Shown here piece by piece: positions 1 through 64,000 of a stretch of DNA of 64,000 bases. Under the pieces are notes generated by a model. It made no database searches. It was not told where the DNA came from and worked only from the letters and a program-made list of their open reading frames with translations. Location of the stretch: the NCBI GenBank assembly GCA_001314705.1, contig LJSU01000009.1, forward strand, positions 124,001-188,000. Reading direction: 5' to 3'. A program made the translations under genes and the position numbers. The stretch is from Rhodobacteraceae bacterium HLUCCO07. GTDB taxonomy: Bacteria > Pseudomonadota > Alphaproteobacteria > Rhodobacterales > Rhodobacteraceae. How positions within the stretch are numbered: position 1 is the first letter of the stretch; every line of letters starts with the position of its first letter.

Positions 1-1
1 G

Positions 2-697
2 GGCGGGCGGCTTGTCCTGATCGGGGCCCTCGGTGGCGTCCAGGGGGCCGTGGGCTGGTGGATGGTGGCCAGCGGTCTGACCGGCACGATGACGGCGGTG
101 GCGAGTTACCGGCTGGCGACGCATCTGGGGCTGGCCTTTGTCATCCTGGGCTTCATCGCGTGGTACGTGATGCTCCTGGCGCGCGAGGAACGCGACCTGA
201 TGCAGGCGCGGCGGGGGCGCGAGGGGCGGCTTTTCTCGCTGGGCACGGGGTGGATGCATTTCGCGTTCCTGCAGATCGTGCTGGGGGCGCTGGTGGCGGG
301 GATCGATGCGGGGCGCAGTTTCACCGACTGGCCGCTGATGGGCGGGCAGGTGGTGCCGCCGGATGCGTTCGACCTCAGCCCGGTTTGGCGCAACTTCTTT
401 GAGAATGCGGGGCTGGTGCAGTTCATTCACCGGGGCGCGGGGTATCTTCTTCTGGCCTTCACGGTGATGGCGTGGTTGCGCGGGCGGCAGAGTGCGAATC
501 CGGCGACGCGGGCGGCGTTCTCGGTGGCCGCGCTGGCGGTGCTGGCGCAGGTCGTATTGGGCATCGTGACGGTGGTGACCATCGTGCCGTGGCAATTGGC
601 GATCCTGCACCAGTTCGGCGCGGTGGTGGTCTGGGTCCTGATCCTGCGGGCGCGGTTCGCGGCGCAGTATCCGGTGGCCGTTTCAATCAGGGGATAG
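2..697 (+). CDS. ctaA: Heme A synthase (COX15/CtaA), 5'-truncated
   Basis: Membrane heme A synthase, which oxidises the C8 methyl of heme O to make heme A for cytochrome aa3 oxidase. The reading frame is open from the left edge, so the start lies outside the window; at least 231 residues are present. The first residues read GALGGVQGAVGWWMVASGL, the characteristic COX15/CtaA motif, followed by several hydrophobic segments. Two His motifs expected of heme ligands are visible (ATHLGLAF and QFIHRGAGYLL), and a third, AILHQFGAVVV, is near the C-terminus. It is followed one base later by the M32 carboxypeptidase gene, so the two may be co-transcribed. Family assignment is secure; only the N-terminus is missing. 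Confidence 0.9.
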   Translation, partial: GGRLVLIGALGGVQGAVGWWMVASGLTGTMTAVASYRLATHLGLAFVILGFIAWYVMLLAREERDLMQARRGREGRLFSLGTGWMHFAFLQIVLGALVAGIDAGRSFTDWPLMGGQVVPPDAFDLSPVWRNFFENAGLVQFIHRGAGYLLLAFTVMAWLRGRQSANPATRAAFSVAALAVLAQVVLGIVTVVTIVPWQLAILHQFGAVVVWVLILRARFAAQYPVAVSIRG

Positions 698-698
698 G

Positions 699-2177
699 AT
701 GATGAGTGCATATGACGCGCTGATGGCGCATCAGCGCCAGACCGAGGCGCTGGCGCAGGTGGCCGGGCGGCTGGGCTGGGACCAGGAGACGGTGATGCCG
801 CGCGGGGCGGCCGAGCAGCGAGCCGAGGAGAGCGCCGCCTTGCAGGCGGTGCTGCATGCGCGGCGCACCGATCCGCGCATCGGTGAATGGCTGGCAGCGG
901 TGGACGAGGGCGCGCTCGACGCCGAGGCGCGGGCCAATCTGCGCCACATCCGGCGCGCGTTCGAGCGGGTGAGCCGGGTGCCCGAGGCGCTGGCCACGGC
1001 GCTGGCGCGGCTCACGAGCCGGGCGCAGGGACAATGGGCCGAGGCGCGTGGCAGCGAGGATGTGGCGGCGTTCCTGCCGGTGCTGGAAGAGATCGTGACG
1101 CTCAAGCGCGAGGAGGGCGCGGCGCTGGCGGCGGGGGGCGATGTCTATGACGCGCTTCTCGATGATTACGAGCCGGAGGCGAAGGCGGCGGAGTTGCAGG
1201 CCATGTTCGAGGCGCTGCGCCCGCGGCTGGTGGCGCTGCGCGAGGCGGCGCTGGCCGAGGCGCCCCCCAAGGGGGTGACCGGCGACTTCGACGAGCAGGC
1301 GCAGATGAAGCTCGCGCGCAAGCTCGCCCGTATCTTTGGCTATGACATGACGCGGGGGCGGATCGACAAGGCGGTGCATCCGTTCTCGTCCGGGTCGTTC
1401 AACGATGTGCGGATCACCACCCGGACCAACCCGGGCGATCCGTTCAACTGTCTTTACTCGACCATCCACGAGACCGGACATGCCTGCTATGAGCAGAATG
1501 TCGACCAGGCCTACGGGTTCACGCCGCTGGGGCAGGGCGTGTCGATGGGGGTCCATGAAAGCCAGAGCCGGATCTACGAGAATCAACTGGGCCGTAGCCG
1601 TGCCTTTACCGGCTGGCTTTATGGCGAGATGCGCGATTCGTTCGGCGATTTCGGGATCGCCGACGAGGACGCGTTCTACCGGGCGGTCAACCGGCTGCAT
1701 AACGGGTTCATCCGCACCGAGGCGGACGAAGTGCAGTATAACCTGCACGTGATGCTGCGCTTTGATCTTGAGCGGCAGATGATCGCCGGCGACCTGGCGG
1801 TGGCGGACCTTGAAGAGGCATGGAATGCGCGGTTCGAGGCGGATTTCGGCTTTGCCGTCGACCGGCCCTCGAACGGGTGTTTGCAGGATGTGCACTGGTC
1901 GGTGGGATTGTTCGGGTATTTCCCGACCTACAGCCTTGGCAATGTCTATGCCGGATGCCTGCATGAGGCGCTGCGCGCCGCGTTGCCGGATCTCGACTTG
2001 CACCTGGCGCGGGGTGACCTGGCCCCGGCCACGGACTGGCTGCGTGACAAGGTGCAGCGCCATGGGGGGCTCCATCGCCCGCGCGAGGTGATCGAGAGGG
2101 CCACCGGGGCGACGGTGAGCGAGGCGCCGCTGCTGGATTATGTGGAGGCCAAGTTCGGCGCGATCTACGGGTTGTGA
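699..2177 (+). CDS. Carboxypeptidase Taq, M32 metallopeptidase family
   Basis: Zinc carboxypeptidase of peptidase family M32, a cytosolic enzyme that removes C-terminal residues from peptides. The 492-residue length is normal for the family. The zinc-binding HExxH motif is HETGH at residues 257-261, followed by the conserved GVHESQSR segment that supplies the third ligand region, and by the family motif RTEADEVQYNLHVMLRF. Two adjacent ATG codons (699 and 702) could start translation; both lie immediately after the ctaA stop. The gene ends before a 249-base spacer holding a hairpin repeat. Confidence 0.9.
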   Translation: MMSAYDALMAHQRQTEALAQVAGRLGWDQETVMPRGAAEQRAEESAALQAVLHARRTDPRIGEWLAAVDEGALDAEARANLRHIRRAFERVSRVPEALATALARLTSRAQGQWAEARGSEDVAAFLPVLEEIVTLKREEGAALAAGGDVYDALLDDYEPEAKAAELQAMFEALRPRLVALREAALAEAPPKGVTGDFDEQAQMKLARKLARIFGYDMTRGRIDKAVHPFSSGSFNDVRITTRTNPGDPFNCLYSTIHETGHACYEQNVDQAYGFTPLGQGVSMGVHESQSRIYENQLGRSRAFTGWLYGEMRDSFGDFGIADEDAFYRAVNRLHNGFIRTEADEVQYNLHVMLRFDLERQMIAGDLAVADLEEAWNARFEADFGFAVDRPSNGCLQDVHWSVGLFGYFPTYSLGNVYAGCLHEALRAALPDLDLHLARGDLAPATDWLRDKVQRHGGLHRPREVIERATGATVSEAPLLDYVEAKFGAIYGL

Positions 2178-2364
2178 AACTGCCTTGAGATAGTTGGGGC
2201 GCATCGCGTCTGGCCGACTTCGATCGACGCCGGACGAGAGGGCAGCACAGGGCCGCGGTCGGGTGCGCACAACATCGGCGCAGTGCGGTTTATCCTGCAA
2301 CGTCTTCCCAAGCCAGAAGAAACGCGCATCCCCTCAAAAGCACCCGGCCGGGGGGCGGCCAGGT

Positions 2365-2396
2365 GCTGCCCGGGCGGCTTCGCCGCCGTTCCGGGC
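2365..2396 (+). repeat. REP-like hairpin repeat, copy A
   Basis: A 32-base element in the spacer between the M32 peptidase gene and the convergent small gene. It forms a nested hairpin: outer arms GCCCGG/CCGGGC and inner arms GGCGGC/GCCGCC around a TTC loop. The identical 32 bases occur in reverse complement at 6241-6272, and a diverged copy is at 7047-7075. Nothing else is recognisable in 2178-2426. Confidence 0.7.
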
Positions 2397-2426
2397 GAGG
2401 CGAAATTCGATCAGGCAAACGGCCCC

Positions 2427-2777
2427 CTACAACAGCGCCATCCGCTCGGCCCGCTCGGGATCGGGGAAGGGGCGGTAGAGGCCGAATTCCTCCTCCGCGA
2501 TCAGGTTGTTGACCGCGCGGTAGAGCGTGGCGACATGGTCATCAAGACTGCCCGAGAGGCGAAAGGCGCGGTCGAGTTGGGCAAGATCGGCCACCTCGAT
2601 ATGCAGGATGAAATCGCGATGCGAGTCCGAGGCGAGGTTGAGCTTGCGCCGGAAGAGGCGCCAGTGGCCGATGACGCCCTCGGATTGCAGGAACCCCATC
2701 CACTCGGACACGGCATGGGCAAAGGCCAGCGCCTTGGCCTCGTTGGCAAGGTCGATGGAGCAGGTATAGAGGTTCAT
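2427..2777 (-). CDS. Small conserved protein, DUF6614-like
   Basis: A 116-residue soluble protein starting MNLYTCSIDLANEAKALAF. I chose this ATG over one 15 codons upstream because the upstream residues look non-coding and MNLYTCSIDL begins a clear secondary-structure pattern. It resembles a small family known mainly from Rhodobacteraceae that I recall as DUF6614, with no known function; this name is from memory, not a search. Composition is rich in Leu, Ala and acidic residues, with no signal peptide or membrane segment. It sits directly downstream of gyrA on the same strand (67 bases), so it may be read through from gyrA. Confidence 0.6.
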   Translation of the reverse strand: MNLYTCSIDLANEAKALAFAHAVSEWMGFLQSEGVIGHWRLFRRKLNLASDSHRDFILHIEVADLAQLDRAFRLSGSLDDHVATLYRAVNNLIAEEEFGLYRPFPDPERAERMALL

Positions 2778-2844
2778 CGCGTCATCCCCTCGAGAAATGG
2801 TCGCGAGGGGTATCGCAGGCAATGGTTACAATCCGGTGAAGAAC

Positions 2845-5595
2845 TCAGCTTTCGCCGTTATCCGTTTCCTCGGCCTCGTCGCCCTTGTCGGCGATCCATG
2901 CGACGCTGACCACCTCTTCGCCCTTGCCGGTATTGAACACCTTTACCCCGCCGGCGCTGCGCGAACGGAAGGAAATGCCCTCGACCGGCACGCGGATCGA
3001 CTGGCCCCGGGAGGTGGCGAGCATGATCTGGTCATCAAGCTCGACCGGGAAGGAGGCGACGATCGTGCCGCCACGCATTGCCTTGTCGATCGCCTGCACG
3101 CCCATGCCACCGCGCCCGCGCACCGGGTAGTCATGCGACGACGAAAGCTTGCCCAAACCGCCCGACGTGATCGTCAGGATCAGGTTCTCGGCCGCCGACA
3201 TTTCGGCATAGCGCTCCGGGCTGATGGTGGCGTTGGCCGTTGCGGTGTTTTCATCCATTGCATCAACATCGTCGGCCAAGCCCGCGACAGCGCGACGCAT
3301 TTTTAGATAGGCGGTGCGCTCATCCGTAGTTGCCTCGAAATGCCGGATCACCGACATCGACACAACCCGGTCCTTGCCCTGAAGCCGGATACCGCGCACG
3401 CCGGTCGAGCTTCGCCCGGCAAAGACGCGCACCTCGGTGGTGGGAAAGCGGATCGCGCGCCCCGCGTCGGTGACCAGCATCACGTCGTCATCCTCGGAAC
3501 AAATCCTTGCATTGACGAGGCTTACAGACCCATCTTCGGGCAGTTTCATCGCGATCTTGCCGTTGCGCATCACGTTGGTAAAGTCCGACAGGCGGTTGCG
3601 GCGCACATCGCCCGCCGAGGTGGCAAAGACGATCTGGAGATCGTTCCATTCCTCCTCGGGGCGATCGACCGGCATGATGGCAGCCACGGACACACCTTGC
3701 GGAATGGGCAGGATGTTGACGATCGCCTTGCCCTTGGACGTGCGCCCGCCGAGCGGCAGGCGCCATGTCTTGAGCTTGTAGACCATGCCGTCGGTGGTGA
3801 AGAACAGAAGCTGGGTGTGGGTGTTGGCCACGAAAAGCGTGGTGACCACGTCATCTTCCTTGAGCCCGCCGCCCGAGAGCCCCTTGCCGCCACGCTTCTG
3901 AGCGCGGAAATCGGCCAGCGCGGTGCGCTTGATATAGCCGCCCTGGGTGACGGTGACGACCATGTCCTCGCGCTCGATCAGGTCTTCGTCTTCCATGTCG
4001 CCCGACCAGTCGACGATCTCGGTGCGGCGCGGCACGGCAAAGAGCTCTTTCACCTCGCGCAGCTCGTCGGCGATGATTTCCATGATGCGTTCGCGCGAGC
4101 CCAGAATTTCGAGGTATTCCTTGATCTTGCCGGCAAGGACTTCAAGTTCGTCAGTCACTTCCTTGACGCCCAGTTGGGTCAGGCGCTGGAGCCTGAGATC
4201 GAGGATGGCGCGGGCCTGTGTCTCGGACAGGTTATAGGTGCCGTCCTCGTTCATCGTGTGGGTCGGATCGTCTATGAGGCGGATGTAAGCGGCGATGTCG
4301 GCGGCGGGCCAGCGCCGTTCCATCAGCTTGCGCCTTGCCTCGGCGGCGTCGGCGGAGGATCGGATCGTCGCCACCACCTCGTCGACATTCGAGACCGCCA
4401 CGGCGAGACCACAGAGCACATGGCTGCGCTCGCGTGCCTTGCGCAGTTCATGGGCCGTGCGCCGTGCGACAACATCCTCGCGGAAGTCGATGAAATAGCT
4501 CAGGAAGTTCCTGAGCGTGAGGGTCTCGGGACGGCCGCCGTTGAGGGCCAGCATGTTGCAACCGAACGAGGTCTGCATCGGGGTGAAGCGAAACAGCTGG
4601 TTGAGCACAACCTCGGCGGTGGCGTCGCGCTTGAGTTCGACCACCACGCGCACGCCGGAGCGGTCGGATTCGTCCTGCACATGGGCGATGCCCTCGATCT
4701 TCTTCTCGCGCACCTGCTCGGCGATCTTCTCGATCATCGACGCCTTGTTCACCTGGTAGGGGATCTCGTCGATGACGATGGCATAGCGATCCTTGCGCAG
4801 CTCCTCGATCCGGGTCCTGGCGCGGATGATGACGCTGCCGCGGCCTTCGAGATAGGCCTTGCGTGCGCCTGAGCGACCCAGAAGGATGCCGCCGGTGGGA
4901 AAATCCGGGGCCGGAATGTAGGAAATGAGCTGTTCGGAGCTGAGGTCCGGGTCGTCAATGAGCGCAAGGCAGGCGTGGATCACCTCGCCCAGGTTGTGGG
5001 GCGGGATGTTGGTGGCCATGCCCACGGCAATGCCACCCGCACCATTGACCAGCATGTTGGGAAATCGCGCGGGCAGGACCGTGGGTTCGCGGTCTTTTCC
5101 GTCGTAATTGTCCTGGAAATCAACGGTTTCCTTGTCGATATCGGCGAGCAGGTAGCTTGCCGGCTTGTCCATGCGCACCTCGGTGTAGCGCATGGCGGCG
5201 GCGTTGTCGCCGTCCATCGAGCCGAAGTTGCCCTGACCGTCGAGCAGCGGCAGGGACATGGAGAAATCCTGCGCCATGCGCACCAGCGCGTCATAGATCG
5301 CGGAATCCCCGTGCGGGTGGTACTTGCCCATCACGTCGCCGATCGCGCGGGCGGATTTGCGATAGGGCTTGTCATGGGTATTGCCGGCCTCGTGCATGGC
5401 ATAGAGGATGCGGCGGTGGACGGGTTTGAGGCCGTCGCGCAGGTCGGGAATGGCGCGGCTCACGATCACGCTCATCGCGTAATCGAGATAGGAGCTTCTC
5501 ATCTCCTCGGTGATCGATACGGTCGGGCCGTCGTAGGGCGGGCGCGAGGGCGCGCTTTCTTCCGTATTTTCAGGGGGTTCCGGCGTATCGTTCAC
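2845..5595 (-). CDS. gyrA: DNA gyrase subunit A
   Basis: Breakage-reunion subunit of the A2B2 type II topoisomerase that introduces negative supercoils. I place the start at a GTG (5593-5595), giving VNDTPEPP and 916 residues; the 25 codons upstream do not look like GyrA. The catalytic Tyr is Y137 ([10 protein letters not shown]). The quinolone-resistance region reads [10 protein letters not shown], with Ser98 and Asp102 at the positions of E. coli S83 and D87, a wild-type arrangement. A GyrA-box, QKRGGKG, near residue 565 marks it as gyrase rather than ParC. The C-terminal beta-pinwheel domain and an acidic tail ([13 protein letters not shown]) are present. Confidence 0.95.
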
Positions 5596-5789
5596 GTTCT
5601 CTGCCCGTCTTTTGCTTGTGGCCCATATCTTGTTGTCAGGCTTATACCAGAGCCCGCATATGGGGTGCAATGGGCGATCCCGGCAGCCGTTGGCAGCAGG
5701 GATGGGAGGATGCTAACATATTGTTTTTGTTGAAAAGTAATTTTTACATGGCATGATTTACCCTCAGGACAACAAAAGGAAGGACCGCG
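5596..5789. promoter_or_regulatory. AT-rich divergent promoter region between gyrA and usg
   Basis: The interval separating two divergent genes is conspicuously AT-rich for this genome between about 5710 and 5775 (runs such as ATTGTTTTTGTTGAAAAG and AATTTTTACATGGC). It should carry the promoters for both gyrA and usg. I cannot place -35 and -10 boxes convincingly on either strand. A strong ribosome-binding site (AAAAGGAAGGA) precedes the usg ATG. Confidence 0.4.
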
Positions 5790-6053
5790 ATGACCGAGAC
5801 CGAAATGCTTCTCAAGGGATACGGGCTGACCACGGCGGAGTTTTTCTATCGCATGCCGGATCATGTCCATGTGCTCAACAGCTTCATCTGGCAGGAGTAT
5901 GACCTTGCCCCGGATCACCCGAAACTCTTTGATTTCATTGAGTTCTGGCAGCGCGAGATCGACGGGCCGCTGCATTCGGTGCGGTTCAACCACCGCAAGC
6001 TGGTGGCGCCGGGGGAATGGCGCAATGTTGTGGGCGAGTTCACCGTGCACTGA
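5790..6053 (+). CDS. usg: Usg family protein
   Basis: An 87-residue soluble protein of the Usg family, first noted beside tryptophan genes in alphaproteobacteria and still without a defined function. Family hallmarks are clear: LLKGYGLTTAEFFYRMPDH, then FIWQEYDLAPD, FWQREIDGPLHSV and a closing NHRKLVAPGEW. Family members are normally 85-95 residues, so it is full length. It is divergent from gyrA and preceded by AAGGAAGGA. It is not next to trp genes here; trpE lies 37 kb away. Biochemical role unknown. Confidence 0.85.
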   Translation: MTETEMLLKGYGLTTAEFFYRMPDHVHVLNSFIWQEYDLAPDHPKLFDFIEFWQREIDGPLHSVRFNHRKLVAPGEWRNVVGEFTVH

Positions 6054-6240
6054 CCGGGCAGCGATGGCACCGCGCGGTGGGGTAACGTCGATTTCTCGGC
6101 GAAAAACCGGGGGGTGACATCCGGCTGCTTGGCGTATGACTTCCGGCTGCCGGGGAAAACGGATGCGTGGAGGGTGGCAAAGGGTTAACGCGGCGCGGCG
6201 GGTTGATCCTGTGAATGCCAAGCCGAAGGGAACTGCCCGT

Positions 6241-6272
6241 GCCCGGAACGGCGGCGAAGCCGCCCGGGCAGC
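6241..6272 (-). repeat. REP-like hairpin repeat, copy B
   Basis: The reverse complement of these 32 bases is identical to copy A at 2365-2396, including the inner GGCGGC-TTC-GCCGCC hairpin. Similarity continues into the flank: GGTGCT occurs just outside the core in both copies. It lies in the spacer 6054-6334 between usg and the convergent SYLF lipoprotein gene; I see no gene in that spacer. Confidence 0.7.
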
Positions 6273-6334
6273 GAGCACCCGCGGTCGGGCGCTACCCTCT
6301 TGGCGAAAACCCGCTTCAGCGACACGCGCGCCGA

Positions 6335-6895
6335 TCAGGGGATGATGCGCGTGTATTTCACGCCCTTGAGCGTGGCGCCGATATGCAAGCCCGCCTGTCC
6401 GAAGATCACCGCCAAGACCGGCGCGGTCGATGTGGTGGTCTCGGCGCGCAGGTTCTCGCCCATATCGTTGAACACGTATTCCACGTCGGCGCCCCCGGCC
6501 CAGCCGGGCGAGCGGCGGAATTTCGACAGCGCGTCCTCGGTCATGAAGAAGAGCACGTGGGCATGTTGCTGTGCCCCGATCTGGAGCCCGAAACTGCCCT
6601 TGGTCGCGGAATAGTAATCGACCGAAACGTCGTCCACGCGCAGCGCGCCGCGCCCGTAGCCGCCCCCGAAGCCGAAACCGGCCTCGGTCACCAGCGGCAT
6701 GACCAGCATGCCGTGCGATTTCTCGGCCAGGTCGCGCGTCGCGGGATAGGTGTCATAGAGAAACTCGAGCGTGGTGTCGACGCGCGCGTCGATCTTGGCC
6801 CCGCCGCTGGAGCCGATGCCGTTGCCGCAGGCCGAAAGTGCCCCGGCAGAGGCGATCATGGAAAGCGCGAAACCGCGCCGTGTCATCGGAGTCAT
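6335..6895 (-). CDS. SYLF-domain (YSC84-related) lipoprotein
   Basis: A 186-residue exported lipoprotein with a SYLF (YSC84) lipid-binding domain. The start MTPMTRRGFALSMIASAGAL gives a signal peptide with a twin-arginine-like RR and a lipobox LSAC, so Cys25 is the probable lipidated residue. The SYLF core contains HGMLVMPLVTEAGFGFGGGYGRGAL and SVDYYSATKGSFGLQIGAQ. Eukaryotic SYLF domains bind phosphoinositides; bacterial members are poorly studied envelope proteins. An upstream in-frame start would bury the signal peptide, so I rejected it. It appears monocistronic, with hairpin repeats on both sides. Confidence 0.8.
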   Translation of the reverse strand: MTPMTRRGFALSMIASAGALSACGNGIGSSGGAKIDARVDTTLEFLYDTYPATRDLAEKSHGMLVMPLVTEAGFGFGGGYGRGALRVDDVSVDYYSATKGSFGLQIGAQQHAHVLFFMTEDALSKFRRSPGWAGGADVEYVFNDMGENLRAETTTSTAPVLAVIFGQAGLHIGATLKGVKYTRIIP

Positions 6896-7046
6896 GGGTT
6901 CACTGCCTCGAAATGTTGCCTTGGTTGCCCGAAAGCCGGGTTGGCCCGGTCGTGGCGCGATTATAGGTCGATTGCACGGGGGTGTCACTAGCCAAGGTAA
7001 GGATGGGCGGGAAGACGTACCTGCGTCTGATCAGGTTGCCGCCTGC

Positions 7047-7075
7047 GCGTAACAGCGGCGAATCCGCCCGGCAGC
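7047..7075 (-). repeat. REP-like hairpin repeat, diverged copy C
   Basis: On the minus strand this reads GCTGCCGGGCGGATTCGCCG and continues with a few further similar bases, matching the core of copies A and B except for one deletion and a few substitutions. It lies in the short spacer between the SYLF lipoprotein gene and the end of hemB. The substitutions weaken the inner stem. Confidence 0.5.
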
Positions 7076-7097
7076 CTTACCCGGACCGGATTGGCGA

Positions 7098-8093
7098 TCA
7101 GGCCAGCGCGCGCGCCACCGTGGGGGCGAAATAGGTGAGGATGCCGTCGCAGCCCGCGCGCTTGAAACACATCAGCGATTCCACCATCGCCCGGTCGCCG
7201 TCGATCCAGCCGTTCTGCGCCGCGGCCTGGATCATCGCGTATTCGCCCGAGACCTGGTAGGCGAAGGTGGGGGCACCGAAGCTGTCCTTCACGCGGCGGC
7301 AGATGTCGAGATAGGGCAGCCCCGGCTTGACCATCACCATGTCGGCGCCCTCGCGCAGGTCACGTTCGACAAGGCGCAGCGCCTCGTCGGAATTGGCCGG
7401 GTTCATCTGGTAGCTTTTCTTGTCGCCCTTCAACGCGCCCGTGGCGCCCACCGCGTCGCGGAAGGGCCCGTAGAAGGCGGAGGCGTATTTCGCGGCATAG
7501 CTCAGGATCATCGTGTTCTTGTATCCGCGATCTTCGAGCGCGTCGCGGATCGCGCCGATGCGCCCGTCCATCATGTCGGAGGGGCCGATGATGTCGACCC
7601 CGGCCTCGGCCTGTGCGAGCGCCTGTTTCACCAGCGCCGCGACGGTTTCGTCATTGACGATCTCGCCATCCACGAAAAACCCGTCATGGCCCAGCGCGTT
7701 ATAGGGGTCGAGCGCCACGTCGGACATGACCGTGATATCGGGGGCGGCCTGCTTGATGGCGCGGGTGGCGCGGTTGGAGAGGTTCTCGGGGTTCCAGGCC
7801 TCCTCGCAGGTGGCGGTTTTCAGAGCCGGATCGGTATAGGGAAAAAGGCAGATCGCGGGAATGCCAAGATCCTGCGCCTCGCGCGCGGCCTCGGCCACAC
7901 GGTCGATGCTGCGCCGCACCACGCCGGGCATGGAGACAACCGGGTCTTCGACGCCCGCGCCGTCGCAAACGAAGACCGGCCAGATGAGATCGTTCACGGT
8001 GAGCGCGTTTTCCTGCACCAGCGCGCGAATGGCCGAGGAGGCCCGGGTACGCCGGTGGCGGGTGAGGGGAAAGGGGGCCTGAACCGGTCTCAT
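7098..8093 (-). CDS. hemB: Delta-aminolevulinic acid dehydratase (porphobilinogen synthase)
   Basis: Condenses two 5-aminolevulinate molecules to porphobilinogen in tetrapyrrole synthesis. The protein is 331 residues from MRPVQAPFPL; ten codons upstream look like leader. The two active-site lysines are visible: K202 in LSYAAKYASAFYG and K256 (Schiff base) in MVMVKPGLPYLD. The metal loop reads SDVALDPYNALGHDG, lacking the three cysteines of zinc enzymes, so this is a Mg-dependent type as known from Rhodobacter and Bradyrhizobium. The gene is separated from the upstream divergent gene by about 190 bases and appears to be transcribed alone. Confidence 0.95.
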   Translation of the reverse strand: MRPVQAPFPLTRHRRTRASSAIRALVQENALTVNDLIWPVFVCDGAGVEDPVVSMPGVVRRSIDRVAEAAREAQDLGIPAICLFPYTDPALKTATCEEAWNPENLSNRATRAIKQAAPDITVMSDVALDPYNALGHDGFFVDGEIVNDETVAALVKQALAQAEAGVDIIGPSDMMDGRIGAIRDALEDRGYKNTMILSYAAKYASAFYGPFRDAVGATGALKGDKKSYQMNPANSDEALRLVERDLREGADMVMVKPGLPYLDICRRVKDSFGAPTFAYQVSGEYAMIQAAAQNGWIDGDRAMVESLMCFKRAGCDGILTYFAPTVARALA

Positions 8094-8280
8094 GCGCGAT
8101 ATTCCTTTTTCATGCTTGCGCATCGCGACGATCCTTGGGGGTTCGCCTTGCGCTGGCGCAGTTCCAATGGCATGGAAGCCCCCGCATCTTCAAGGGTAGG
8201 AATTGCCGCGCGGCAAGTCTAGAAGGTGATCCGTGATTTCAGGGCCGTGAACGGCGGGCCGTGCAAGCAGGAACTGGGCC

Positions 8281-8805
8281 TTGGACTGGTATCAGACGAT
8301 TTTCGAATTGATCGACATGCGGAGCTTTTCGAACCTGTGGTTCTGGATCGCTCTGGCGGTGATGTGGTCGACCGCGTCGCATTGGGTGCTCGGCGTGCCG
8401 TGGGACATGGTGTTGCGGGCGCGGCGCGAGGGCGGGCAATACGAGTCGGATCTCGAAGCCCTGGTGCGGATCTATACCGGGCGGCTCATGTATATCGCGC
8501 GGGTGTCGGGGCTCTGGCTGATCGGGTTTGCCTGTTTCTTCCTGACGCTTCTCGGGCTGCTGGGCTTCGTCTACGGGTTCGAGTTCGGGCAGGCGTTGTT
8601 CCTTCTGGGCTTTCCGATGTCGATTGTCGGGGCGTTGAGCTTCAATACCGCGCGGCTGATCCGGGACCGCGACGAAAGCGGCGATGCGCTCTATCGGCGG
8701 ATGTACCGGCACCGCATCATCGTGCAGGCGATCGGCATGGTCTCGATCTTCGTGACGGCGCTTTGGGGCATGTTCCAGAACCTGGCACTCGGGCCGTTAG
8801 GCTGA
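8281..8805 (+). CDS. Uncharacterised four-helix membrane protein upstream of mfd
   Basis: A 174-residue integral membrane protein. I see four hydrophobic segments: NLWFWIALAVMW, VSGLWLIGFACFFLTLLGLLGF, ALFLLGFPMSIVGALSF and IIVQAIGMVSIFVTALWGM. The start is a TTG (MDWYQTIFELIDMRSF) with AGGA about ten bases upstream; the next ATG would remove a plausible N-terminal amphipathic stretch. The stop codon abuts the mfd ATG with no spacer, so the two are probably co-translated. I recall roseobacter homologues labelled 'component of SufBCD complex', but nothing in the sequence supports that role. Function unknown. Confidence 0.7.
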   Translation: MDWYQTIFELIDMRSFSNLWFWIALAVMWSTASHWVLGVPWDMVLRARREGGQYESDLEALVRIYTGRLMYIARVSGLWLIGFACFFLTLLGLLGFVYGFEFGQALFLLGFPMSIVGALSFNTARLIRDRDESGDALYRRMYRHRIIVQAIGMVSIFVTALWGMFQNLALGPLG

Positions 8806-11800
8806 ATGGACATGAACACTTCCACGCATATAACGATGGGCGGTGCGCCCGAGGGGTTCGACGCGCGGCTGGTGCTGAACGAGGCCGGGTCGGGGCCGGT
8901 GGTGCATGTCGCGCGCGACGACAAGCGGATGGCGGCGATGGCGGCCAGCCTGCGGTTTTTCGCCCCCGAGATGCCTGTTCTGCGGTTTCCGGGCTGGGAT
9001 TGCCTGCCCTATGACCGGGTATCGCCCAATGCCGACATCTCGGCCACGCGGATGGCGACGCTGGCGGGGCTGGTGCACGGGGCGATGCCGGGGCGGTTCG
9101 TGCTGCTGACCACGCTCAACGCCGCGACGCAGCGGGTGCCGGCGCGCGAGGTGCTGCGCGAGGCGGCGTTCAGCGCTCGGGTGGGCGAGCGCATCAACGA
9201 GGGGGCGCTGCGCGATTTCCTCGTGCGGATGGGGTTCTCACAGGCGCCCACGGTGATGGAGCCCGGGGATTATGCCATTCGCGGCGGGATCATCGACATC
9301 TACAGCCCCGGCGAGACGGGGCCGGTGCGGCTCGACCTTTTTGGCGACGTGCTTGACGGGGCGCGGCGCTTCGACCCGGCGACGCAGCGGACGGTGGAAA
9401 AGCTCGACGGGGTGGAACTGGCCCCGGTGAGCGAGGTGATCCTCGACGAGGCGGCGATCACGCGGTTCCGGCAGAATTACCGGATCGAGTTCGGCGCGGG
9501 TGGCAGTGACGACCCGCTTTACGAGGCGGTGAGCGCGGGGCGCAAGCAGGCGGGGATGGAGCACTGGCTGCCGTTCTTTCACGAGCGGCTGGAGACGCTG
9601 TTCGACTACCTGCCCGGCGCGGCGGTGACGCTCGATGACGGGGTCGGGGCGCAGCGCGTGGCCCGGTGGGAAAGCGTGGCCGACCAATACGAGACCCGTC
9701 GCCTTGCCATGGCCGACCGGGCGCGGCGCGACAGCGTCTACAAACCCGTGCCCGCCGATCAGCTTTACCTCGATGACGCCGCCTGGGAGCAGGCGGTTGC
9801 GGGGCACCGGGTGGTGCAGTTCCACGCGCTGTCACAGGCCACGGGGCCGGGGGTGGTCGATGCGGGCGGGCGGATCGGGCGCAGTTTCGCGCCCGAACGG
9901 AAATTGGAAAACGTGAACCTTTTCAGCGTTCTGAAAGATCATGTTGACGCGAAGATGACCGAGGGTCCGGTGGTGATCGCCTCCTATTCCGAGGGTGCGC
10001 GCGAACGCATCGAGGGGCTCTTGCACGACGAGGGCTTGATCGGGGCGGTCACCCTGCGCGATGCGCGCGGGATCGGCAAGCACGGGTTGCACCTTGCCGT
10101 CTGGCCGCTGGAACAGGGGTTCGAGGCGCCGCTGGAGGACAAGCGGCGGCTGACGGTGATCGCCGAGCAGGACGTGCTGGGCGACCGGCTCATCCGCACG
10201 AGCCGCAAGACCCGGCGGGCCGAGAATTTCCTGACCGAGGCGCAGGCGCTGTCGCCCGGCGACCTGGTGGTGCATGTCGATCACGGGATCGGGCGTTACC
10301 GGGGGCTTGAGGTGATCACCGCGGCGGGGGCCGCGCATGAGTGCCTGGTGCTGGAATATGCCGAAAGCGCAAAACTTTACCTCCCCGTCGAGAATATCGA
10401 GCTGCTGTCGAGATACGGCCATGAAGAGGGGTTGCTCGACCGTCTGGGCGGGGGCGCGTGGCAGGCCAAGAAGGCGCGGCTCAAGGAGCGTATCCGCGAG
10501 ATGGCGGACCGGCTCATCCGGGTGGCGGCGGAGCGCGAATTGCGCAAGGCCCCGGTGCTGGAACCGCAGCACCATGCCTGGGAGGAGTTTGCCGCGCGGT
10601 TCCCATACGAGGAGACCGACGACCAGTTGCGCGCGATCGGCGATGTTCTCGACGATCTTTCGGCGGGGCGGCCGATGGACCGGCTGGTCTGTGGCGACGT
10701 GGGCTTCGGCAAGACCGAGGTGGCGATGCGCGCGGCCTTTGTCGCCGCCATGTCGGGCGTGCAAGTCGCGGTGATCGCGCCCACGACCCTGCTCGCGCGC
10801 CAGCATTTCCAGAGTTTCGCCGAGCGGTTCCGGGGATTTCCCATCAATGTCAGGCCCTTGTCGCGTTTCGTTTCGGCGCGCGATGCCAACCTCACCCGCG
10901 AGGGGCTGTCGAAGGGCACGGTGGATGTCGTGGTCGGCACCCATGCGCTTTTGGCCAGGAACATCCGCTTTGCCAATCTCGGGCTGCTGATCGTGGACGA
11001 GGAACAGCATTTCGGCGTCGCTCACAAGGAGCGGCTCAAGAGCCTCAAGTCGGATGTGCATGTTCTGACCCTGACCGCGACACCGATTCCGCGCACGCTG
11101 CAACTTTCGCTGTCGGGGGTGCGGGACCTGTCGATCATCGGCACACCGCCGGTGGACCGGCTGGCCATACGCACCTATGTGAGCGAGTTCGACGCGGTGA
11201 CGATCCGCGAGGCGCTCTTGCGCGAGCATTACCGGGGCGGGCAGAGTTTCTATGTCGCGCCGCGCATTTCCGACCTGCCCGAGATCGAGGAGTTCCTGCG
11301 CGAGCAGGTGCCGGAGGTCACGTTCGTCGTGGCGCATGGGCAGATGGCGGCGGGCGAGCTCGACGACCGGATGAACGCGTTCTACGATGGCAAGTACGCC
11401 GTGCTTCTGGCCACGTCGATCGTGGAGTCGGGGCTCGACATACCGACCGCCAACACGATGGTCGTGCATCGCGCCGACATGTTCGGGCTGGCGCAGCTTT
11501 ACCAGATCCGGGGCCGGGTCGGGCGCTCGAAGCAGCGGGCCTATGCCTACCTCACCACCAGGCCGCGTGTGCCGCTGACCCCGGCGGCGGAAAAGCGGCT
11601 GCGGGTGCTGGGCAGTCTCGACACGCTGGGGGCGGGGTTCACACTGGCCAGCCAGGACCTTGATATCCGGGGCGCGGGGAACCTGCTGGGCGAGGAACAG
11701 TCGGGCCAGATGCGCGACGTGGGATACGAGCTTTACCAGTCGATGCTGGAAGAGGCGATCACCAAGATCCGCGCGGGCGAGATCGAAGGGTTGACCGAGA

Positions 11801-12279
11801 CGGACGAGCAATGGGCGCCGCAGATCAACCTCGGGGTTTCGGTGCTGATCCCCGAGGATTACGTGCCCGATCTCGATGTGCGTCTGGGGCTTTACCGGCG
11901 GCTGAGCGGGCTGCATGACAAGGTGGAACTTGAAGGGTTTGCCGCCGAGCTGATCGACCGGTTCGGGAAACTGCCCAAAGAGGTCAACACGCTCTTGCTG
12001 GTGGTGCGGATCAAGGAGATGTGCAAGCGCGCGGGGATTGCCAGGCTCGATGGCGGACCGAAGGGGGCGACGATCCAGTTTCACAACGATAATTTTGCCA
12101 GCCCGCAAGGATTGGTCGAGTTCATTCAGGATCAGCGCGGGTTGGCGAAGGTCAAGGACAACAAGATCGTGGTGCGCCGCGACTGGAAACGCGACAGCGA
12201 CAAGATCAAGGGCGCCTTTGCCATTGCGCGCGACCTTGCGGCGAAGGTGAAGGCCGAGGCGAAAAGGAGCGCGACATGA
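8806..12279 (+). CDS. mfd: Transcription-repair coupling factor
   Basis: Superfamily 2 ATPase that displaces RNA polymerase stalled at DNA lesions and recruits UvrA. The 1157-residue length is normal. Visible modules: N-terminal UvrB-like region (residues 1-400), the RNA-polymerase-interacting domain starting about residue 486 (GDLVVHVDHGIGRYRGLE), helicase motif I GDVGFGKTEVA near residue 632, DEEQ box at residue 731, motif III LTATPIPRTL, motif VI QIRGRVGRS, and the C-terminal TRCF domain. It overlaps the downstream acetyltransferase gene by four bases (ATGA). Confidence 0.96.
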   Translation: MDMNTSTHITMGGAPEGFDARLVLNEAGSGPVVHVARDDKRMAAMAASLRFFAPEMPVLRFPGWDCLPYDRVSPNADISATRMATLAGLVHGAMPGRFVLLTTLNAATQRVPAREVLREAAFSARVGERINEGALRDFLVRMGFSQAPTVMEPGDYAIRGGIIDIYSPGETGPVRLDLFGDVLDGARRFDPATQRTVEKLDGVELAPVSEVILDEAAITRFRQNYRIEFGAGGSDDPLYEAVSAGRKQAGMEHWLPFFHERLETLFDYLPGAAVTLDDGVGAQRVARWESVADQYETRRLAMADRARRDSVYKPVPADQLYLDDAAWEQAVAGHRVVQFHALSQATGPGVVDAGGRIGRSFAPERKLENVNLFSVLKDHVDAKMTEGPVVIASYSEGARERIEGLLHDEGLIGAVTLRDARGIGKHGLHLAVWPLEQGFEAPLEDKRRLTVIAEQDVLGDRLIRTSRKTRRAENFLTEAQALSPGDLVVHVDHGIGRYRGLEVITAAGAAHECLVLEYAESAKLYLPVENIELLSRYGHEEGLLDRLGGGAWQAKKARLKERIREMADRLIRVAAERELRKAPVLEPQHHAWEEFAARFPYEETDDQLRAIGDVLDDLSAGRPMDRLVCGDVGFGKTEVAMRAAFVAAMSGVQVAVIAPTTLLARQHFQSFAERFRGFPINVRPLSRFVSARDANLTREGLSKGTVDVVVGTHALLARNIRFANLGLLIVDEEQHFGVAHKERLKSLKSDVHVLTLTATPIPRTLQLSLSGVRDLSIIGTPPVDRLAIRTYVSEFDAVTIREALLREHYRGGQSFYVAPRISDLPEIEEFLREQVPEVTFVVAHGQMAAGELDDRMNAFYDGKYAVLLATSIVESGLDIPTANTMVVHRADMFGLAQLYQIRGRVGRSKQRAYAYLTTRPRVPLTPAAEKRLRVLGSLDTLGAGFTLASQDLDIRGAGNLLGEEQSGQMRDVGYELYQSMLEEAITKIRAGEIEGLTETDEQWAPQINLGVSVLIPEDYVPDLDVRLGLYRRLSGLHDKVELEGFAAELIDRFGKLPKEVNTLLLVVRIKEMCKRAGIARLDGGPKGATIQFHNDNFASPQGLVEFIQDQRGLAKVKDNKIVVRRDWKRDSDKIKGAFAIARDLAAKVKAEAKRSAT

Positions 12280-12872
12280 CGCTTGAGGCGGGGTTCCACG
12301 CGGTGCCGGCGGGGCATGTGGCGACGGTGGTGACCCATCTGGAGATGCGCGCGCCGGTGCCGGCGCGGCCCGAGCGCGATGTGGGGCTGGAGCTGGTCCG
12401 GATCGCGCGGCCCGATGCGGAATGGTACCGGGCGCTGTTTCGCAAGGTCGGCGCCGAGGACTGGATGTGGTTTTCGCGGCTGGTGATCGACGAGGCGTCG
12501 CTCTTGACGGTGCTGCACGACCCGGCCGTCGAGGTCTACGTGGCCCGGCGCGCGGGCGAGGAGCTCGGCCTGCTGGAGCTGGATTTCCGGGGCGCGGGGG
12601 AGTGCGAGATCGCCTTTTTCGGTCTTGCGCGCACGGCGATCGGGCAGGGCGCCGGGCGGTGGTTGATGAACCGGGCGCTGGAATTGGCGTGGCGTGCGGG
12701 GGTGGGCCGGGTGCATCTGCATACCTGCACGCTCGACAGTCCGCAGGCGATGGGTTTCTATCGGCGGTCCGGTTTCGTGCCGGTGCGGCGCGAGGTCGAG
12801 GTGATGCGCGATCCGCGCCTGACCGGGCATCTGCCGGAAACCGCTGCGCCGCATGTGCCGATCCTGAGATGA
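12276..12872 (+). CDS. GNAT-family N-acetyltransferase
   Basis: A 198-residue acetyl-CoA-dependent acyltransferase of the GNAT fold. The pyrophosphate-binding motif A appears as FGLARTAIGQGAGRWLMNRAL (consensus Q/RxxGxG/A), followed by the typical CTLDSPQAMGFYRRSGFVPV motif in which the substrate often binds. Substrate not predictable. The start codon overlaps the mfd stop (ATGA), implying translational coupling to DNA repair, although functional linkage is only inferred from position. Confidence 0.85.
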   Translation: MTLEAGFHAVPAGHVATVVTHLEMRAPVPARPERDVGLELVRIARPDAEWYRALFRKVGAEDWMWFSRLVIDEASLLTVLHDPAVEVYVARRAGEELGLLELDFRGAGECEIAFFGLARTAIGQGAGRWLMNRALELAWRAGVGRVHLHTCTLDSPQAMGFYRRSGFVPVRREVEVMRDPRLTGHLPETAAPHVPILR

Positions 12873-12907
12873 TCGGGCCCGCCCGGCAGCGATGACGCCT
12901 TCGGCGA

Positions 12908-12929
12908 GAGTATTTCGGGCAAGATGAAG
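12908..12929 (-). repeat. Short 3'-end repeat, copy 1 (CTTCATCTTGCCCGAAATAC...)
   Basis: One of three identical 22-base copies in this window (others at 42796-42817 and 47576-47597). On the minus strand the repeat is followed by a small hairpin, CGCC-GAA-GGCG, at about 12896-12906. It lies between convergent genes, the acetyltransferase and the 81-residue protein. All three copies share orientation and lie just beyond the stop codon of a minus-strand gene. Similar elements are, to my recollection, abundant in Rhodobacteraceae. Confidence 0.75.
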
Positions 12930-12957
12930 AACGGCTGCGCCCGGTTCCTGGGGCGGG

Positions 12958-13203
12958 TCAGGCGTTGGGGTCGGATTTCATCTCCGCTGCGAGTTTCGCC
13001 ACCTTTTCCTTGAGAAACGCCCTGGCCGCCTTGCCGGCGAGACGCACGCGCACCTCGGTGAGGTAAGCCTCTTCGAGGGTCTGGGACGAGGCGCCGAGCA
13101 CTTCGGCGACCTCGAAATGGAGGCGGTCCTCGCCGGTCTTTTCCATGATGGTGACGGTGCTCTCGGCCAGGTCCGAGGCGATTTTCTCGATCGTCGAAGC
13201 CAT
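12958..13203 (-). CDS. Small conserved protein of unknown function (81 aa)
   Basis: An 81-residue, helical, charged protein with no signal peptide or membrane segment. It begins MASTIEKIASDLAESTVTIM and ends KVAKLAAEMKSDPNA. Its start codon overlaps the stop of the upstream hydrolase by one base (TGATG), so the two are translationally coupled. I do not recognise a domain. The pairing with the alpha/beta hydrolase suggests a partner or regulator role, but that is inference. Confidence 0.6.
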   Translation of the reverse strand: MASTIEKIASDLAESTVTIMEKTGEDRLHFEVAEVLGASSQTLEEAYLTEVRVRLAGKAARAFLKEKVAKLAAEMKSDPNA

Positions 13204-13856
13204 CAGCGGGTAATTTCGGTCAGGCGGCGCTTGACATAATCGCTGACGGCTTCGGTCAGTGTCTCCATGTGGTCGTTCTCGAAGAAATGGCCTGCGCCCT
13301 CGACCTCGGTATGGGTGACGGTGATGCCCTTCTGCTCGTGCAGCTTGGCCACCAGCGCGGTGGTGTCGGCGGGCGGCGCCACGCGGTCGCCGGTGCCGTT
13401 GATCACGAGACCCGAGGAGGGGCAGGGGGCAAGGAAGGAGAAATCATACATGTTGGCGGGAGGCGAGACCGAGACGAAGCCGGTGATCTCGGGCCGGCGC
13501 ATCAGCAGTTGCATGCCGATCCAGGCGCCGAAGGAGAACCCCGCGACCCAGCAATGCTTGGAGTTCTGGTTCATCGACTGGAGATAGTCGAGGGCCGAGG
13601 CCGCGTCGCTGAGTTCGCCCACGCCCTGGTCGTATTCGCCCTGGCTGCGCCCGACGCCGCGGAAGTTGAAGCGCAGCACGGTGAAGCCGAGCCGGTGGAA
13701 GGTATAGTGGAGGTTGTAGACGACCTTGTTGTTCATCGTGCCGCCGAATTGCGGATGCGGGTGCAGGATGATGGCAATCGGGGCGTCGCGTTCGGGTTGG
13801 GGATGATAGCGGCCTTCGAGGCGGCCTTCGGGTCCGGGAAAGATGACCTCGGGCAT
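13203..13856 (-). CDS. Alpha/beta hydrolase, dienelactone-hydrolase-like (COG2945 type)
   Basis: A 217-residue cytosolic serine hydrolase. The nucleophile elbow is GFSFGAW, the oxyanion-hole region is ILHPHPQFGGTMNNK, and the C-terminal catalytic His is in EGAGHFFENDHMETL. An acidic residue in INGTGDRVAPP fits the Asp of the triad. COG2945-type proteins are small hydrolases with poorly defined substrates. It is divergent from iscR, and its promoter must lie in the same 195-base interval. The downstream 81-residue gene overlaps its stop by one base. Confidence 0.85.
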   Translation of the reverse strand: MPEVIFPGPEGRLEGRYHPQPERDAPIAIILHPHPQFGGTMNNKVVYNLHYTFHRLGFTVLRFNFRGVGRSQGEYDQGVGELSDAASALDYLQSMNQNSKHCWVAGFSFGAWIGMQLLMRRPEITGFVSVSPPANMYDFSFLAPCPSSGLVINGTGDRVAPPADTTALVAKLHEQKGITVTHTEVEGAGHFFENDHMETLTEAVSDYVKRRLTEITR

Positions 13857-13895
13857 ATGGGTTCTTTACTTCCTTCGCAGCGGTCCGCAGCAAAC

Positions 13896-13924
13896 TTGAC
13901 GAAAGTGCTCGGACGGATTAGAAC
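13896..13924 (+). promoter_or_regulatory. Predicted promoter of the iscR-suf operon
   Basis: A -35 box TTGACG (13896-13901) is followed by a 17-base spacer and a -10-like TAGAAC (13919-13924). It is the best sigma-70-type match between the divergent hydrolase and iscR. The -10 box lies within the Irr/ICE palindrome at 13917-13933, so a protein bound there would block RNA polymerase. Prediction only; the iscR ATG is about 130 bases downstream. Confidence 0.5.
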
Positions 13925-13933
13925 AATTCTAAT
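13917..13933 (+). promoter_or_regulatory. Irr-box / ICE palindrome at the iscR-suf promoter
   Basis: ATTAGAA-CAA-TTCTAAT is a perfect inverted repeat with 7-base arms and a 3-base spacer. It matches the iron-control-element / Irr-box type (TTAGAA-N3-TTCTAA) known in alphaproteobacteria, where Irr represses iron-using genes under iron limitation. It overlaps the predicted -10 box, consistent with repression. IscR could also bind in this interval. Confidence 0.7.
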
Positions 13934-14051
13934 TCAAGTGGCGCCGCACGAGAGACTGCAAGCCGCTTGATCAGATTGCGAGATAGTGCGAAGCCTGCCC
14001 GAGGTCAATGAATTCGCGCATATACGTCTGGCTTGGCAGGGGAGATGGCCC

Positions 14052-14540
14052 ATGAAACTCAGCACCAAGGGGCGATATGCCATGGTTGCGCTGGCGGATA
14101 TCGCGCTGCAACCGGGCGGGGCGCTGTCGACGCTCTCGGACGTGTCCCGGCGACAGGATATCTCGCTGCCCTATCTGGAACAGCTTTTCGTCAAGCTGCG
14201 CCGTGCCGGTCTGGTCGAGTCGGTGCGCGGGCCGGGAGGCGGCTACCGGCTGGGACGGCCGGCAACCGAGATCCGGGTGGTCGATGTCCTGACCGCGGTC
14301 GATGAGACGGTGGACGCGATGCACAAGGGCGCGGGCGCCTCGGGGGGGCTGTCGGGCTCCAGGGCGCAGTCGGTGACCAACCGGTTGTGGGAGGGGCTGT
14401 CGGCGCATGTCTATGTCTTCCTGCACCAGACCAGGCTTTCGGACGTGATCAACAATGACCTGGCGCCGTGCCCAGCGGTGCCGGGGCTGTTTGCCGTGGT
14501 GGACGATGGTGGCGAAGCCGAGGCCCGGACCGAGGCGTGA
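14052..14540 (+). CDS. iscR: Rrf2-family regulator IscR, lacking the canonical cysteine cluster
   Basis: A 162-residue Rrf2/IscR-type repressor starting MKLSTKGRYAMVAL, the hallmark N-terminus. A winged-helix DNA-binding domain (residues 1-75) contains SRRQDISLPYLEQLFVKLRRAGLV and the wing GPGGGYRL. In ordinary IscR the segment near residues 90-105 carries three Cys ligands for [2Fe-2S]; here it reads KGAGASGGLSGSRAQSVTNR, with none. The only Cys is near the C-terminus (DLAPCPAV). A three-Cys-less IscR has been described in Rhodobacter sphaeroides. Its position at the head of the suf operon supports autoregulation. The stop overlaps the next ATG (TGATG). Confidence 0.9.
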   Translation: MKLSTKGRYAMVALADIALQPGGALSTLSDVSRRQDISLPYLEQLFVKLRRAGLVESVRGPGGGYRLGRPATEIRVVDVLTAVDETVDAMHKGAGASGGLSGSRAQSVTNRLWEGLSAHVYVFLHQTRLSDVINNDLAPCPAVPGLFAVVDDGGEAEARTEA

Positions 14541-15580
14541 TGCGGGTCTATCTCGATCATAATGCAACGACGCCGCTGCGCCCCGAGGCGCGCAAGGCGA
14601 TGATCGACGCGATGGACGTGGTGGGCAACCCGTCGAGCGTGCATGCCGAGGGGCGCGCGGCCAAGGCTTTGATGGAACGGGCGCGGGCGCAACTGGCCCG
14701 GGCGATGGGGGCCGAGGGGGCCGAGATCGTGTTCACCTCGAGCGCGACCGAGGCCGCGGCGCTGGCCCTTCGGGGGCGGGGGCTGCATGGCGCGGCGATC
14801 GAGCATGACGCGGTGGCGGCCTGGGTCGATGACAGCCTGCCCGTGGATGGCGCCGGGCGGGTTACGGTGAACGATCCGGCGCGATCCACGCTGCAACTGG
14901 CCAATTCCGAGACCGGGGTGGTGCAGGTGCTGCCCGAGGGTTTGGCCGTGTCGGACCTGACGCAGGCCTTCGGCAAGCTGCCGCTGGAGTTCCCGGGCTG
15001 CGGCGCAATGGCCGGGATCGTCTCGGGGCACAAGCTGGGCGGGCCAAAGGGTATCGGTGCGCTGGTGATGCGGCGCGGGATCGACCTTGACCCGGTCCTG
15101 CGCGGCGGCGGGCAGGAAATGGGCCGCCGGGCAGGGACCGAGAACCTGATCGGGATCGCGGGCTTTGCCGCCGCCGCAGAGGCCGCGGCGCGCGATGTGG
15201 CCGCGGGCCGGTGGGAAAAAGTTTCTGAAATTAGAAATATTCTAGAGTCATCTATTGCCGCCGCCGCAAATGAGACTATTTTTGTCGGGAAAGACGCCAT
15301 GCGGTTGCCCAACACCAGTTGTTTTGCCGTTCCGGGCTGGAAAGGCGAAACGCAGGTGATGCAGATGGATCTGGCCGGGTTCGCGATTTCGGCGGGATCG
15401 GCCTGTTCGAGCGGCAAGGTTCGCGAAAGCCGGGTGCTGGGTGCGATGGGGCTCGATGCGACTTTGGCCGGATCGGCGATCCGGGTGTCGCTGGCCCCGG
15501 AGGTGGCGAAGGACGAGGTGTTGCGTTTCGCCGATGCATGGGGCGCAGCCTACAGGAAATTCCGCGCCAGGGCGGCGTGA
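14540..15580 (+). CDS. NifS/IscS-like cysteine desulfurase, short form
   Basis: PLP-dependent class V aminotransferase fold that should release sulfur from cysteine. Key residues are present: PLP lysine K165 (SGHKLGG), His89 (IEH), and the catalytic Cys289 ([12 protein letters not shown]). At 346 residues it is about 60 shorter than E. coli IscS; the losses fall mainly in two central stretches, around residues 92-115 and 130-140, where the usual HVDATQ region has become AVSDLTQ. A local AT-rich patch at 15218-15295 carries an ICE-like box (15231-15245) within the coding sequence. A second desulfurase, sufS, is at the operon's end, so this copy may have a different role. Confidence 0.8.
15231..15245 (+). 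promoter_or_regulatory. ICE-like box inside the desulfurase gene
   Basis: TTAGAA-ATA-TTCTAG differs from the TTAGAA-N3-TTCTAA palindrome at one terminal base. It lies in a stretch with unusually low GC for this genome, inside codons for residues EIRNILESS. It may be a secondary iron-responsive site upstream of sufB, or chance sequence in an AT-rich patch. Confidence 0.35.
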
Positions 15581-15608
15581 GAGCGAACAGGACGGAAGGA
15601 GAATACTG

Positions 15609-17132
15609 ATGGCCATTCTGGAAGAACCGCAGGTCAAGGAAGGTGTCGAAGAGGAGACCGTCGAGGCCGTCCGCAGCCTGGGCGAGAAATACAAGTACGG
15701 TTGGGAAACCGATATCGAGATGGATTATGCCCCCTTGGGGCTGACCGCCGACATCGTGCGGTTGATCTCGGAAAAGAACGAGGAGCCGGAGTGGATGACC
15801 GAATGGCGGCTGGCCGCCTATGAGCGCTGGCTCCGGAAGGAAGAACCCAACTGGGCGATGGTCGATTACCCCGAGATCGACTTTCAGAACCAGTATTACT
15901 ATGCCCGTCCCAAGAGCATGCAGGTGAAGCCCAAATCGCTTGACGAGGTCGATCCCAAGCTGCTCGCCACCTATGAGAAGCTGGGCATCCCGCTCAAGGA
16001 ACAGATGATCCTGGCCGGCGTCGAGGGCGCCGAGGAGGCACCCGCCGAAGGTCGCAAGGTCGCGGTCGATGCGGTGTTCGATTCGGTGAGCGTGGGCACC
16101 ACGTTCCAGGCGGAGCTGAAGAAGGCGGGCGTCATTTTCTGCTCGATCTCCGAGGCGATCCGCGAGCATCCCGAGCTGGTCAAGAAATACCTTGGTTCGG
16201 TGGTGCCGGTTTCGGACAATTTCTATGCCACGCTCAACAGCGCGGTGTTCTCGGACGGCTCGTTCGTCTACGTGCCGCCGGGCGTGCGCTGCCCGATGGA
16301 GCTTTCGACCTATTTCCGCATCAATGCGGAGAATACCGGCCAGTTCGAGCGCACGCTGATCATTGCCGACAAGGGGTCGTTCGTCTCGTATCTCGAAGGC
16401 TGCACCGCGCCACAGCGCGACGAAAGCCAGCTGCATGCCGCCGTGGTCGAGATCATCGTCGAGGAGGACGCCGAGGTGAAATATTCCACGGTGCAGAACT
16501 GGTATCCCGGCGACGAGGACGGCAAGGGCGGGATCTACAATTTCGTCACCAAGCGCGCCGATTGCCGGGGCGACCGGTCGAAATGCATGTGGACACAGGT
16601 CGAGACCGGCAGCGCGGTGACGTGGAAATACCCCTCGTGCATCCTGCGCGGCGATGACAGCCAGGGCGAGTTCTACTCGATCGCCATCACCAACAACCAC
16701 CAGCAGGCCGACACCGGCACCAAGATGGTGCACCTGGGCAAGAACACGCGCTCGCGCATCGTTTCGAAGGGGATCAGTGCCGGCGTGGCGCAGAACACCT
16801 ATCGCGGGTTGGTCAGCATGCACCCCAAGGCAACGAACAGCCGCAACTACACGCAGTGCGACAGCCTCTTGATCGGTGACAAGTGCGGGGCGCACACGGT
16901 GCCCTATATCGAGGTCAAGAACAACTCGTCCCGGGTCGAGCACGAGGCCACCACATCGAAGGTGGATGACGACCAGATGTTCTATTGCCGCCAGCGTGGC
17001 ATGGACGAGGAAGAGGCCGTGGCGCTGATCGTGAACGGCTTTGCCCGCGAGGTTCTCCAGGCGCTGCCGATGGAGTTCGCCATGGAGGCGCAGCAACTGG
17101 TCGCGATCTCGCTGGAGGGTTCTGTGGGGTGA
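15609..17132 (+). CDS. sufB: Fe-S cluster assembly scaffold SufB
   Basis: Core scaffold of the SufBC2D complex on which Fe-S clusters are built. The start [13 protein letters not shown] is preceded by GGAAGGAGA; the protein has 507 residues. SufB signature segments include [17 protein letters not shown]-like text at residues 88-105, [17 protein letters not shown], and the beta-helix core with [16 protein letters not shown]. The typical C-terminal [20 protein letters not shown] is intact. Its stop overlaps a GTG start of a small membrane protein. Confidence 0.95.
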
Positions 17133-17326
17133 CTTATCGGGAGGCACTCGTGGCGTCCCGGCGAGGGGCGCTGATCTTCGCGGTGCTTTTCTTCGTTCTG
17201 TCGCTTCTGGGTGATTATTGGTGGCAGCGCGAGTTTTCGGCCGTCGAGACCGGGGTGACGGTGATTGTGGCCTCTGTCGTCTTCTGGTTGCTCACGGCCT
17301 ATCAGAAAATGGTAAAATCCCGATGA
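17129..17326 (+). CDS. Small two-helix membrane protein in the suf operon
   Basis: A 65-residue protein with two predicted membrane helices: [20 protein letters not shown] and [17 protein letters not shown]. The likely start is a GTG that overlaps the sufB stop (GTGA), giving [17 protein letters not shown]. The longer frame upstream lies wholly inside sufB and is rejected. Unknown function. Its tight coupling to sufB argues that it is a genuine gene. Confidence 0.65.
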
Positions 17327-17360
17327 TCCGCGAAATGGACAAAGGAAAGGGGAGTGCGTC

Positions 17361-17567
17361 TTGGCAGAGCAGGGCGACATGAACATGCGCGACAGGGTTC
17401 TGACCTGGCTGCCCTATGCGCTGCCGGTGCTGGGCGGGTTTCTGGGCATGGTCTGGGTCCAGGTCAACCGGGCCGATCAGCTCAACCCCGTTGTCGCGGT
17501 CGTGCTGGGCGTTGTGGCTGGCCGGCTTCTGGCGGGCCTGATCCTGCGACTGGTGCCCGCGAGATGA
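17361..17567 (+). CDS. Small membrane protein in the suf operon
   Basis: A 68-residue protein with two hydrophobic stretches (LPYALPVLGGFLGMVWV and PVVAVVLGVVAGRLLAGLILRL). The start is probably a TTG with GGAAAGGGGA upstream; an ATG six codons later (MNMRDRV) is an alternative. No recognisable domain. It is one of three consecutive small membrane-protein genes between sufB and sufC. Confidence 0.6.
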   Translation: MAEQGDMNMRDRVLTWLPYALPVLGGFLGMVWVQVNRADQLNPVVAVVLGVVAGRLLAGLILRLVPAR

Positions 17568-17693
17568 GTCCAAGGCACGCATATCCCGTTGCCCGGTGCG
17601 ATTGGCCGCAGAATTGCACGGTCTTGCCACGGGGGCGCCTCAATTGGCAGCCACTGATCGCCTTGTGGGTGAAACAAAGCATGGCGGTTAACC

Positions 17694-18206
17694 ATGGCGG
17701 TCGCACGGGGACATTCCGATTTCCAGGATCGGTTGAAGCGCATCGAGAAGAGGGGCGCCGGGCGCGCGCAGGTGTTCAACGCCGCCGACGGCTTGAAACC
17801 CGAAATCGAACACCGCGTGTCACGGCGCAAGACGACCGGGTTCCTCACAGTACCGTTCGCCCTGGTTCTGGGGGCGCTTTCGCTGATCGTGGCGCGGCTG
17901 GCGATCTTTCGCTATGGTGGCCTGCCCGAAGAATTCGCGCAGCCGGATTACGAGATGGCCGCCCAGGCGGGGCTGGCCCTGGCTATGGTGTTGCTGCTGG
18001 CGATCGTGTTCAACCTCATGCGCAAGCGTCATCTTCTGGCCTCGGTCATCGGCATCGCGCTGGCCATGACGGCGATGCACAACCTGGTGCACATGGCCCC
18101 CGGCGAATGGGCCAAGGTCTTCTCGCCGCAATGGGTCAGCGAGATTCGCGAAACGACGGAACCCAATACGCTCGAGTTTCGGGGCGCACGCTTCAAGCTG
18201 GGCTGA
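17694..18206 (+). CDS. Membrane protein of unknown function between sufB and sufC
   Basis: A 170-residue protein with a charged, basic N-terminus (about 48 residues, RLKRIEKRGAGRAQVF) and three hydrophobic segments: FLTVPFALVLGALSLIVARLAIF, MAAQAGLALAMVLLLAIVFNL and HLLASVIGIALAMTAMHNLVH. The soluble C-terminus ends FRGARFKLG. I do not recognise the family. It is followed by a terminator-like hairpin, so it may be the last gene of the promoter-proximal suf transcript. Confidence 0.65.
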   Translation: MAVARGHSDFQDRLKRIEKRGAGRAQVFNAADGLKPEIEHRVSRRKTTGFLTVPFALVLGALSLIVARLAIFRYGGLPEEFAQPDYEMAAQAGLALAMVLLLAIVFNLMRKRHLLASVIGIALAMTAMHNLVHMAPGEWAKVFSPQWVSEIRETTEPNTLEFRGARFKLG

Positions 18207-18238
18207 AATATTCATTTGAAACAACCGGATGCACCGGA

Positions 18239-18262
18239 CCGCTGCCCTTGGGCGGCGGTTTT
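18239..18262 (+). terminator. Rho-independent terminator-like hairpin upstream of sufC
   Basis: CCGCTGCC-CTTG-GGCGGCGG forms an eight-pair GC-rich stem (one T-G pair) followed directly by TTTT. It lies between the 170-residue membrane protein gene and sufC. It could end the upstream transcript or reduce read-through to sufC. The AT-rich bases just before it (AAATATTCATTTGAAACAA) could hold a sufC promoter. Confidence 0.55.
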
Positions 18263-18289
18263 GGCATGTGACAAGGAAAGGAAGGCGAC

Positions 18290-19048
18290 ATGTTGGAAAT
18301 CAAGGGTTTGAAGGTCAAACTTGAAGAAGAGGACAAGGAGATCCTGAAGGGCGTCGACCTGACGGTCGAGCCGGGCAGCGTCCATGCGATCATGGGGCCC
18401 AACGGCTCGGGCAAATCGACGCTGTCCTATGTCCTGTCGGGCCGCGAGGGTTATGTCGTGACCGAGGGCAGCGCGACGCTCGACGGTGAGGACCTGCTCG
18501 ATCTCGAACCCGAGGAGCGCGCGGCGCTGGGGCTTTTCCTGGCGTTCCAGTACCCGGTGGAAATTCCCGGTGTGGGCAACATGACCTTCCTGCGCACCGC
18601 CGTGAACGCGCAGCGCAAGGCGCGGGGAAAGGAAGAGATGAACGCGACCGACTTCCTCAAGCTGATCCGCGCCAAGGCCAAGGAACTCAAGATCGACGCC
18701 GAGATGCTCAAGCGGCCGGTCAATGTGGGCTTTTCGGGCGGGGAGAAAAAGCGCAACGAGATCTTGCAGATGGCGATGCTCGAGCCGAAGATGTGCATTC
18801 TCGACGAGACCGACAGCGGGCTTGACGTGGATGCGATGAAGCTCGTCTCGGACGGGGTGAACGCGCTGCGCGATGCCGGGCGCGGGTTCCTTGTCATCAC
18901 CCACTATCAACGCCTGCTCGATCATATCATCCCCGACGTGGTGCATATCATGGCCGACGGGCGGATCGTGAAAAGCGGTGGCCCCGAGCTTGCCCAGGAG
19001 GTCGAGCGCGACGGTTATGCCGGTATCATGGCAGAGGTGCCGGCATGA
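18290..19048 (+). CDS. sufC: Fe-S cluster assembly ATPase SufC
   Basis: ABC-type ATPase of the SufBC2D scaffold, 252 residues. The Walker A is GPNGSGKST (residues 36-44), the signature is VGFSGGEKKRNEI, Walker B is MCILDETDSGLDVD and the switch His is in VITHYQRLL. These are textbook SufC features, including the ETDSGLD sequence. The preceding AAGGAAAGGAAGG provides a strong ribosome-binding site. It overlaps sufD by four bases (ATGA). Confidence 0.96.
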   Translation: MLEIKGLKVKLEEEDKEILKGVDLTVEPGSVHAIMGPNGSGKSTLSYVLSGREGYVVTEGSATLDGEDLLDLEPEERAALGLFLAFQYPVEIPGVGNMTFLRTAVNAQRKARGKEEMNATDFLKLIRAKAKELKIDAEMLKRPVNVGFSGGEKKRNEILQMAMLEPKMCILDETDSGLDVDAMKLVSDGVNALRDAGRGFLVITHYQRLLDHIIPDVVHIMADGRIVKSGGPELAQEVERDGYAGIMAEVPA

Positions 19049-20358
19049 ATGCTCCGATCCAATCGAAACGGGCGCAACTGAAACAGGCCAAGCTGGCCGC
19101 GACCGAAGAGCGGTTGCAGGGTCTTTCCCTGCCTCAAGGTGGCGTGTGGGCGACCGAAGCGCGGCAGTCGGCACTGGCCCGCCTGCGCGAGATGGGACTC
19201 CCGGCCCGGCGTGACGAATACTGGAAATTCACGCGGCCCGACACGCTGATCCAGCAAGAGGCGCCGGTGGCCGAGGTCCTTGCGCATGACGAGGCGCCGG
19301 TCTTTGACGGGATCGACCGTCTCAAGATCGTGTTCGTCGACGGCGTGTTCAGCGCGGCGGAGTCCGATCCGCTCGACCTTGCCGGGGTCGAGATCGAGCG
19401 GCTGGCGGATGCGGCAAAGGCCGACATCCACTGGGCGCGCGAGATCTTTGGCGTGCTCGAGGCGCGCGGGCAAAGCCCGGTGGAACGCCCCTTGGCAGCC
19501 TTCAATACCGGCTTTGCCGATGATGGCGTCGTGGTCCGGGTGACGGATCGGGCGCAAAAGCCCGTGAGCCTGATTTATCGCCATGAATCCGAGACTTCCG
19601 ACGCGATGTTGCATCATGTTGTGCGGCTTGAGAAAGGCGCCGACCTGACCCTTCTGGAAAACGGACCGGCGGCGGCGCGGTTCAACAAGGTGCTTGAGGT
19701 CGATGTGGCCGATGGCGCGGCGTTCCACCATGTGCGCGCGCAGGGCCGCGACCATCAGCGCCGGGCGGCGACGCATATATTTGCCCGGCTCGGCGCCGAA
19801 TCGGTGTTCAAGAGCTTTACCCTCACGGTGAATGGCATGCTCACGCGCAATGAATGCGTGGTCGAGTTCACCGGGGACGATGCCGTGGCGCATGTCGCGG
19901 GCGCCTGCCTCGGCGACGGCGATTTCCTGCATGACGACACGGTGTTCATCACCCATGACGCGGTCGCCTGCGAAAGCCGCCAGGTGTTCAAGAAGGTGCT
20001 GCGCAACGGTGCGACCGGCGTGTTCCAGGGCAAGATCCTCGTCAAGCCGGGCGCGCAGAAGACCGATGGCTACCAGAAATCGCAATCCTTGCTGCTCGAT
20101 GATGACAGCCAGTTCCTGGCCAAGCCCGAGCTGGAAATCTATGCCGATGACGTGGCCTGTTCGCACGGCTCGACTTCGGGGGCGATCGACGAGGAGGGGC
20201 TTTTCTACCTGCGTTCGCGCGGGATCGAGGAGGGGCCCGCGACCGACCTGATGACACTGGCCTTCCTGGCCGAGGCGGTGGAAGAGATCGAGGATGAACA
20301 TCTGGCCGAAGAGATCACCGCACGGCTGGAAGGGTGGCTGGCGCGCAGGCGCGGCTGA
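19045..20358 (+). CDS. sufD: Fe-S cluster assembly protein SufD
   Basis: Paralogue of SufB and partner in SufBC2D, thought to help load iron. It has 437 residues and starts MNAPIQSKRAQLKQAKL. The N-terminal helical region includes ARRDEYWKFTRPD, typical of SufD (the usual 'EEWKYT'-like segment), and the C-terminal region reads QKTDGYQKSQSLLLDDDSQF and CSHGSTSGAIDEEGLFYLRSRGI. Its stop overlaps the next ATG by one base (TGATG). Confidence 0.94.
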   Translation: MNAPIQSKRAQLKQAKLAATEERLQGLSLPQGGVWATEARQSALARLREMGLPARRDEYWKFTRPDTLIQQEAPVAEVLAHDEAPVFDGIDRLKIVFVDGVFSAAESDPLDLAGVEIERLADAAKADIHWAREIFGVLEARGQSPVERPLAAFNTGFADDGVVVRVTDRAQKPVSLIYRHESETSDAMLHHVVRLEKGADLTLLENGPAAARFNKVLEVDVADGAAFHHVRAQGRDHQRRAATHIFARLGAESVFKSFTLTVNGMLTRNECVVEFTGDDAVAHVAGACLGDGDFLHDDTVFITHDAVACESRQVFKKVLRNGATGVFQGKILVKPGAQKTDGYQKSQSLLLDDDSQFLAKPELEIYADDVACSHGSTSGAIDEEGLFYLRSRGIEEGPATDLMTLAFLAEAVEEIEDEHLAEEITARLEGWLARRRG

Positions 20359-20840
20359 TGTCGGTTCTGGGCGACATAGCGGCCACCTATCGCGACCCGC
20401 GACGGGTGGTGCGCCGGCACCTTTCCGCCGGGCCGCGCGAGGATCGCGCGCTCGCCGTGCTGATGGGGGCCTGTGTCATCGTGTTCGTCGCCCAGTGGCC
20501 GCGGCTTGCGCGCGAGGCGCATCTGGCGGATCAGGGCCTTGCTGAACTGCTGGGCGGGGCCTTGATGGGCTGGCTCTTCATCGCGCCGCTGCTGTTCTAC
20601 GGGCTGGGCCTTGTTGCCTGGCTGGTGGCGCGGGCGCTCGGGTCGCGGGCTTCGCCCTATGACGCGCGCCTGGCGCTGTTCTGGGCGCTGCTGGCCTCGA
20701 CCCCGCTTTTTCTGCTCAACGGCCTGGTGGCAGGATTTGTCGGCCCTGGGCCGGGCCTCACGCTTGTTGGGGCCTTGTGGTTCGCGGTGTTTTTGTGGTT
20801 TTGGGTATCGGGTATGGCCGCGGGCTGGAGGGGAACATGA
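20358..20840 (+). CDS. YIP1-family membrane protein (first of pair)
   Basis: A 160-residue protein with four hydrophobic segments after a short cytoplasmic N-terminus (MSVLGDIAATYRDPRRVVRRHLS). Segments include LAVLMGACVIVFVAQWP, LLGGALMGWLFIAPLLFYGLGLVAWL, LALFWALLASTPLFLLNGLV and LVGALWFAVFLWFWVSGM. The R-D-P-R-R-V start and helix spacing fit YIP1-type proteins, a weak assignment. It overlaps sufD and the next gene (TGATG, ATGA), so translation is coupled throughout. Confidence 0.65.
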   Translation: MSVLGDIAATYRDPRRVVRRHLSAGPREDRALAVLMGACVIVFVAQWPRLAREAHLADQGLAELLGGALMGWLFIAPLLFYGLGLVAWLVARALGSRASPYDARLALFWALLASTPLFLLNGLVAGFVGPGPGLTLVGALWFAVFLWFWVSGMAAGWRGT

Positions 20841-21433
20841 AGATCGACTTTCAAGACCTTGTCAGAAAGACATTTCTGGCTCCGAACAAGGCCGCGGCGA
20901 CGGTCCTTGCGATTCGGCGTTCGGTGGCGAACGAAGTGCTTTGGATGGCGGTCATCCTTGCGGCGGTGCTCAATGCACTCGTCGTTTCGGTCAACATGCA
21001 GCTGTTTCCGCCCTCGCCCGAGGCCGCGGAGGCATTGCCGCCGGCATTCCTGTCGCCGGGACTGTTGGCGATCTTTGTCGTGGGTGGGCTGGTGATCTCG
21101 GTCTTCGTGCTGCTTTGGGCGGGTCGGGTGCTGGGTGGCCGGGCAGACCTGGGTGACATGCTCGCCGTGATGACCTGGATCGAGCTGGTGCAGGTGGGGC
21201 TTCAGGTCCTGCTGACCATTCTGGCGCTCGTTCTGCCGGGGGTTTCACAACTCGCCGGGCTCGTGGCAAGCGTCTGGATGCTGTTCATCCTGGTGGCATT
21301 TATCGACAACGCGCATGGCTTTGGCAGCCCGATGCGCGCCGTCGGTGTGATGATCCTCAGCTTCTTCCTGTTGTTGATAGGTCTCATGTTCTTTCTGCTC
21401 CTGATCGGGGCGAGTGCCGAAGGAGGCATCTGA
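20837..21433 (+). CDS. YIP1-family membrane protein (second of pair)
   Basis: A 198-residue membrane protein with about five hydrophobic segments. It starts MKIDFQDLVRKTFLAPNKAAATVLAI, resembling the cytosolic segment of YIP1-domain proteins, and has the YIP1-like stretch GRADLGDMLAVMTWIELVQVG. It appears related in layout to the preceding gene. Why two such proteins sit between sufD and sufS is unknown; similar membrane genes are, as I recall, retained here in other roseobacters. It ends one base before the sufS start. Confidence 0.65.
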   Translation: MKIDFQDLVRKTFLAPNKAAATVLAIRRSVANEVLWMAVILAAVLNALVVSVNMQLFPPSPEAAEALPPAFLSPGLLAIFVVGGLVISVFVLLWAGRVLGGRADLGDMLAVMTWIELVQVGLQVLLTILALVLPGVSQLAGLVASVWMLFILVAFIDNAHGFGSPMRAVGVMILSFFLLLIGLMFFLLLIGASAEGGI

Positions 21434-21434
21434 G

Positions 21435-22655
21435 ATGTTTGACGTCGAACGGGTCCGGGCCGATTTTCCGATCCTCTCGCGCGAGGTGAACGGCAAGCCG
21501 CTCACCTATCTCGACAATGGCGCCAGTGCGCAAAAGCCGCGATGCGTGATCGACGCGGTGACACACGCCTATTCACATGAATATGCGAATGTTCACAGGG
21601 GGTTGCACTACCTTTCCAACCTTGCGACCGAGAAATACGAGGGTGTGCGGGGCATCGTCGCGCGATTCCTGGGCGTGCGGGACGAACGCGAGATCGTGTT
21701 CACCAGCGGCACCACCGAGGGGATCAACCTTGTCGCCTATGGATGGGCGGCGCCGCGGATGGAGGCGGGCGACGAGATCGTGCTGTCGGTGATGGAGCAT
21801 CACGCCAATATCGTGCCTTGGCATTTCCTGCGTGAGCGCCAGGGTGTGGTGCTGAAATGGGTGGACGTGGACGCGACCGGGGCGCTGGACCCGCAAAAGA
21901 TGATCGACGCGATCGGGCCGAAAACGAAACTTGTCGCGATTACCCATGTTTCCAATGTTTTGGGAACCGTTGTTGATGTGAAGGCGATCTGTGACGCCGC
22001 CCGGGAAAAGGGTGTGCCGGTGCTCGTCGATGGCAGCCAGGGCGCGGTGCATCTGCCGGTCGATCTCGACGAGATCGGATGCGATTTCTATCCCGTGACC
22101 GGGCACAAGCTCTATGGGCCGTCCGGGTCGGGGGCGATCTATATCCGGCGCGAGCGCATGGAGGAGATGCGCCCCTTTATCGGCGGCGGCGACATGATCA
22201 AGGAAGTCAGCCGGGACGAGGTGATCTATAACGATCCACCGATGAAGTTCGAGGCCGGCACGCCCGGTATCGTCCAGCAGATCGGGATGGGCGTGGCGCT
22301 CGAATACCTGATGGCGCTCGGGATGGAGAACGTGGCCGCGCACGAGGCGGACCTGGCTGCCTATGCGGGTGAACGGCTCAAGGGTCTCAATTGGCTGGGC
22401 CTTCAGGGCACCGCGCCGGGCAAGGCGGCGATCTTTTCCTTCAACATGGAAGGTGCGGCCCATGCACATGACATTTCGACCATTCTCGACAAGAAGGGCG
22501 TCGCGGTGCGCGCGGGCCGTCATTGCGCGGACCCGTTGATGGACCACCTCGGGGTGAGTGCGACATGCCGGGCCTCGTTCGGGCTTTACAACACCAGACA
22601 AGAGGTTGACCGGCTGGTCGAGGCGCTGGAACTGGCGCATGACCTGCTGGGGTGA
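21435..22655 (+). CDS. sufS: Cysteine desulfurase SufS
   Basis: Group II cysteine desulfurase supplying persulfide sulfur to the Suf scaffold. From MFDVERVRADFPIL the protein is 406 residues, typical of SufS. PLP lysine K225 is in TGHKLYGPSG, and the catalytic Cys364 is in RAGRHCADPLM. The N-terminal YLDNGASAQKP motif is diagnostic. No sufE, sufA or sufT gene follows; instead a hairpin and a small lipoprotein gene come next. Confidence 0.95.
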   Translation: MFDVERVRADFPILSREVNGKPLTYLDNGASAQKPRCVIDAVTHAYSHEYANVHRGLHYLSNLATEKYEGVRGIVARFLGVRDEREIVFTSGTTEGINLVAYGWAAPRMEAGDEIVLSVMEHHANIVPWHFLRERQGVVLKWVDVDATGALDPQKMIDAIGPKTKLVAITHVSNVLGTVVDVKAICDAAREKGVPVLVDGSQGAVHLPVDLDEIGCDFYPVTGHKLYGPSGSGAIYIRRERMEEMRPFIGGGDMIKEVSRDEVIYNDPPMKFEAGTPGIVQQIGMGVALEYLMALGMENVAAHEADLAAYAGERLKGLNWLGLQGTAPGKAAIFSFNMEGAAHAHDISTILDKKGVAVRAGRHCADPLMDHLGVSATCRASFGLYNTRQEVDRLVEALELAHDLLG

Positions 22656-22673
22656 CACGGTCGCGCGGTCTGG

Positions 22674-22689
22674 CCCTCGTGAACGAGGG
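22674..22689. terminator. Hairpin after sufS, possible operon terminator
   Basis: CCCTCGT-GA-ACGAGGG forms a seven-base inverted repeat, practically a six-pair stem with a small loop, 19 bases after the sufS stop. There is no T-run on either strand, so intrinsic termination would be weak. It could instead mark the 3' end of the processed suf mRNA. Confidence 0.4.
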
Positions 22690-22797
22690 TTGAGAGTGCA
22701 GGATGAGCACACGGCGTTGGTTGCGGTGGCCGAATCGCGTGACAAGCGCAAAGCTGCCGGTTAACCTGCACTTATCTGCTCAAAAGAGGATGAAACA

Positions 22798-22932
22798 ATG
22801 AAGTTCATGAAATTTGCAGCCGCTCTTGTCACCGTCGGTTTTCTTGCCGCTTGTGCCCAGCAGGAAGAACCTGCTCCGGTCGTGGTGGAAGAGCCGGAAT
22901 ATGACAAGTACGGCAACGTCGTCGAGGATTGA
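22798..22932 (+). CDS. Small lipoprotein (44 aa)
   Basis: A 44-residue precursor beginning MKFMKFAAALVTVGFLAACA, with a positively charged start, a hydrophobic core and a lipobox LAAC; Cys19 should be the first mature residue. The mature peptide is only 26 residues, acidic, ending YDKYGNVVED. AAGAGGA precedes the ATG by about six bases. Mini-lipoproteins of this kind are often missed by gene callers; function unknown. It lies downstream of the suf operon on the same strand. Confidence 0.7.
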   Translation: MKFMKFAAALVTVGFLAACAQQEEPAPVVVEEPEYDKYGNVVED

Positions 22933-23170
22933 TCGACAGGTGTCGGGCGGCTGGCGGGGTCTTCGACCCTGATCCGGGCGCCCGGCACGCCGATCTTCCA
23001 CAGTGAGCGGGTCGGCTTGTACTGTCGCCATTTTGCGCCCGTCGATTGACCGCTGCGATGAAGCGAGTTCGGCATCGCGTATCCTTCCCGCAATCCGACC
23101 GCGGCGGTTGTGATCCGGGCAGATCTTCTTGTACCGTCTGGAATCTTCAGCACGAATCCGAGATTCCGGA
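22933..23170. other. Spacer without recognised gene before tRNA-Arg
   Basis: Between the small lipoprotein gene and the tRNA promoter. Open frames here look unlike neighbouring genes in composition and have no supporting features. An imperfect hairpin AATCCG-N6-CGGATT lies at about 23155-23172, just before the tRNA promoter. Confidence 0.4.
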
Positions 23171-23199
23171 TTGCGACCCGGGTGCGTCGAAGCTATAGA
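23171..23199 (+). promoter_or_regulatory. Promoter of tRNA-Arg
   Basis: A -35 box TTGCGA (23171-23176), exactly 17 bases of spacer, and a -10 box TATAGA (23194-23199) lie directly upstream of the tRNA. The distance from the -10 to the first tRNA base is 10, giving a very short 5' leader. Confidence 0.65.
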
Positions 23200-23209
23200 A
23201 GCACCAGTT

Positions 23210-23286
23210 GGACCCATAGCTCAGCTGGATAGAGCGCTGCCCTCCGAAGGCAGAGGCCAGAGGTTCGAATCCTCTTGGGTCCGCCA
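23210..23286 (+). tRNA. tRNA-Arg (anticodon CCG)
   Basis: A 77-base gene that folds into a full cloverleaf. Acceptor stem GGACCC pairs with GGGTCC, the D arm contains AGCTCAGCTGGATAGAGC, the anticodon stem is CTGCC/GGCAG with loop CTCCGAA (anticodon CCG at 23244-23246), and the T arm contains GGTTCGAATCC. The 3' CCA is encoded at 23284-23286. It reads CGG codons, which are common in this GC-rich genome. No duplicated tRNA 3' end is seen nearby, so there is no evidence that an element integrated here. Confidence 0.97.
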
Positions 23287-23487
23287 ACACCCGTGTCCAA
23301 CCAGTTTCCGTGTCCAGGAATCGTCGAACGCCAGGGCGCGAGTTGCCTGATTGCGGCGGAGACTCCAGATCCCTCACGTTGGCGTTCCGAGAATTGGTCT
23401 GAACGCACTTTCGAACATCATGACGCGCGACAGCGCCGCCGTTCTTTCGGACAGGCGAGGCAAAACGCTGTGATGGCGGCGCTGTGG

Positions 23488-26400
23488 CTAAGAATGGCGA
23501 TCCCCTCGCCGGATATCCTCCAGGGCTGCGTAGAACGCCGGCAGCACGACAAGGATCAGCATCGTGGCGGCGAGCAGGCCGAAAACAACCGAGATAACCA
23601 GCGGTTTCAGTGTCTGGGCCTGGGTCGAGGTTTCCAGTAGCAGGGGGGCCATACCCATGATGGTGGTCGAGACGGATACGAAGATCGGGCGGAAGCGGGC
23701 GCGCACGGCCTCTCCGGCGGCCTTGCTGGCCGACGACCCGTCGGCGCGGCGGGAATTGATGACCCCAACCAGCAGTATTGCGTTGTTCACGACGATTCCG
23801 GCGAGCGACGCGGCGCCGACCAAGGATGGCATCGAGATGTTGTAGCCCATCAGGACGTGCCCCCAGATGACGCCCAGAAAGGCCAACGGGATGGTGATCA
23901 TCACGATGAAGGGTTCGACATAACTGCGAAACTGGAAACTGAGGACCAGATAGATGCCGACCAGCCCGATCAGGAAGCCGCGCAGGATCGACGCGACCGT
24001 CTCTGCCGAGTTCGCGGCCTGCCCGCCAATCTCGAAGCCGAGGCCCGGACTGGTGGTGGACAGGTCGGGGAGGAAGCCTTCTGTCATTCGGGCGGTGATG
24101 GCGTCGGCATTGCCGATCCGCCCATCGACATCCGCCGAGACGGTCAGCGTGCGCAGCCCATCGCGCCTTGTGATTCTGCCCCAGCCGCGCGCCTCGGTGA
24201 TCTCTGCGATACTGGAAAGCGGGGCCGTGTCGTCGCCGGGCAAGGCAATCTCGAAGGCGCTCAGGTCGGCACGGGCGACCCGATCGGTGTCGGACAGCCG
24301 GACCTCCAGGTCCCAGGCCAGGTCGCCGCGCCTGATCTCGGCAAGCTGTGTGCCAAGAAAGGCCGCGCGCAATTGGCTTGCGACATCCGTGGCGGTCAAA
24401 CCGAGAGCCTCGGCCCCCTTCGACAGGCTCAGCCGCAGTTCGGGTGCGCCGGGGCGCAGGTCGAGAATCGCGTTGCGCACGCCGGCATAGGTTTCCAGTT
24501 CTGCGAGCGTGACGCGGCCCGCCTCTTCCAGAGTGGCGAGGTCAGGATGGGTCAGGCGCAGCTCCACGGCAATGCCCTGCGGCCCGATACCCGGCTCCGT
24601 CAGGATCAGCGAGGTGACGCCGGGCAGGGGCCCGATTTCCTCGCGCCAGAGCGAGACGATATCATCGAGCGTGCTGGTCCGGGTCTCGGCCCCCAGAAGA
24701 TCGACAGCGACGGTGGCGACATGGGCGCCGGTTTCGCCTGCCGACCGGTTGCGGCCCATGCGGGTGATGCGGCGGATCACCAGCGGTTGCGCCTCGGGCT
24801 GCTCAGGCGTGAGGCGGGCGTTCACGCGGTCAAGCGCCTCTTCGACCTGCGCGACCGCCTCGGTCGTGCGCGCCAGCGGTGTCCCCGCGGGCAGGAGCAG
24901 CCGCGCTTCCAGCACGTCGCCGTCGATCTCGGGCATCGCCTCGCGCTTGACCACGCCGCCGCCCAAGGCGCCGACGGTCAGGATCAAGGCACCGATGGCC
25001 AGCCCCGCGACCAGCCAGCGCCAGCGGATCGCAGCATCGGCGAGACCGCCGATCCCTTCGCGCAGGGTGTCAAAGCCCGCGTCGAAGCGGCGGCGAAAGC
25101 GCGAGGGCGCGGTTTCCTTCATCCCGCCTTTCAGATGGTGGGGCAGGATGAAGAAGGCCTCGATCAGCGAGGCGGCAAGCGCGGCGAGCAGGACGACCGG
25201 CAGAACCTCGAGCACGGCGCCCAGTTCTCCGGCGAGGAAGGCCAGCGGCAGGAAGACCGCGAGCGTTGTCAGAAAGGACGAGAGGACGCCGGGCGCCACG
25301 GCGACGACACCCGCGGTCACGGTGTCCACCGAAGCCCCTTTTGCGGCATGCACTGCGATGGAGTCCGCGATCACGATGGAATCGTCCATCACGATCCCGA
25401 TCGCCATCAGGAGTGCCACGAGTGTCATCATGTTCAGGCTGAGCCCCGTCAGCGCCATCCAGACAAAGGCACCGGCAAAGGCCACGGGCAGGCCCATCGC
25501 AGCCCAGATCGCGAAGCCTGGGCGGAAGAAGAGGCTCATCACCGCGACGACCAGCACGAGGCCGATCACACCGTTCTGGACCAGCATAAGGAGCCTGTCG
25601 CGGATGATCGAGGTGACGTCCTGCACCACTTCCACCGTGATCGCTTCGGGCAAACGCTCGGTTTCTTCGGTCACAAGCGCCGCGACAGCGTCAAGTACGC
25701 GCAACGCGTCGGCATCCAGTGCCTTGGCCACGTCGATCAGGATCGCGGGCGTATCGTCGACGAAGGCGCGGTCATGGGACGGCTCGAAGCGTTGCTCGAT
25801 ATCGGCCACGTCGCCGAGGGTCAGGGTCGCGCCATTCGACCGGACCATTATCGGAATTGCGGCGAGCGTGGTGGCGGTATCCCGCTCGGCGGTGAAGCGC
25901 AGTGTGAGATCGGCGCCTTCCCCCTCGAGCGTGCCGGCGGGCAGGTCGATGTTCTGGGCGGAGATGGCAGCGGCCAGGGTGGACGGGGTCAGGCCGTGAC
26001 TGTCGAGTTCGGCACGGTCTGCGGTGATCGACAGCGTCCGGGTGCCCAACCCGCTGCGGGTGACGTTCGCCACGCCCGGAAGCGCCGAAAGGCGGTCGGA
26101 GAGGGCGTCGGCGTAAAGGTCGAGTTCGCCCAATGGCATGTCGCCCGAGATGGCAATGGATGTAACCGGGTCGGAGCGGTGCAGTTCGCGCACGATGGCC
26201 GGATCGGCACGGTCGGGAAAGCTGTCCACACCCGCGACCTCGGTGCGCAGCGAATTGACGAAGCGCAGCGCGTCATTGCCCGGCGCCATGGTTGCGACGG
26301 CGAGGGCGCGGCCGCTTTGCGCGGTGCAGTTGAAGGTCTCCAGCCCCTCGACACCCTGCACCCCATCCCAGAGCGGCGCACAGATTGCGCCTTCCACGTC

Positions 26401-26565
26401 TTCTGCAGCCGCCCCGCGATAAGGCACGGTGATTTCGGCCTCGACCGCGCGGAAATCGGGAAATGTCTCGCGCAACAGGCCCGGCGCGGAGAAGATCCCG
26501 CCGGCCAATAACAGCAGCAATAGCAGGTTGCCCGCGGTCGGGTGGCCGGTGAACCAGCGGATCAT
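23488..26565 (-). CDS. RND efflux pump inner-membrane transporter (AcrB/HAE-type)
   Basis: A 1025-residue proton-driven RND transporter. It has the expected layout: first membrane helix (NLLLLLLLAGGIFSAPGLL), a large periplasmic loop, a helix bundle including GIVMDDSIVIADSIAVHAA (TM4 with the essential Asp residues), a second periplasmic loop and a final helix bundle ending in SVVFGLLAATMLILVVLPAFYAAL. It overlaps the stop of the upstream fusion-protein gene by four bases. No outer-membrane channel gene is nearby, so it probably borrows a TolC-like protein. Substrate unknown. Confidence 0.92.
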   Translation of the reverse strand: MIRWFTGHPTAGNLLLLLLLAGGIFSAPGLLRETFPDFRAVEAEITVPYRGAAAEDVEGAICAPLWDGVQGVEGLETFNCTAQSGRALAVATMAPGNDALRFVNSLRTEVAGVDSFPDRADPAIVRELHRSDPVTSIAISGDMPLGELDLYADALSDRLSALPGVANVTRSGLGTRTLSITADRAELDSHGLTPSTLAAAISAQNIDLPAGTLEGEGADLTLRFTAERDTATTLAAIPIMVRSNGATLTLGDVADIEQRFEPSHDRAFVDDTPAILIDVAKALDADALRVLDAVAALVTEETERLPEAITVEVVQDVTSIIRDRLLMLVQNGVIGLVLVVAVMSLFFRPGFAIWAAMGLPVAFAGAFVWMALTGLSLNMMTLVALLMAIGIVMDDSIVIADSIAVHAAKGASVDTVTAGVVAVAPGVLSSFLTTLAVFLPLAFLAGELGAVLEVLPVVLLAALAASLIEAFFILPHHLKGGMKETAPSRFRRRFDAGFDTLREGIGGLADAAIRWRWLVAGLAIGALILTVGALGGGVVKREAMPEIDGDVLEARLLLPAGTPLARTTEAVAQVEEALDRVNARLTPEQPEAQPLVIRRITRMGRNRSAGETGAHVATVAVDLLGAETRTSTLDDIVSLWREEIGPLPGVTSLILTEPGIGPQGIAVELRLTHPDLATLEEAGRVTLAELETYAGVRNAILDLRPGAPELRLSLSKGAEALGLTATDVASQLRAAFLGTQLAEIRRGDLAWDLEVRLSDTDRVARADLSAFEIALPGDDTAPLSSIAEITEARGWGRITRRDGLRTLTVSADVDGRIGNADAITARMTEGFLPDLSTTSPGLGFEIGGQAANSAETVASILRGFLIGLVGIYLVLSFQFRSYVEPFIVMITIPLAFLGVIWGHVLMGYNISMPSLVGAASLAGIVVNNAILLVGVINSRRADGSSASKAAGEAVRARFRPIFVSVSTTIMGMAPLLLETSTQAQTLKPLVISVVFGLLAATMLILVVLPAFYAALEDIRRGDRHS

Positions 26566-27863
26566 TCCGATGCCTCGACAGGGTTCAGCGGCATGCCGGG
26601 GATCGCCGGGGCGATGTCGTCGAGCACCACGCGATCGCCCGGCGACAGCCCCTCGGTGATGACCACGCGCCCGTCCTGGGCAAAGGCCGGGGTGACGGGC
26701 CGCAGGTCCAGCAAATCATCGGCGTCAATGACCCGGACCATGCCGGCATGCAGCGCAGCTTCCGGGATTGAGATCACATCCTTCAGTGTCGTGCCTTCAA
26801 AAGTCAGTCCGACCTGCATGTTGGGGACAAGCGGCAAGCGCCGGGGCGGGTCCGCGCCCTCATACGGATCGTCGACCTCCACGACGACGGGAACGGTGCG
26901 GGCGCGGGCATCGAGCCCGCCCTCGATCCGGCTGACGCGCGCGGTCCATGTCTGTTTCGGGTCCGACAGCGGGCTCAGGGTCACGTCGATCCGGGAGAAC
27001 GGACCATCGCGCATCAGGTCGGACAGCGTCATGCCCGAGGGGATGGTGCCAACAAGGCGGCGAAAGCTGTCGATCGGCAGATGCGCCACGACCTCGGCGG
27101 CATCGATGCCGTCACCACGGATGATGACCTGACCGGGAGCGATGGTCTGGAACCGTTCGGCGCTCACTTCGGTCACGCGAAGGTCGAAGGGCGTAGAGAG
27201 CGTGGTCCGTGCAAGCGACCGCCGTGCACCTGCAATGGCGGCTTCGCTCCGTGCAACCTGGGCCGTGATGCGCGCCTCGCGCGGCTTGATCAGCGCCAAC
27301 GTGTTCTCCAGTTCCGCCACTGTGCGGCGGGCAAGAAGCGTGGCACGCTCGGCCTCGTCGGCGCGGGATTGTGGCAGGCTCCCCTGCCTGACGAGCGTGC
27401 GCGTCCGCTCCAGGTCCGCCTCGGCCAGCCGAAGCCGGTCCTGCTCGATCGCGAGGATGCGCCTTGTGTTGTCTGCCTCCGCCTCGAGTTGATCGCGTTC
27501 TGCGGACAGGGCCGCAAGGTCCGCCCGCGACTGGGCCAGCGACAGTTCGTAATCGGCCGGGTCGATGCGCAGAACCTCGGTTCCAGCAGCGATCAGCCGG
27601 CCCGGCGCCAGATCGGGGTGGCGCCAGATCACTTCGCCTTGCACTTCGCTCACGGCGACCCACGTGTCGGCGGCGCGCAGGTTGCCCCAGGCAACGGCGG
27701 TGGGGCGGAGATCTTCGGCCGCGACGGTCTCCACGCGGACGGGCAGGGCAGGTACGCCGCTCTCGTCCTGCGCGGGGCCGGGGGCCGAGGCGATCATCCA
27801 GACCGCCGCAGCAATTCCGAGGGCGATGGGCGGCAGGGCGAGGAGGGGGGACAGGCGCATCAT
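26562..27863 (-). CDS. RND efflux membrane fusion protein (HlyD/AcrA family)
   Basis: Periplasmic adaptor linking the RND pump to an outer-membrane channel. From MMRLSPLLALPPIAL it has 433 residues, with an N-terminal signal/anchor, a lipoyl half-motif near residue 70, a long coiled coil (ALSAERDQLEAEADNTRR ... LARRTVAELENTLAL), and a beta-barrel region. AGGGGTGAC lies before the start. It precedes and overlaps the pump gene. Divergent from the TetR gene at 28092, with a candidate operator between them. Confidence 0.88.
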   Translation of the reverse strand: MMRLSPLLALPPIALGIAAAVWMIASAPGPAQDESGVPALPVRVETVAAEDLRPTAVAWGNLRAADTWVAVSEVQGEVIWRHPDLAPGRLIAAGTEVLRIDPADYELSLAQSRADLAALSAERDQLEAEADNTRRILAIEQDRLRLAEADLERTRTLVRQGSLPQSRADEAERATLLARRTVAELENTLALIKPREARITAQVARSEAAIAGARRSLARTTLSTPFDLRVTEVSAERFQTIAPGQVIIRGDGIDAAEVVAHLPIDSFRRLVGTIPSGMTLSDLMRDGPFSRIDVTLSPLSDPKQTWTARVSRIEGGLDARARTVPVVVEVDDPYEGADPPRRLPLVPNMQVGLTFEGTTLKDVISIPEAALHAGMVRVIDADDLLDLRPVTPAFAQDGRVVITEGLSPGDRVVLDDIAPAIPGMPLNPVEASE

Positions 27864-28059
27864 GTCACCCCTGTGCATGGCGCATCCGCGTCGGCGTGCC
27901 ACCGTGCCGGACAAACGGGTGATAGAGCGCGACGTGTGCGAGAACGGGCCAGCGCCGTGTGACCAGCAGATCGGAATGGCCGGTGTAAACAGGTCTGCCG
28001 AGCATCATGTATCCTTTGCGTCGGTCGCGAGTCGCGATTGCGGTTGTCGAGAGATTATG

Positions 28060-28077
28060 TTAGTGAGCGATAACTTA
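28060..28077. promoter_or_regulatory. Candidate operator for the TetR regulator of the RND pump
   Basis: TTAGTGAGCGATAACTTA is an imperfect palindrome (6 of 9 positions symmetrical) in the divergent promoter interval. It resembles the AcrR/TtgR-like type of site (TTAGTGAGC...). It is 15 bases upstream of the TetR start, where autoregulation of the TetR gene and repression of the pump genes are expected. Confidence 0.45.
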
Positions 28078-28091
28078 CAAGGGGATACATC

Positions 28092-28706
28092 ATGGCGACG
28101 CGGCAAAGAGCAGCGGATCGAAAGGCGCAAATCGTTGGCGAGGTGTTGCGGCTGGCCGACGAGATCGGCCCCGATCGCCTCAGCACCGCGGATGTTGCGC
28201 GCGCCATCGGCCTAAGCCAACCTGCGATCTTCCGGCATTTTCCGACCAAGGGCGCGCTCTGGCTGGCCGTCGCAGAGGGCATCGCGGAGCGCCTGCGCGA
28301 GGCCTGGGCCGGTGCGGAGGCCGAAGCCGTCGCGCCGGAGGCGCGTCTCAGGGCGCTGATCGCTGCACAACTGACTGTGATCTCGGAAACGCCGGCCGTG
28401 CCATCTATCCTCTTCTCGCGCGAACTGCAGGTGGACAATCCGGCATTGCGCCACGTGTTTCGCGGGCTTCTGGGCAGTTTCCAGTCACGCCTTGTCGCAG
28501 CGATCGGAGAACTTCAGGCGGCCGGCAGCTTGCGTCGCGAGCCGAGTGCGGAGGATGTCGCGGTTCTGCTGACATCGCTGGTGCAGGGCGTCGCGATCCG
28601 CTGGACTCTGGGCGCGCGCGGCTTCGCGCTCGTCGACGAGGGTCTGCGGCTGCTGGACGTCCAGTTGGCGTTGATGCATGGAGAGCAGGGCATTTTACAT
28701 GACTAG
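28092..28706 (+). CDS. TetR-family transcriptional regulator
   Basis: A 204-residue TetR repressor. The N-terminal helix-turn-helix reads LSTADVARAIGLSQPAIFRHFPTKGALW (residues about 30-57), followed by a ligand-binding domain with a C-terminal TetR_C-like helical region. It diverges from the RND pump genes, and its likely ligand is a pump substrate. It is followed, with an eight-base overlap, by a small membrane-protein gene. Confidence 0.88.
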   Translation: MATRQRAADRKAQIVGEVLRLADEIGPDRLSTADVARAIGLSQPAIFRHFPTKGALWLAVAEGIAERLREAWAGAEAEAVAPEARLRALIAAQLTVISETPAVPSILFSRELQVDNPALRHVFRGLLGSFQSRLVAAIGELQAAGSLRREPSAEDVAVLLTSLVQGVAIRWTLGARGFALVDEGLRLLDVQLALMHGEQGILHD

Positions 28707-29109
28707 GTCGAATCTGGTTCCCTGCATCGCGGGCGGTGTAGCCATCGCGTTCGGCGTCCTGACCGTCGCATCCGGCGGCACGACGCTTCTAGGCTCACTC
28801 GACATGGGGGCCGTCGTGCCGTTCGTGCTGTGGTTCAACACGGTCGCCGGGGTGGCCTATGTCGTTGCGGGCATCGGCCTCTGGCTGGGACAGCGGTGGG
28901 CCTTTGCCCTCTCGCTTGCGATCTTCATGGCGACGCTTCTGGTGTTCGCGGGCTTTGGCTTGCATGTCGCCCGGGGCGGGGCCTACGAGGTCCGCACGGT
29001 CTTTGCCATGGCGCTGCGCAGTGCGGTCTGGGGGAGTATCGCCCTTGCAGCGCGGCAATCCCCTCTTGGACCCGACCAGGATCGAAGCCGGGGCAGCGAC
29101 TTGCCTTAA
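28699..29109 (+). CDS. Small integral membrane protein of unknown function
   Basis: A 136-residue protein with four hydrophobic segments (LVPCIAGGVAIAFGVLTVA, GAVVPFVLWFNTVAGVAYVVAGIGLWLG, WAFALSLAIFMATLLVFAGFG, VFAMALRSAVWGSIALAA). The ATG overlaps the end of the TetR gene by eight bases, so co-translation is likely. A longer start at 28678 is possible but weakens the N-terminus. No domain recognised. Confidence 0.6.
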   Translation: MTRSNLVPCIAGGVAIAFGVLTVASGGTTLLGSLDMGAVVPFVLWFNTVAGVAYVVAGIGLWLGQRWAFALSLAIFMATLLVFAGFGLHVARGGAYEVRTVFAMALRSAVWGSIALAARQSPLGPDQDRSRGSDLP

Positions 29110-29189
29110 CGGGTCCCGCCCGGTTAGGTTCGCCTTCAGATCAACCCTGTGCGCGGGTGCGCCTCAGGGACAGGAAGGGAAAGGCAATT

Positions 29190-29837
29190 ATGAACAAGGA
29201 TTCCGGGAAAGGCACGCTTCAATCGCTGCGGCAGGGCTCTACCGATGCCCGGGCCGTCGAGGCATATTATGACGACTGGGCGGACGGCTATGATGCCACG
29301 CTGGAGACATGGCAATACCGCGCCCCCGAGGATGCGGCGGATCTGCTCGCGCCCTATCTCGGGAACGGCGTGCGGGTGCTCGATGTCGGCTGTGGCACGG
29401 GGCTGCTCGGTCGGGCGTTGCGGCGGCGGGCCGAGGTGATCCTGACGGGGATCGACATCTCCGCGGCGTCGCTGAAACAGGCCGAGGGCCACGGGATGTA
29501 TGAGCGGCTTGTGCGGCATGATCTTCAGGTGACGCCACTGCCGGTGGACGACGACGTCCAGGACATTGCCGCCTCGGTCGGGGTGTTGACCTACATTGCC
29601 GACGCCGAACCGTTGCTGCGCGAGATGTGTCGGGCCGTGCGACCCGGCGGCGTTGTCGCCTTCACCCAGCGCACGGATCTGTGGAAAGAGCGCAATTTTG
29701 CCGACATGATCGACCGGCTGGAGGGCGACGGCCTTTGGCAGCGCCTGCAAGTCAGCGCGCCGATGCCCTACCTGCCGGGAAACGCCGAGTTCGCGGATGA
29801 AATCGGGGTGATCCACACGCTCTGTCGCACGAAATGA
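29190..29837 (+). CDS. Class I SAM-dependent methyltransferase
   Basis: A 215-residue methyltransferase of the Methyltransf_11/25 type. The SAM motif VRVLDVGCGTGLLGRAL (near residue 63), motif II-like TGIDISAASLKQAEG and the post-motif DIAASVGVLTYIADAEPLL fit the class I fold. A strong site AGGAAGGGAAAGG precedes the ATG. The N-terminal region YYDDWADGYDATLETWQY resembles Williams-Beuren-type methyltransferases. Substrate unknown. Confidence 0.85.
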   Translation: MNKDSGKGTLQSLRQGSTDARAVEAYYDDWADGYDATLETWQYRAPEDAADLLAPYLGNGVRVLDVGCGTGLLGRALRRRAEVILTGIDISAASLKQAEGHGMYERLVRHDLQVTPLPVDDDVQDIAASVGVLTYIADAEPLLREMCRAVRPGGVVAFTQRTDLWKERNFADMIDRLEGDGLWQRLQVSAPMPYLPGNAEFADEIGVIHTLCRTK

Positions 29838-29971
29838 ACGGAACAGACCCCATGCCGGCAACCTCTGCGGACCGCGCTTTGCGTGCCGGTCGGCTTTGGC
29901 GACACGGTTCGGTCTGTTGACGCCAGACATCACATTGACGGTGCATGATCGGGGCGCCGGGATCAGGAGCT

Positions 29972-31615
29972 CTACGTGCCATCTCGATTCAGGCATTTCT
30001 GGAGGTTCCGGCGCAGCTCACCCTTCAATATCTTGCCCATCGGATTGCGAGGCAGGCTTTCGCAAATGAAAATGTTGCGTGGCACCTCGTAATCGGCCAA
30101 CGCATTCCGGCACAGCTCCTTCAACCCGTCGGAAATACCCTCGGGCGTCGCGCCCGGGCGTAACGTCACAACAGCCGCGACATCCTCTCCCAGATCGGGG
30201 TGCGGGACCGCGACGACCGCCGCCTCGAGCACATCAGGATGGCGATACAGCACGGTTTCCACTGCAACCGAGGCGATCTTGAGACCACCACGATTTATCA
30301 GGTCCTTCTTGCGATCACCAAACCACAAGTAGCCATCGCGATCCAAACGACCGACATCGCCCGTTCGGATGCGCCGCCCGCGAAAGCTCTTCTCGGTCGC
30401 ATCGGGGTTTCTGAAGTAACCGACGGCCACGGGCGCACCGGAAAGCGCGATCTCGCCCAATTCCCCCGTTGCAAGGGGCTGTGCCTCGTCATCGAGTATC
30501 TCGATGGTCATGCCCTCCATCGCGCGTCCGACAGAGCCAGCCTTTTCCTGCATACGCTCGGGCGGCAGGACGGTCCCCGCCGGGCCGCTTTCGGTCATGC
30601 CGTAAATCTGCACCTGCTGCACCCAGGGCCATAGATGCGCAATGCGATCCGTCAACTCCACGGGCATGCTCGCGCCGCCATTTGCGACCATGCGCAGCCC
30701 CGTCAGATCGTGGCGCGCAGGATCATGAGCCTGGGTCATGAAATTCAGGATCGAGGGCACACCATGGTAAAAGGTCGTCCCCTCATCGCGGACAAGATCG
30801 AGTCTGGCCTCGTTGTCGATCTGTCCCTCAATGACAAGGCCTGCCCCCGCGACCCAGCAGGACATGCCCGCCAGATTCAGGGCCGAACTCGTGAAAAAGG
30901 GAAATGCGCCCTGGTATATGTCATCGGAACGCAGGCCCAACGCTGCCCCGGTGCAGCGGCCAGTCGCGATCATCGTGCGGTGGGTGTGCATGACCGCTTT
31001 GGCCCGCGCCGTCGTGCCCGAAGTGAACAGCAGGCAACCCAGCGCATCGACCGACGGTTGCACCTCGATTGTCGGAGGCACCTCCCCGGCTGTCGGGGCG
31101 GTAAGGAGGGCCGGGTCAAGGATGATCGGCATTGCGTCGTCGAAACCCGGCTCGGCCCGGCACGCCAACTGACATCCCTCGACCAGGCGTTCGTGACCCG
31201 ATGCGTCGCAAAGCACAAGGCGTGGGGTTGTCAGGGCAATGGCGTGCCCGAGCTCAGGTGCCGCACTGCGCGTGTTCAACGGCACCGCGACCGCACCGAG
31301 CGTCAGCGCCCCGAGTGCCGCGACAAAACACTCCAGCGCCCAGTCATTCGTCAGATAGATTCCGAGGCGGTCGCCGGTCTTGAGCCCGCTTTGCCGCAGC
31401 CATGCGGCGGCGGCTCCGGCCGCCCCGTGCAGTTCCGAATAAGTCAACCGATGCCGGCCCAGCCCCTGTGACATCGCCGACAATGCAAGGGCCGTTCCCC
31501 TGTCCCGCGCCTGCCGCGCGAGCAAGGACGGAACGTTCTCTTCCCCGTCCAGCCCGTCCGATCCGGGATGCGAATCCGTTCCGGACCGAGAAGTTTCTGA
31601 TAACGGGCTGTGCAT
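29972..31615 (-). CDS. Acyl-CoA ligase (AMP-binding, class I adenylate-forming)
   Basis: A 547-residue acyl-CoA synthetase, last gene of the catabolic operon. The ATP-binding P-loop is LLFTSGTTARAKAVMHTH, with IYGMTESGP as motif A5 and GYLWFGDRKKDLINRGG as the hinge; the C-terminal catalytic lysine is in LPRNPMGKILKGELR. It should activate a carboxylic acid with ATP and CoA. Its substrate cannot be read from the sequence. It starts ten bases downstream of the TetR regulator gene. Confidence 0.9.
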   Translation of the reverse strand: MHSPLSETSRSGTDSHPGSDGLDGEENVPSLLARQARDRGTALALSAMSQGLGRHRLTYSELHGAAGAAAAWLRQSGLKTGDRLGIYLTNDWALECFVAALGALTLGAVAVPLNTRSAAPELGHAIALTTPRLVLCDASGHERLVEGCQLACRAEPGFDDAMPIILDPALLTAPTAGEVPPTIEVQPSVDALGCLLFTSGTTARAKAVMHTHRTMIATGRCTGAALGLRSDDIYQGAFPFFTSSALNLAGMSCWVAGAGLVIEGQIDNEARLDLVRDEGTTFYHGVPSILNFMTQAHDPARHDLTGLRMVANGGASMPVELTDRIAHLWPWVQQVQIYGMTESGPAGTVLPPERMQEKAGSVGRAMEGMTIEILDDEAQPLATGELGEIALSGAPVAVGYFRNPDATEKSFRGRRIRTGDVGRLDRDGYLWFGDRKKDLINRGGLKIASVAVETVLYRHPDVLEAAVVAVPHPDLGEDVAAVVTLRPGATPEGISDGLKELCRNALADYEVPRNIFICESLPRNPMGKILKGELRRNLQKCLNRDGT

Positions 31616-31625
31616 GGCGTGAATC

Positions 31626-32264
31626 TCAGGAGGTCGAGGCCGATTCTTCGGCTGCCGGGAGCATCATGCTGCTATCCAGACCCAAGCTTCGCGCGACCAT
31701 TCTCAGGTAGGTCTTCTTGACGTCAGGCGGCAGGTCGGTGATCTCATGTCCACTGACGGCATAGCGCTCGAGCAGGTATTCGCGCGCGCCGATCATCATG
31801 TAGGCGATGACCTCAAGCTCGCTTTCGTCAAATCCACTTATCTCGTTTGCATCCCATCCGCGCTGAAGCGAACGTGTGTATCCGCCGGCCATGCGGCGCA
31901 GATACTGCTGGTGGGCCTTGGGAGCGAAAAAGGCCGCCTCATTCAAGATCCGGTGCAGTGCCGGGTTATGCTGAAGGTATTCGAAGTTTGCGTCGAGGCC
32001 CTTTCTCTCACGTTCCGCAAGGGTCTTGGCGTCCATCGTCGCATCGGCGATGAAGCGTAACATGGCTTCACCGACATGTGGCAGCAACTGGTCAAACAGG
32101 TCCTGCTGGTTTTGGAAATAGAGATAGATGAGGCCATGTGCCACGCCCGCCTCTTCGGCAATTCGACCGATCGACGCCTTGCCATACCCATGTCGCCCCA
32201 CGACGACCGCCGCCGCGTCAAGAATGGCATTGCGTGTCGCCGCCTTTTTTTCCCGTTTCGCCAT
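31626..32264 (-). CDS. TetR-family regulator within the catabolic operon
   Basis: A 212-residue TetR protein starting MAKREKKAATRNAIL (a further ATG four codons upstream is possible; AAGG lies five bases before the chosen one). The helix-turn-helix is ASIGRIAEEAGVAHGLIYLYFQNQQDLF. The large C-terminal domain ends in a Ser/Thr-containing tail, EESASTS. It is placed between two acyl-CoA ligase genes and may bind an acyl-CoA, as FadR-like TetR proteins do, and control the operon through the palindrome at 41847-41867. Confidence 0.85.
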   Translation of the reverse strand: MAKREKKAATRNAILDAAAVVVGRHGYGKASIGRIAEEAGVAHGLIYLYFQNQQDLFDQLLPHVGEAMLRFIADATMDAKTLAERERKGLDANFEYLQHNPALHRILNEAAFFAPKAHQQYLRRMAGGYTRSLQRGWDANEISGFDESELEVIAYMMIGAREYLLERYAVSGHEITDLPPDVKKTYLRMVARSLGLDSSMMLPAAEESASTS

Positions 32265-32350
32265 GTGAACCTTCATTCGTTTCCAGAATCCCCGTCACAC
32301 TATCCGACGAAACAATTCGTGGACAAGGCGAGGCCAGGAGTTGTGCCGTT

Positions 32351-34009
32351 TTAACTCGGGTTCCCGGCCGCGCCGCGCAACTTCTCGCGGATCATATTCC
32401 GCAAGATGTGTTTTTGCACCTTGCCCGAGGCGGTGCGGGGCAGATCGTTCACTGCTTCGATCCGGTCCGGGCATTTCTGGCGTGCCAATCCATATTGCTT
32501 CAGGAAATCGACCAACTGCGCGACACTCGGCATCGGCGCCGAGGTTGCAGGGATCACGTAAGCGCATACACCCTCGCCCAGACGATCATGCGGCATCGAA
32601 ACGACGGCCGCTTCCTTGATGGCCGGATGCGTGTGCAGCGCATCTTCGATCTCCTTGGCACTCAGATTCTCGCCGCCGCGAATGATGATATCCTTCTTGC
32701 GTCCCGTCACGGTCAAGATACCATCGGCCGTGAGTATCCCAAGATCACCAGTGCGAAAATAACCCTGTGAATCAAAAGTTTCCTTCGTTGCCTCCGGATC
32801 GGTATAGCCGCGAAACAGCGATGGCCCCCGCGCAAGAATCTCACCTTCGATGCCTGGCGGAAGGGGCTGATCTTCGTCGTCGACGATTTTGACCTCCCAG
32901 TCATTCACTCGACCGTCGCTGCGGGCCGCTCGGTCGGGATCATCCAGGCATCCTTGGGTCACCATGGGGCATTCCGAGCTTCCAAACACCCGGAAGGCAC
33001 GACAGTTTTCAAACAACCTGTTGGCCCGGTCGATCAGAGCAGGTGGCACGGCTGCACCGCCACACGCATAGATACGCAGGCTGGGCAGGCGCTCTCCGAG
33101 CTTTTCCGCCTCGCTTGCCAACTCGGCAAGAAAAGGAGTGGCTCCGATCATGAAATCGACCTGTTCGCGGCGCGAAATCGCCAGCGCCTCAGCCGCGTCC
33201 CAGCGTTCCATCAGAATGGTCCGTGTCCCGAATTGAAACGGCATTTCCATTCCGTAGGAATACCCGGTCACATGTGTCACGGGACTTGGCATCAACAGGG
33301 TATCGCCTGCTTTCAATCCCCATGTCTCGAAGCTTTGACTGAGCGGGCGACGGGATTGATTGTGCGAATAGAGCACACCTTTGGGTTGGCCCGTGGTGCC
33401 CGAGGTATAGATGATCAGCTTCGCGTCATCGGGATCGGCAGCTTGTAACGCATGGTGGGCATCCCTGCCGCGCGCCTCGATGTCCTCAAACGCCAATTCC
33501 CCGGCACCCCGCACCGTGGCGACAGCCTTCAATCCCGGCAGCTCCGCGCGAAGCTCCTCGTAAATCGCGCCGTAATCCACTCCGCGCCAGCGCTCGGGAA
33601 TAAAGGCGATCCGCGCGCGACAATCAGCCAGGATGAAGGTCAGTTCCGCCTGCCGATAGATCGGTATGACGGGATTGATGACAAATCCGCCCAAGGCGCA
33701 CGCCACGTTCAGGATCACCGCTTCAGTCCAGTTGGGAAGCTGGAAGCTGACGGTGTCGCCCGGGTGAAGCCCGATCTCGTATAGCCCGCGCGCCATGTCC
33801 GTCGCCCGCCTCAGGCATGTCACATAATCCAGAGCGCCGCATTCATCCATCACGGCGATGTCGTCGGGATGGTCCTGGGCCATCCTTGTCGCGACGCCTG
33901 CCAATGTCAGTCCCGGCCATTCGCCGGCCGCACGGCGCGCGGTGCGCTCACCGGGCTCGAACCGCAGCGGCCAGGACCCCTGCGCTGGGGATGGTTTTTC
34001 AGACGGCAA
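32351..34009 (-). CDS. Acyl-CoA ligase (AMP-binding) with TTG start
   Basis: A 552-residue acyl-CoA synthetase. I place the start at a TTG (34007-34009, reading LPSEKPSP), because AAGGAG lies seven bases upstream; an ATG 30 bases earlier would extend further into the ABC gene. Key motifs: P-loop IYTSGTTGQPKGVLYSH, FGSSECPMVTQG, GILTVTGRKKDIIIRGGE and the catalytic lysine in LPRTASGKVQKHIL. It overlaps the upstream LivF gene by 11 bases, implying coupling. Confidence 0.9.
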   Translation of the reverse strand: MPSEKPSPAQGSWPLRFEPGERTARRAAGEWPGLTLAGVATRMAQDHPDDIAVMDECGALDYVTCLRRATDMARGLYEIGLHPGDTVSFQLPNWTEAVILNVACALGGFVINPVIPIYRQAELTFILADCRARIAFIPERWRGVDYGAIYEELRAELPGLKAVATVRGAGELAFEDIEARGRDAHHALQAADPDDAKLIIYTSGTTGQPKGVLYSHNQSRRPLSQSFETWGLKAGDTLLMPSPVTHVTGYSYGMEMPFQFGTRTILMERWDAAEALAISRREQVDFMIGATPFLAELASEAEKLGERLPSLRIYACGGAAVPPALIDRANRLFENCRAFRVFGSSECPMVTQGCLDDPDRAARSDGRVNDWEVKIVDDEDQPLPPGIEGEILARGPSLFRGYTDPEATKETFDSQGYFRTGDLGILTADGILTVTGRKKDIIIRGGENLSAKEIEDALHTHPAIKEAAVVSMPHDRLGEGVCAYVIPATSAPMPSVAQLVDFLKQYGLARQKCPDRIEAVNDLPRTASGKVQKHILRNMIREKLRGAAGNPS

Positions 34010-34718
34010 GATAACGCTCCTTGAGTTGCGGATCGGCATCGAAATCCTCCCAGTTCCCATCGAAAACGATACGGCCGCTATCGATCAGAATGACCCTGTC
34101 GCTCACACGGCGTGCAAAGCTCAGGTTCTGCTCGGCAATCAGCAATGCCAAGTCGCGTGTTTCACGGATGCGCGTGATATGCGCGGCCATTTCATCGACA
34201 ACGACCGGTGCCAGACCTTCGACGGGTTCATCGAGCAAGAGAAGGCGCGGTGCCCCCATCAATCCTCGTGCCACTGCGACAATCTGCTGTTGGCCACCGC
34301 TGAGTTGGTAGCCTGCTCGCTGCTTGAGCGGTTTCAGCAAGGGAAAGAGGTCATAGAGTTCATCGCTGGCGATAACCGATCCGGGGCGCGCCGCATGGCG
34401 GCCCAACTCGATGTTTTCAGCCACAGTGATGTTGGGATAGATGCGACGATCCTCAGGGACGAGAACGAGGCCGCGTTTCGTGCGCATATCAATGGGAATA
34501 CCTGCCAGATCCTCCCCGTCAAAGCGAACCTCGCCGACAACACGCGGCCCAGCATCGAGCAGGCTCTTCATCAACGTGGATTTTCCTGCGCCATTACGCC
34601 CCAAGAGTGCGACGCATTCGCCCGGTGCCACGTCCAGTTCTACATCCTGGATGATATGGCTGCCGCCGTAATAGGCATTCAATCCTCGGACGGACAACAA
34701 TGGTTCAGTGCTGGCCAA
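33999..34718 (-). CDS. Branched-chain-type ABC transporter ATPase (LivF-like)
   Basis: A 239-residue ATPase of the LivF group. Walker A GRNGAGKST, signature LSGGQQQIVA, Walker B LLLLDEPVEGLAPV, and LivF-type MRTKRGLVLVPEDRRIYPNI are present. It begins with a TTG overlapping the LivG stop, with GGGAGG eight bases upstream. It is the last transporter gene before the CoA ligase. Confidence 0.92.
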   Translation of the reverse strand: MASTEPLLSVRGLNAYYGGSHIIQDVELDVAPGECVALLGRNGAGKSTLMKSLLDAGPRVVGEVRFDGEDLAGIPIDMRTKRGLVLVPEDRRIYPNITVAENIELGRHAARPGSVIASDELYDLFPLLKPLKQRAGYQLSGGQQQIVAVARGLMGAPRLLLLDEPVEGLAPVVVDEMAAHITRIRETRDLALLIAEQNLSFARRVSDRVILIDSGRIVFDGNWEDFDADPQLKERYLAV

Positions 34719-35463
34719 GATAGACCTCCCTCACACGTGCATCAGCGCGCACCTCATGCGGCTCGCCCGAAGCGATTATTTCGCCGTGGTGCAGCACCGT
34801 GAGGCGCGTCGCCAGACCGAAAACGACCTCCATGTCATGCTCGGTCAGCAAGAGCGTCAGCCCGTAACGCTCACGCACCTGCGAAACCAACCGAACCGCC
34901 TCGGCCCTGTCTGACGGAGACATGCCCGCCGTCGGCTCATCGAGCATCAGTATCTGAGGGCGCAGCGCAAGGCTCATCGCAAGTTCGAGCCGCTTCTTGT
35001 CGCCATGCGACAAGGTGCCGGCAGATTCGTCGCGCGTATCCTCAAGTCCCAGCTCGAGCACCAGGCGCTCGGCCTCGTCCATCACTGCGTGGCGTGGTGC
35101 GATGTGACCGAAGCTCGACCATAACCCTTTGTCCTTGCGTTCGCGGGTCTCGATCGCAACGATCAGGTTTTCGAATGCCGACATCATCGGAAATATGCGT
35201 GCCACCTGGAACGAACGCCCGATTCCGCGCTGCACCCGCTCCCAGCCGGCCAATTGCGTTACGTCGTCCCCGGCCAATGTGATCGTGCCACTATTGATCC
35301 TTGTTTCACCGCTCAGGCAGCGGAAGAGGGTGGTCTTGCCGGCGCCATTCGGCCCGATCACCACATGAGCCTCACCATCTTCGAGATCGAAGTCGACGTT
35401 TTCCAGCACCTTGACAAGCCCGTAGGATTTATGGATCGCGCGGGCTTCCATGATCCGTGTCAT
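34705..35463 (-). CDS. Branched-chain-type ABC transporter ATPase (LivG-like)
   Basis: A 252-residue ATPase. Walker A GPNGAGKTTLFRCL, Q-loop region GIGRSFQVARIF, signature LSHGDKKRLELAMSL, Walker B ILMLDEPTAGMS and switch LTEHDMEVV are visible. The FQVARIF and LEHGDKK-like signature are typical of LivG. Starts at the last base of the LivM stop (ATGA overlap). The next gene, LivF, overlaps it by 14 bases. Confidence 0.92.
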   Translation of the reverse strand: MTRIMEARAIHKSYGLVKVLENVDFDLEDGEAHVVIGPNGAGKTTLFRCLSGETRINSGTITLAGDDVTQLAGWERVQRGIGRSFQVARIFPMMSAFENLIVAIETRERKDKGLWSSFGHIAPRHAVMDEAERLVLELGLEDTRDESAGTLSHGDKKRLELAMSLALRPQILMLDEPTAGMSPSDRAEAVRLVSQVRERYGLTLLLTEHDMEVVFGLATRLTVLHHGEIIASGEPHEVRADARVREVYLGQH

Positions 35464-36488
35464 TGGCCTGCCTCCGTTTTTCCGGATTGTTCATGTTGGG
35501 CTGGACTTGAGCCCTCTGCCATCCGCCTTGCCTTTTTTCGTCGACGCTTGAGCAGCCCCAGAAGGCCACCGGGGATCATGAGAACGACTGCCAATAGCAA
35601 TATGCCGACGGTGATCTCGGACAGGCCCTGCATCGTGCGCGTTCCAAAGTCGATTGTACCGAAGAGTATTGCCCCAACAGCAGGGCCCCAAAAGTATCCG
35701 GCCCCCCCCAGCAGCGTGAACAGAATGGGTTGCGTCGAAACGGTCCAGTATGCGATCTCGGGAGACGCGATCTGGGTAAACGGCACCATGACTGCACCGC
35801 AGAACGCAGCGATGCTGCCGGAAAGCACGAAAGCTGTCAGTTGCCAGACCTGGACATGCACACCCAGAAATGCCGTGCGGGTCATGTCTTGACGAATGGC
35901 TTGGATCAAACGGCCTGCCGGCGAGTTCTGAAAGCACCACAACATCATTGCGACCAGCGCCATCACGACAATGATGAAGTAATAGTAAGAGGTCGCGCTT
36001 GTCAGATCGATACTGAACACACCCAGGTCGATAACGGGTCGGCGAATGCCGACCAATCCGTCATTGCGACCCAAGAAGGTGGTTTTGGTGATCAAGATGT
36101 GGACAAGCTCGGAAAAGGCCAGGGTCAGAACGGCGAAATAGACACCGCTCGCCCGCCTCAGGGCGATGATCCCGAAAAGCAGCGCGATGAGCCCACCGCA
36201 GGCGGCGCCGAGCGCCAGCCCTATGACGAAGGGCACTTCAGGCATGCGAAGTGAAACGACTGCCATGGCATAGGCCCCGCCACCGAAGAACATCGCATGG
36301 CCAAAACTGAGAAGCCCAGCACCCGAGAACAGCAGGTTCCAGGACAGACCGAAAACGATGTTGATCGCAACCAGGCCGGCGAGAAACATCAAGCCGCTAT
36401 TGGCTACAAATGGCACCACGGCAAAGGCGGCGAGGCCGCATCCCGCGATCATGAGATTGGTGCGAAACCTTGCGCGATAGTCGATCAT
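35460..36488 (-). CDS. Branched-chain-type ABC transporter permease (LivM-like)
   Basis: A 342-residue permease with about ten hydrophobic segments, including the LivM signature NLLFSGAGLLSFGHAMFFGGGAYAM and FAVLTLAFSELVHILI. The start is the ATG overlapping the LivH stop (ATGA); longer frames run into LivH and are rejected. The C-terminus is Lys/Arg-rich (LKRRRKKARRM), a cytosolic tail that could contact the ATPases. Confidence 0.92.
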   Translation of the reverse strand: MIDYRARFRTNLMIAGCGLAAFAVVPFVANSGLMFLAGLVAINIVFGLSWNLLFSGAGLLSFGHAMFFGGGAYAMAVVSLRMPEVPFVIGLALGAACGGLIALLFGIIALRRASGVYFAVLTLAFSELVHILITKTTFLGRNDGLVGIRRPVIDLGVFSIDLTSATSYYYFIIVVMALVAMMLWCFQNSPAGRLIQAIRQDMTRTAFLGVHVQVWQLTAFVLSGSIAAFCGAVMVPFTQIASPEIAYWTVSTQPILFTLLGGAGYFWGPAVGAILFGTIDFGTRTMQGLSEITVGILLLAVVLMIPGGLLGLLKRRRKKARRMAEGSSPAQHEQSGKTEAGQ

Positions 36489-37372
36489 GCGGTTTGCTCC
36501 TTGCCCATGATGCCTTCCGGCTTGACCAGGAGGATGATGGCCAGCGCCAAGAGGAAAAAGATTCCCGGGTATTGCGGAAAGAAGTAGGTTCCAAAGCTTT
36601 CGATCAGCCCCAGCAACAGAGCGCCCAGAAACGCACCTCGGATGGATCCCATGCCCCCGACGATCACCACACCAAAAGCCTGCAAAAGGAAGATCCCGCC
36701 CAGCTCCGGCGAAAGACTCTGGTTCGGCATCAACAGCGCACCGGCGACACCAGCCATCGCGAAACTGAAGATCACGGTGATCAGGTAGATCCGCTTGACG
36801 TTCAATCCAAGAAGCTGCGCCATCCATGGATCGGCGGCGACGACGCGGATCAGCTGGCCCAACTGGGTGCGCGAAATGAACAGCTCAAGCCCGATATAGG
36901 CTAAAACCCCGCACAAGATGATGAAGATGGTAAAGGTCGGCATGAATACATTGCCCACGAACACGACCGAGTTCAGCGCGGGTGGCGGCGTCACACCAAG
37001 GTAGTTCAATCCCCAGATCAACTGGACAGCTCCGCCGCAGACCAGCAGCAACGCATAAGTGGCGATCAGCGAGTAAGCGTCCTCGACGTCGCGCAAACGG
37101 CGAAAGACCAGTGCATCAACCGCCCAACCCAAAAGTCCGACGACGAGACCGGCCAGCATTGCACCAACCAGGTAAAGCCAGAGCGGCAAGGATCCCCCCA
37201 TGCCTGTCATGAGCGAATAAGACACATATGCCCCGATCATGAAGAACCCTCCATGAGCAAAGTTCAGTATGTGCAGAATACCGAAAATCAGGGTCAGCCC
37301 GGCCGCGACAAGAAAGGTCGCCATGGCCCAGGCCAGCCCGTTGAACACGGTCAGGCCGATGTCATACAGCAT
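36485..37372 (-). CDS. Branched-chain-type ABC transporter permease (LivH-like)
   Basis: A 295-residue permease with eight hydrophobic segments. Typical LivH sequence: NGLAWAMATFLVAAGLTLIFGILHILNFAHGGFFMIGAYV near the N-terminus and GGMGSIRGAFLGALLLGLIESF near the C-terminus, the EAA-like loop. A 10-bp hairpin lies between this gene and the upstream binding-protein gene. Confidence 0.92.
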   Translation of the reverse strand: MLYDIGLTVFNGLAWAMATFLVAAGLTLIFGILHILNFAHGGFFMIGAYVSYSLMTGMGGSLPLWLYLVGAMLAGLVVGLLGWAVDALVFRRLRDVEDAYSLIATYALLLVCGGAVQLIWGLNYLGVTPPPALNSVVFVGNVFMPTFTIFIILCGVLAYIGLELFISRTQLGQLIRVVAADPWMAQLLGLNVKRIYLITVIFSFAMAGVAGALLMPNQSLSPELGGIFLLQAFGVVIVGGMGSIRGAFLGALLLGLIESFGTYFFPQYPGIFFLLALAIILLVKPEGIMGKEQTA

Positions 37373-37394
37373 CTATTTTGCTCCGGTTGGCTAG

Positions 37395-37417
37395 GGGCGG
37401 GGAAAGATTCCCCGCCC
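37395..37417. other. Strong intercistronic hairpin between the binding-protein and LivH genes
   Basis: GGGCGGGGAA-AGA-TTCCCCGCCC is a perfect 10-bp inverted repeat with a three-base loop, in the 64-base gap downstream of the binding-protein gene. There is no T-run on the minus strand, so termination is unlikely; it more likely stabilises the 3' end of the binding-protein mRNA after processing and keeps the permeases less abundant. Confidence 0.65.
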
Positions 37418-37436
37418 GGACTCTCGCATCCCCTGC

Positions 37437-38702
37437 TCAGAGGGCCTCAGTGTCCAGCATCTGGCCGGGACGCGCGGCCTCGATGACCTTCTCACCATCA
37501 AGCGAAACATAGTCGGTCACTTCAAAACCGTCGGGTGCCGAGGTCGAGGGCTCGATGAATGCCAGTTCGGCATTCTTGATGGCTTGGTTGTCCTCGGCCC
37601 GGATGTGGCGCACCCCGGTGGCGCTGTCAAAGCTCAGTCCCTTGAGTGCCGCGATGACGTCGCCGGTTTCGGTGCTGTCCGCCTTTTCGATCGCACCCGC
37701 ATAGGCCAGTATCGCGGCATGGGCCTCGGCCGCCCAGCCCATCGGATACTTGTCTCCGGTTCTTTCCACATAACGCTCATACAGGTTGTCGGAAAGCGGA
37801 TTGCCCTTGTTGGCCTCGAAATACCAATGGAACCCAGACCAGTGCGCGGGCGTTTCTTCCTTCATCGCGGTCGCCACGAGAAACTCATTTGCAGAGTCAA
37901 GCAGGACGTCGATCTTGTCGAAGAGCCCGAACGGGTTGGCTTGCTGATAGAGCGTGACCGCATCACCCCCATAGACCGAGGTGTAGATGCCTTCGACATC
38001 CTGGCGCATCGCTTGCGCGATGTAGTTGCGATAGTCGCCTGACCCGTAAGGGACCAGGATCGGGTCCGAAATGACCGCCTCTTCTCCGGTCAATTCCGGA
38101 ATGACCTTGCGCATGGTCGCTTCGAAGATCTTCCAGGTGGTGCGCCCGTATTCATGATCCGGGATGATCCCGCCCCATTTGCGCAACTCGGGCCGGCTGG
38201 TCGCGATATGCCGCACCAACCCTGCGTTCCGGCTGACCGGACTGTCGCCCACGCGGAATACATGCGGGTTGTAGTTCTCGTGATTGAGCTTTTCGGTGCC
38301 GGCCCCCGAGGTGATGACAACGCCACCCTCGCTCTCCATGAGAGACCCCATGGCCAAGGCCACGGCACTCGAGATGGTGCCGAGCTGCAAGTTGGCTCCC
38401 TCTCCGATCAGTTCGCGTGCCGCCACGGAAGCGTCGTTGGGGTTCGCCTTCGAATCTCGGAACATCAACGCAACTTCGCGCCCGTTGATTCCGCCATTCG
38501 CATTGACGTGTTCAACCGCGATCTCCGCTCCTTCGCGCACGAAATTGCCGATCAGTTGCGCAGGGCCGCTCAACGGGGTCACGACACCGATGTTGATCGG
38601 TCCCGATTGCGCCACCGCGCTGCGCAGGTTGACAAAAGGCATTGCCATGCCCGCAACTGCCATGCCCTTGACCAAGGCACGCCGGTTCATCTTGTTAGCC
38701 AT
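37437..38702 (-). CDS. Periplasmic substrate-binding protein of the Liv-type transporter
   Basis: A 421-residue binding protein (LivK/Peripla_BP_6 type). The signal begins MANKMNRRALVKGMAVAGMAM with a twin-arginine motif (NRRALVK), and cleavage is likely after SAVAQ near residue 32. The fold is recognisable from GPINIGVVTPLSGPAQLIGNF and AEIAVEHVNANGGINGREV. Such proteins in catabolic operons often bind aromatic or fatty acids rather than amino acids; the ligand is unknown. Confidence 0.9.
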   Translation of the reverse strand: MANKMNRRALVKGMAVAGMAMPFVNLRSAVAQSGPINIGVVTPLSGPAQLIGNFVREGAEIAVEHVNANGGINGREVALMFRDSKANPNDASVAARELIGEGANLQLGTISSAVALAMGSLMESEGGVVITSGAGTEKLNHENYNPHVFRVGDSPVSRNAGLVRHIATSRPELRKWGGIIPDHEYGRTTWKIFEATMRKVIPELTGEEAVISDPILVPYGSGDYRNYIAQAMRQDVEGIYTSVYGGDAVTLYQQANPFGLFDKIDVLLDSANEFLVATAMKEETPAHWSGFHWYFEANKGNPLSDNLYERYVERTGDKYPMGWAAEAHAAILAYAGAIEKADSTETGDVIAALKGLSFDSATGVRHIRAEDNQAIKNAELAFIEPSTSAPDGFEVTDYVSLDGEKVIEAARPGQMLDTEAL

Positions 38703-38746
38703 TCCAGTCTCCTCCCTAGATGGTGATCCAACCTTCGCGGTCAGAT

Positions 38747-39544
38747 CTATTCCCCCGTGAACACGGGTTTGCGCTTTTCGCGGAATGCGGCGACCGCCTC
38801 GCGATGATCCTTCGAAACGTTCGACATGGACTCGTAGGCAACGCCGGTATCCATGATGGAATGGGCCAGTTGCTTGAGCCCGATATTGGTCGTCACTTTT
38901 GTCCAGCGAATTGCCTTGCGCGCACCAGATGCCAGACGGTGCGCGAGAGCGTAGACATCCTCGTCAAGCTTGTCGGCCGGCACGGCGCGGTTGATCAAGC
39001 CCATCTGCGCCGCCTCGGCGGCCGGAATGGGATCGCCGGTGAGCAGGTATTCCTTGGCTCGCAAGTAGCCGATCATCTGCGGCCAGAGGATCGCACCACC
39101 GTCACCTGCGACAAGGCCGATCGACACATGCGGATCGCCGATCTTGGCCGTGTCCGCCGCAACGACGACATCACAGGTCAGTGCAATGGTGGCGCCCAGG
39201 CCGATGGCATGACCGTTCATCCGGCAAATCAGAGGCTTTTCCATGTCAAGCTGACTGAAAATGATGCGCTTGGCTTCGACCGCCGTCACCTCGAAGCGCG
39301 CGGGATCGTCGATTGCGTCCTGCATCCAGTCCACATCACCCCCGGCGCAAAATGCGCGGCCCGCCCCTGTCAGAACGATCACGTCCGAGTCCGGATCGTC
39401 ATTCAGATCGACGAACACGCTGGAAAGTTCCGAATGCAGCTTGGCATTCACCGCGTTCAGCGTTTCCGGCAGGTTCAAGGTCACGGTCAGCACCCGGCCG
39501 TCGCGCTTGAACGTCATCGTCTCGTATTTTTCAAACCTGTCCAT
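38747..39544 (-). CDS. Crotonase-family enoyl-CoA hydratase/isomerase
   Basis: A 265-residue crotonase starting MDRFEKYETMTFKRDGR, with AGGAG upstream. The oxyanion hole segment is LTGAGRAFCAGGDVDWMQDA, and HAIGLGATIALTCDVVVAA is typical. Of the two catalytic Glu residues of classical hydratases, the second is retained in AKEYLLTGDPIPAAEAAQMGL, but the first position holds His in GDPHVSIGLVAGDGG. So hydratase activity is probable but not certain; another crotonase reaction is possible. It is the third gene of the operon. Confidence 0.85.
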   Translation of the reverse strand: MDRFEKYETMTFKRDGRVLTVTLNLPETLNAVNAKLHSELSSVFVDLNDDPDSDVIVLTGAGRAFCAGGDVDWMQDAIDDPARFEVTAVEAKRIIFSQLDMEKPLICRMNGHAIGLGATIALTCDVVVAADTAKIGDPHVSIGLVAGDGGAILWPQMIGYLRAKEYLLTGDPIPAAEAAQMGLINRAVPADKLDEDVYALAHRLASGARKAIRWTKVTTNIGLKQLAHSIMDTGVAYESMSNVSKDHREAVAAFREKRKPVFTGE

Positions 39545-39566
39545 GTCTCTCCTCCCAATGTCTCGT

Positions 39567-40625
39567 TCATCCACTCGCGCTCAGCAGGGTTTGCCGATGC
39601 GTTTCGCCACCGCCCAACATGACTTGCAACATCTTGATCCGCCGAAGCCCTGCTCCCAACGGCAGATCATCGGTCATGCCGACACCGCCATGAAGCTGGA
39701 TCGCCTCTTTCGCGATATGCAGGGCACGGTCTATACTGCCCGTCACAGCCTGGGAAAGCGGGCGCGACTGCGCGTTGCCTTCCTCTGCCGCCCGGGCCGT
39801 TGCCAGAGCGAGCGAGCGGATCTCCTCCAGTGCGATGAACATGTCCGCCAGCCGATGTTGCAGTGCCTGGAAGCGGCCGATGGGCTGTCCGAATTGCTCG
39901 CGCTGCTTGACATAGGTGAGTGTCGCGTCGAAGAGCGACTTGCATAGACCGGTGCATTCTGCCGTCATCGTTGCCGCATGACAAAGGCGCGCCCTATCCT
40001 GCACCGTCCGCGCCGGATCACCAGAAGCAAGGATCATCTCGGGGCGCACGGCCATTTCCGAGAGTGCGAGGTCAACCTGGGTGGTGCCATCCATGGCGCG
40101 AAAACCGTGCTTGCCGATCCCGTCGGCATCTGCGTCGATCAGAACCGTGATATCATCAAGCGCAAGCACGACGACCTCCGCGGCATCGCCCATCGCAACC
40201 GCCGGAAATCGCCCGGACAGGCGAATATCGGACCCCGTTCGGCGGACCTCAAGGTTGCTTGCCATCTCTGGCAACAGCCCACAGGCCAACTTTTGTCCGG
40301 CCATAATTTCGGCCAGCAGGTCGGGCGCCCCCCCGCTCTCCTCAAGCATGTTGAGCGCCATGAAAACGGGCGTCAGGCGCCCTGCCAATGGCGTCGATGC
40401 TGCGCCTTCGATGACCACCGCCATCTCGCGGGATCCACCAAATCCGCCGGCGGATTCGCTCACGCCGGCCGAAAGCCAGCCCAATTCGGCGATCTGGCGC
40501 CAGCCGTCGGGGTCATGATGCGCTTCGGCGCCACCGTTGGGTCCGGTTCGATCGGAATTGTCCGCCACGAGCCGCGCAACGCTCTGCGCAAGCATGGTTT
40601 GTTCGTCGGTCAGGTTCAGTTTCAC
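39567..40625 (-). CDS. Acyl-CoA dehydrogenase, smaller subunit of a pair
   Basis: A 352-residue acyl-CoA dehydrogenase, short for the family (usually 380-400), with a GTG start. The C-terminal region YVKQREQFGQPIGRFQALQHRLADM and AIQLHGGVGMTDDLPLG are recognisable, but the central beta-domain is abbreviated. It lies 12 bases downstream of a full-length dehydrogenase. Paired, unequal dehydrogenases of this kind form heterotetramers in steroid side-chain degradation, where only one partner is catalytic; whether this applies here is inference. Confidence 0.85.
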   Translation of the reverse strand: MKLNLTDEQTMLAQSVARLVADNSDRTGPNGGAEAHHDPDGWRQIAELGWLSAGVSESAGGFGGSREMAVVIEGAASTPLAGRLTPVFMALNMLEESGGAPDLLAEIMAGQKLACGLLPEMASNLEVRRTGSDIRLSGRFPAVAMGDAAEVVVLALDDITVLIDADADGIGKHGFRAMDGTTQVDLALSEMAVRPEMILASGDPARTVQDRARLCHAATMTAECTGLCKSLFDATLTYVKQREQFGQPIGRFQALQHRLADMFIALEEIRSLALATARAAEEGNAQSRPLSQAVTGSIDRALHIAKEAIQLHGGVGMTDDLPLGAGLRRIKMLQVMLGGGETHRQTLLSASG

Positions 40626-40637
40626 GTGACTCTTGCC

Positions 40638-41795
40638 TCAACCCAGGCCAAGCGCGTGCTTGGCAATGATATTTCGCTGAATCTCGTTGCTGCCGCCCCA
40701 GATGGTCGGCGCACGCTGGAACAAGAACTCGGAGACGATCCCCATGTTTCGCAACGCCTCTGCCGCGGGATCGTTCGTCTCCGCTTCGAGTCGCGCCACA
40801 TCGTAGGCAATGGCCTGTGGACCCAATGCATCGACCGTGCATTCGGCTATGGATTGCACAATGGTCGATCCCCTGAGCTTGAGGATCGAGGCCTCGAACC
40901 CGGGCGCGGACCCGTCCATCACCGCGTCCAGCATTCGCAGCGTGGTCCATTCCAAGGCCAGCAGATCAGTTTCGAGCTTGTTCAACTGCGTCCTGAAATG
41001 CGGATCCTCGTCGAGGTGTCGCTCGGCCATGACAGCACGCAATCGGTCCAGCATGCGCTTTGCCTTGCCAATCTCGGCAGAAAGGACACGCTCGTGGCCG
41101 AGAAGGAACTTGGCATAAGTCCAGCCCGCGTTTTCCTCGCCCACAAGATTTTCCGCGGGAACGCGAACATTATCGAAAAAAACCTGGTTCAGGTGATGTG
41201 CGCCCTCGATCGACCGGATCGGCCGGATGGACACGCCCGGAGACTTCAGGTCGATCAGAAGGAAGGAAATCCCGCGCTGTGGCTTGACCTTGGGATCGGT
41301 GCGCACCAGCGCAAAGATCCAATCGGCCCAATGCGCCATCGAGGTCCAGATCTTGGCCCCGTTGACCACGTAGCTGTCGCCGTCGCGTTCGGCGCGGGTG
41401 GACAATTTCGCCAGATCCGACCCAGCGCCCGGCTCTGAATAGCCCTGGCACCAGAATACTTCGTTCGAAACGATACCCGGCAAGTGCCGTGCCTTCTGTT
41501 CTTCGCTGCCATAGGTGTAGATCACCGGGCCGACATAGTTGACGCCGAATGGCAAAAGCCAGGGCGCACCGGCACGGGTGGTCTCTTCCTGGAAGATATA
41601 GCTTTGTGCAGGTGACCAGTCGCAGCCTCCGAACTGTTTCGGCCAGAAACCTGCGATCCAGCCCTTGGCCGCCAAGATATCCTGCCAATGCATGTGGTCG
41701 TCACGCTGCAAGGGGCGACCCGACATGACCTTGTCACGAATATCGGCTGGCAAGCGCTCTTTGGTGAACGCCCGCACTTGCTGCCTGAAGGTCAT
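40638..41795 (-). CDS. Acyl-CoA dehydrogenase, full-length member of a pair
   Basis: A 385-residue FAD-dependent acyl-CoA dehydrogenase, first gene of the operon. FAD/substrate-region motifs include GYSEPGAGSDLAKLSTRAERDGD and WTSMAHWADW, and the C-terminus has the typical RAPTIWGGSNEIQRNIIAKHALGL. The start MTFRQQVRAFTKER is preceded by GGGAGG. Substrate is unknown; a neighbouring operator and the Liv transporter suggest a transported carboxylic acid. Confidence 0.88.
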   Translation of the reverse strand: MTFRQQVRAFTKERLPADIRDKVMSGRPLQRDDHMHWQDILAAKGWIAGFWPKQFGGCDWSPAQSYIFQEETTRAGAPWLLPFGVNYVGPVIYTYGSEEQKARHLPGIVSNEVFWCQGYSEPGAGSDLAKLSTRAERDGDSYVVNGAKIWTSMAHWADWIFALVRTDPKVKPQRGISFLLIDLKSPGVSIRPIRSIEGAHHLNQVFFDNVRVPAENLVGEENAGWTYAKFLLGHERVLSAEIGKAKRMLDRLRAVMAERHLDEDPHFRTQLNKLETDLLALEWTTLRMLDAVMDGSAPGFEASILKLRGSTIVQSIAECTVDALGPQAIAYDVARLEAETNDPAAEALRNMGIVSEFLFQRAPTIWGGSNEIQRNIIAKHALGLG

Positions 41796-41846
41796 GTCCT
41801 CCCTAGACCATCCTGCGTCCAAACCCGATCCTCCCTCGCTTCGAAC

Positions 41847-41867
41847 TGATTACTGATTCAGTATTCA
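41847..41867. promoter_or_regulatory. 21-bp palindromic operator of the catabolic operon
   Basis: TGA-T-TACTGA-T-TCAGTA-T-TCA: apart from three single-base spacers, every base has its symmetrical partner. It lies about 50 bases upstream of the first gene's ATG, where a promoter would be expected. The TetR regulator in the operon (31626-32264) is the obvious candidate to bind it. Prediction only. Confidence 0.65.
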
Positions 41868-42191
41868 TTTATCATGCTGTTTTGCGCAGACCTGTCAACG
41901 ACCATTTTGGATTCGTGGATTCGAAACCTGTGGCGCAAGCCAAGCGGGTGGGGGCGAGTCATCGCATTCCATTGATATCTTGTCTTTTCGCGCTACGTAT
42001 GAACGCGAAAATCTTGTGAAACGGCGCCGGACACCGACGTTCGGATCAAAGCGCAGCGATAGCCGGACTACTGAAGACCACGCATACCGCTATTCAAACA
42101 TTGTCCGCGCTGAGCTGCCGATACGATTCGTGCATATCGCGCATCCTCGCGTTTCGTGGAGTCACGGGCTTGCGGCATATCAGGGCGGGGA
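41868..42191. other. Spacer without recognised gene
   Basis: About 320 bases between the operator of the catabolic operon and the end of the pseudouridine synthase gene. Composition is mixed, with short AT-rich stretches. No open frame with convincing composition, tRNA or terminator with a T-run is visible. Confidence 0.4.
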
Positions 42192-42881
42192 TCACCAGGG
42201 GTCCTGCGCCTGGACAGGTCGCCACTTTCCGGGTGCGAGGGTGCCCAGCCGCCAATCGCCGATGGCCACCCTGATCAATCGCAAGGTGGGATGACCCGCC
42301 GCGGCGGTCATGCGCCGAACCTGGCGGTTGCGGCCTTCGGTGATGGTGAGTTCGATCCAGCTGTCGGGAACGGTCTTGCGCTGGCGCACGGGTGGCGTGC
42401 GGGGCCAGAGCCATTCCGGTTCGGGAATCAGTCGCGCGTGGGCAGGGCGGGTCAGGCCGTCCCTGAGCATGACACCCCGACAGAGGGAGTCGAGCGCGGA
42501 TGCGTCGGGGATGCCTTCGACCTGGGCGAGGTAGGTCTTGGGCAGCTTGAAGCGCGGGTTGGAAATGCTCGCCTGCAAGGCGCCGTTATCGGTCAGCAGC
42601 AAAAGCCCCTCGCAGTCGCGATCGAGCCGACCGGCGGGGTAAACTCCCTTTTCGGAAATGTAATCGCCAAGCGTCGGGCGCGGCGGATCGGATCGGTCGG
42701 TGAACTGGGTCAGCACGCCATAGGGTTTGTTGAAGAGGATCAGTCGGGGGGCGGTCTCGGGCGGGGAAGAGCGGGGGCCAGCCCCCGCACCCCCGGAGTA
42801 TTTCGGGCAAGATGAAGGGGCTGAACCGGGTTTGCGGCGCGGTTTGCGCGCCGGGCCCCGGCCGGGGTCACGCGTTGCCAT
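42192..42881 (-). CDS. 23S rRNA pseudouridine synthase (RluE-like) with an extended N-terminus
   Basis: A 229-residue synthase of the RsuA/RluB/E/F family. The catalytic aspartate is in [20 protein letters not shown], with [12 protein letters not shown] and [18 protein letters not shown] also typical. There is no S4 domain, which fits RluE. I place the start at the ATG 42879-42881, overlapping the trpE stop by 14 bases, because no other ATG or GTG start precedes RLILFNKP. The result is a roughly 45-residue N-terminal extension ([17 protein letters not shown]...) that encodes the repeat at 42796-42817. Confidence 0.8.
42796..42817 (-). repeat. Short 3'-end repeat, copy 2, inside the RluE-like N-terminus
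   Basis: Identical to the copies at 12908 and 47576. On the minus strand the repeat is followed by a strong hairpin at about 42774-42791 (GCGGGGGC-TG-GCCCCCGC). It lies just after trpE, but, unlike the other copies, it is translated ([13 protein letters not shown]) if the pseudouridine synthase starts at 42881. Confidence 0.75.
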
Positions 42882-44379
42882 TGCCGGTAAAGCGCGCGGC
42901 ATCGGCGGCGGCGCGGCGGATGGCGTTGGATTTGTGCACCGTTTCCTGATACTCGGCCTCGGGGTCGCTGTCATGGACGACGCCGCCGCCGGCCTGGATA
43001 TAGAGCGTGTCGTCCTTGACCACTGCGGTGCGCAGCGCGATGCAGACATCCATGTCGCCGCCCGAGGAGAAGTAGCCCACGCCGCCGCCATAGACGCCGC
43101 GTTTCTCGGGTTCCAGCTCGTCGATGATCTGCATGGCGCGCACCTTGGGGGCGCCCGAGACGGTGCCAGCGGGCAGCCCGGCGAGCAGGGCCGAGAGCGC
43201 ATCGTGATCGTCGGAGAGTTCACCCACCACGTTCGAGACGATGTGCATGACGTGGGAATAGCGTTCGATGATGAATTGCTCGGTCGGGCGGACGGTGCCG
43301 ATCTTTGACACGCGCCCGGTGTCGTTGCGCCCCAAGTCAAGCAGCATCAGGTGTTCTGCGCGTTCCTTTTCATCGGCGAGAAGATCCTGTTCGAGGGCGA
43401 GATCCTCTTCGCGGCTCGCACCGCGCGGGCGGGTGCCCGCAATGGGGCGGATCGTCACCTCGTTGCCGAAGACGCGGACGAGGATTTCGGGGCTGGCTCC
43501 GATCACCTGGAAGCCGCCGAAGTTGAAATAGAACATGAAGGGCGAGGGATTGGTGCGTCGCAGGCTGCGGTAGAGCGCGAAGGGCGGCAGTGTGAAGGGC
43601 TGGGCCCAACGCTGGCTGGGCACGACCTGGAAGATGTCGCCTGCGCGGATGTATTCCTTGGCCTTTTCGACGGCCTGAAGGTAGTCGCGCTTGGTGAAGT
43701 TCGAGACCGGTTCGCCCGTTTCGGACGCGTCGCCCAGGTCTCGGGCTTGCCGTGGCAGGGCGCGATCGAGGTCGCGCACCGCGTCCATCACCCGTTCGGC
43801 GGCCTGGGCATAGGCGGCGCGGGCGGATTGTCCGGCCTCGGCCCATGCGGGGGCGCAGACCGTCACATCTCCCTTGACCCCGTCGAGCACGCAGATGACC
43901 GAGGGGCGCAGTAGCGTGGCATCGGGCAGGCCGAGCGTATCGGCTGGCACGTCGGGCAGGTGTTCGACAAGCCGGATCATGTCATAGCCGAGATAGCCGA
44001 AGAGTCCGGCCGAGGCGGCGGGCAGGTCGTCGGGCAGGTCGATCCGCGATTCGGCCAGCAACGCGCGCAGGTTGTCGAGCGGGGCGCCCGGCTGGTCCTC
44101 GAACCCGTCGGGATCGAAACGGGCCTGCCGGTTGAGGCGGCTGGTATTGCCGTGGCATTGCCAGACGAGATCGGGTTTCATGCCGATGATCGAGTAGCGC
44201 CCGCGCACCTCGCCACCTGTCACCGACTCGAGCATGAAGGCATCGCGCGCCGCGCCGGTGAGTTTGAGCATCAAGGATACGGGCGTGTCGAGATCGGCGG
44301 CGAGCCGGGTATAGACCAATTGGTTTTCGCCGCGCGCATGGGCGGCGGCGAAAGTTTCGAAGGAGGGGATGAGCTCCAT
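42868..44379 (-). CDS. trpE: Anthranilate synthase component I
   Basis: Converts chorismate to anthranilate together with the glutamine amidotransferase TrpG, which is not in this window. The 503-residue protein begins [17 protein letters not shown]. The [17 protein letters not shown] segment, the N-terminal SPS-like feedback site region and the C-terminal chorismate-binding motifs [12 protein letters not shown] and [13 protein letters not shown] are present. It starts eight bases after ppiD, the alphaproteobacterial arrangement. Confidence 0.95.
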
Positions 44380-44387
44380 CGCGGCGC

Positions 44388-46229
44388 CTATTGAAAATTG
44401 GACAGGACGGCGTCGATCGCCGCCTGGTCGAGTTCGAGCCCGGCGCGGGCCTGAATGTCATTGATGTAATACTGAAACAGATCCTGCGCCTGGGAGGCGC
44501 TGACCTGTTCGGTGATCGCATCACGCAGGCGGCGCACGTCGTTGTCGTTCTCATCGGGCGGCAGGATGGCATCGAGCCGCACCAGCGCGGCCCCGGCGGG
44601 AAGCTCGATGACCCGAGCCTCGCCTTCCTCCATGTCGAAGACGCGGGTCAGGAAATCCTGCGGCATGCCGGGGATGAAGTCGCCGCGGGTGATCTCCGTC
44701 TCTTCGGTAACGATGAGGCCGAGCGCGGCCATGTCGCTCTCGGGCGTGATCTGGTCCAGGAGTTTCTCGGCCTTGTCGGCAAGGCGCCGGGTAAGTTCGG
44801 CCTCTTCCCATGCCGCGATCACGTCATCGCGCACCTCGTCAAGCGGTGGCAGGCGGGGCGGCACGATTTCGTCGAGGCGCATGGCCACAATTCCGCCATC
44901 GTCGAGCGAGATCAATTCGGGGAAATCATCCTCTGAAATCGCCTCCGCAGCCTCCTGGAAGGCTTCGAAGCCAGCCGCATTGCCAGAGCTGTCGGGCGTC
45001 CAGTCGAGCGTGAAGAGCTTCATCTCGGTTTCCTCGGCCAGCTCCTCGATCGAGGCCCCGGCCGCAAGCAGGTCGTCGACCTGGTCCATCCGGTCTTCGA
45101 CCTGTCGGCGGGCACGGCCCATCGCAAGCTCGTCGCGGATCAGTTCGGCGGCTTCCTCGAAGGGCATGTTGCTGGCGGGAAGAACGGCGTTCACGCGAAA
45201 AAGCGCGGGGCCGAGATCGGTGGGGAAGGGACCCACGGTGGTCCCGGGTTCAGCGTTGAAGGCGGCGGGTCCGGCCTCGCCCAGATCCGAGGGCAGGACA
45301 TCGCCCATATCAACGTCTGAAAGTTCGAGGCCGCGCTCCGCGACGAGGTCCTCGAAGCTCTTCTCCTCATTCTCGAGCGCGATCTTGGCAGATTCGGCCG
45401 CGCTTTCGTCGGAGAACACGATCCGTTCGACCAGGCGGCGCTCGGGGCGATTGAACTCGTCGGCGCGGTCTTCGTATTGCTCGCGCAGCGTGGCCTCGTC
45501 GATCTCGACCTGGTCGACGATCATGTCGGGTGAGAGCCACGCATATGTGATACGCTTCATCTCGGGAAGCTCGAACTGTTCGGGGTTCTCGGAATGAAAC
45601 GAACTGAGTTCATCCTCGGTGGGTTCGGACAGGGGCGTGTCGAGTTCGGCCTCGGAGAGGCGGGCCCAGGAGAAGTTGCGCCGCTCGGCGAGATGCGCGA
45701 CGACGGTGTCGGCATAGGCAGGCATGGCGGTGACACCCGAGAGAACCGCGGATTGCAGGAAACCACGGGCAATCTCCTTGCGCAGGCCCTCTTCGAATTC
45801 GGTCTCAGACTGGCCGGTGCGGTCGAGGTAGAAGCGGTACCCTTCGCGGTCGAAATTGCCGTCGACCCCCTGGAAACCCTCGATCTGCAGAAGCTGGTCG
45901 CGCAGGTTGGAATCGCCGACGGAAAGTCCCAGTTCCGCCGTTTCGTTATCGAGCGCGGTGCTCGCTATCAGGCGGGCGAGAGCGATCTGGTCGAGCCCCA
46001 TTTCGCGAGCTCTGGAAAACGGAATTGGCTCTCCGCTTTCGGCTTCCCGGGCACGAATTTCATCCTGAACGGCGCGCGTGAAAGCGTTGACGGTGATGTC
46101 TTGTCCACCAACCGAGCCGATGGTGCGGATGTTGCCCGAGAGATTGGTGACGCCGAAACCACCGAGGCCGAGAATGAGCAGGCCCATGAGAATCCAGACG
46201 AGGGTTTTGGAAGTGGTGCCGCGTGCCAT
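44388..46229 (-). CDS. Peptidyl-prolyl isomerase/chaperone of the PpiD (SurA N-terminal) type
   Basis: A 613-residue inner-membrane-anchored periplasmic folding factor. The start MARGTTSKTLVWILMGLLILGLGGFGV has a single N-terminal membrane helix. A SurA-N-like domain follows, with INDELQLEIEGFQGVDGNFDREG-like text at residues about 100-150, and the long helical C-terminal region repeats the PpiC-like segments. The sequence is strongly acidic (many Glu/Asp). It is immediately upstream of trpE. Isomerase activity is inferred from family only. Confidence 0.85.
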   Translation of the reverse strand: MARGTTSKTLVWILMGLLILGLGGFGVTNLSGNIRTIGSVGGQDITVNAFTRAVQDEIRAREAESGEPIPFSRAREMGLDQIALARLIASTALDNETAELGLSVGDSNLRDQLLQIEGFQGVDGNFDREGYRFYLDRTGQSETEFEEGLRKEIARGFLQSAVLSGVTAMPAYADTVVAHLAERRNFSWARLSEAELDTPLSEPTEDELSSFHSENPEQFELPEMKRITYAWLSPDMIVDQVEIDEATLREQYEDRADEFNRPERRLVERIVFSDESAAESAKIALENEEKSFEDLVAERGLELSDVDMGDVLPSDLGEAGPAAFNAEPGTTVGPFPTDLGPALFRVNAVLPASNMPFEEAAELIRDELAMGRARRQVEDRMDQVDDLLAAGASIEELAEETEMKLFTLDWTPDSSGNAAGFEAFQEAAEAISEDDFPELISLDDGGIVAMRLDEIVPPRLPPLDEVRDDVIAAWEEAELTRRLADKAEKLLDQITPESDMAALGLIVTEETEITRGDFIPGMPQDFLTRVFDMEEGEARVIELPAGAALVRLDAILPPDENDNDVRRLRDAITEQVSASQAQDLFQYYINDIQARAGLELDQAAIDAVLSNFQ

Positions 46230-46361
46230 ATGCGCCCCTTTGGACAGGAAGGTGTTTGCAAACTCGGGATTGTCTAGTGCTTTGGCCGGTCGGGGGCAAG
46301 GGTCGGCAAGGCGCACGTTGATTGCCGGTCGAACGAAGTTTTGGCGCAGGATCGGGGCTGG

Positions 46362-47534
46362 TCAGGCTGCGAGGTCGGACAGCCGGTCAAAGAGCGTGGC
46401 GATGCCGGCGCGGTCGACATTGGCGAAGGCGATGCGCAACTGGCGCTGGCCCGCCGGATCGGCGTCGGGCATGAACATTGTGCCGGGCAGGGTGAGCACG
46501 CCCGCACGGCGCACGAGATCGGGGGCCAGCTTATCCGATGGCATGTCGAACGGGTGTTCGACATAGGCGAAATAAGCCCCGACCCCGAGCAGGCGCCAGC
46601 CCTTTTCGGCAAGCGGCGGAAAGGCCTCTTCGATGGCGGCACGGCGGTCGAGGATCTCGGCACGTTCGCCGGCAAGCCATTGGCCGAGATGGCGCATCCC
46701 CCAAAGCGCGGCGCGCTGGCCCAACTGGTTGGGGCAGATGGTGACGGTATCGAGGAATTTCTCGGCCTCGGCGAGGATCGCAGGCGCCGCGGTCATCGCG
46801 CCGACGCGATGCCCGGTCAGGCGGTAGGCCTTGGAAAAGGAATAGAGCTGGATCAGCGTGTCGTCCCATCCCGGCGTGGTGAAGAGATCGTGCGGTGCGC
46901 CGGGCTGCGAATGAAAGTCGCGATAGGTTTCATCCACGATGAGTTTCAGCCCCGTCTCGCGCGCCAGATCGAAAAAGGCACGAACGGTGTCGGGCGGGTA
47001 TTCCACCCCGCCGGGATTGTTCGGCGTGACCAACACGATGGCGCGGCTGCGCGGGGTGATGAGCGCGCGCGCGGCCTCAGGATCGGGAATGAGCCCGGCC
47101 GCGGTTGGCAAGGGCACGGCCGTGATTCCGGCCATGTCGCACCACATTTTGTGATTGAAGTACCACGGCGTTGGCAGGATGACCTCGTCCCCTTCGCCGG
47201 TCAGGGCCTGAAGCGTGGCGCAGAACGCCTGATTGCAGCCCGAGGTGATGGCGACGTGATCGGGTGTGACCGTGCCGCCATAGGCCCGGCTCCATTGATC
47301 GGCCACCTCGGCGCGCAGGTCGGGCAGGCCGAGCACCGGGCCATAGAGATGCGCGCCCGCGTCGGTGCGGATGATCTCGGCCATGGCGTCGAGCATGGGG
47401 TCAGGCGGCGGAGCCACGGGGGCGGCCTGGCTCACGTTGATGAGCGGACGGGTGGAGAAATCGACCCCCTCGATCCAGCGGCGGGCCTCCATCACCGGGG
47501 GCGGGAATGTGGCTTGGGTGCGGGTAAGGGTCAT
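46362..47534 (-). CDS. Class I/II aminotransferase
   Basis: A 390-residue PLP enzyme. The PLP lysine is near residue 235 in YSFSKAYRLTGHRVGAM; ITSGCNQAF, VTPNNPGGVEYPP and VDETYRDFH are the expected cofactor-contact motifs. It is likely an aspartate/aromatic-type aminotransferase, but the substrate is not predictable. A copy of the short repeat lies 40 bases before its ATG. Confidence 0.88.
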   Translation of the reverse strand: MTLTRTQATFPPPVMEARRWIEGVDFSTRPLINVSQAAPVAPPPDPMLDAMAEIIRTDAGAHLYGPVLGLPDLRAEVADQWSRAYGGTVTPDHVAITSGCNQAFCATLQALTGEGDEVILPTPWYFNHKMWCDMAGITAVPLPTAAGLIPDPEAARALITPRSRAIVLVTPNNPGGVEYPPDTVRAFFDLARETGLKLIVDETYRDFHSQPGAPHDLFTTPGWDDTLIQLYSFSKAYRLTGHRVGAMTAAPAILAEAEKFLDTVTICPNQLGQRAALWGMRHLGQWLAGERAEILDRRAAIEEAFPPLAEKGWRLLGVGAYFAYVEHPFDMPSDKLAPDLVRRAGVLTLPGTMFMPDADPAGQRQLRIAFANVDRAGIATLFDRLSDLAA

Positions 47535-47575
47535 CTGGGGTCTTTCTGGTTGGAGATGTCGACCGCCTCGGGCGG

Positions 47576-47597
47576 GAGTATTTCGGGCAAGATGAAG
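47576..47597 (-). repeat. Short 3'-end repeat, copy 3
   Basis: Identical to copies 1 and 2. On the minus strand it is followed by the hairpin CCGCC-CGA-GGCGG at about 47563-47575. It lies in the 122-base gap between gpt and the aminotransferase, 60 bases after the gpt stop. Confidence 0.75.
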
Positions 47598-47656
47598 GCG
47601 TGGGATCTGTCTTTACTTCTTGCCTTCGCTCCTCCCCGCAGCGCGTCCCAGGTGGA

Positions 47657-48160
47657 TCAATCGACGCCGCGATAGGGTTCGACATATTGCAGCGCCATAT
47701 CCCAGGGAAAGAAGATCCAAGTGTCCTGTGACACTTCGGTGATGAAGGTGTCGACCTGTTCGCGGCCCTTGGGCTTGGCATAGACGGTGGCGAAATGGGC
47801 GTTTGGATACATCTTGCGCACCAGTTCCAGGGTCTTGCCGGAATCCACGAGATCGTCGATCACGAGAATGCCGCTGCCATCACCCATGAGGTCGGCATCG
47901 GGAGCCTTGAGCACCTCGGCTTCACCCTGTTGCTGGTAGTGGTAGCTCTTGATGCTGATCGTGTCGATGGTGCGGATGTCCAGTTCGCGCGCGACGATCA
48001 TGGCCGGGGCCATGCCGCCGCGTGTGATCGCAACCACGGCGCGCCAGTTGCCGTTGTCGGGGCCAAAACCGTCCAGCCGCCAGGCCAGGGCGCGGCTATC
48101 GCGGTGGATCTGGTCCCAGCTGATGTGGAAACCTTTTTCATGGGGCAGGCGGTCGGTCAT
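47657..48160 (-). CDS. gpt: Xanthine-guanine phosphoribosyltransferase
   Basis: Salvages xanthine and guanine to XMP/GMP using PRPP. The 167-residue protein has the PRPP-binding motif [15 protein letters not shown] (about residue 97), [20 protein letters not shown] and a C-terminal AWIFFPW-like stretch, here [19 protein letters not shown]. Length and motifs are typical of Gpt from alphaproteobacteria. Soluble, cytosolic. Confidence 0.9.
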
Positions 48161-48184
48161 GGCGATGTCCCTTCAGCGGTCGAG

Positions 48185-48793
48185 TCAGCGGTCGAGCAGG
48201 AGTCGCAACCCGAGCGCGCCAAGAACGGCGGCGGCGATGCGGTCGAGTAACGGTTTCAGGCGCAGATATCCGTCGCGGGCGGGCCCTGTCGAGAGCGCCA
48301 GTGCGAAGAGCGTGTAGGCGATCCATTCGATGACGAGGTGATTGGCCACGACCAGCGCCTTTTCCGCCGCACCGAGCCCGGTGGGAAAGATCACGATCAG
48401 GACCGAGGCGGCGAAGATCACCGATTTCGGATTGGCGAGATTGACGGAAAGGCCGGTGAGAAAGGCACGGTGCCGCGGCACGGGGGCGGACACGGCGGAA
48501 AGCGGCGTGTGGGCATCGCGCCACATGCCGTAGGCGATCCACACTAGATAAAGCGCGCCCGCGATCTTCATCGCCACGTAGGCCCAGGGGAAAAGGGCGA
48601 AAAGCGTACCGAGCCCGAGCAGCGCGAGCCCGGTCCATGCGGCGGCCATGGTGCCAAGCCCGAGTCCGGTGGCAATACCATGCGCGCGCCCACCGGTGAG
48701 CGTGGCACGGATCGCAAGGAGCATGGCCGGCCCGGGCGAGGCCATGGCCGCAAGCAGCGTCAGGTTGAACGCGATCAGGTGGGCGGCTTCCAT
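48185..48793 (-). CDS. LysE/RhtB-family exporter
   Basis: A 202-residue amino-acid exporter of the LysE/RhtB family with six hydrophobic segments. The family signature ASPGPAMLLAIRATLTGGRAHGIATGLG is near residue 17, and NLANPKSVIFAASVL near residue 115. Substrate unknown. It is separated from gpt by 24 bases and from fabI by six, so the three may be one transcript. Confidence 0.85.
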   Translation of the reverse strand: MEAAHLIAFNLTLLAAMASPGPAMLLAIRATLTGGRAHGIATGLGLGTMAAAWTGLALLGLGTLFALFPWAYVAMKIAGALYLVWIAYGMWRDAHTPLSAVSAPVPRHRAFLTGLSVNLANPKSVIFAASVLIVIFPTGLGAAEKALVVANHLVIEWIAYTLFALALSTGPARDGYLRLKPLLDRIAAAVLGALGLRLLLDR

Positions 48794-48799
48794 AGAAGA

Positions 48800-49621
48800 T
48801 CAGTCCTTGCGCCCGTTCGTGGCGTCGATATCAGGGGCGTCCACGGCCTTCATGCCGACGACGTGATAGCCTGCATCCACATGCAGGGTTTCACCGGTGA
48901 CGCCCGAGCCCAGGTCGGAGAGCAGGTAGAGCGCGGATTTGCCCACGTCGTCGATGGTCACGTTGCGGCGCAGCGGCGAGTTCAACTCGTTCCATTTCAG
49001 GATGTAACGAAAATCGCCGATGCCGGAGGCGGCCAGTGTCTTGATCGGGCCGGCGGAAATGGCATTGATGCGAATCCCGTCCTTGCCAAGATCCTCGGCG
49101 ATATACTTGACCGACGCTTCCAGCGCCGCCTTGGCGAGAGCCATGACGTTGTAATGCGGCATCACCTGTTCGGCGCCGTAGTAGGTAAGCGTGAGGGCGC
49201 TGCCGCCATCGGTCATCAGTTTCTCGGCGCGCTGCATCACGGCGGTGAAGCTGTAACAGCTGATATCCATAGTCATCAGGAAATTGTCACGGCTGGTATC
49301 TACATAGCGGCCGCGCAACTCGCTCTTGTCGGAAAAGCCGATGGCGTGCACGATGAAATCCAGCCGGCCCCATTTCGCCTCGATCTCGGCGAAGGCACTG
49401 TCAATCGATTCCGGGTCTGACACATCGCAGTCGACCAGCGTCTCGACCCCGATTTGCTCGGCCAGTGGGGCCACACGCTTGCGAAACGACTCACCCATGT
49501 AGGTAAAGGCCATTTCGGCGCCCGCATCCGCGCAGGCGCGGGCAATGCCCCAGGCGATGGACTTGTCATTGGCAAGCCCCATGATCAGGCCGCGTTTGCC
49601 CACCATCAGATTGTTCGACAT
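48800..49621 (-). CDS. fabI: Enoyl-[acyl-carrier-protein] reductase (NADH), FabI
   Basis: Last step of each fatty-acid elongation cycle. The 273-residue protein has the nucleotide-binding motif GLANDKSIAWGIARAC, and the active-site residues Y147/Y157/K164 in TLTYYGAEQVMPHYNVMALAKAALEA. Substrate-loop region IRINAISAGPIKTLAASGI and the FabI-type cofactor loop are intact, so it is a triclosan/isoniazid-type target family member. It is divergent from pdxH. Confidence 0.94.
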   Translation of the reverse strand: MSNNLMVGKRGLIMGLANDKSIAWGIARACADAGAEMAFTYMGESFRKRVAPLAEQIGVETLVDCDVSDPESIDSAFAEIEAKWGRLDFIVHAIGFSDKSELRGRYVDTSRDNFLMTMDISCYSFTAVMQRAEKLMTDGGSALTLTYYGAEQVMPHYNVMALAKAALEASVKYIAEDLGKDGIRINAISAGPIKTLAASGIGDFRYILKWNELNSPLRRNVTIDDVGKSALYLLSDLGSGVTGETLHVDAGYHVVGMKAVDAPDIDATNGRKD

Positions 49622-49690
49622 GCGTTTTCCTCGTGATCCCTTGCCCGGATCCGGAGAACCCTGAACCGGCGTTTGCAGATGATTGAATTC

Positions 49691-49719
49691 TTTAGGCGAT
49701 CAACTAGGTTGCATCAAGG
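49691..49719 (-). promoter_or_regulatory. Possible fabI promoter
   Basis: On the minus strand TTGATG (+ strand 49714-49719) is followed after exactly 17 bases by TAAAGA (+ strand 49691-49696). The -10 box is a weak match. It lies about 70 bases before the fabI ATG in the interval shared with divergent pdxH. Confidence 0.3.
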
Positions 49720-49760
49720 GCAAGGGTGCTCGGGGATACGGCGCGCAAAGAGGGCTGCAG

Positions 49761-50366
49761 ATGAGTGACAGAAGTGGAATTTTTGCAGGCGACGATCCGT
49801 TCGCCATTGCCCGCAGTTGGTTGGCCGAGGCCGAGGACAGCGAGGTCAACGATCCGAACGCCATCGCGCTGGCTACCGTGGATGCGGATGGTCTGCCCAA
49901 TGTGCGGATGGTGCTGCTCAAGGAGATCGAGGCGGATGGCTTTGTCTTTTACACAAACTACGGCAGCGTGAAGGCACAGGAGCTTGAGCAGGCGGGCAAG
50001 GCCGCCTTCGTGATGCATTGGAAGAGCCTGCGCCGCCAGATCCGGGTGCGCGGCACGATCACCCGCGAGGACGGTCCCAAGGCGGATGAATATTATGCCA
50101 GCCGCTCGCTCAAGAGTCGGCTGGGCGCCTGGGCGTCGCAGCAGTCGCAGCCGCTTTCGTCGCGCGCGGCGTTGATGGCCGAGGTTGCCCGGGTGACCGC
50201 GAAACATGGCACCAACCCAGCACGCCCCCCATTCTGGGGTGGTTTTCGGATCAACCCTGTGGAAATTGAATTCTGGGCAGATGGAGCGTTTCGTCTGCAT
50301 GACAGGTTCAGATGGAGCCGCGACCAAGAGGCAGGAAACTGGTTGATTCAAAGGTTGAGCCCGTGA
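49761..50366 (+). CDS. pdxH: Pyridoxamine 5'-phosphate oxidase
   Basis: FMN-dependent oxidase that makes pyridoxal phosphate from PNP or PMP. The protein is 201 residues from [20 protein letters not shown]-binding signature [21 protein letters not shown] and C-terminal [27 protein letters not shown] and LIQRLSP are diagnostic. A palindrome lies two bases after its stop. Confidence 0.95.
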
Positions 50367-50367
50367 A

Positions 50368-50384
50368 TTTCACGTTACGTGAAA
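50368..50384. promoter_or_regulatory. Palindrome between pdxH and the cold-shock gene
   Basis: TTTCACGT-T-ACGTGAAA is a perfect inverted repeat of eight bases with one central base. With such a short centre it would fold only as a six-pair stem with a five-base loop. It could be a regulator-binding site for the downstream gene or a weak terminator for pdxH. No T-run follows. Confidence 0.45.
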
Positions 50385-50487
50385 TGCCAAATCCTCGAAA
50401 TCGGGTAACTTTTTATGCTTGCAACCGTGGCCACCATTGCGCATCACAGTGTGATCTGGGGATGATAGAACTGACGGAACTCGCAAG

Positions 50488-51024
50488 TTGATTGAAGATG
50501 GAAACGACACCCGCAACGTAAGCGGCCATGTGAAGTGGTTTGACCCCGTCAAGGGGTTCGGGTTCGTTGTGGCAGATGAAGGCGGGCCAGACATTCTGCT
50601 GCATGCGAATGTCCTTCGGAACTACGGGCAGAGCTCCGTCGCGGATGGGGCGCTGGTTGAAATCTGCGTGCAGGACACGGAACGCGGGGTTCAGGCGGTC
50701 GAGATCATCAGTATCGAGCCGCCCGCGAGGACCGAAGGGGTGCCGCTGGCCGATTTCGAGCAGATCGACCCGGAAGTGATCCGAAGCGCACCGCTGGAAC
50801 CGGCGCGGGTCAAGTGGTTCGACAAGGCCAAGGGGTTCGGTTTTGCCAATGTTTTCGGAAGATCCGAGGATGTGTTCCTGCACATCGAGGTTCTGCGCCG
50901 GTCCGGGCTGGCCGATCTGCAGCCGGGCGAGGCGCTGGCCTTGCGCGTGATTGACGGCAAGCGCGGACGCATGGCAACCGAGGTCTGCGCATGGGAAGCC
51001 GGTTTGAAGGCGCAGGACGAATGA
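50488..51024 (+). CDS. Protein with two cold-shock domains
   Basis: A 178-residue protein with two CspA-like domains, at residues about 11-70 (GHVKWFDPVKGFGFVVADEG) and 104-165 (ARVKWFDKAKGFGFANVFGR). Both have the RNP1-like K-G-F-G-F and an RNP2-like stretch (DILLHANVLR; DVFLHIEVLR). The start is a TTG; the only nearby ATG is out of frame. Double-domain cold-shock proteins of this size are a roseobacter-type arrangement. It probably binds single-stranded nucleic acid. The DUF192 gene starts four bases after its stop. Confidence 0.9.
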   Translation: MIEDGNDTRNVSGHVKWFDPVKGFGFVVADEGGPDILLHANVLRNYGQSSVADGALVEICVQDTERGVQAVEIISIEPPARTEGVPLADFEQIDPEVIRSAPLEPARVKWFDKAKGFGFANVFGRSEDVFLHIEVLRRSGLADLQPGEALALRVIDGKRGRMATEVCAWEAGLKAQDE

Positions 51025-51028
51025 TCGG

Positions 51029-51511
51029 GTGAGCCATATGTTGCGCCACATGCTCTGGACGCTTGCGATTGTTGCCGCGAATGTCTGGAGTGGGGTGGCC
51101 GCGGCAGAGTGTCCGGACGACGAGGTTACACTGCGAGGGCCATGGGGGCAGGCGCGGTTCGGTGTCGAACTGGCGGTTTCGGCGCAGGAGCGGGCCCGGG
51201 GCCTGATGCATCGCGAAAGCCTGCCGCAAAGCCAGGGGATGCTTTTCGTTTATCCGCGTCCGGCCCCTGTCGGTTTCTGGATGAAGAATACGCTTATCCC
51301 GCTCGACATGATTTTTCTGGATGAGGCCGGTCGCGTGGTGAAGGTGCATCACGAGGCGCAGCCGCATGATGAAACGGTGATCCGGGGCGGAGGCGAAGTG
51401 AAGGCGGTGCTTGAGATCAATGGTGGTCTGGCCAAGCGGTTGGGTATCGTTGCAGACAGCGAATTGCGGCATCCCGCATTCGGCTCGGAGGCGGCCTGGC
51501 CCTGTGAGTGA
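51029..51511 (+). CDS. DUF192 exported protein
   Basis: A 160-residue secreted or periplasmic protein of the DUF192 family. The N-terminus MLRHMLWTLAIVAANVWSGVAAAE looks like a cleavable signal peptide ending near residue 26. DUF192 signature: ARGLMHRESLPQSQGMLFVYPRPAPVGFWMKNTLIPLDMIFLD, followed by VLEINGGLAKRLGI. A GTG start at 51029 and ATG at 51038 are both possible. Function unknown. It converges with glk, with three bases between the stops. Confidence 0.85.
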   Translation: MSHMLRHMLWTLAIVAANVWSGVAAAECPDDEVTLRGPWGQARFGVELAVSAQERARGLMHRESLPQSQGMLFVYPRPAPVGFWMKNTLIPLDMIFLDEAGRVVKVHHEAQPHDETVIRGGGEVKAVLEINGGLAKRLGIVADSELRHPAFGSEAAWPCE

Positions 51512-51514
51512 CTG

Positions 51515-52396
51515 TCAGGTCTTTCGTGAAAGATGCGCAAGACCGTGGAGCGGAGCAAGATCGTCGTCGATGCAGCGCAGGACAAAGTGACCCATGAGGT
51601 CGCTATAGGCGCCGCGGGCCACGAAATGGTGTTTGAAATGCGGACTGTCGAGCTTTGCATGCAATGCGCGGCCGACGCTGCCGGCAAGATAGATCCCGCC
51701 ATAGGGCAGGTGCATCAAGGCAAGAGAGCCCAGCATCGCGCCGAGTGCGCGCAAGACAAGGTCACGGGTGTCCGGGTGGGAGGTGATGATGTCGTCAGGG
51801 CTGCAATCCGCGCCGGTCAACAGGCGATGCGCGCGGGTCAACCCGGGGCCGGAGAGAAGTGCTTCGGCACTGTTGGAGCCGAAATCGCGGGCAAGCGCGG
51901 CAAGGATCGGTGCGTCGCGTTCGCTGGTGAAGGGCAGGGATTGATAGCCGCTTTCACCGGGAGGCACGAAGACATGTCCCGATAACGGATAAGCCAGCGC
52001 AACGTTCAGGCCGGTGCCGATGGCCAGCACGAGGCGGGTGTCAAGCAGCCGGTCACCGGCAATCTCGGGCACGGCAAGAGCATGGCCCATCGCCTGGAGA
52101 TCGTTGAGCAGAGTGATCTGCCCAATTCCCGTGGCGGCGCTGAGCGCGGAGGCGGAGCAGGACCAATCCGGGCGGTTCGTCAGGCGCACATGGCCAGCGC
52201 GCACCGGCCCGGCGGCGGCAAGGATCAGGCGCCTGGGCCGTACGGGTTGCGCGGCAGCGTATTCTGCCAGCATCGGGATGAGACCGGAGCTTTGGTCATT
52301 GTCCAAACTGCAGATGGTCGTGTCGTCAAGTCGGCCGTTGCGGGCCAAAGCAAGGCGGCTTTTGGTGCCGCCGATATCCGCAAGAAGCGTTGTCAT
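51515..52396 (-). CDS. glk: Glucokinase
   Basis: ATP-dependent glucose phosphorylation in the cytosol. The 293-residue protein is of the COG0837 Glk type. Phosphate-binding LLADIGGTKSRLAL (residues 4-17), AAAGPVRAGHVRLTNRPDWS and the catalytic-aspartate region ITLLNDLQAMGHAL, plus IGTGLNVALAYPL and FVPPGESGYQSLPF, are consistent with this family. Confidence 0.9.
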   Translation of the reverse strand: MTTLLADIGGTKSRLALARNGRLDDTTICSLDNDQSSGLIPMLAEYAAAQPVRPRRLILAAAGPVRAGHVRLTNRPDWSCSASALSAATGIGQITLLNDLQAMGHALAVPEIAGDRLLDTRLVLAIGTGLNVALAYPLSGHVFVPPGESGYQSLPFTSERDAPILAALARDFGSNSAEALLSGPGLTRAHRLLTGADCSPDDIITSHPDTRDLVLRALGAMLGSLALMHLPYGGIYLAGSVGRALHAKLDSPHFKHHFVARGAYSDLMGHFVLRCIDDDLAPLHGLAHLSRKT

Positions 52397-52500
52397 GGGC
52401 CAAGTCTACCCGAGCCACGGTGCAAGCAAAGCCCATATCCCCGGCGCCGCGAAATCGAGAGGCGCAGATTTACACGGGCTGGCATTCCCCGACCGGTGGC

Positions 52501-52530
52501 GCCCCCGCAGGTCACGCGGCGCGCGGGGGC
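52501..52530. terminator. GC hairpin after the pterin methyltransferase gene
   Basis: GCCCCCGC ... GCGGGGGC, eight-base arms separated by 14 bases, lies 13 bases beyond the methyltransferase stop and 105 bases from glk. It has no T-run; possibly a 3'-end processing or Rho-dependent terminator structure. Confidence 0.35.
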
Positions 52531-52542
52531 AAGAAACGTGCT

Positions 52543-53625
52543 TCAGGCGCGCCGGCGGCGGCCTCCGGTACGCCCGGCGCGGCCGCGATTTTCCTGGCCG
52601 GGTTTCGGCGCAACCTTGTTGAAGTTGATCCACTCGGCCCCGCCGTCATCGTTGTTCATCAGGAAATTGGCAGCGCGGATCGCCTCCATTTCCTTGCCGG
52701 GACGGGGTTTGGTGCTGCCCAGACCAAAAAGCGTCACAAAGGTTTCGTCGTCCATGTCCTCGGGCAGGACGATCCCGGCGGCGGCGACCTCGGCCTTCTT
52801 CTCGGCGATTTTCGTGGGGCCGACAGGCAGGGCGACGGGGTTCATGATGGCCGAGGTCATGCCCGCGGTGATTGCCATGGGCAGGAAGGCATTGTTGATG
52901 CCGTGACGGTTGGGCAGGCCGAAACTGATGTTCGACGCGCCGCAGGTGGTGTTGACGCCCAGTTCCTCGCGAAGGCGACGCACGAGGGTAAAGACCTGCA
53001 AACCGGCGGTGCCCATGGCGCCGATCGGCATGACCAGCGGATCGACCACGATGTCATGGGCGGGTATACCGAAATCGGCGGCGCGCTCGACGATCTTCTT
53101 GGCCACGGCGAAGCGCACGTCGGGATCTTCGGAAATGCCGGTGTCGTCATTCGAGATAGCCACCACGGGGACATTGTATTTCTTGACCAGTGGCAGGACG
53201 AGTTCGAGGCGTTCCTCCTCGCCGGTGACCGAGTTAAGCAGCGGGCGGCCCTCGGCGGCCGCGAGGCCGTTTTCGAGCGCACCGGGGACCGAGCTGTCGA
53301 TGCAGAGTGGTACATCCACGACGCGTTGCACCACCTCGACCAGTTGTTTCATCAGCGTGGGTTCGACGAAATTGTTGTCGGCATAGCGCGGGTCCTCGGC
53401 CATCTTGTTCGAAAACACTGCGCCGGAGTTGATGTCGAGCACCGTGGCGCCCGCGGCAAACTGGGCCAGCGCATCGGCTTCGACCCGGGAAAAATCGTCG
53501 CGTTCCAGTTCTTCGTTGAGAATCTTGCGCCCGGTGGGGTTGATCCGTTCGCCGATCACGCAAAAGGGCTGATCAAATCCGATGATCGCGGTTTTGGTTT
53601 TCGATTCGACGATGGTGCGGGTCAT
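52543..53625 (-). CDS. Pterin-binding methyltransferase (methyltetrahydrofolate methyltransferase, DHPS-like)
   Basis: A 360-residue TIM-barrel protein of the dihydropteroate-synthase/MeTr fold, start MTRTIVESKTKTAIIGFDQPF. Motifs include VIGERINPTGRKILN, VLDINSGAVF, LCIDSSVPGALENGL, NSVTGEEERL and CGASNISFGLPNRHGIN, all typical of the MeTr domain of methionine synthase. The C-terminus is an unusual Gly/Arg-rich tail (GRAGRTGGRRRRA). It starts four bases after metF. A split, multi-protein methionine synthase has been reported in Phaeobacter; this could be its pterin-binding component, which is inference. Confidence 0.8.
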   Translation of the reverse strand: MTRTIVESKTKTAIIGFDQPFCVIGERINPTGRKILNEELERDDFSRVEADALAQFAAGATVLDINSGAVFSNKMAEDPRYADNNFVEPTLMKQLVEVVQRVVDVPLCIDSSVPGALENGLAAAEGRPLLNSVTGEEERLELVLPLVKKYNVPVVAISNDDTGISEDPDVRFAVAKKIVERAADFGIPAHDIVVDPLVMPIGAMGTAGLQVFTLVRRLREELGVNTTCGASNISFGLPNRHGINNAFLPMAITAGMTSAIMNPVALPVGPTKIAEKKAEVAAAGIVLPEDMDDETFVTLFGLGSTKPRPGKEMEAIRAANFLMNNDDGGAEWINFNKVAPKPGQENRGRAGRTGGRRRRA

Positions 53626-53629
53626 ATGC

Positions 53630-54574
53630 TTATCCTTGCTCTTGCTGGCTGGCGGGGGTAGCGGAAGCGCCACCGTTTTCGATGGCCCATTGGGCGTTGG
53701 TCTTGATCCCGCCGAGCGGGAAGAAATGGACCTGTTCGATGAGGCTGTCGGGGTTGGCGGCCTTGTGGGCGGCCAGATCGGTGAGCACCTCGGTCGGCTC
53801 ATAGGGCAGCAGCAGTTTCGAGACATCCCTCGCGCGGCGTTGCAGAACGCGGATCGAGGGGCCCACGCCGCAGGTGACGGCGAACTTGATCATGGTTTGA
53901 AGTTTGGCGGGACCGGCAATGCCGATATGGATAGGCAGGGTGATACCGGCCGCTTTCAAGCCGTCTGCCCATTGCACGATCGGCGCAGCCTCGAAGGCAA
54001 ATTGCGTGGCGATGGCCATTTTTGCATCGGTGCGTTCGGAAAACTTCTGTTTCCAGTGAATGGCTTCCTCGACGTTCTTCATGCTTCCATCAGGGTCGAT
54101 ATCGCGATTGCCTTCGGGGTGGCCGGCAACATGCAGGCGTTTGAACCCGGCCTTGTCGAAAAGGCCGGTTTCCAGAAGTTGCATCGAGCTGTGGAAATCG
54201 CCAAGCGGCTTGTCCACACCACCGGCGAGCAGCAGCGCCTGATCCACGCCGGCCTCCCCCTGGTACATCGCGATCCAGTTTTCCAGAGTGGCCGCGTCAC
54301 GGATGATGCGGGCTGGGAAATGCGGCATCACCGGATAGCCATCGCGCGCAAGGCGCGCGGCGGTAGCGACCATGTCCTCGATCGGGGTGCCCTCGATATG
54401 GGCGATGTAAATGCGCGTACCGCTAGGCAGCAGGTCACGGAAATCCTCGACCTTTTCGGCGGTGCGCGGCATCACCTCGATCGAGTAGCCTGCGAGAAAC
54501 GCCTCGAGCTGCGGGTTGACCGGGCTGGCGGCGCCGGCGGTGGTGTCTTTCCTGCGGAAATTCAAAAGCGACAT
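53630..54574 (-). CDS. Methylenetetrahydrofolate reductase, divergent MetF type
   Basis: Reduces methylene-THF to methyl-THF; 314 residues from MSLLNFRRKDTTAG. The MetF barrel can be recognised from IEVMPRTAEKVEDF, THIEG-like YIAHIEGTPIEDM, HVAGHPEGNRD and GIAGPAKLQTMIKFAVTCGVG, but the identity to classical MetF is low by eye. It is sandwiched between the virulence-factor-domain gene and the methyltransferase gene, supporting a one-carbon role. Confidence 0.8.
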   Translation of the reverse strand: MSLLNFRRKDTTAGAASPVNPQLEAFLAGYSIEVMPRTAEKVEDFRDLLPSGTRIYIAHIEGTPIEDMVATAARLARDGYPVMPHFPARIIRDAATLENWIAMYQGEAGVDQALLLAGGVDKPLGDFHSSMQLLETGLFDKAGFKRLHVAGHPEGNRDIDPDGSMKNVEEAIHWKQKFSERTDAKMAIATQFAFEAAPIVQWADGLKAAGITLPIHIGIAGPAKLQTMIKFAVTCGVGPSIRVLQRRARDVSKLLLPYEPTEVLTDLAAHKAANPDSLIEQVHFFPLGGIKTNAQWAIENGGASATPASQQEQG

Positions 54575-54602
54575 GATCGGCTCCCAAAGGCGCATGTGGG
54601 GC

Positions 54603-54899
54603 TCACGCCCATCCATCGTTGGCGATCAGGGCCTTGAGCCGGTCCTGATCATATTCCGCGTCGATACGCGCAGCCTCTGCCACGGCAACATCGGCGGGAT
54701 CTCCGTCGACCGAGAAGGGGGCGGCCTTGCGCCATTCGGCAAGATAGGCGTCGGTTTCGGCCGCGCCCACCTTCATTGCCGCGCGGTCGATCGCCTGTTC
54801 GAAGCGCTCGGGCAGGGGCATCTTGGTGCCCCGGCGACCCTTGCCGACGATGACCTGCGCGGGGATGTCCCGCCAATAGACGATTGTGACATCGGCCAT
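54603..54899 (-). CDS. Virulence-factor-domain protein (PF13769 type)
   Basis: A 98-residue protein starting MADVTIVYWRDIPAQVIVGKGR. The YWRDIPAQV... and P-ERFEQAIDRAAM motifs fit the small family named 'virulence factor' in Pfam, with no defined activity. In roseobacters, it is often next to metF and the pterin methyltransferase, so it may support that pathway. It is the first gene of a three-gene minus-strand cluster. Confidence 0.75.
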   Translation of the reverse strand: MADVTIVYWRDIPAQVIVGKGRRGTKMPLPERFEQAIDRAAMKVGAAETDAYLAEWRKAAPFSVDGDPADVAVAEAARIDAEYDQDRLKALIANDGWA

Positions 54900-55228
54900 G
54901 GATGATTCCCTCTCACTCGTTGACCCCTCAATAGAGAGTCGCGGTCGCCACCAAAGGCGGATTTTCGACACGATTGCGTGCACAAGCGACGCGATGGACC
55001 ATAACCGCCTTGTGCCCCTTCGGCGAGAGGGGTCGCTGTCCGAAATGTTCATCTCCTGTATGAAACTGTTTCAAGGCCCGGGTGCTGGCCTTGACCGGCG
55101 AACACGTGCTTGCGGCTGAATTGCAGTTCCGGCGAAGAATCTGCGAGCGCCGCGCCCTGACAAAGAGCTTGCAAGGGGGCGATGGTGCGCCTACCTTTAT
55201 GTCAACTCGAAATGGAGGGCGTGACGAG
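54900..55228. other. Long leader interval of the one-carbon cluster and ppx
   Basis: A 329-base divergent interval. Minus strand: a stem CCCCT-N8-AGGGG at about 55017-55034 and other GC-rich inverted segments might form a structured leader. Plus strand: TTGACC (55091-55096) could be a -35 box for the phosphatase gene, but no good -10 follows. I see no gene. A SAM- or SAH-type riboswitch is conceivable upstream of one-carbon genes; I do not see a conserved core of either. Confidence 0.4.
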
Positions 55229-56341
55229 ATGGCGCCCAAGCGTCCCGAAGGTGCGGGCGCGTTCCCGATACCGGTTGAAAGCCCCGCGCCGAGACCGCCG
55301 GATCCCGCGCAGCTTTATGCGGCGCTGGACCTTGGCACCAACAGCTGCCGCATGTTGATTGCCCAACCCAAGGGCAGTCAATTCCATGTGGTTGACAGTT
55401 TTTCGAAATCGGTGCAGCTCGGGCAGGGCCTCGAGCGGACCGGAACCCTTAGTCGTGCCTCGATGGCGCGCACCGTGCAGGCACTGCGGATTTGCCAGCA
55501 AAAGCTCAAGCGTCACAATGTGAAACGGATGCGGCTTATAGCGACCGAAGCCTGTCGACGGGCACGCAATGCGGAGGATTTCATCCGGACGGTCAGACGC
55601 GAGACCGGGCTGCAACTGGACATCATTATGCCCGAGGAAGAGGCGCGGCTGGCGGTGATCTCTTGTGCGCCGCTGGTTTCGACCAAGACCGAACAGCTCC
55701 TGGTGGTCGATATCGGGGGCGGATCGACCGAGCTGGTCTGGATCGACCTGTCGCGTGTGCCAAACCGTGACCGGCCGCGTGCCATCATGCGGCTTCATAC
55801 CGGGTTTCACACCACAGACAGCCCGTTTCCCGCGGCCAAGGTCGTTGACTGGATCAGCGTACCACTGGGCGTGGCGACCCTGCGCGACCAGTTTCGCGAT
55901 GTCGAGGACGACGCGGCGCGCTTCGCGTTGATGAGCTGGTATTTTGAAGAAAACCTCGCGGAATTCGCACCTTACAAGGACGAGCAGGCGCGGGCCGGTT
56001 TCCAGATCGTAGGCACCTCGGGCACCGTAACGACCGTGGCGGCGTCGCATCTGGGTCTGAAACGCTATGACCGGACCAAGGTGGACGGGCTTCGCATGAC
56101 GAGCGACCAGATTGACAGGGTGATACAGACCTATCTGCGGATGGGTCCGGGCGGGCGGCGGCGTGACCCGCGGATCGGGCAGGACCGGCAGGCGCTGATC
56201 ATGTCGGGGGCGGCGATCCTGCAGGCCATGATGCGGGTATGGCCGACCGACAGGCTTTCGGTTGCGGACCGGGGCTTGCGCGAAGGATTGCTTTACGCGC
56301 AGATGAGTGCCGACGGGGTGCTGGAAGACGGGCCGTTCTGA
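55229..56341 (+). CDS. Exopolyphosphatase / guanosine pentaphosphatase (Ppx/GppA family)
   Basis: A 370-residue ASKHA-fold phosphatase. Motifs LDLGTNSCRMLIA near residue 33, VVDIGGGSTELVWIDL, GTSGTVTTVAAS and the C-terminal RDPRIGQDRQALIMSGAAIL are typical of the short, alphaproteobacterial Ppx/GppA form lacking the HD-like C-terminal domain. I favour the ATG at 55229 because GGAGG lies upstream; an ATG at 55199 in the same frame is possible. It acts on polyphosphate or pppGpp. Probably co-transcribed with rlmE, 18 bases downstream. Confidence 0.88.
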   Translation: MAPKRPEGAGAFPIPVESPAPRPPDPAQLYAALDLGTNSCRMLIAQPKGSQFHVVDSFSKSVQLGQGLERTGTLSRASMARTVQALRICQQKLKRHNVKRMRLIATEACRRARNAEDFIRTVRRETGLQLDIIMPEEEARLAVISCAPLVSTKTEQLLVVDIGGGSTELVWIDLSRVPNRDRPRAIMRLHTGFHTTDSPFPAAKVVDWISVPLGVATLRDQFRDVEDDAARFALMSWYFEENLAEFAPYKDEQARAGFQIVGTSGTVTTVAASHLGLKRYDRTKVDGLRMTSDQIDRVIQTYLRMGPGGRRRDPRIGQDRQALIMSGAAILQAMMRVWPTDRLSVADRGLREGLLYAQMSADGVLEDGPF

Positions 56342-56359
56342 ACGGGCGGCGAGGATGTG

Positions 56360-57079
56360 ATGATGGTGAAGAAACCCACAGGCAAGAACACATCGGGGCG
56401 CGGACAACGTGACCTGACCGTAAAGGTCAAGACCGCGCGCGGGCGCAAGCTGAGTTCGACGCGGTGGTTGCAGCGGCAGTTGAACGACCCCTATGTCCTG
56501 CGCGCCCGCAAGGAAGGCTATCGCGGGCGGGCCGCGTTCAAGATCATGGAACTGGACGACAAGTACCGGTTCCTCGTGCCTGGGGCGCGGGTGGTTGACC
56601 TCGGTTGTGCGCCGGGGGGCTGGATACAGGTGGCAGTGCCGCGGATCAACGCTCTGCTTGAGAAGAGCGGCAAGAAACAAGGCCGGATCATCGGCGTGGA
56701 CCTGCAGGAGGTCGAACCGATCGCAGGCGCCGAGATCCATCAGCTCGATTTCCTCGACCAGGGGGCGGATGAAAAGGTCAAGGCGTGGCTGGGTGGCAAG
56801 GCCGATGTGGTGATGAGCGACATGGCCGCGTCCAGCTCGGGGCACAAGCAGACCGACCATCTGCGCATCATCACGCTATGCGAGGCGGCGGCGGAGTTTG
56901 CCTTCGACGTGCTTGACGAAGGAGGCACATTCGTTGCCAAGGTTCTGGCCGGGGGTGCCGAAGGCACGCTTCAGCAGCGGCTCAAGCAGAGGTTCGAGAA
57001 GGTGGCGAACGTCAAGCCGCCGGCGAGCCGGGCGGATTCATCGGAGAAATTCGTGGTGGCGACCGGCTTCCGGGGCTAG
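56360..57079 (+). CDS. rlmE: 23S rRNA 2'-O-ribose methyltransferase
   Basis: Methylates U2552 of 23S rRNA (FtsJ/RrmJ). The 239-residue protein has the K-D-K-E tetrad: K61 ([10 protein letters not shown]), Asp in VVMSDMAAS, Lys in [11 protein letters not shown] and Glu in [17 protein letters not shown] motif [10 protein letters not shown] is at residues 79-88. The start follows ppx closely. A basic N-terminal extension (about 30 residues, [13 protein letters not shown]) is longer than in E. coli RlmE. Confidence 0.93.
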
Positions 57080-57154
57080 CGACTGTAACGCGTTTCAATA
57101 CCGAGCAGGTGTCTTTTGGACCGCGGGTTCGGTCATGCCGACGGGCGACGGTAA

Positions 57155-57772
57155 TCAGGCGTCGGGTTCGATCAGGCCAAGACCGCGCAGATAGACTCCG
57201 ATGCCGGTTTCGAGCAGGTCTTCGGGCGAGTAGGGCGATCGGGTGCCGGGCGAATTTCGTGCGAAAAGTTCGACCACGCCATGTGACATGGCCCAGATAT
57301 GGGCCGAGAACATCGCGGCGGGCGGGCGCATTGGTGGCGGTATATGTTGCGACAGGTCCTCGGCGGCGCGTTCGAGCACCGCGCGGGCGCGGGCAGAGGC
57401 GGCGGCGAGCTCGGGGGTGCGGTTGACCGAGATTCCGCTTTCGAACATCGCGATGTAGTGGCCCGGATACTTGCGGGCAAACGCGAGATAGGCGCGCCCC
57501 GTCGCCTCGAACGCGGCGAGCGCCGAGGGCTGGCCCGTGTCGTAGGCATATTGCATGAGATCGGCGAAAATCTCGTATCCCTGCCGGGCGGCTTCGGCAA
57601 TGAGATCTTCGCGCCCGTCGAAATGGCGATAGACCGCAGCCGGGGTGACACCGGCCTGTTTCGCGGCCTCGGACAGGGTAAAGCCGCTCGGGCCGCGCGC
57701 CTCGATCAGCTGAAGTGCCGCCTCGACCAGGGCCTGGCGCAGGTTGCCATGGTGATAGCCGCGTTTACGCAT
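57155..57772 (-). CDS. TetR-family regulator downstream of ppk2
   Basis: A 205-residue TetR protein. The helix-turn-helix [30 protein letters not shown] is near residues 34-63. The start [19 protein letters not shown] is a typical TetR N-terminus and overlaps the ppk2 stop by eight bases (ATGCGTAA), so translation is coupled. A longer frame upstream is in the wrong frame for ppk2 and was rejected. Confidence 0.85.
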
Positions 57773-58652
57773 CCCATATCTCGGGGCCGCCGCAGACCGC
57801 GCCGTCGATCCGGCCCAGCCCCTTGCCGTATTTGTGGGCATAGTCGATCCGCGACAGGACCGACCGGATCGCGTGGATCCGGGCGCGGCGCTTGTCATCG
57901 GAACGGATGATTGTCCAGGGCGCGTGATCGCTGTGCGATCGCTCGAAGGTTTCCGCGATGGCGCGGGTATAGTCATCCCATTTGCCAAGCCCTTCGATGT
58001 CGATCCGGCTCAGTTTCCAGTGTTTCAGGGGATCGCTTTCGCGCTTGAGAAAGCGCACAAGTTGTTCGGCGCGTCCGACATTGAGCCAGAGCTTGAAAAG
58101 CAGGATGCCCTCGTCGACCAGCATACGTTCGAAATCGGGCACCTGGGCGAAGAAGTGCTCTCGCTGGTCGTCGGTGCAAAAGCCGAAAACCTTCTCCACG
58201 ACACCACGGTTATACCAGCTTCGGTCATAGAACACGATCTCGCCGCCCGCGGGCAGGTGGTCGATGTAGCGCTGGAAATACCATTGCGTCGACTCCCTGT
58301 CGGTTGGCTTTGGAAGGGCGGCGACGCGGGCGCCGCGCGGGTTGAGATTCTCGCGGAAACGCTTGATCGTGCCGCCCTTGCCGGCCGCATCGCGGCCCTC
58401 GAACACGATGGCGATGCGCGCGCCGCTTTGCTTGACCCAATGTTGCAGCTTGGCCAGTTCGATCTGGAGCGCGTCGAGTTCCTTGCCATAAGCCTTGCGT
58501 GGCATGCGTTCGGAATAGGGATAATCGGGATTGAGGATATCGCCCTTTTCTGCCCGTTTGATGGCGTTGCGGATGGGGGCGGGGGCCGCGTCTTCGAGAT
58601 AGCGGGTTATGGCGCCGTCAAAGGGCGGCTCGAACGGGTCCGATCGGGTCAC
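57765..58652 (-). CDS. ppk2: Polyphosphate kinase 2 (PPK2)
   Basis: Uses polyphosphate to phosphorylate nucleotides (or makes it). From a GTG start ([21 protein letters not shown] upstream) it is 295 residues. Walker A is GRDAAGKGG (residues 86-94), Walker B includes [16 protein letters not shown] with D143, and the lid region reads [18 protein letters not shown], all PPK2 hallmarks. An ATG ten codons upstream is an alternative start. It precedes the TetR gene. Confidence 0.9.
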
Positions 58653-58733
58653 TCTGCATGTCCTCTTGCATGGATTGCCCATGATTAGCGGATTTCGCGA
58701 AGAGGCTAAAGCGGTTCGATGCGTGTGCGCCGG

Positions 58734-59702
58734 TCACTCTTTGGATGGAAGCCCCGCACGGGTGGCGGCGCGGTCGATGGCGGCGATCACCTCGGGCTGG
58801 GCGACGTGCTGGGGCATGTGGCCAATGCCGTCGAGCCGGGCCAGGCGCGCGCCGTCGATCTGTTCGGTCAGGGGCAGGGCATGGATGTCGAGGCCAACGG
58901 TGGTGTCGGCCGTGCCATGCACGCTTTCGACGGGCAGGTCGATCTGCGGATAGTGCCTCTGTAGCGCGGTGATCTCGGACAGGAGATTGACCCGTTGCAG
59001 GGCGATCGTGCGCAGCGCCTCGCGGTGCAGGGTCAGGCCGGCCCCGACATGGGAGGCGTAGCCGGGAGGCGGGTCTTGCGGGGCAAAGATTGCATCAATC
59101 GTGTCAGACACCCGGCTGTCTTGCGCATAGGCGGTGATGAGCGGAATCAGCAGCGGCCCGACGACCGGGTGCGAGGTCAGGCGGTAATACCAGCCCAGAT
59201 CGCGTTGCCAGGGCTGCGACGGGGCCGAGAGCAGCACCAGCGCCGAGAGAGTTTCGGGCCGCCGTACCGCCCAGGCCAGCGCCACCGCTCCGCCATAGGA
59301 ATGGCCCAGAACGATGGGGCGCTCGGCGCCAAGTTGCTGCGCGGCCCGTGACAGGAGGTCGGCCTGTTGGGTGATCGTAGCGCCGGTGCGGTTGATCCGC
59401 TCGGAATGGCCCAGCCCAGGTCGGTCGAAGATGATCACCCGGTAGCGCGCGGCCAGTGCAGGGGCGAGGGAATGCGTGAAGTCCCGAGTATTGCCCGAAA
59501 GGCCGTGGATCAGCACAAGATCTGGCGCATCCGCGCGATCCGGCCCCATGACCACCGCATGCACCCGGTGACCATCGACCGTGAGAATGCGCCCCTCTGG
59601 CGGGTGGCTGGCCACGGCGCGCGCCTCGTGGGCGCGGGCCTTCCACAGAGTGATGGCGACGAAAATCGCCAGCAGGGCAAGGGCCAACAACACGAGTTTC
59701 AA
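58734..59702 (-). CDS. Membrane-anchored alpha/beta hydrolase
   Basis: A 322-residue hydrolase with an N-terminal membrane anchor ([18 protein letters not shown]). Nucleophile elbow [10 protein letters not shown], oxyanion [10 protein letters not shown], Asp in [11 protein letters not shown] and His in [11 protein letters not shown] complete the triad. The start is a TTG overlapping the metA stop (TTGA), so the two are coupled. Substrate unknown; a role beside O-acylhomoserine synthesis is only positional. Confidence 0.85.
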
Positions 59703-60652
59703 TCGCCCGGGCTCCGCCAGTCGGTGGTTTCCATGCCGATTTTGGAGATGTCATAGGGGGTTGTCTGGTAAATCTCGGAAATCCAGTTGCCATAGAGCAG
59801 GTGGGCATGGCTGCGCCAGCGGTTCTGGGGAGTCAACGCCGGGTTGTCGTGCGGGTAGTAGTTGATCGGCACGATGATCTCGGTTCCCGAGGTCAAGTCG
59901 CGGTCATATTCCTGCTTGAGCGTGTCGCTGTCATATTCGAAATGGTTGAAGATATAGAGCGCGCGGTGGTTCGGGTCTTCGACCAGGCAGGGGCCGACCT
60001 CTTCGCTGCCCAGCAGGGTCGAAAGCGCGGGCACGGCGTCGATTTCGGTCTGGCGAACCTCGGTCCAGCGTGAGACGGGGATCACGCAATCGTCGGAAAA
60101 GCCGCGCAGATAGGGTGACGCAGGGGCGAGGTTCTGGTGCCGGAAACAGCCGAACGCCTTGTGCGGGAGCATGTGTTTGCGGATTCCGTGGAAATGGTTG
60201 ATCATCGCCATCCCGCCCCAACAGACACCAAAGGTGGAATGCACGTGGGTTTGCGTCCAGTCGAAGACGTGGCGCAATTCGTCGATATAGGTGACTTCGT
60301 CGAAATCGAGATGCTCGATCGGGGCGCCGGTGATGATCAGTCCGTCGAACTTCTCACCCGTTTCACGCACTTCGGAGAAGGGGCGATAGAAGCTCTCCAT
60401 GTGGTCGGCGGCGGTGTTCTTCGTCTCGTGCTCGCTCATGCGGATCAGCGACAACTCGATCTGCAGGGGCGTGGCGCCGATCAGGCGGGCGAACTGGTTC
60501 TCGGTCTGGATCTTCTTGGGCATCAGGTTCAGAAGCCCGATGCGCAGCGGGCGGATGTCCTGACGGGCGGCGGCGTCCTCGTCCATGACCTGCACACCCT
60601 CGCGCGTGAGAACGTCGAAGGCCGGCAGGTCGGAAGGAAGCTTGATCGGCAT
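59699..60652 (-). CDS. metA: Homoserine O-acetyltransferase (MetA family)
   Basis: Acylates homoserine in methionine synthesis. The 317-residue protein has catalytic Cys144 ([10 protein letters not shown]), His237 and Glu239 (FNHFEYD). Residue 113 in [10 protein letters not shown] is Glu; at the equivalent E. coli position (111) Gly gives succinyl-CoA use, whereas Glu in Bacillus enzymes gives acetyl-CoA use. I therefore predict acetyl-CoA dependence, despite the MetA fold. Preceded by a P-loop protein 44 bases upstream. Confidence 0.88.
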
Positions 60653-60696
60653 GGATGGGTGTCCTTGGGTAACGGGTGACGGATATAGCCGCGAGG

Positions 60697-61554
60697 TCAG
60701 GGAGTCTCAATCGCCTCGGCGATCACATCGGTGAAATCGGCCTCGGAAGCGATGCCAGCGACCTGGTCGGCGGTGATGGTCACGCCCCATCTGGCCATTG
60801 CCTCGTAGCGCGGCTGGCGGTGGGCAAGCGCCTTGGCATAGGTCCAGCGGATGAAGCTGTCGGGATCGACCTGAGTTTCGGTGCAGTCGTTCTCCGAAAG
60901 ATAGCGCCGCCACATCGCATCGAGGAACTCGGGCTGATAGGCCATCGGCTTCGGGGCGCGATCAAAGCGGCGGATCAACTCCTCGGTATGGGCGGCATCG
61001 CCTTTGATCCAGACCATGAGGCAACGTGCGGAAAGCTCGTTCATGAGCGGATCGTCGGGATCGTCGGGATCGACCCATTCGCAGATCGATCCGCCCGTGT
61101 CGCAGATGAAATGCGGATAACCATAGAGATTGCGGGCGCGGGAGATGAAATACGCGGTGTCGTTCAACGCCGCGATCTCGCCCGCGCGGAACTGACCCTG
61201 GCGGCGGGTGTATTCGGCGTAAGGAAGGCCGCCCCGGTCGGGATCGCCCGGTTTGCCAAGGTAGGTCGAGACCGGGGCGAGGTTGTTGAAGGTGATGTTC
61301 GAGCCGATATGGATCGAGTCCGACAAGAGAAGATCGCGCAGGAACGGGTTCTTCATCGCCTCGCGCTTGACGTTGTCGGTGATGTATTCGCCCATGTAGC
61401 GGGTACCGATCCGGTAGTCGATGGAATAGTGATACCAGTCGCCCGAGTCGCGCAGAAGGTTGGAAACATGGGTTTTTCCAAGACCGGACATGCCGAAAAA
61501 GAGCACCGATCTGCGGGCGGCGTCGCGCCAGGCCCGGGCAGTGGGATAGAGCAT
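60697..61554 (-). CDS. P-loop protein of unknown function, kinase-like, upstream of metA
   Basis: A 285-residue soluble protein. Walker [12 protein letters not shown] (residues 21-31) is followed by [16 protein letters not shown] and later [13 protein letters not shown], an arrangement reminiscent of shikimate-kinase-like small-molecule kinases (a GG motif near the nucleotide). Late motifs include [20 protein letters not shown]. It is found, as I recall, in other Rhodobacterales annotated only as ATPase. It is in an apparent operon with metA, and three CTTGGAA-type half-sites lie just upstream of its start. Confidence 0.6.
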
Positions 61555-61565
61555 GAAAGGAACCC

Positions 61566-61588
61566 CTTGGAATATGTTCCAAGCTTGG
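61566..61588. promoter_or_regulatory. Candidate operator: three CTTGGAA half-sites before the P-loop/metA genes
   Basis: CTTGGAA-TATG-TTCCAAG-CTTGG: a perfect 7-base inverted repeat with a 4-base spacer, then another half-site in the first orientation. It ends 12 bases before the P-loop protein's ATG, so it would be within the promoter or untranslated leader. A strong candidate site for an unidentified regulator. Confidence 0.5.
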
Positions 61589-61609
61589 TAAATCGCCGCC
61601 GCGGTGCGG

Positions 61610-62521
61610 TCAAACCCTTATGGCGCGCCGCCGCAGGATGCGACCGTCGAGAATGGCCAGCCCGAACGCGATCATACCGAACCCGAGGATCGCATTCGCA
61701 GACAGTGTTTCACCAAGGCCGAGCGTGCTGATCACGATGGCGACCGGCGGCACGATCAGCGTGACCAGCATCAGGTTGCCCGACCCCGCCAGCCCGAGCA
61801 CGCGGTAATAGAGCAGATAGGCAAGGCCGGTGCCCGGAATGGCGATATAGGCCAGCACCGCGAATGTGACCGGCGAGAGGGCAAGGGCGGGCGGCCCTTC
61901 CATCGCCCAGGCCACGGGCACGGCGACGAGGGCTGCGGCGCTGAGCATCCCGGCCGAGGCCACCGTCGGCCCCACGCCGGCCAGCGTCTTGCGCGCCCAG
62001 ACCCCGGCCAGCGCATAGCAGAGCGTGGCGCCCAGAACGGCGAGTTGCCCGGCGCTGCGCAGGTCGAACTCCCTCAGATGTTCCAGCCCGATCACGGTGG
62101 CCACGCCAAGAAACCCGATGACGATCCCGAGCAGCTTGCGCGCGCTCAGCCGTTCATCGGCCAGGAAGATCGCCGCGACCAGAACGCCGAATATGGCGGT
62201 GGAGCCGTTGAGGATCGAGGCAAGGCTCGCCTCGATATGCTGTTGCGCCCAGAAGATGAGGGAAAAGGGCAGAACGTTGTTCAGGATGCCCATGACGGCA
62301 AATCCAAGCCAGAGGCGGGGCGTGTGCGGCACCGGGAGGCCGCGCAGCCACACAATTCCCCAAAGCATCAAGGCTGCCCAGAAGGTGCGGTTGGCGACGA
62401 TGGTGATGGCACTCACTTCGGTCAGCGCGATCTTGGCGGCAGGAAAGATCACGCCCCAGATCAGCCCAAGGCTGATCAGCAGGGCCCATGCGAGCGGGGT
62501 GAGTGTCTTTTGCGGTGCCAT
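61610..62521 (-). CDS. EamA-family (DMT) transporter
   Basis: A 303-residue drug/metabolite transporter with ten hydrophobic segments in two EamA repeats. Typical features are WALLISLGLIWGVIFPAAK near the N-terminus and GETLSANAILGFGMIAFGLAILDGR at the C-terminus. Substrate unknown. It ends 55 bases from the P-loop gene and starts 41 bases from the next EamA gene, all on the minus strand. Confidence 0.85.
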   Translation of the reverse strand: MAPQKTLTPLAWALLISLGLIWGVIFPAAKIALTEVSAITIVANRTFWAALMLWGIVWLRGLPVPHTPRLWLGFAVMGILNNVLPFSLIFWAQQHIEASLASILNGSTAIFGVLVAAIFLADERLSARKLLGIVIGFLGVATVIGLEHLREFDLRSAGQLAVLGATLCYALAGVWARKTLAGVGPTVASAGMLSAAALVAVPVAWAMEGPPALALSPVTFAVLAYIAIPGTGLAYLLYYRVLGLAGSGNLMLVTLIVPPVAIVISTLGLGETLSANAILGFGMIAFGLAILDGRILRRRAIRV

Positions 62522-62562
62522 GCGGGAGCCTTATGACGCCACCGTGCCGAGCGCGACCCGGA

Positions 62563-63465
62563 TCATGCGGGTTTGCGCAGCGCGCGCGATTCGGTCCAGA
62601 TATTGAGATAGTTGCCGCCAAAGATCACCGCCGCCCCGAGCAGCACGAACAGGTCCAGCGGTTCCTGATAGAGCAACATGCCCAGCACGGCGATGACCGG
62701 CAGACGGGTAAAATCGATCGGGGTGACGACCGTGGCCGGCGCCAGCGAAAGCGCCTTGGCGATGCAGAAATGCGCCAGCAGCCCGGCACAGCCGATGAGC
62801 ACGATGAGCGGGACATTGGCCGCGTCGGGCAGGGCGATATCACCGTCGATCCCGGCACAGACGATGCCGAAAACCGCTTGCATCACGGTAAGATAGAAAA
62901 GGATGCAGGTGACGGTTTCGGTGCGGGTGAGTTTCTTTGTCAGCATCGTGGTCATGGCGAAACAGATCGCCGACCCCGCAGCCATGAGGATGCCGATGTC
63001 AAAGCTGTCGGTGCTGGGCCGGGCGACGATGAGAATACCGCAGAACCCGATCAGCGCCGACAGGAGTCGCACGGGAGTGAGGCGTTCCCCAAGGATCAGC
63101 GGCGAGAGCAGCACCACCCAGATCGGCGAGGTGAATTCCAGCGCGAAGACCTGTGCCAGGGGGATGAGCGTGATGGCATGGAACCACAGGTTCTGACCGG
63201 CGAAATGGGCGAAGTTGCGTATCGCGTGGGTGCGCAGGTCACGCCGCTGGATCTCGCGCCATGTGCCGGTGAGCGTGGCCAGGCCGAGCACGATGACGAT
63301 GCCCACGAAGCTGCGATACATCATGATCTCGAAGGTATCGAGCTGATAGGAAACCTCGCGTCCGGCGATGGCCATGGTGGAGAACGACAGGATCGCGCCG
63401 CTCATCCACAGGGCGGCCAGGACAAAGGGATTTGACGGCTTGGCAAGGGGGGTTGTGCGCATCAT
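62563..63465 (-). CDS. EamA-family (DMT) transporter, second copy
   Basis: A 300-residue transporter starting MMRTTPLAKPSNPFVLAALW, with about ten hydrophobic segments and the two EamA domains. The paralogue next door differs in sequence, so this is not a recent duplication. A longer start, 27 codons earlier, gives a hydrophilic extension and was not chosen. It diverges from the acyl-CoA synthetase gene at 63521. Confidence 0.83.
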   Translation of the reverse strand: MMRTTPLAKPSNPFVLAALWMSGAILSFSTMAIAGREVSYQLDTFEIMMYRSFVGIVIVLGLATLTGTWREIQRRDLRTHAIRNFAHFAGQNLWFHAITLIPLAQVFALEFTSPIWVVLLSPLILGERLTPVRLLSALIGFCGILIVARPSTDSFDIGILMAAGSAICFAMTTMLTKKLTRTETVTCILFYLTVMQAVFGIVCAGIDGDIALPDAANVPLIVLIGCAGLLAHFCIAKALSLAPATVVTPIDFTRLPVIAVLGMLLYQEPLDLFVLLGAAVIFGGNYLNIWTESRALRKPA

Positions 63466-63520
63466 GGGCTTATCTCTACGGTAAAGTCGTGGCTTGGCAA
63501 TGGGGAGAGGGGAAAAAGCC

Positions 63521-64000
63521 ATGCTCGAGATCGAAGGGCGCACCATCGGTGCGGTGTTCGACGCGGCCGCCGCGCGCTGGCCGGGGCGCGATTTCCTTGT
63601 GGCGAGCGCGTGGGAAGGGGCGCCGCTGCGCAGCCTGACCTATGGCCAAGTGGCTGATCTCGTGGATAAATACGAGCGTGCCTTGCGCGCGGCGGGATAC
63701 GGGACCGGCCACCGGATCGCGGTCTGCCTTGGCACCTGTCCCGAGCATTACATTCTCAAGCTCGCGGCCAACCGGGCGGGGCTTTCCTTCGTGCCGGTCA
63801 ATCCCGACTACCGACCCGGCGAGCTGGCCTATCTGCTCTCCGACAGCGAGGCGGTGCTGGCGGTGGCGAATGAGGCCCATGCCGGGCTGATGCGTGCCGG
63901 GATCGCCGAGGCCGGGACGGGGGTGGCCTTTGTCCCGCTTGCGTCGATGATGGAGGCGCTGCCGCCCGCGCCATGGCCCGCTGAACCGGGGGGCGTGAGA
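63521..64000 (+). CDS. Acyl-CoA synthetase (AMP-binding), 3'-truncated by the window
   Basis: The first 160 codons of an adenylate-forming enzyme, starting MLEIEGRTIGAVFDAAAARWPGRDFLV with GGAAAAAG before the ATG. The text TYGQVADLVDKYERALRAAGYGTGHRIAVCLG and PEHYILKLAANRAGLSFVPVNPDYRPGELAYLLSDSEA is the conserved N-terminal half of acyl-CoA synthetases. The frame is open at the right edge. The P-loop and catalytic motifs lie beyond the window. It diverges from the EamA genes. Confidence 0.8.
   Translation, partial: MLEIEGRTIGAVFDAAAARWPGRDFLVASAWEGAPLRSLTYGQVADLVDKYERALRAAGYGTGHRIAVCLGTCPEHYILKLAANRAGLSFVPVNPDYRPGELAYLLSDSEAVLAVANEAHAGLMRAGIAEAGTGVAFVPLASMMEALPPAPWPAEPGGVR

Follow-up and report, generated by a model that had tools for sequence, protein, structure and literature searches.

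A TetR-linked gene cassette of marine alphaproteobacteria with a predicted role in the uptake, activation, and initial oxidation of a carboxylic acid

The window analyzed here is a 64,000-nucleotide stretch of contig LJSU01000009.1 from Rhodobacteraceae bacterium HLUCCO07. Its minus strand carries, between positions 29972 and 41822, eleven adjacent genes that are one self-contained, horizontally transferred unit. For simplicity this unit is referred to as the cassette in subsequent discussion. A preliminary description had listed two acyl-CoA dehydrogenases, a crotonase, a Liv transporter, two ligases, and a TetR regulator on one strand, and every one of these genes was found. The first two genes, acadL (40638 to 41822; 394 amino acids) and acadS (39567 to 40625; 352 amino acids), encode the predicted alpha and beta subunits of a heteromeric acyl-CoA dehydrogenase; acadL starts with TTG, behind a GGGAGGA ribosome-binding site. 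They are followed by genes for a crotonase-fold protein (38747 to 39574; Pfam ECH_1) and for a periplasmic substrate-binding protein with RR in its N terminus (37437 to 38702; Peripla_BP_6). The latter completes a Liv/HAAT-type ABC transporter with two permeases, LivH type (36485 to 37372) and LivM type (about 35460 to 36488, over-extended upstream to 36827 in the program-made open reading frame list), and two ATPases, LivG type (34705 to 35463) and LivF type (33999 to 34718). Acyl-CoA ligase 1 (32351 to about 34060; start codon uncertain), the TetR-family regulator (31626 to 32276), and the long-chain/FadD-like acyl-CoA ligase 2 (lig2; 29972 to 31615) complete the set. According to these coordinates, the gaps are 12 bp (acadL/acadS), 44 bp (crotonase/binding protein), 64 bp (binding protein/LivH), 74 bp (ligase 1/TetR), and 10 bp (TetR/ligase 2), and the remaining neighbors overlap by 8 bp (acadS/crotonase), 4 bp (LivH/LivM and LivM/LivG), 14 bp (LivG/LivF), and up to 62 bp (LivF/ligase 1).

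Upstream of acadL, on the minus strand at 41847 to 41867, lies the sequence TGAATACTGAATCAGTAATCA, a 21-bp imperfect palindrome of the form TGAATACTGA-A-TCAGTAATCA that spans 45 to 25 bp before the start codon and is a candidate operator. Its 13-bp core has a single site in the window when both strands are read (the mean for shuffled sequences was 0.12 matches, and no shuffle gave as many as 2), and a search of the 3.43-Mb genome that tolerated at most one mismatch located the 21-bp motif at this site only, in agreement with the single upstream operator that had been proposed. The palindrome was kept in eight of eight cassettes, at -35 to -46, with left-out matrix scores of 24 to 35 bits versus a shuffle maximum of 16, and was not found in relatives without the cassette's TetR. 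A possible promoter read from the sequence adjoins the operator (minus strand, 41870 to 41898), with TTGACA at 41893 to 41898 and ATGATA at 41870 to 41875 separated by 17 nt; TTGACA is also present upstream at loci L009, L010, and L012 to L014. The regulator is nearest to the curated FadR family of Bacillus, below the cut-off, and its TetR_N domain, together with the co-occurrence of palindrome and gene, points to a TetR-family repressor. It may repress the sole acadL promoter through the palindrome and would probably be released by an acyl-CoA of the pathway.

The suggestion that the genes form a single unit with its own regulator is borne out by synteny that is kept in independent genomes and by the co-occurrence of the operator with the TetR gene. 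The gene set was found in identical order at five loci of other genera and, up to tetR, at a sixth in Roseovarius. At loci L009 to L013, lig2 is located behind tetR; it was not found in Roseovarius TE539 and has moved in the cassette on Tistrella plasmid pTM2. The gene distances of lig2 show little correlation with those of the remaining cassette genes, so lig2 may be a looser member of the cassette. The genes flanking the cassettes are not shared between loci.

The cassette is mobile and horizontally acquired. In the window it is part of an 18.9-kb insertion (23287 to 42191) between a plus-strand tRNA-Arg(CCG) gene (23210 to 23286), which forms its left edge, and rluE. The insertion, which also contains an RND efflux pair, a TetR gene, and a methyltransferase-like gene, is absent from a genome of the same genus. 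Insertion at the 3' end of a tRNA gene with an empty site in a close relative is the pattern of a tRNA-associated genomic island. No integrase was seen among the called open reading frames, and a comparison of 22656 to 23487 with 41823 to 42200 revealed no common 11-mer as a flanking direct repeat. SufS served as the yardstick for transfer in place of TrpE, for which there was no match in two Hyphomicrobiales-type genomes. The cassette proteins were equally similar whether genomes of one order or of different orders were compared (ten-gene means of approximately 77 to 79% identity); SufS identity dropped from 77 to 78% within orders to 64% between orders. When approximately 445 genomes of the class, two of them from the same genus, were searched with acadS at an E value of ≤1e-60, only the window's own copy was recovered. 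Given the rapid divergence of acadS and the rarity of the cassette, acadL is the better bait. Plasmid neighborhoods of relatives of ligase 1, acadL, acadS, and the crotonase contained ring-hydroxylating dioxygenases, SDRs, thiamine pyrophosphate (TPP)-dependent enzymes, and thiolases, and no single pathway emerged from these neighborhoods.

The pairing of the two dehydrogenases had been likened to steroid-type heteromeric enzymes, and this comparison held up. The best structural matches of the adjacent genes are different subunits of one solved complex, 6wy8_B (with 4x28_A) for acadL and 6wy8_A for acadS, so that each predicted subunit is nearest to its matching counterpart. In 10 aligned copies the active-site motifs are split between the two proteins: Glu244, GYSEP, and KIWT are invariant in acadL, and EAIQ.HGG is found only in acadS (QLHGG at residue 310). 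Thus, the catalytic Glu and the FAD isoalloxazine motifs are in the predicted alpha subunit and the ADP-ribose motif is in the predicted beta subunit, each without those of the other. Glu244 of acadL is at the position of the isovaleryl-CoA dehydrogenase-type base and, like Pro91, aligns with ChsE4; Pro91 corresponds to the residue that opens the pocket (PMC10925408). The identity of acadS to 6wy8_A is 26%, and the top Foldseek matches of its model (pLDDT 86) were 6wy8_C/A, with 4x28_C at rank 8. However, VIA-align Z-scores of the acadS model were tied between beta subunits and isovaleryl-CoA dehydrogenases, so the fold alone does not discriminate. The acadS product had been described as a short dehydrogenase. 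It is no fragment, because the model has the complete acyl-CoA dehydrogenase fold, but it has lost flavin and active-site motifs of its own. These sequence comparisons support the assignment of acadL and acadS to the steroid-type heteromeric dehydrogenases, and we infer that the two proteins form a heteromer.

Among curated families the PimC model is best for acadL and the PimD model is best for acadS, as might be expected if the cassette were an operon for the beta-oxidation of pimelate or dicarboxylates like the pim operon of Rhodopseudomonas. However, the scores for PimC (TIGR03204; 413 of 623.85 bits) and PimD (TIGR03203; 125.8 of 652.7 bits) are far below the cut-offs, and the cassette contains no PimF or thiolase gene. 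A better pimC match (477 bits) is located at another, pimFCD-like locus of the genome, accompanied by a beta subunit of its own and a FadB/PimF-like gene. The pimelate pathway was rejected as the identity of the cassette on these grounds, and we regard this type of operon as quite improbable.

Canonical enoyl-CoA hydratases employ two catalytic glutamates, E144 and E164 in the rat enzyme. In alignments of the cassette crotonase with EchA8 and with its orthologues, the Glu/Glu pair of EchA8 is replaced by Thr129 (Thr or Ser in the orthologues) and by His149 in all copies. Identification as a canonical hydratase was therefore rejected. The subfamily carries the signature GLGAT...GDPHV...GLVAGDGG, and literature searches on crotonases without the glutamate pair returned no match. 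The preliminary description had noted that neither a thiolase nor a ring-cleavage gene is present. The cassette indeed lacks a thiolase gene (the genome has six genes with thiolase domains at other places), but because the crotonase is no canonical hydratase, the absence of a ring-cleavage gene should not be assumed. One tentative possibility is that GLGAT/GDPHV crotonases catalyze a non-hydratase step, such as hydrolytic C-C cleavage or a double-bond shift, directly after the heteromeric dehydrogenase, and that the cassette is a dedicated mobile plug-in of marine alphaproteobacteria for a terpenoid- or steroid-derived acid outside described operons.

Both ligases carry AMP-binding and AMP-binding_C domains (Pfam) and have kept the core motifs, the glycine-rich loop and the C-terminal lysine (TSGTTGQPKG/GKVQK and TSGTT/GKILK). 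The curated families nearest to ligase 1 are medium-chain fatty acid and cyclohexanecarboxylate-CoA ligases. Assignment of ligase 1 to the cyclohexanecarboxylate-CoA ligase AliA (TIGR03208) was rejected at 414.5 of 792.3 bits. Ligase 1 is also similar to PDB structures of aryl-acid AMP ligases, and aromatic acids are served by Liv-type transporters in R. palustris. Such features, and the lack of a thiolase, would fit an operon for an aromatic side-chain (phenylpropanoid-type) acid in which a hydratase-lyase crotonase frees acetyl-CoA and makes thiolase dispensable. This explanation appears unlikely, because feruloyl-CoA hydratase-lyases retain one catalytic Glu and both are replaced here, the cassette has no aldehyde dehydrogenase or ring dioxygenase, and the binding protein matches structures 3i45 and 3nnd better than 4evq and 4f06, which are aromatic-acid binding proteins. 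The structure model of the binding protein was poor (pLDDT 57).

The name of the transporter superfamily and the likeness of ligase 1 to medium-chain fatty acid ligases could suggest scavenging of branched-chain amino acids or short fatty acids. However, the binding protein scored 79.3 bits against a curated Liv cut-off of 477 and reached no Liv or urea model, and a LivJ-type identity was rejected. Furthermore, amino acid catabolism needs no CoA ligase and is not known to involve heteromeric dehydrogenases. A scavenging operon is thus very improbable.

The explanation that we favor, and consider rather probable, is that the cassette is a TetR-repressed module that takes up a bulky, branched, or alicyclic carboxylate, activates it with CoA, and carries out its first dehydrogenation, with host beta-oxidation finishing the process. 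The Liv-type transporter would import the acid, and one or both AMP-forming ligases would form its CoA thioester. The predicted alpha2beta2 dehydrogenase would introduce the alpha,beta double bond within an enlarged pocket, and the crotonase-fold enzyme may process the enoyl-CoA by chemistry other than two-glutamate hydration. The host would supply later steps, such as 3-hydroxyacyl-CoA dehydrogenase and thiolase. The bulky, branched, or alicyclic nature of the substrate is suggested mainly by one proline and by similarity to the nearest families, but PimC-like enzymes for linear dicarboxylates are also close relatives of acadL (413 bits). As a special case of this explanation, the cassette could act downstream in the breakdown of cyclic ketones (terpenoid or cycloalkanone) and import ring-opened, branched oxo-acids. 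In Sulfitobacter (L101), genes read from sequence as a Baeyer-Villiger-like flavin monooxygenase, an alpha/beta hydrolase, SDRs, an alcohol dehydrogenase, and acyl-CoA carboxylase-like proteins come after the cassette. However, such flanks were found at one locus only, and this special case has a low probability.

With the cassette, marine alphaproteobacteria can very probably import a carboxylic acid, probably a bulky one, join it to CoA, and begin its oxidation under one switch. Most of its parts are of familiar kinds, and one enzyme is without the textbook catalytic residues. The cassette is a sharply bounded, testable unit, spread over several unrelated genera, in which one regulator and one operator are linked to an orphan transporter, a predicted heteromeric dehydrogenase, two ligases, and an odd crotonase. 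Once the ligand of one binding protein is identified, annotation of the whole gene set would follow, and a first function could follow for a widespread crotonase subfamily that occurs in Proteobacteria and Rhodococcus and is without those residues.

The preliminary description could not match the cassette to a known pathway, and literature and family cut-offs likewise yielded no corresponding described operon; literature searches for the gene set found no match. The known systems closest to it are compared here. Like acadL-acadS, the steroid dehydrogenases Tcur3481-Tcur3483 and ChsE4-ChsE5 (FadE26-FadE27) are two-gene enzymes, with the helix G base and a pocket-widening proline in the alpha subunit and the FAD-ADP site in the beta subunit (PMC10925408). 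However, identity is low, and the cassette has no steroid genes and a different operon and regulator. The pimeloyl-CoA dehydrogenase PimC/PimD of Rhodopseudomonas palustris represents the curated families nearest to acadL and acadS, but both cut-offs are missed by far and a closer PimC relative is found elsewhere in the genome with a PimF-like gene. AliA ranks second among the curated families for ligase 1 (414 bits), but the cut-off of 792 is missed and no counterpart of aliB, badH, or badI was identified in the cassette. Ring-opening crotonases of the EchA20/BadI type have a crotonase fold that acts on acyl-CoA and is no hydratase (PMC5380842), as is predicted for the cassette crotonase, but EchA20 clusters with MenB and the cassette crotonase belongs to another subfamily. 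A plasmid module of Neorhizobium petrolearium (L091) has the crotonase, ligase 2, binding protein, LivHMGF, ligase 1, and TetR genes in a row and, upstream of them, a weaker match to the operator, but in this module one dehydrogenase (29% identity to acadL) and an SDR replace acadL-acadS.

The gene list in the preliminary description was correct. All of the named genes are present on the minus strand (29972-41822), in the order acadL and acadS (predicted alpha and beta subunits of a heteromeric acyl-CoA dehydrogenase), crotonase, periplasmic substrate-binding protein (SBP), LivH, LivM (over-extended in the mechanical ORF list), LivG, LivF, ligase 1, TetR, and ligase 2. Intergenic spacing is short or negative, with a maximum of 74 bp. 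The start codon of acadL is TTG in the window versus ATG in full cassettes elsewhere. The core-genome gene rluE (42192 upwards) precedes acadL, and a convergent methyltransferase-like gene (28830-29837), which had no match in ten same-genus or same-family genomes, adjoins ligase 2 on the downstream side.

With acadL as the query, the genome collection yielded six loci with 79-86% identity plus a further one with 67%. The same gene order and strand follow acadL in Lutimaribacter (L009), a Phyllobacteriaceae MAG (L010), Sulfitobacter (L011), Zhengella mangrovi (L012), an uncultured Rhodobacteraceae (L013), and Roseovarius TE539 (L014). Ligase 2 is complete in L010 to L012 and was seen in part in L009 and L013; at this similarity, no copy turned up in Roseovarius TE539, where the contig stops just past tetR. 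Plasmid pTM2 of Tistrella mobilis carries 11/11 genes (32-71% identity), with ligase 2 placed between crotonase and SBP. Cassette neighbors essentially differ between loci, except for one flavin oxidoreductase homologue that L010 and L011 both have close to the cassette. This conservation of order and strand amid differing neighbors bears out the earlier proposal of one unit, and the cassette is a real unit. Between the window and the other cassettes, acadS diverges much faster than acadL (52-64% versus 79-86% identity); crotonase identity is 87-94%.

The single upstream operator (41847-41867) that had been described occurs once in the genome, and TGANTANTGAWTCANTANTCA or a close variant lies upstream of acadL in 8/8 cassettes, 35-46 bp before the start codon. 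With a leave-one-out matrix the operator was still the top-scoring site in each cassette (24-35 bits; best of 500 shuffles, 16 bits). No such site was found at four loci that keep acadL-acadS-crotonase with no orthologous TetR (L015, L090, L137, and L138). In Neorhizobium, a module whose TetR is 39% identical has a match to the operator (22 bits) 115 bp upstream of the module's first gene. This correlative association points to a dedicated repressor, probably autoregulating. An acyl-CoA is suggested as the TetR ligand because the nearest NCBIfam model, scoring below cut-off, is the fatty-acid regulator FadR.

The cassette is mobile. In a genome of the same genus (G002), sufS, tRNA-Arg(CCG), rluE, and trpE are clustered in a span of a few kilobases. 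The window instead has 18.9 kb between the tRNA 3' end (23286) and rluE. Two same-genus genomes lack acadS. The G+C content of the cassette is 60.0%, versus 63.5-64.1% on both flanks. The cassette proteins of the window are equally similar to the Sulfitobacter, Roseovarius, Zhengella, and Phyllobacteriaceae MAG copies, unlike SufS, which is 77-78% identical to the first two and 64% to the last two. No direct repeat was found at the insertion and no integrase was seen. The insertion is probably composite, because the RND efflux genes, which lie with a divergent TetR gene in this tRNA-linked insertion (23488-28706), have a G+C content of 67%.

We infer every functional step of the cassette from sequence. 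The failure to match a known pathway held against curated models. PimC and PimD (pimelate) were the nearest, yet both scored under cut-off, and the pimelate reading is also countered by a stronger PimC-scoring pair on contig C7 of the same genome, beside a FadB/PimF-like gene. Identification as a cyclohexanecarboxylate ligase or a Liv amino-acid transporter likewise failed the model cut-offs. The cassette is a well-bounded orphan module built from known kinds of parts. Genes for SDRs, oxygenases, and TPP-dependent enzymes abound in the neighborhoods of relatives, a content compatible with alicyclic or polycyclic compounds generally but specific to none. TPP-dependent E1/transketolase-like genes recur at L132, L137, L138, and L154 (Sphingobium, Methylobacterium, and Variovorax), adjoining relatives of acadS, ligase 1, or crotonase. 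Downstream of the Sulfitobacter cassette (L101, 1623-17404), genes read like a Baeyer-Villiger monooxygenase, alpha/beta hydrolase, TRAP transporter, two acyl-CoA carboxylase subunits, SDRs, and an alcohol dehydrogenase.

The crotonase aligns with EchA8 across almost its full length, with the two glutamates of EchA8 replaced by Thr129 and His149. These positions are Thr/Ser and His throughout the cassette copies, as they are in relatives from Bradyrhizobium, Terrarubrum, Methylobacterium, Variovorax, Rhodococcus, Paraburkholderia, and Neorhizobium. The gene thus belongs to a broad subfamily and is not a decayed copy. The two-glutamate hydration mechanism is unavailable to the protein, so hydration via other residues, isomerization, or C-C hydrolysis are possible.

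The suggestion of a steroid-type heteromeric dehydrogenase gained sequence-level support, as each protein is nearest to a different subunit of the solved Tcur3481-Tcur3483 enzyme (6wy8). The closest solved structures to acadL are the Tcur3483 chain (6wy8_B) and ChsE4 (4x28_A); the closest to acadS is the partner chain, Tcur3481 (6wy8_A). For the acadS model (pLDDT 86), Foldseek placed both Tcur3481 chains of 6wy8 first and ChsE5 eighth, although fold by itself does not discriminate. Two more adjacent alpha/beta-type acyl-CoA dehydrogenase pairs occur in the genome (contig C7, 72994-75258; contig C10, 16035-18260). The substrate may be bulky or branched, a suggestion made mainly because acadL Pro91, invariant in ten aligned copies, aligns with ChsE4 Pro91, the proline that opens the substrate pocket (PMC10925408). 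In the alignment, acadL retains Glu244 (within GHER) as well as GYSEP/KIWT but has no QxxGG; acadS retains QLHGG and has none of Glu/GHER, GYSEP, and KIWT. Solved ChsE enzymes bind the substrate and the FAD isoalloxazine in the alpha subunit, which also carries the catalytic glutamate, with the ADP-ribose contacted by the beta subunit (PMC10925408). The split of motifs between acadL and acadS fits this division of labor.
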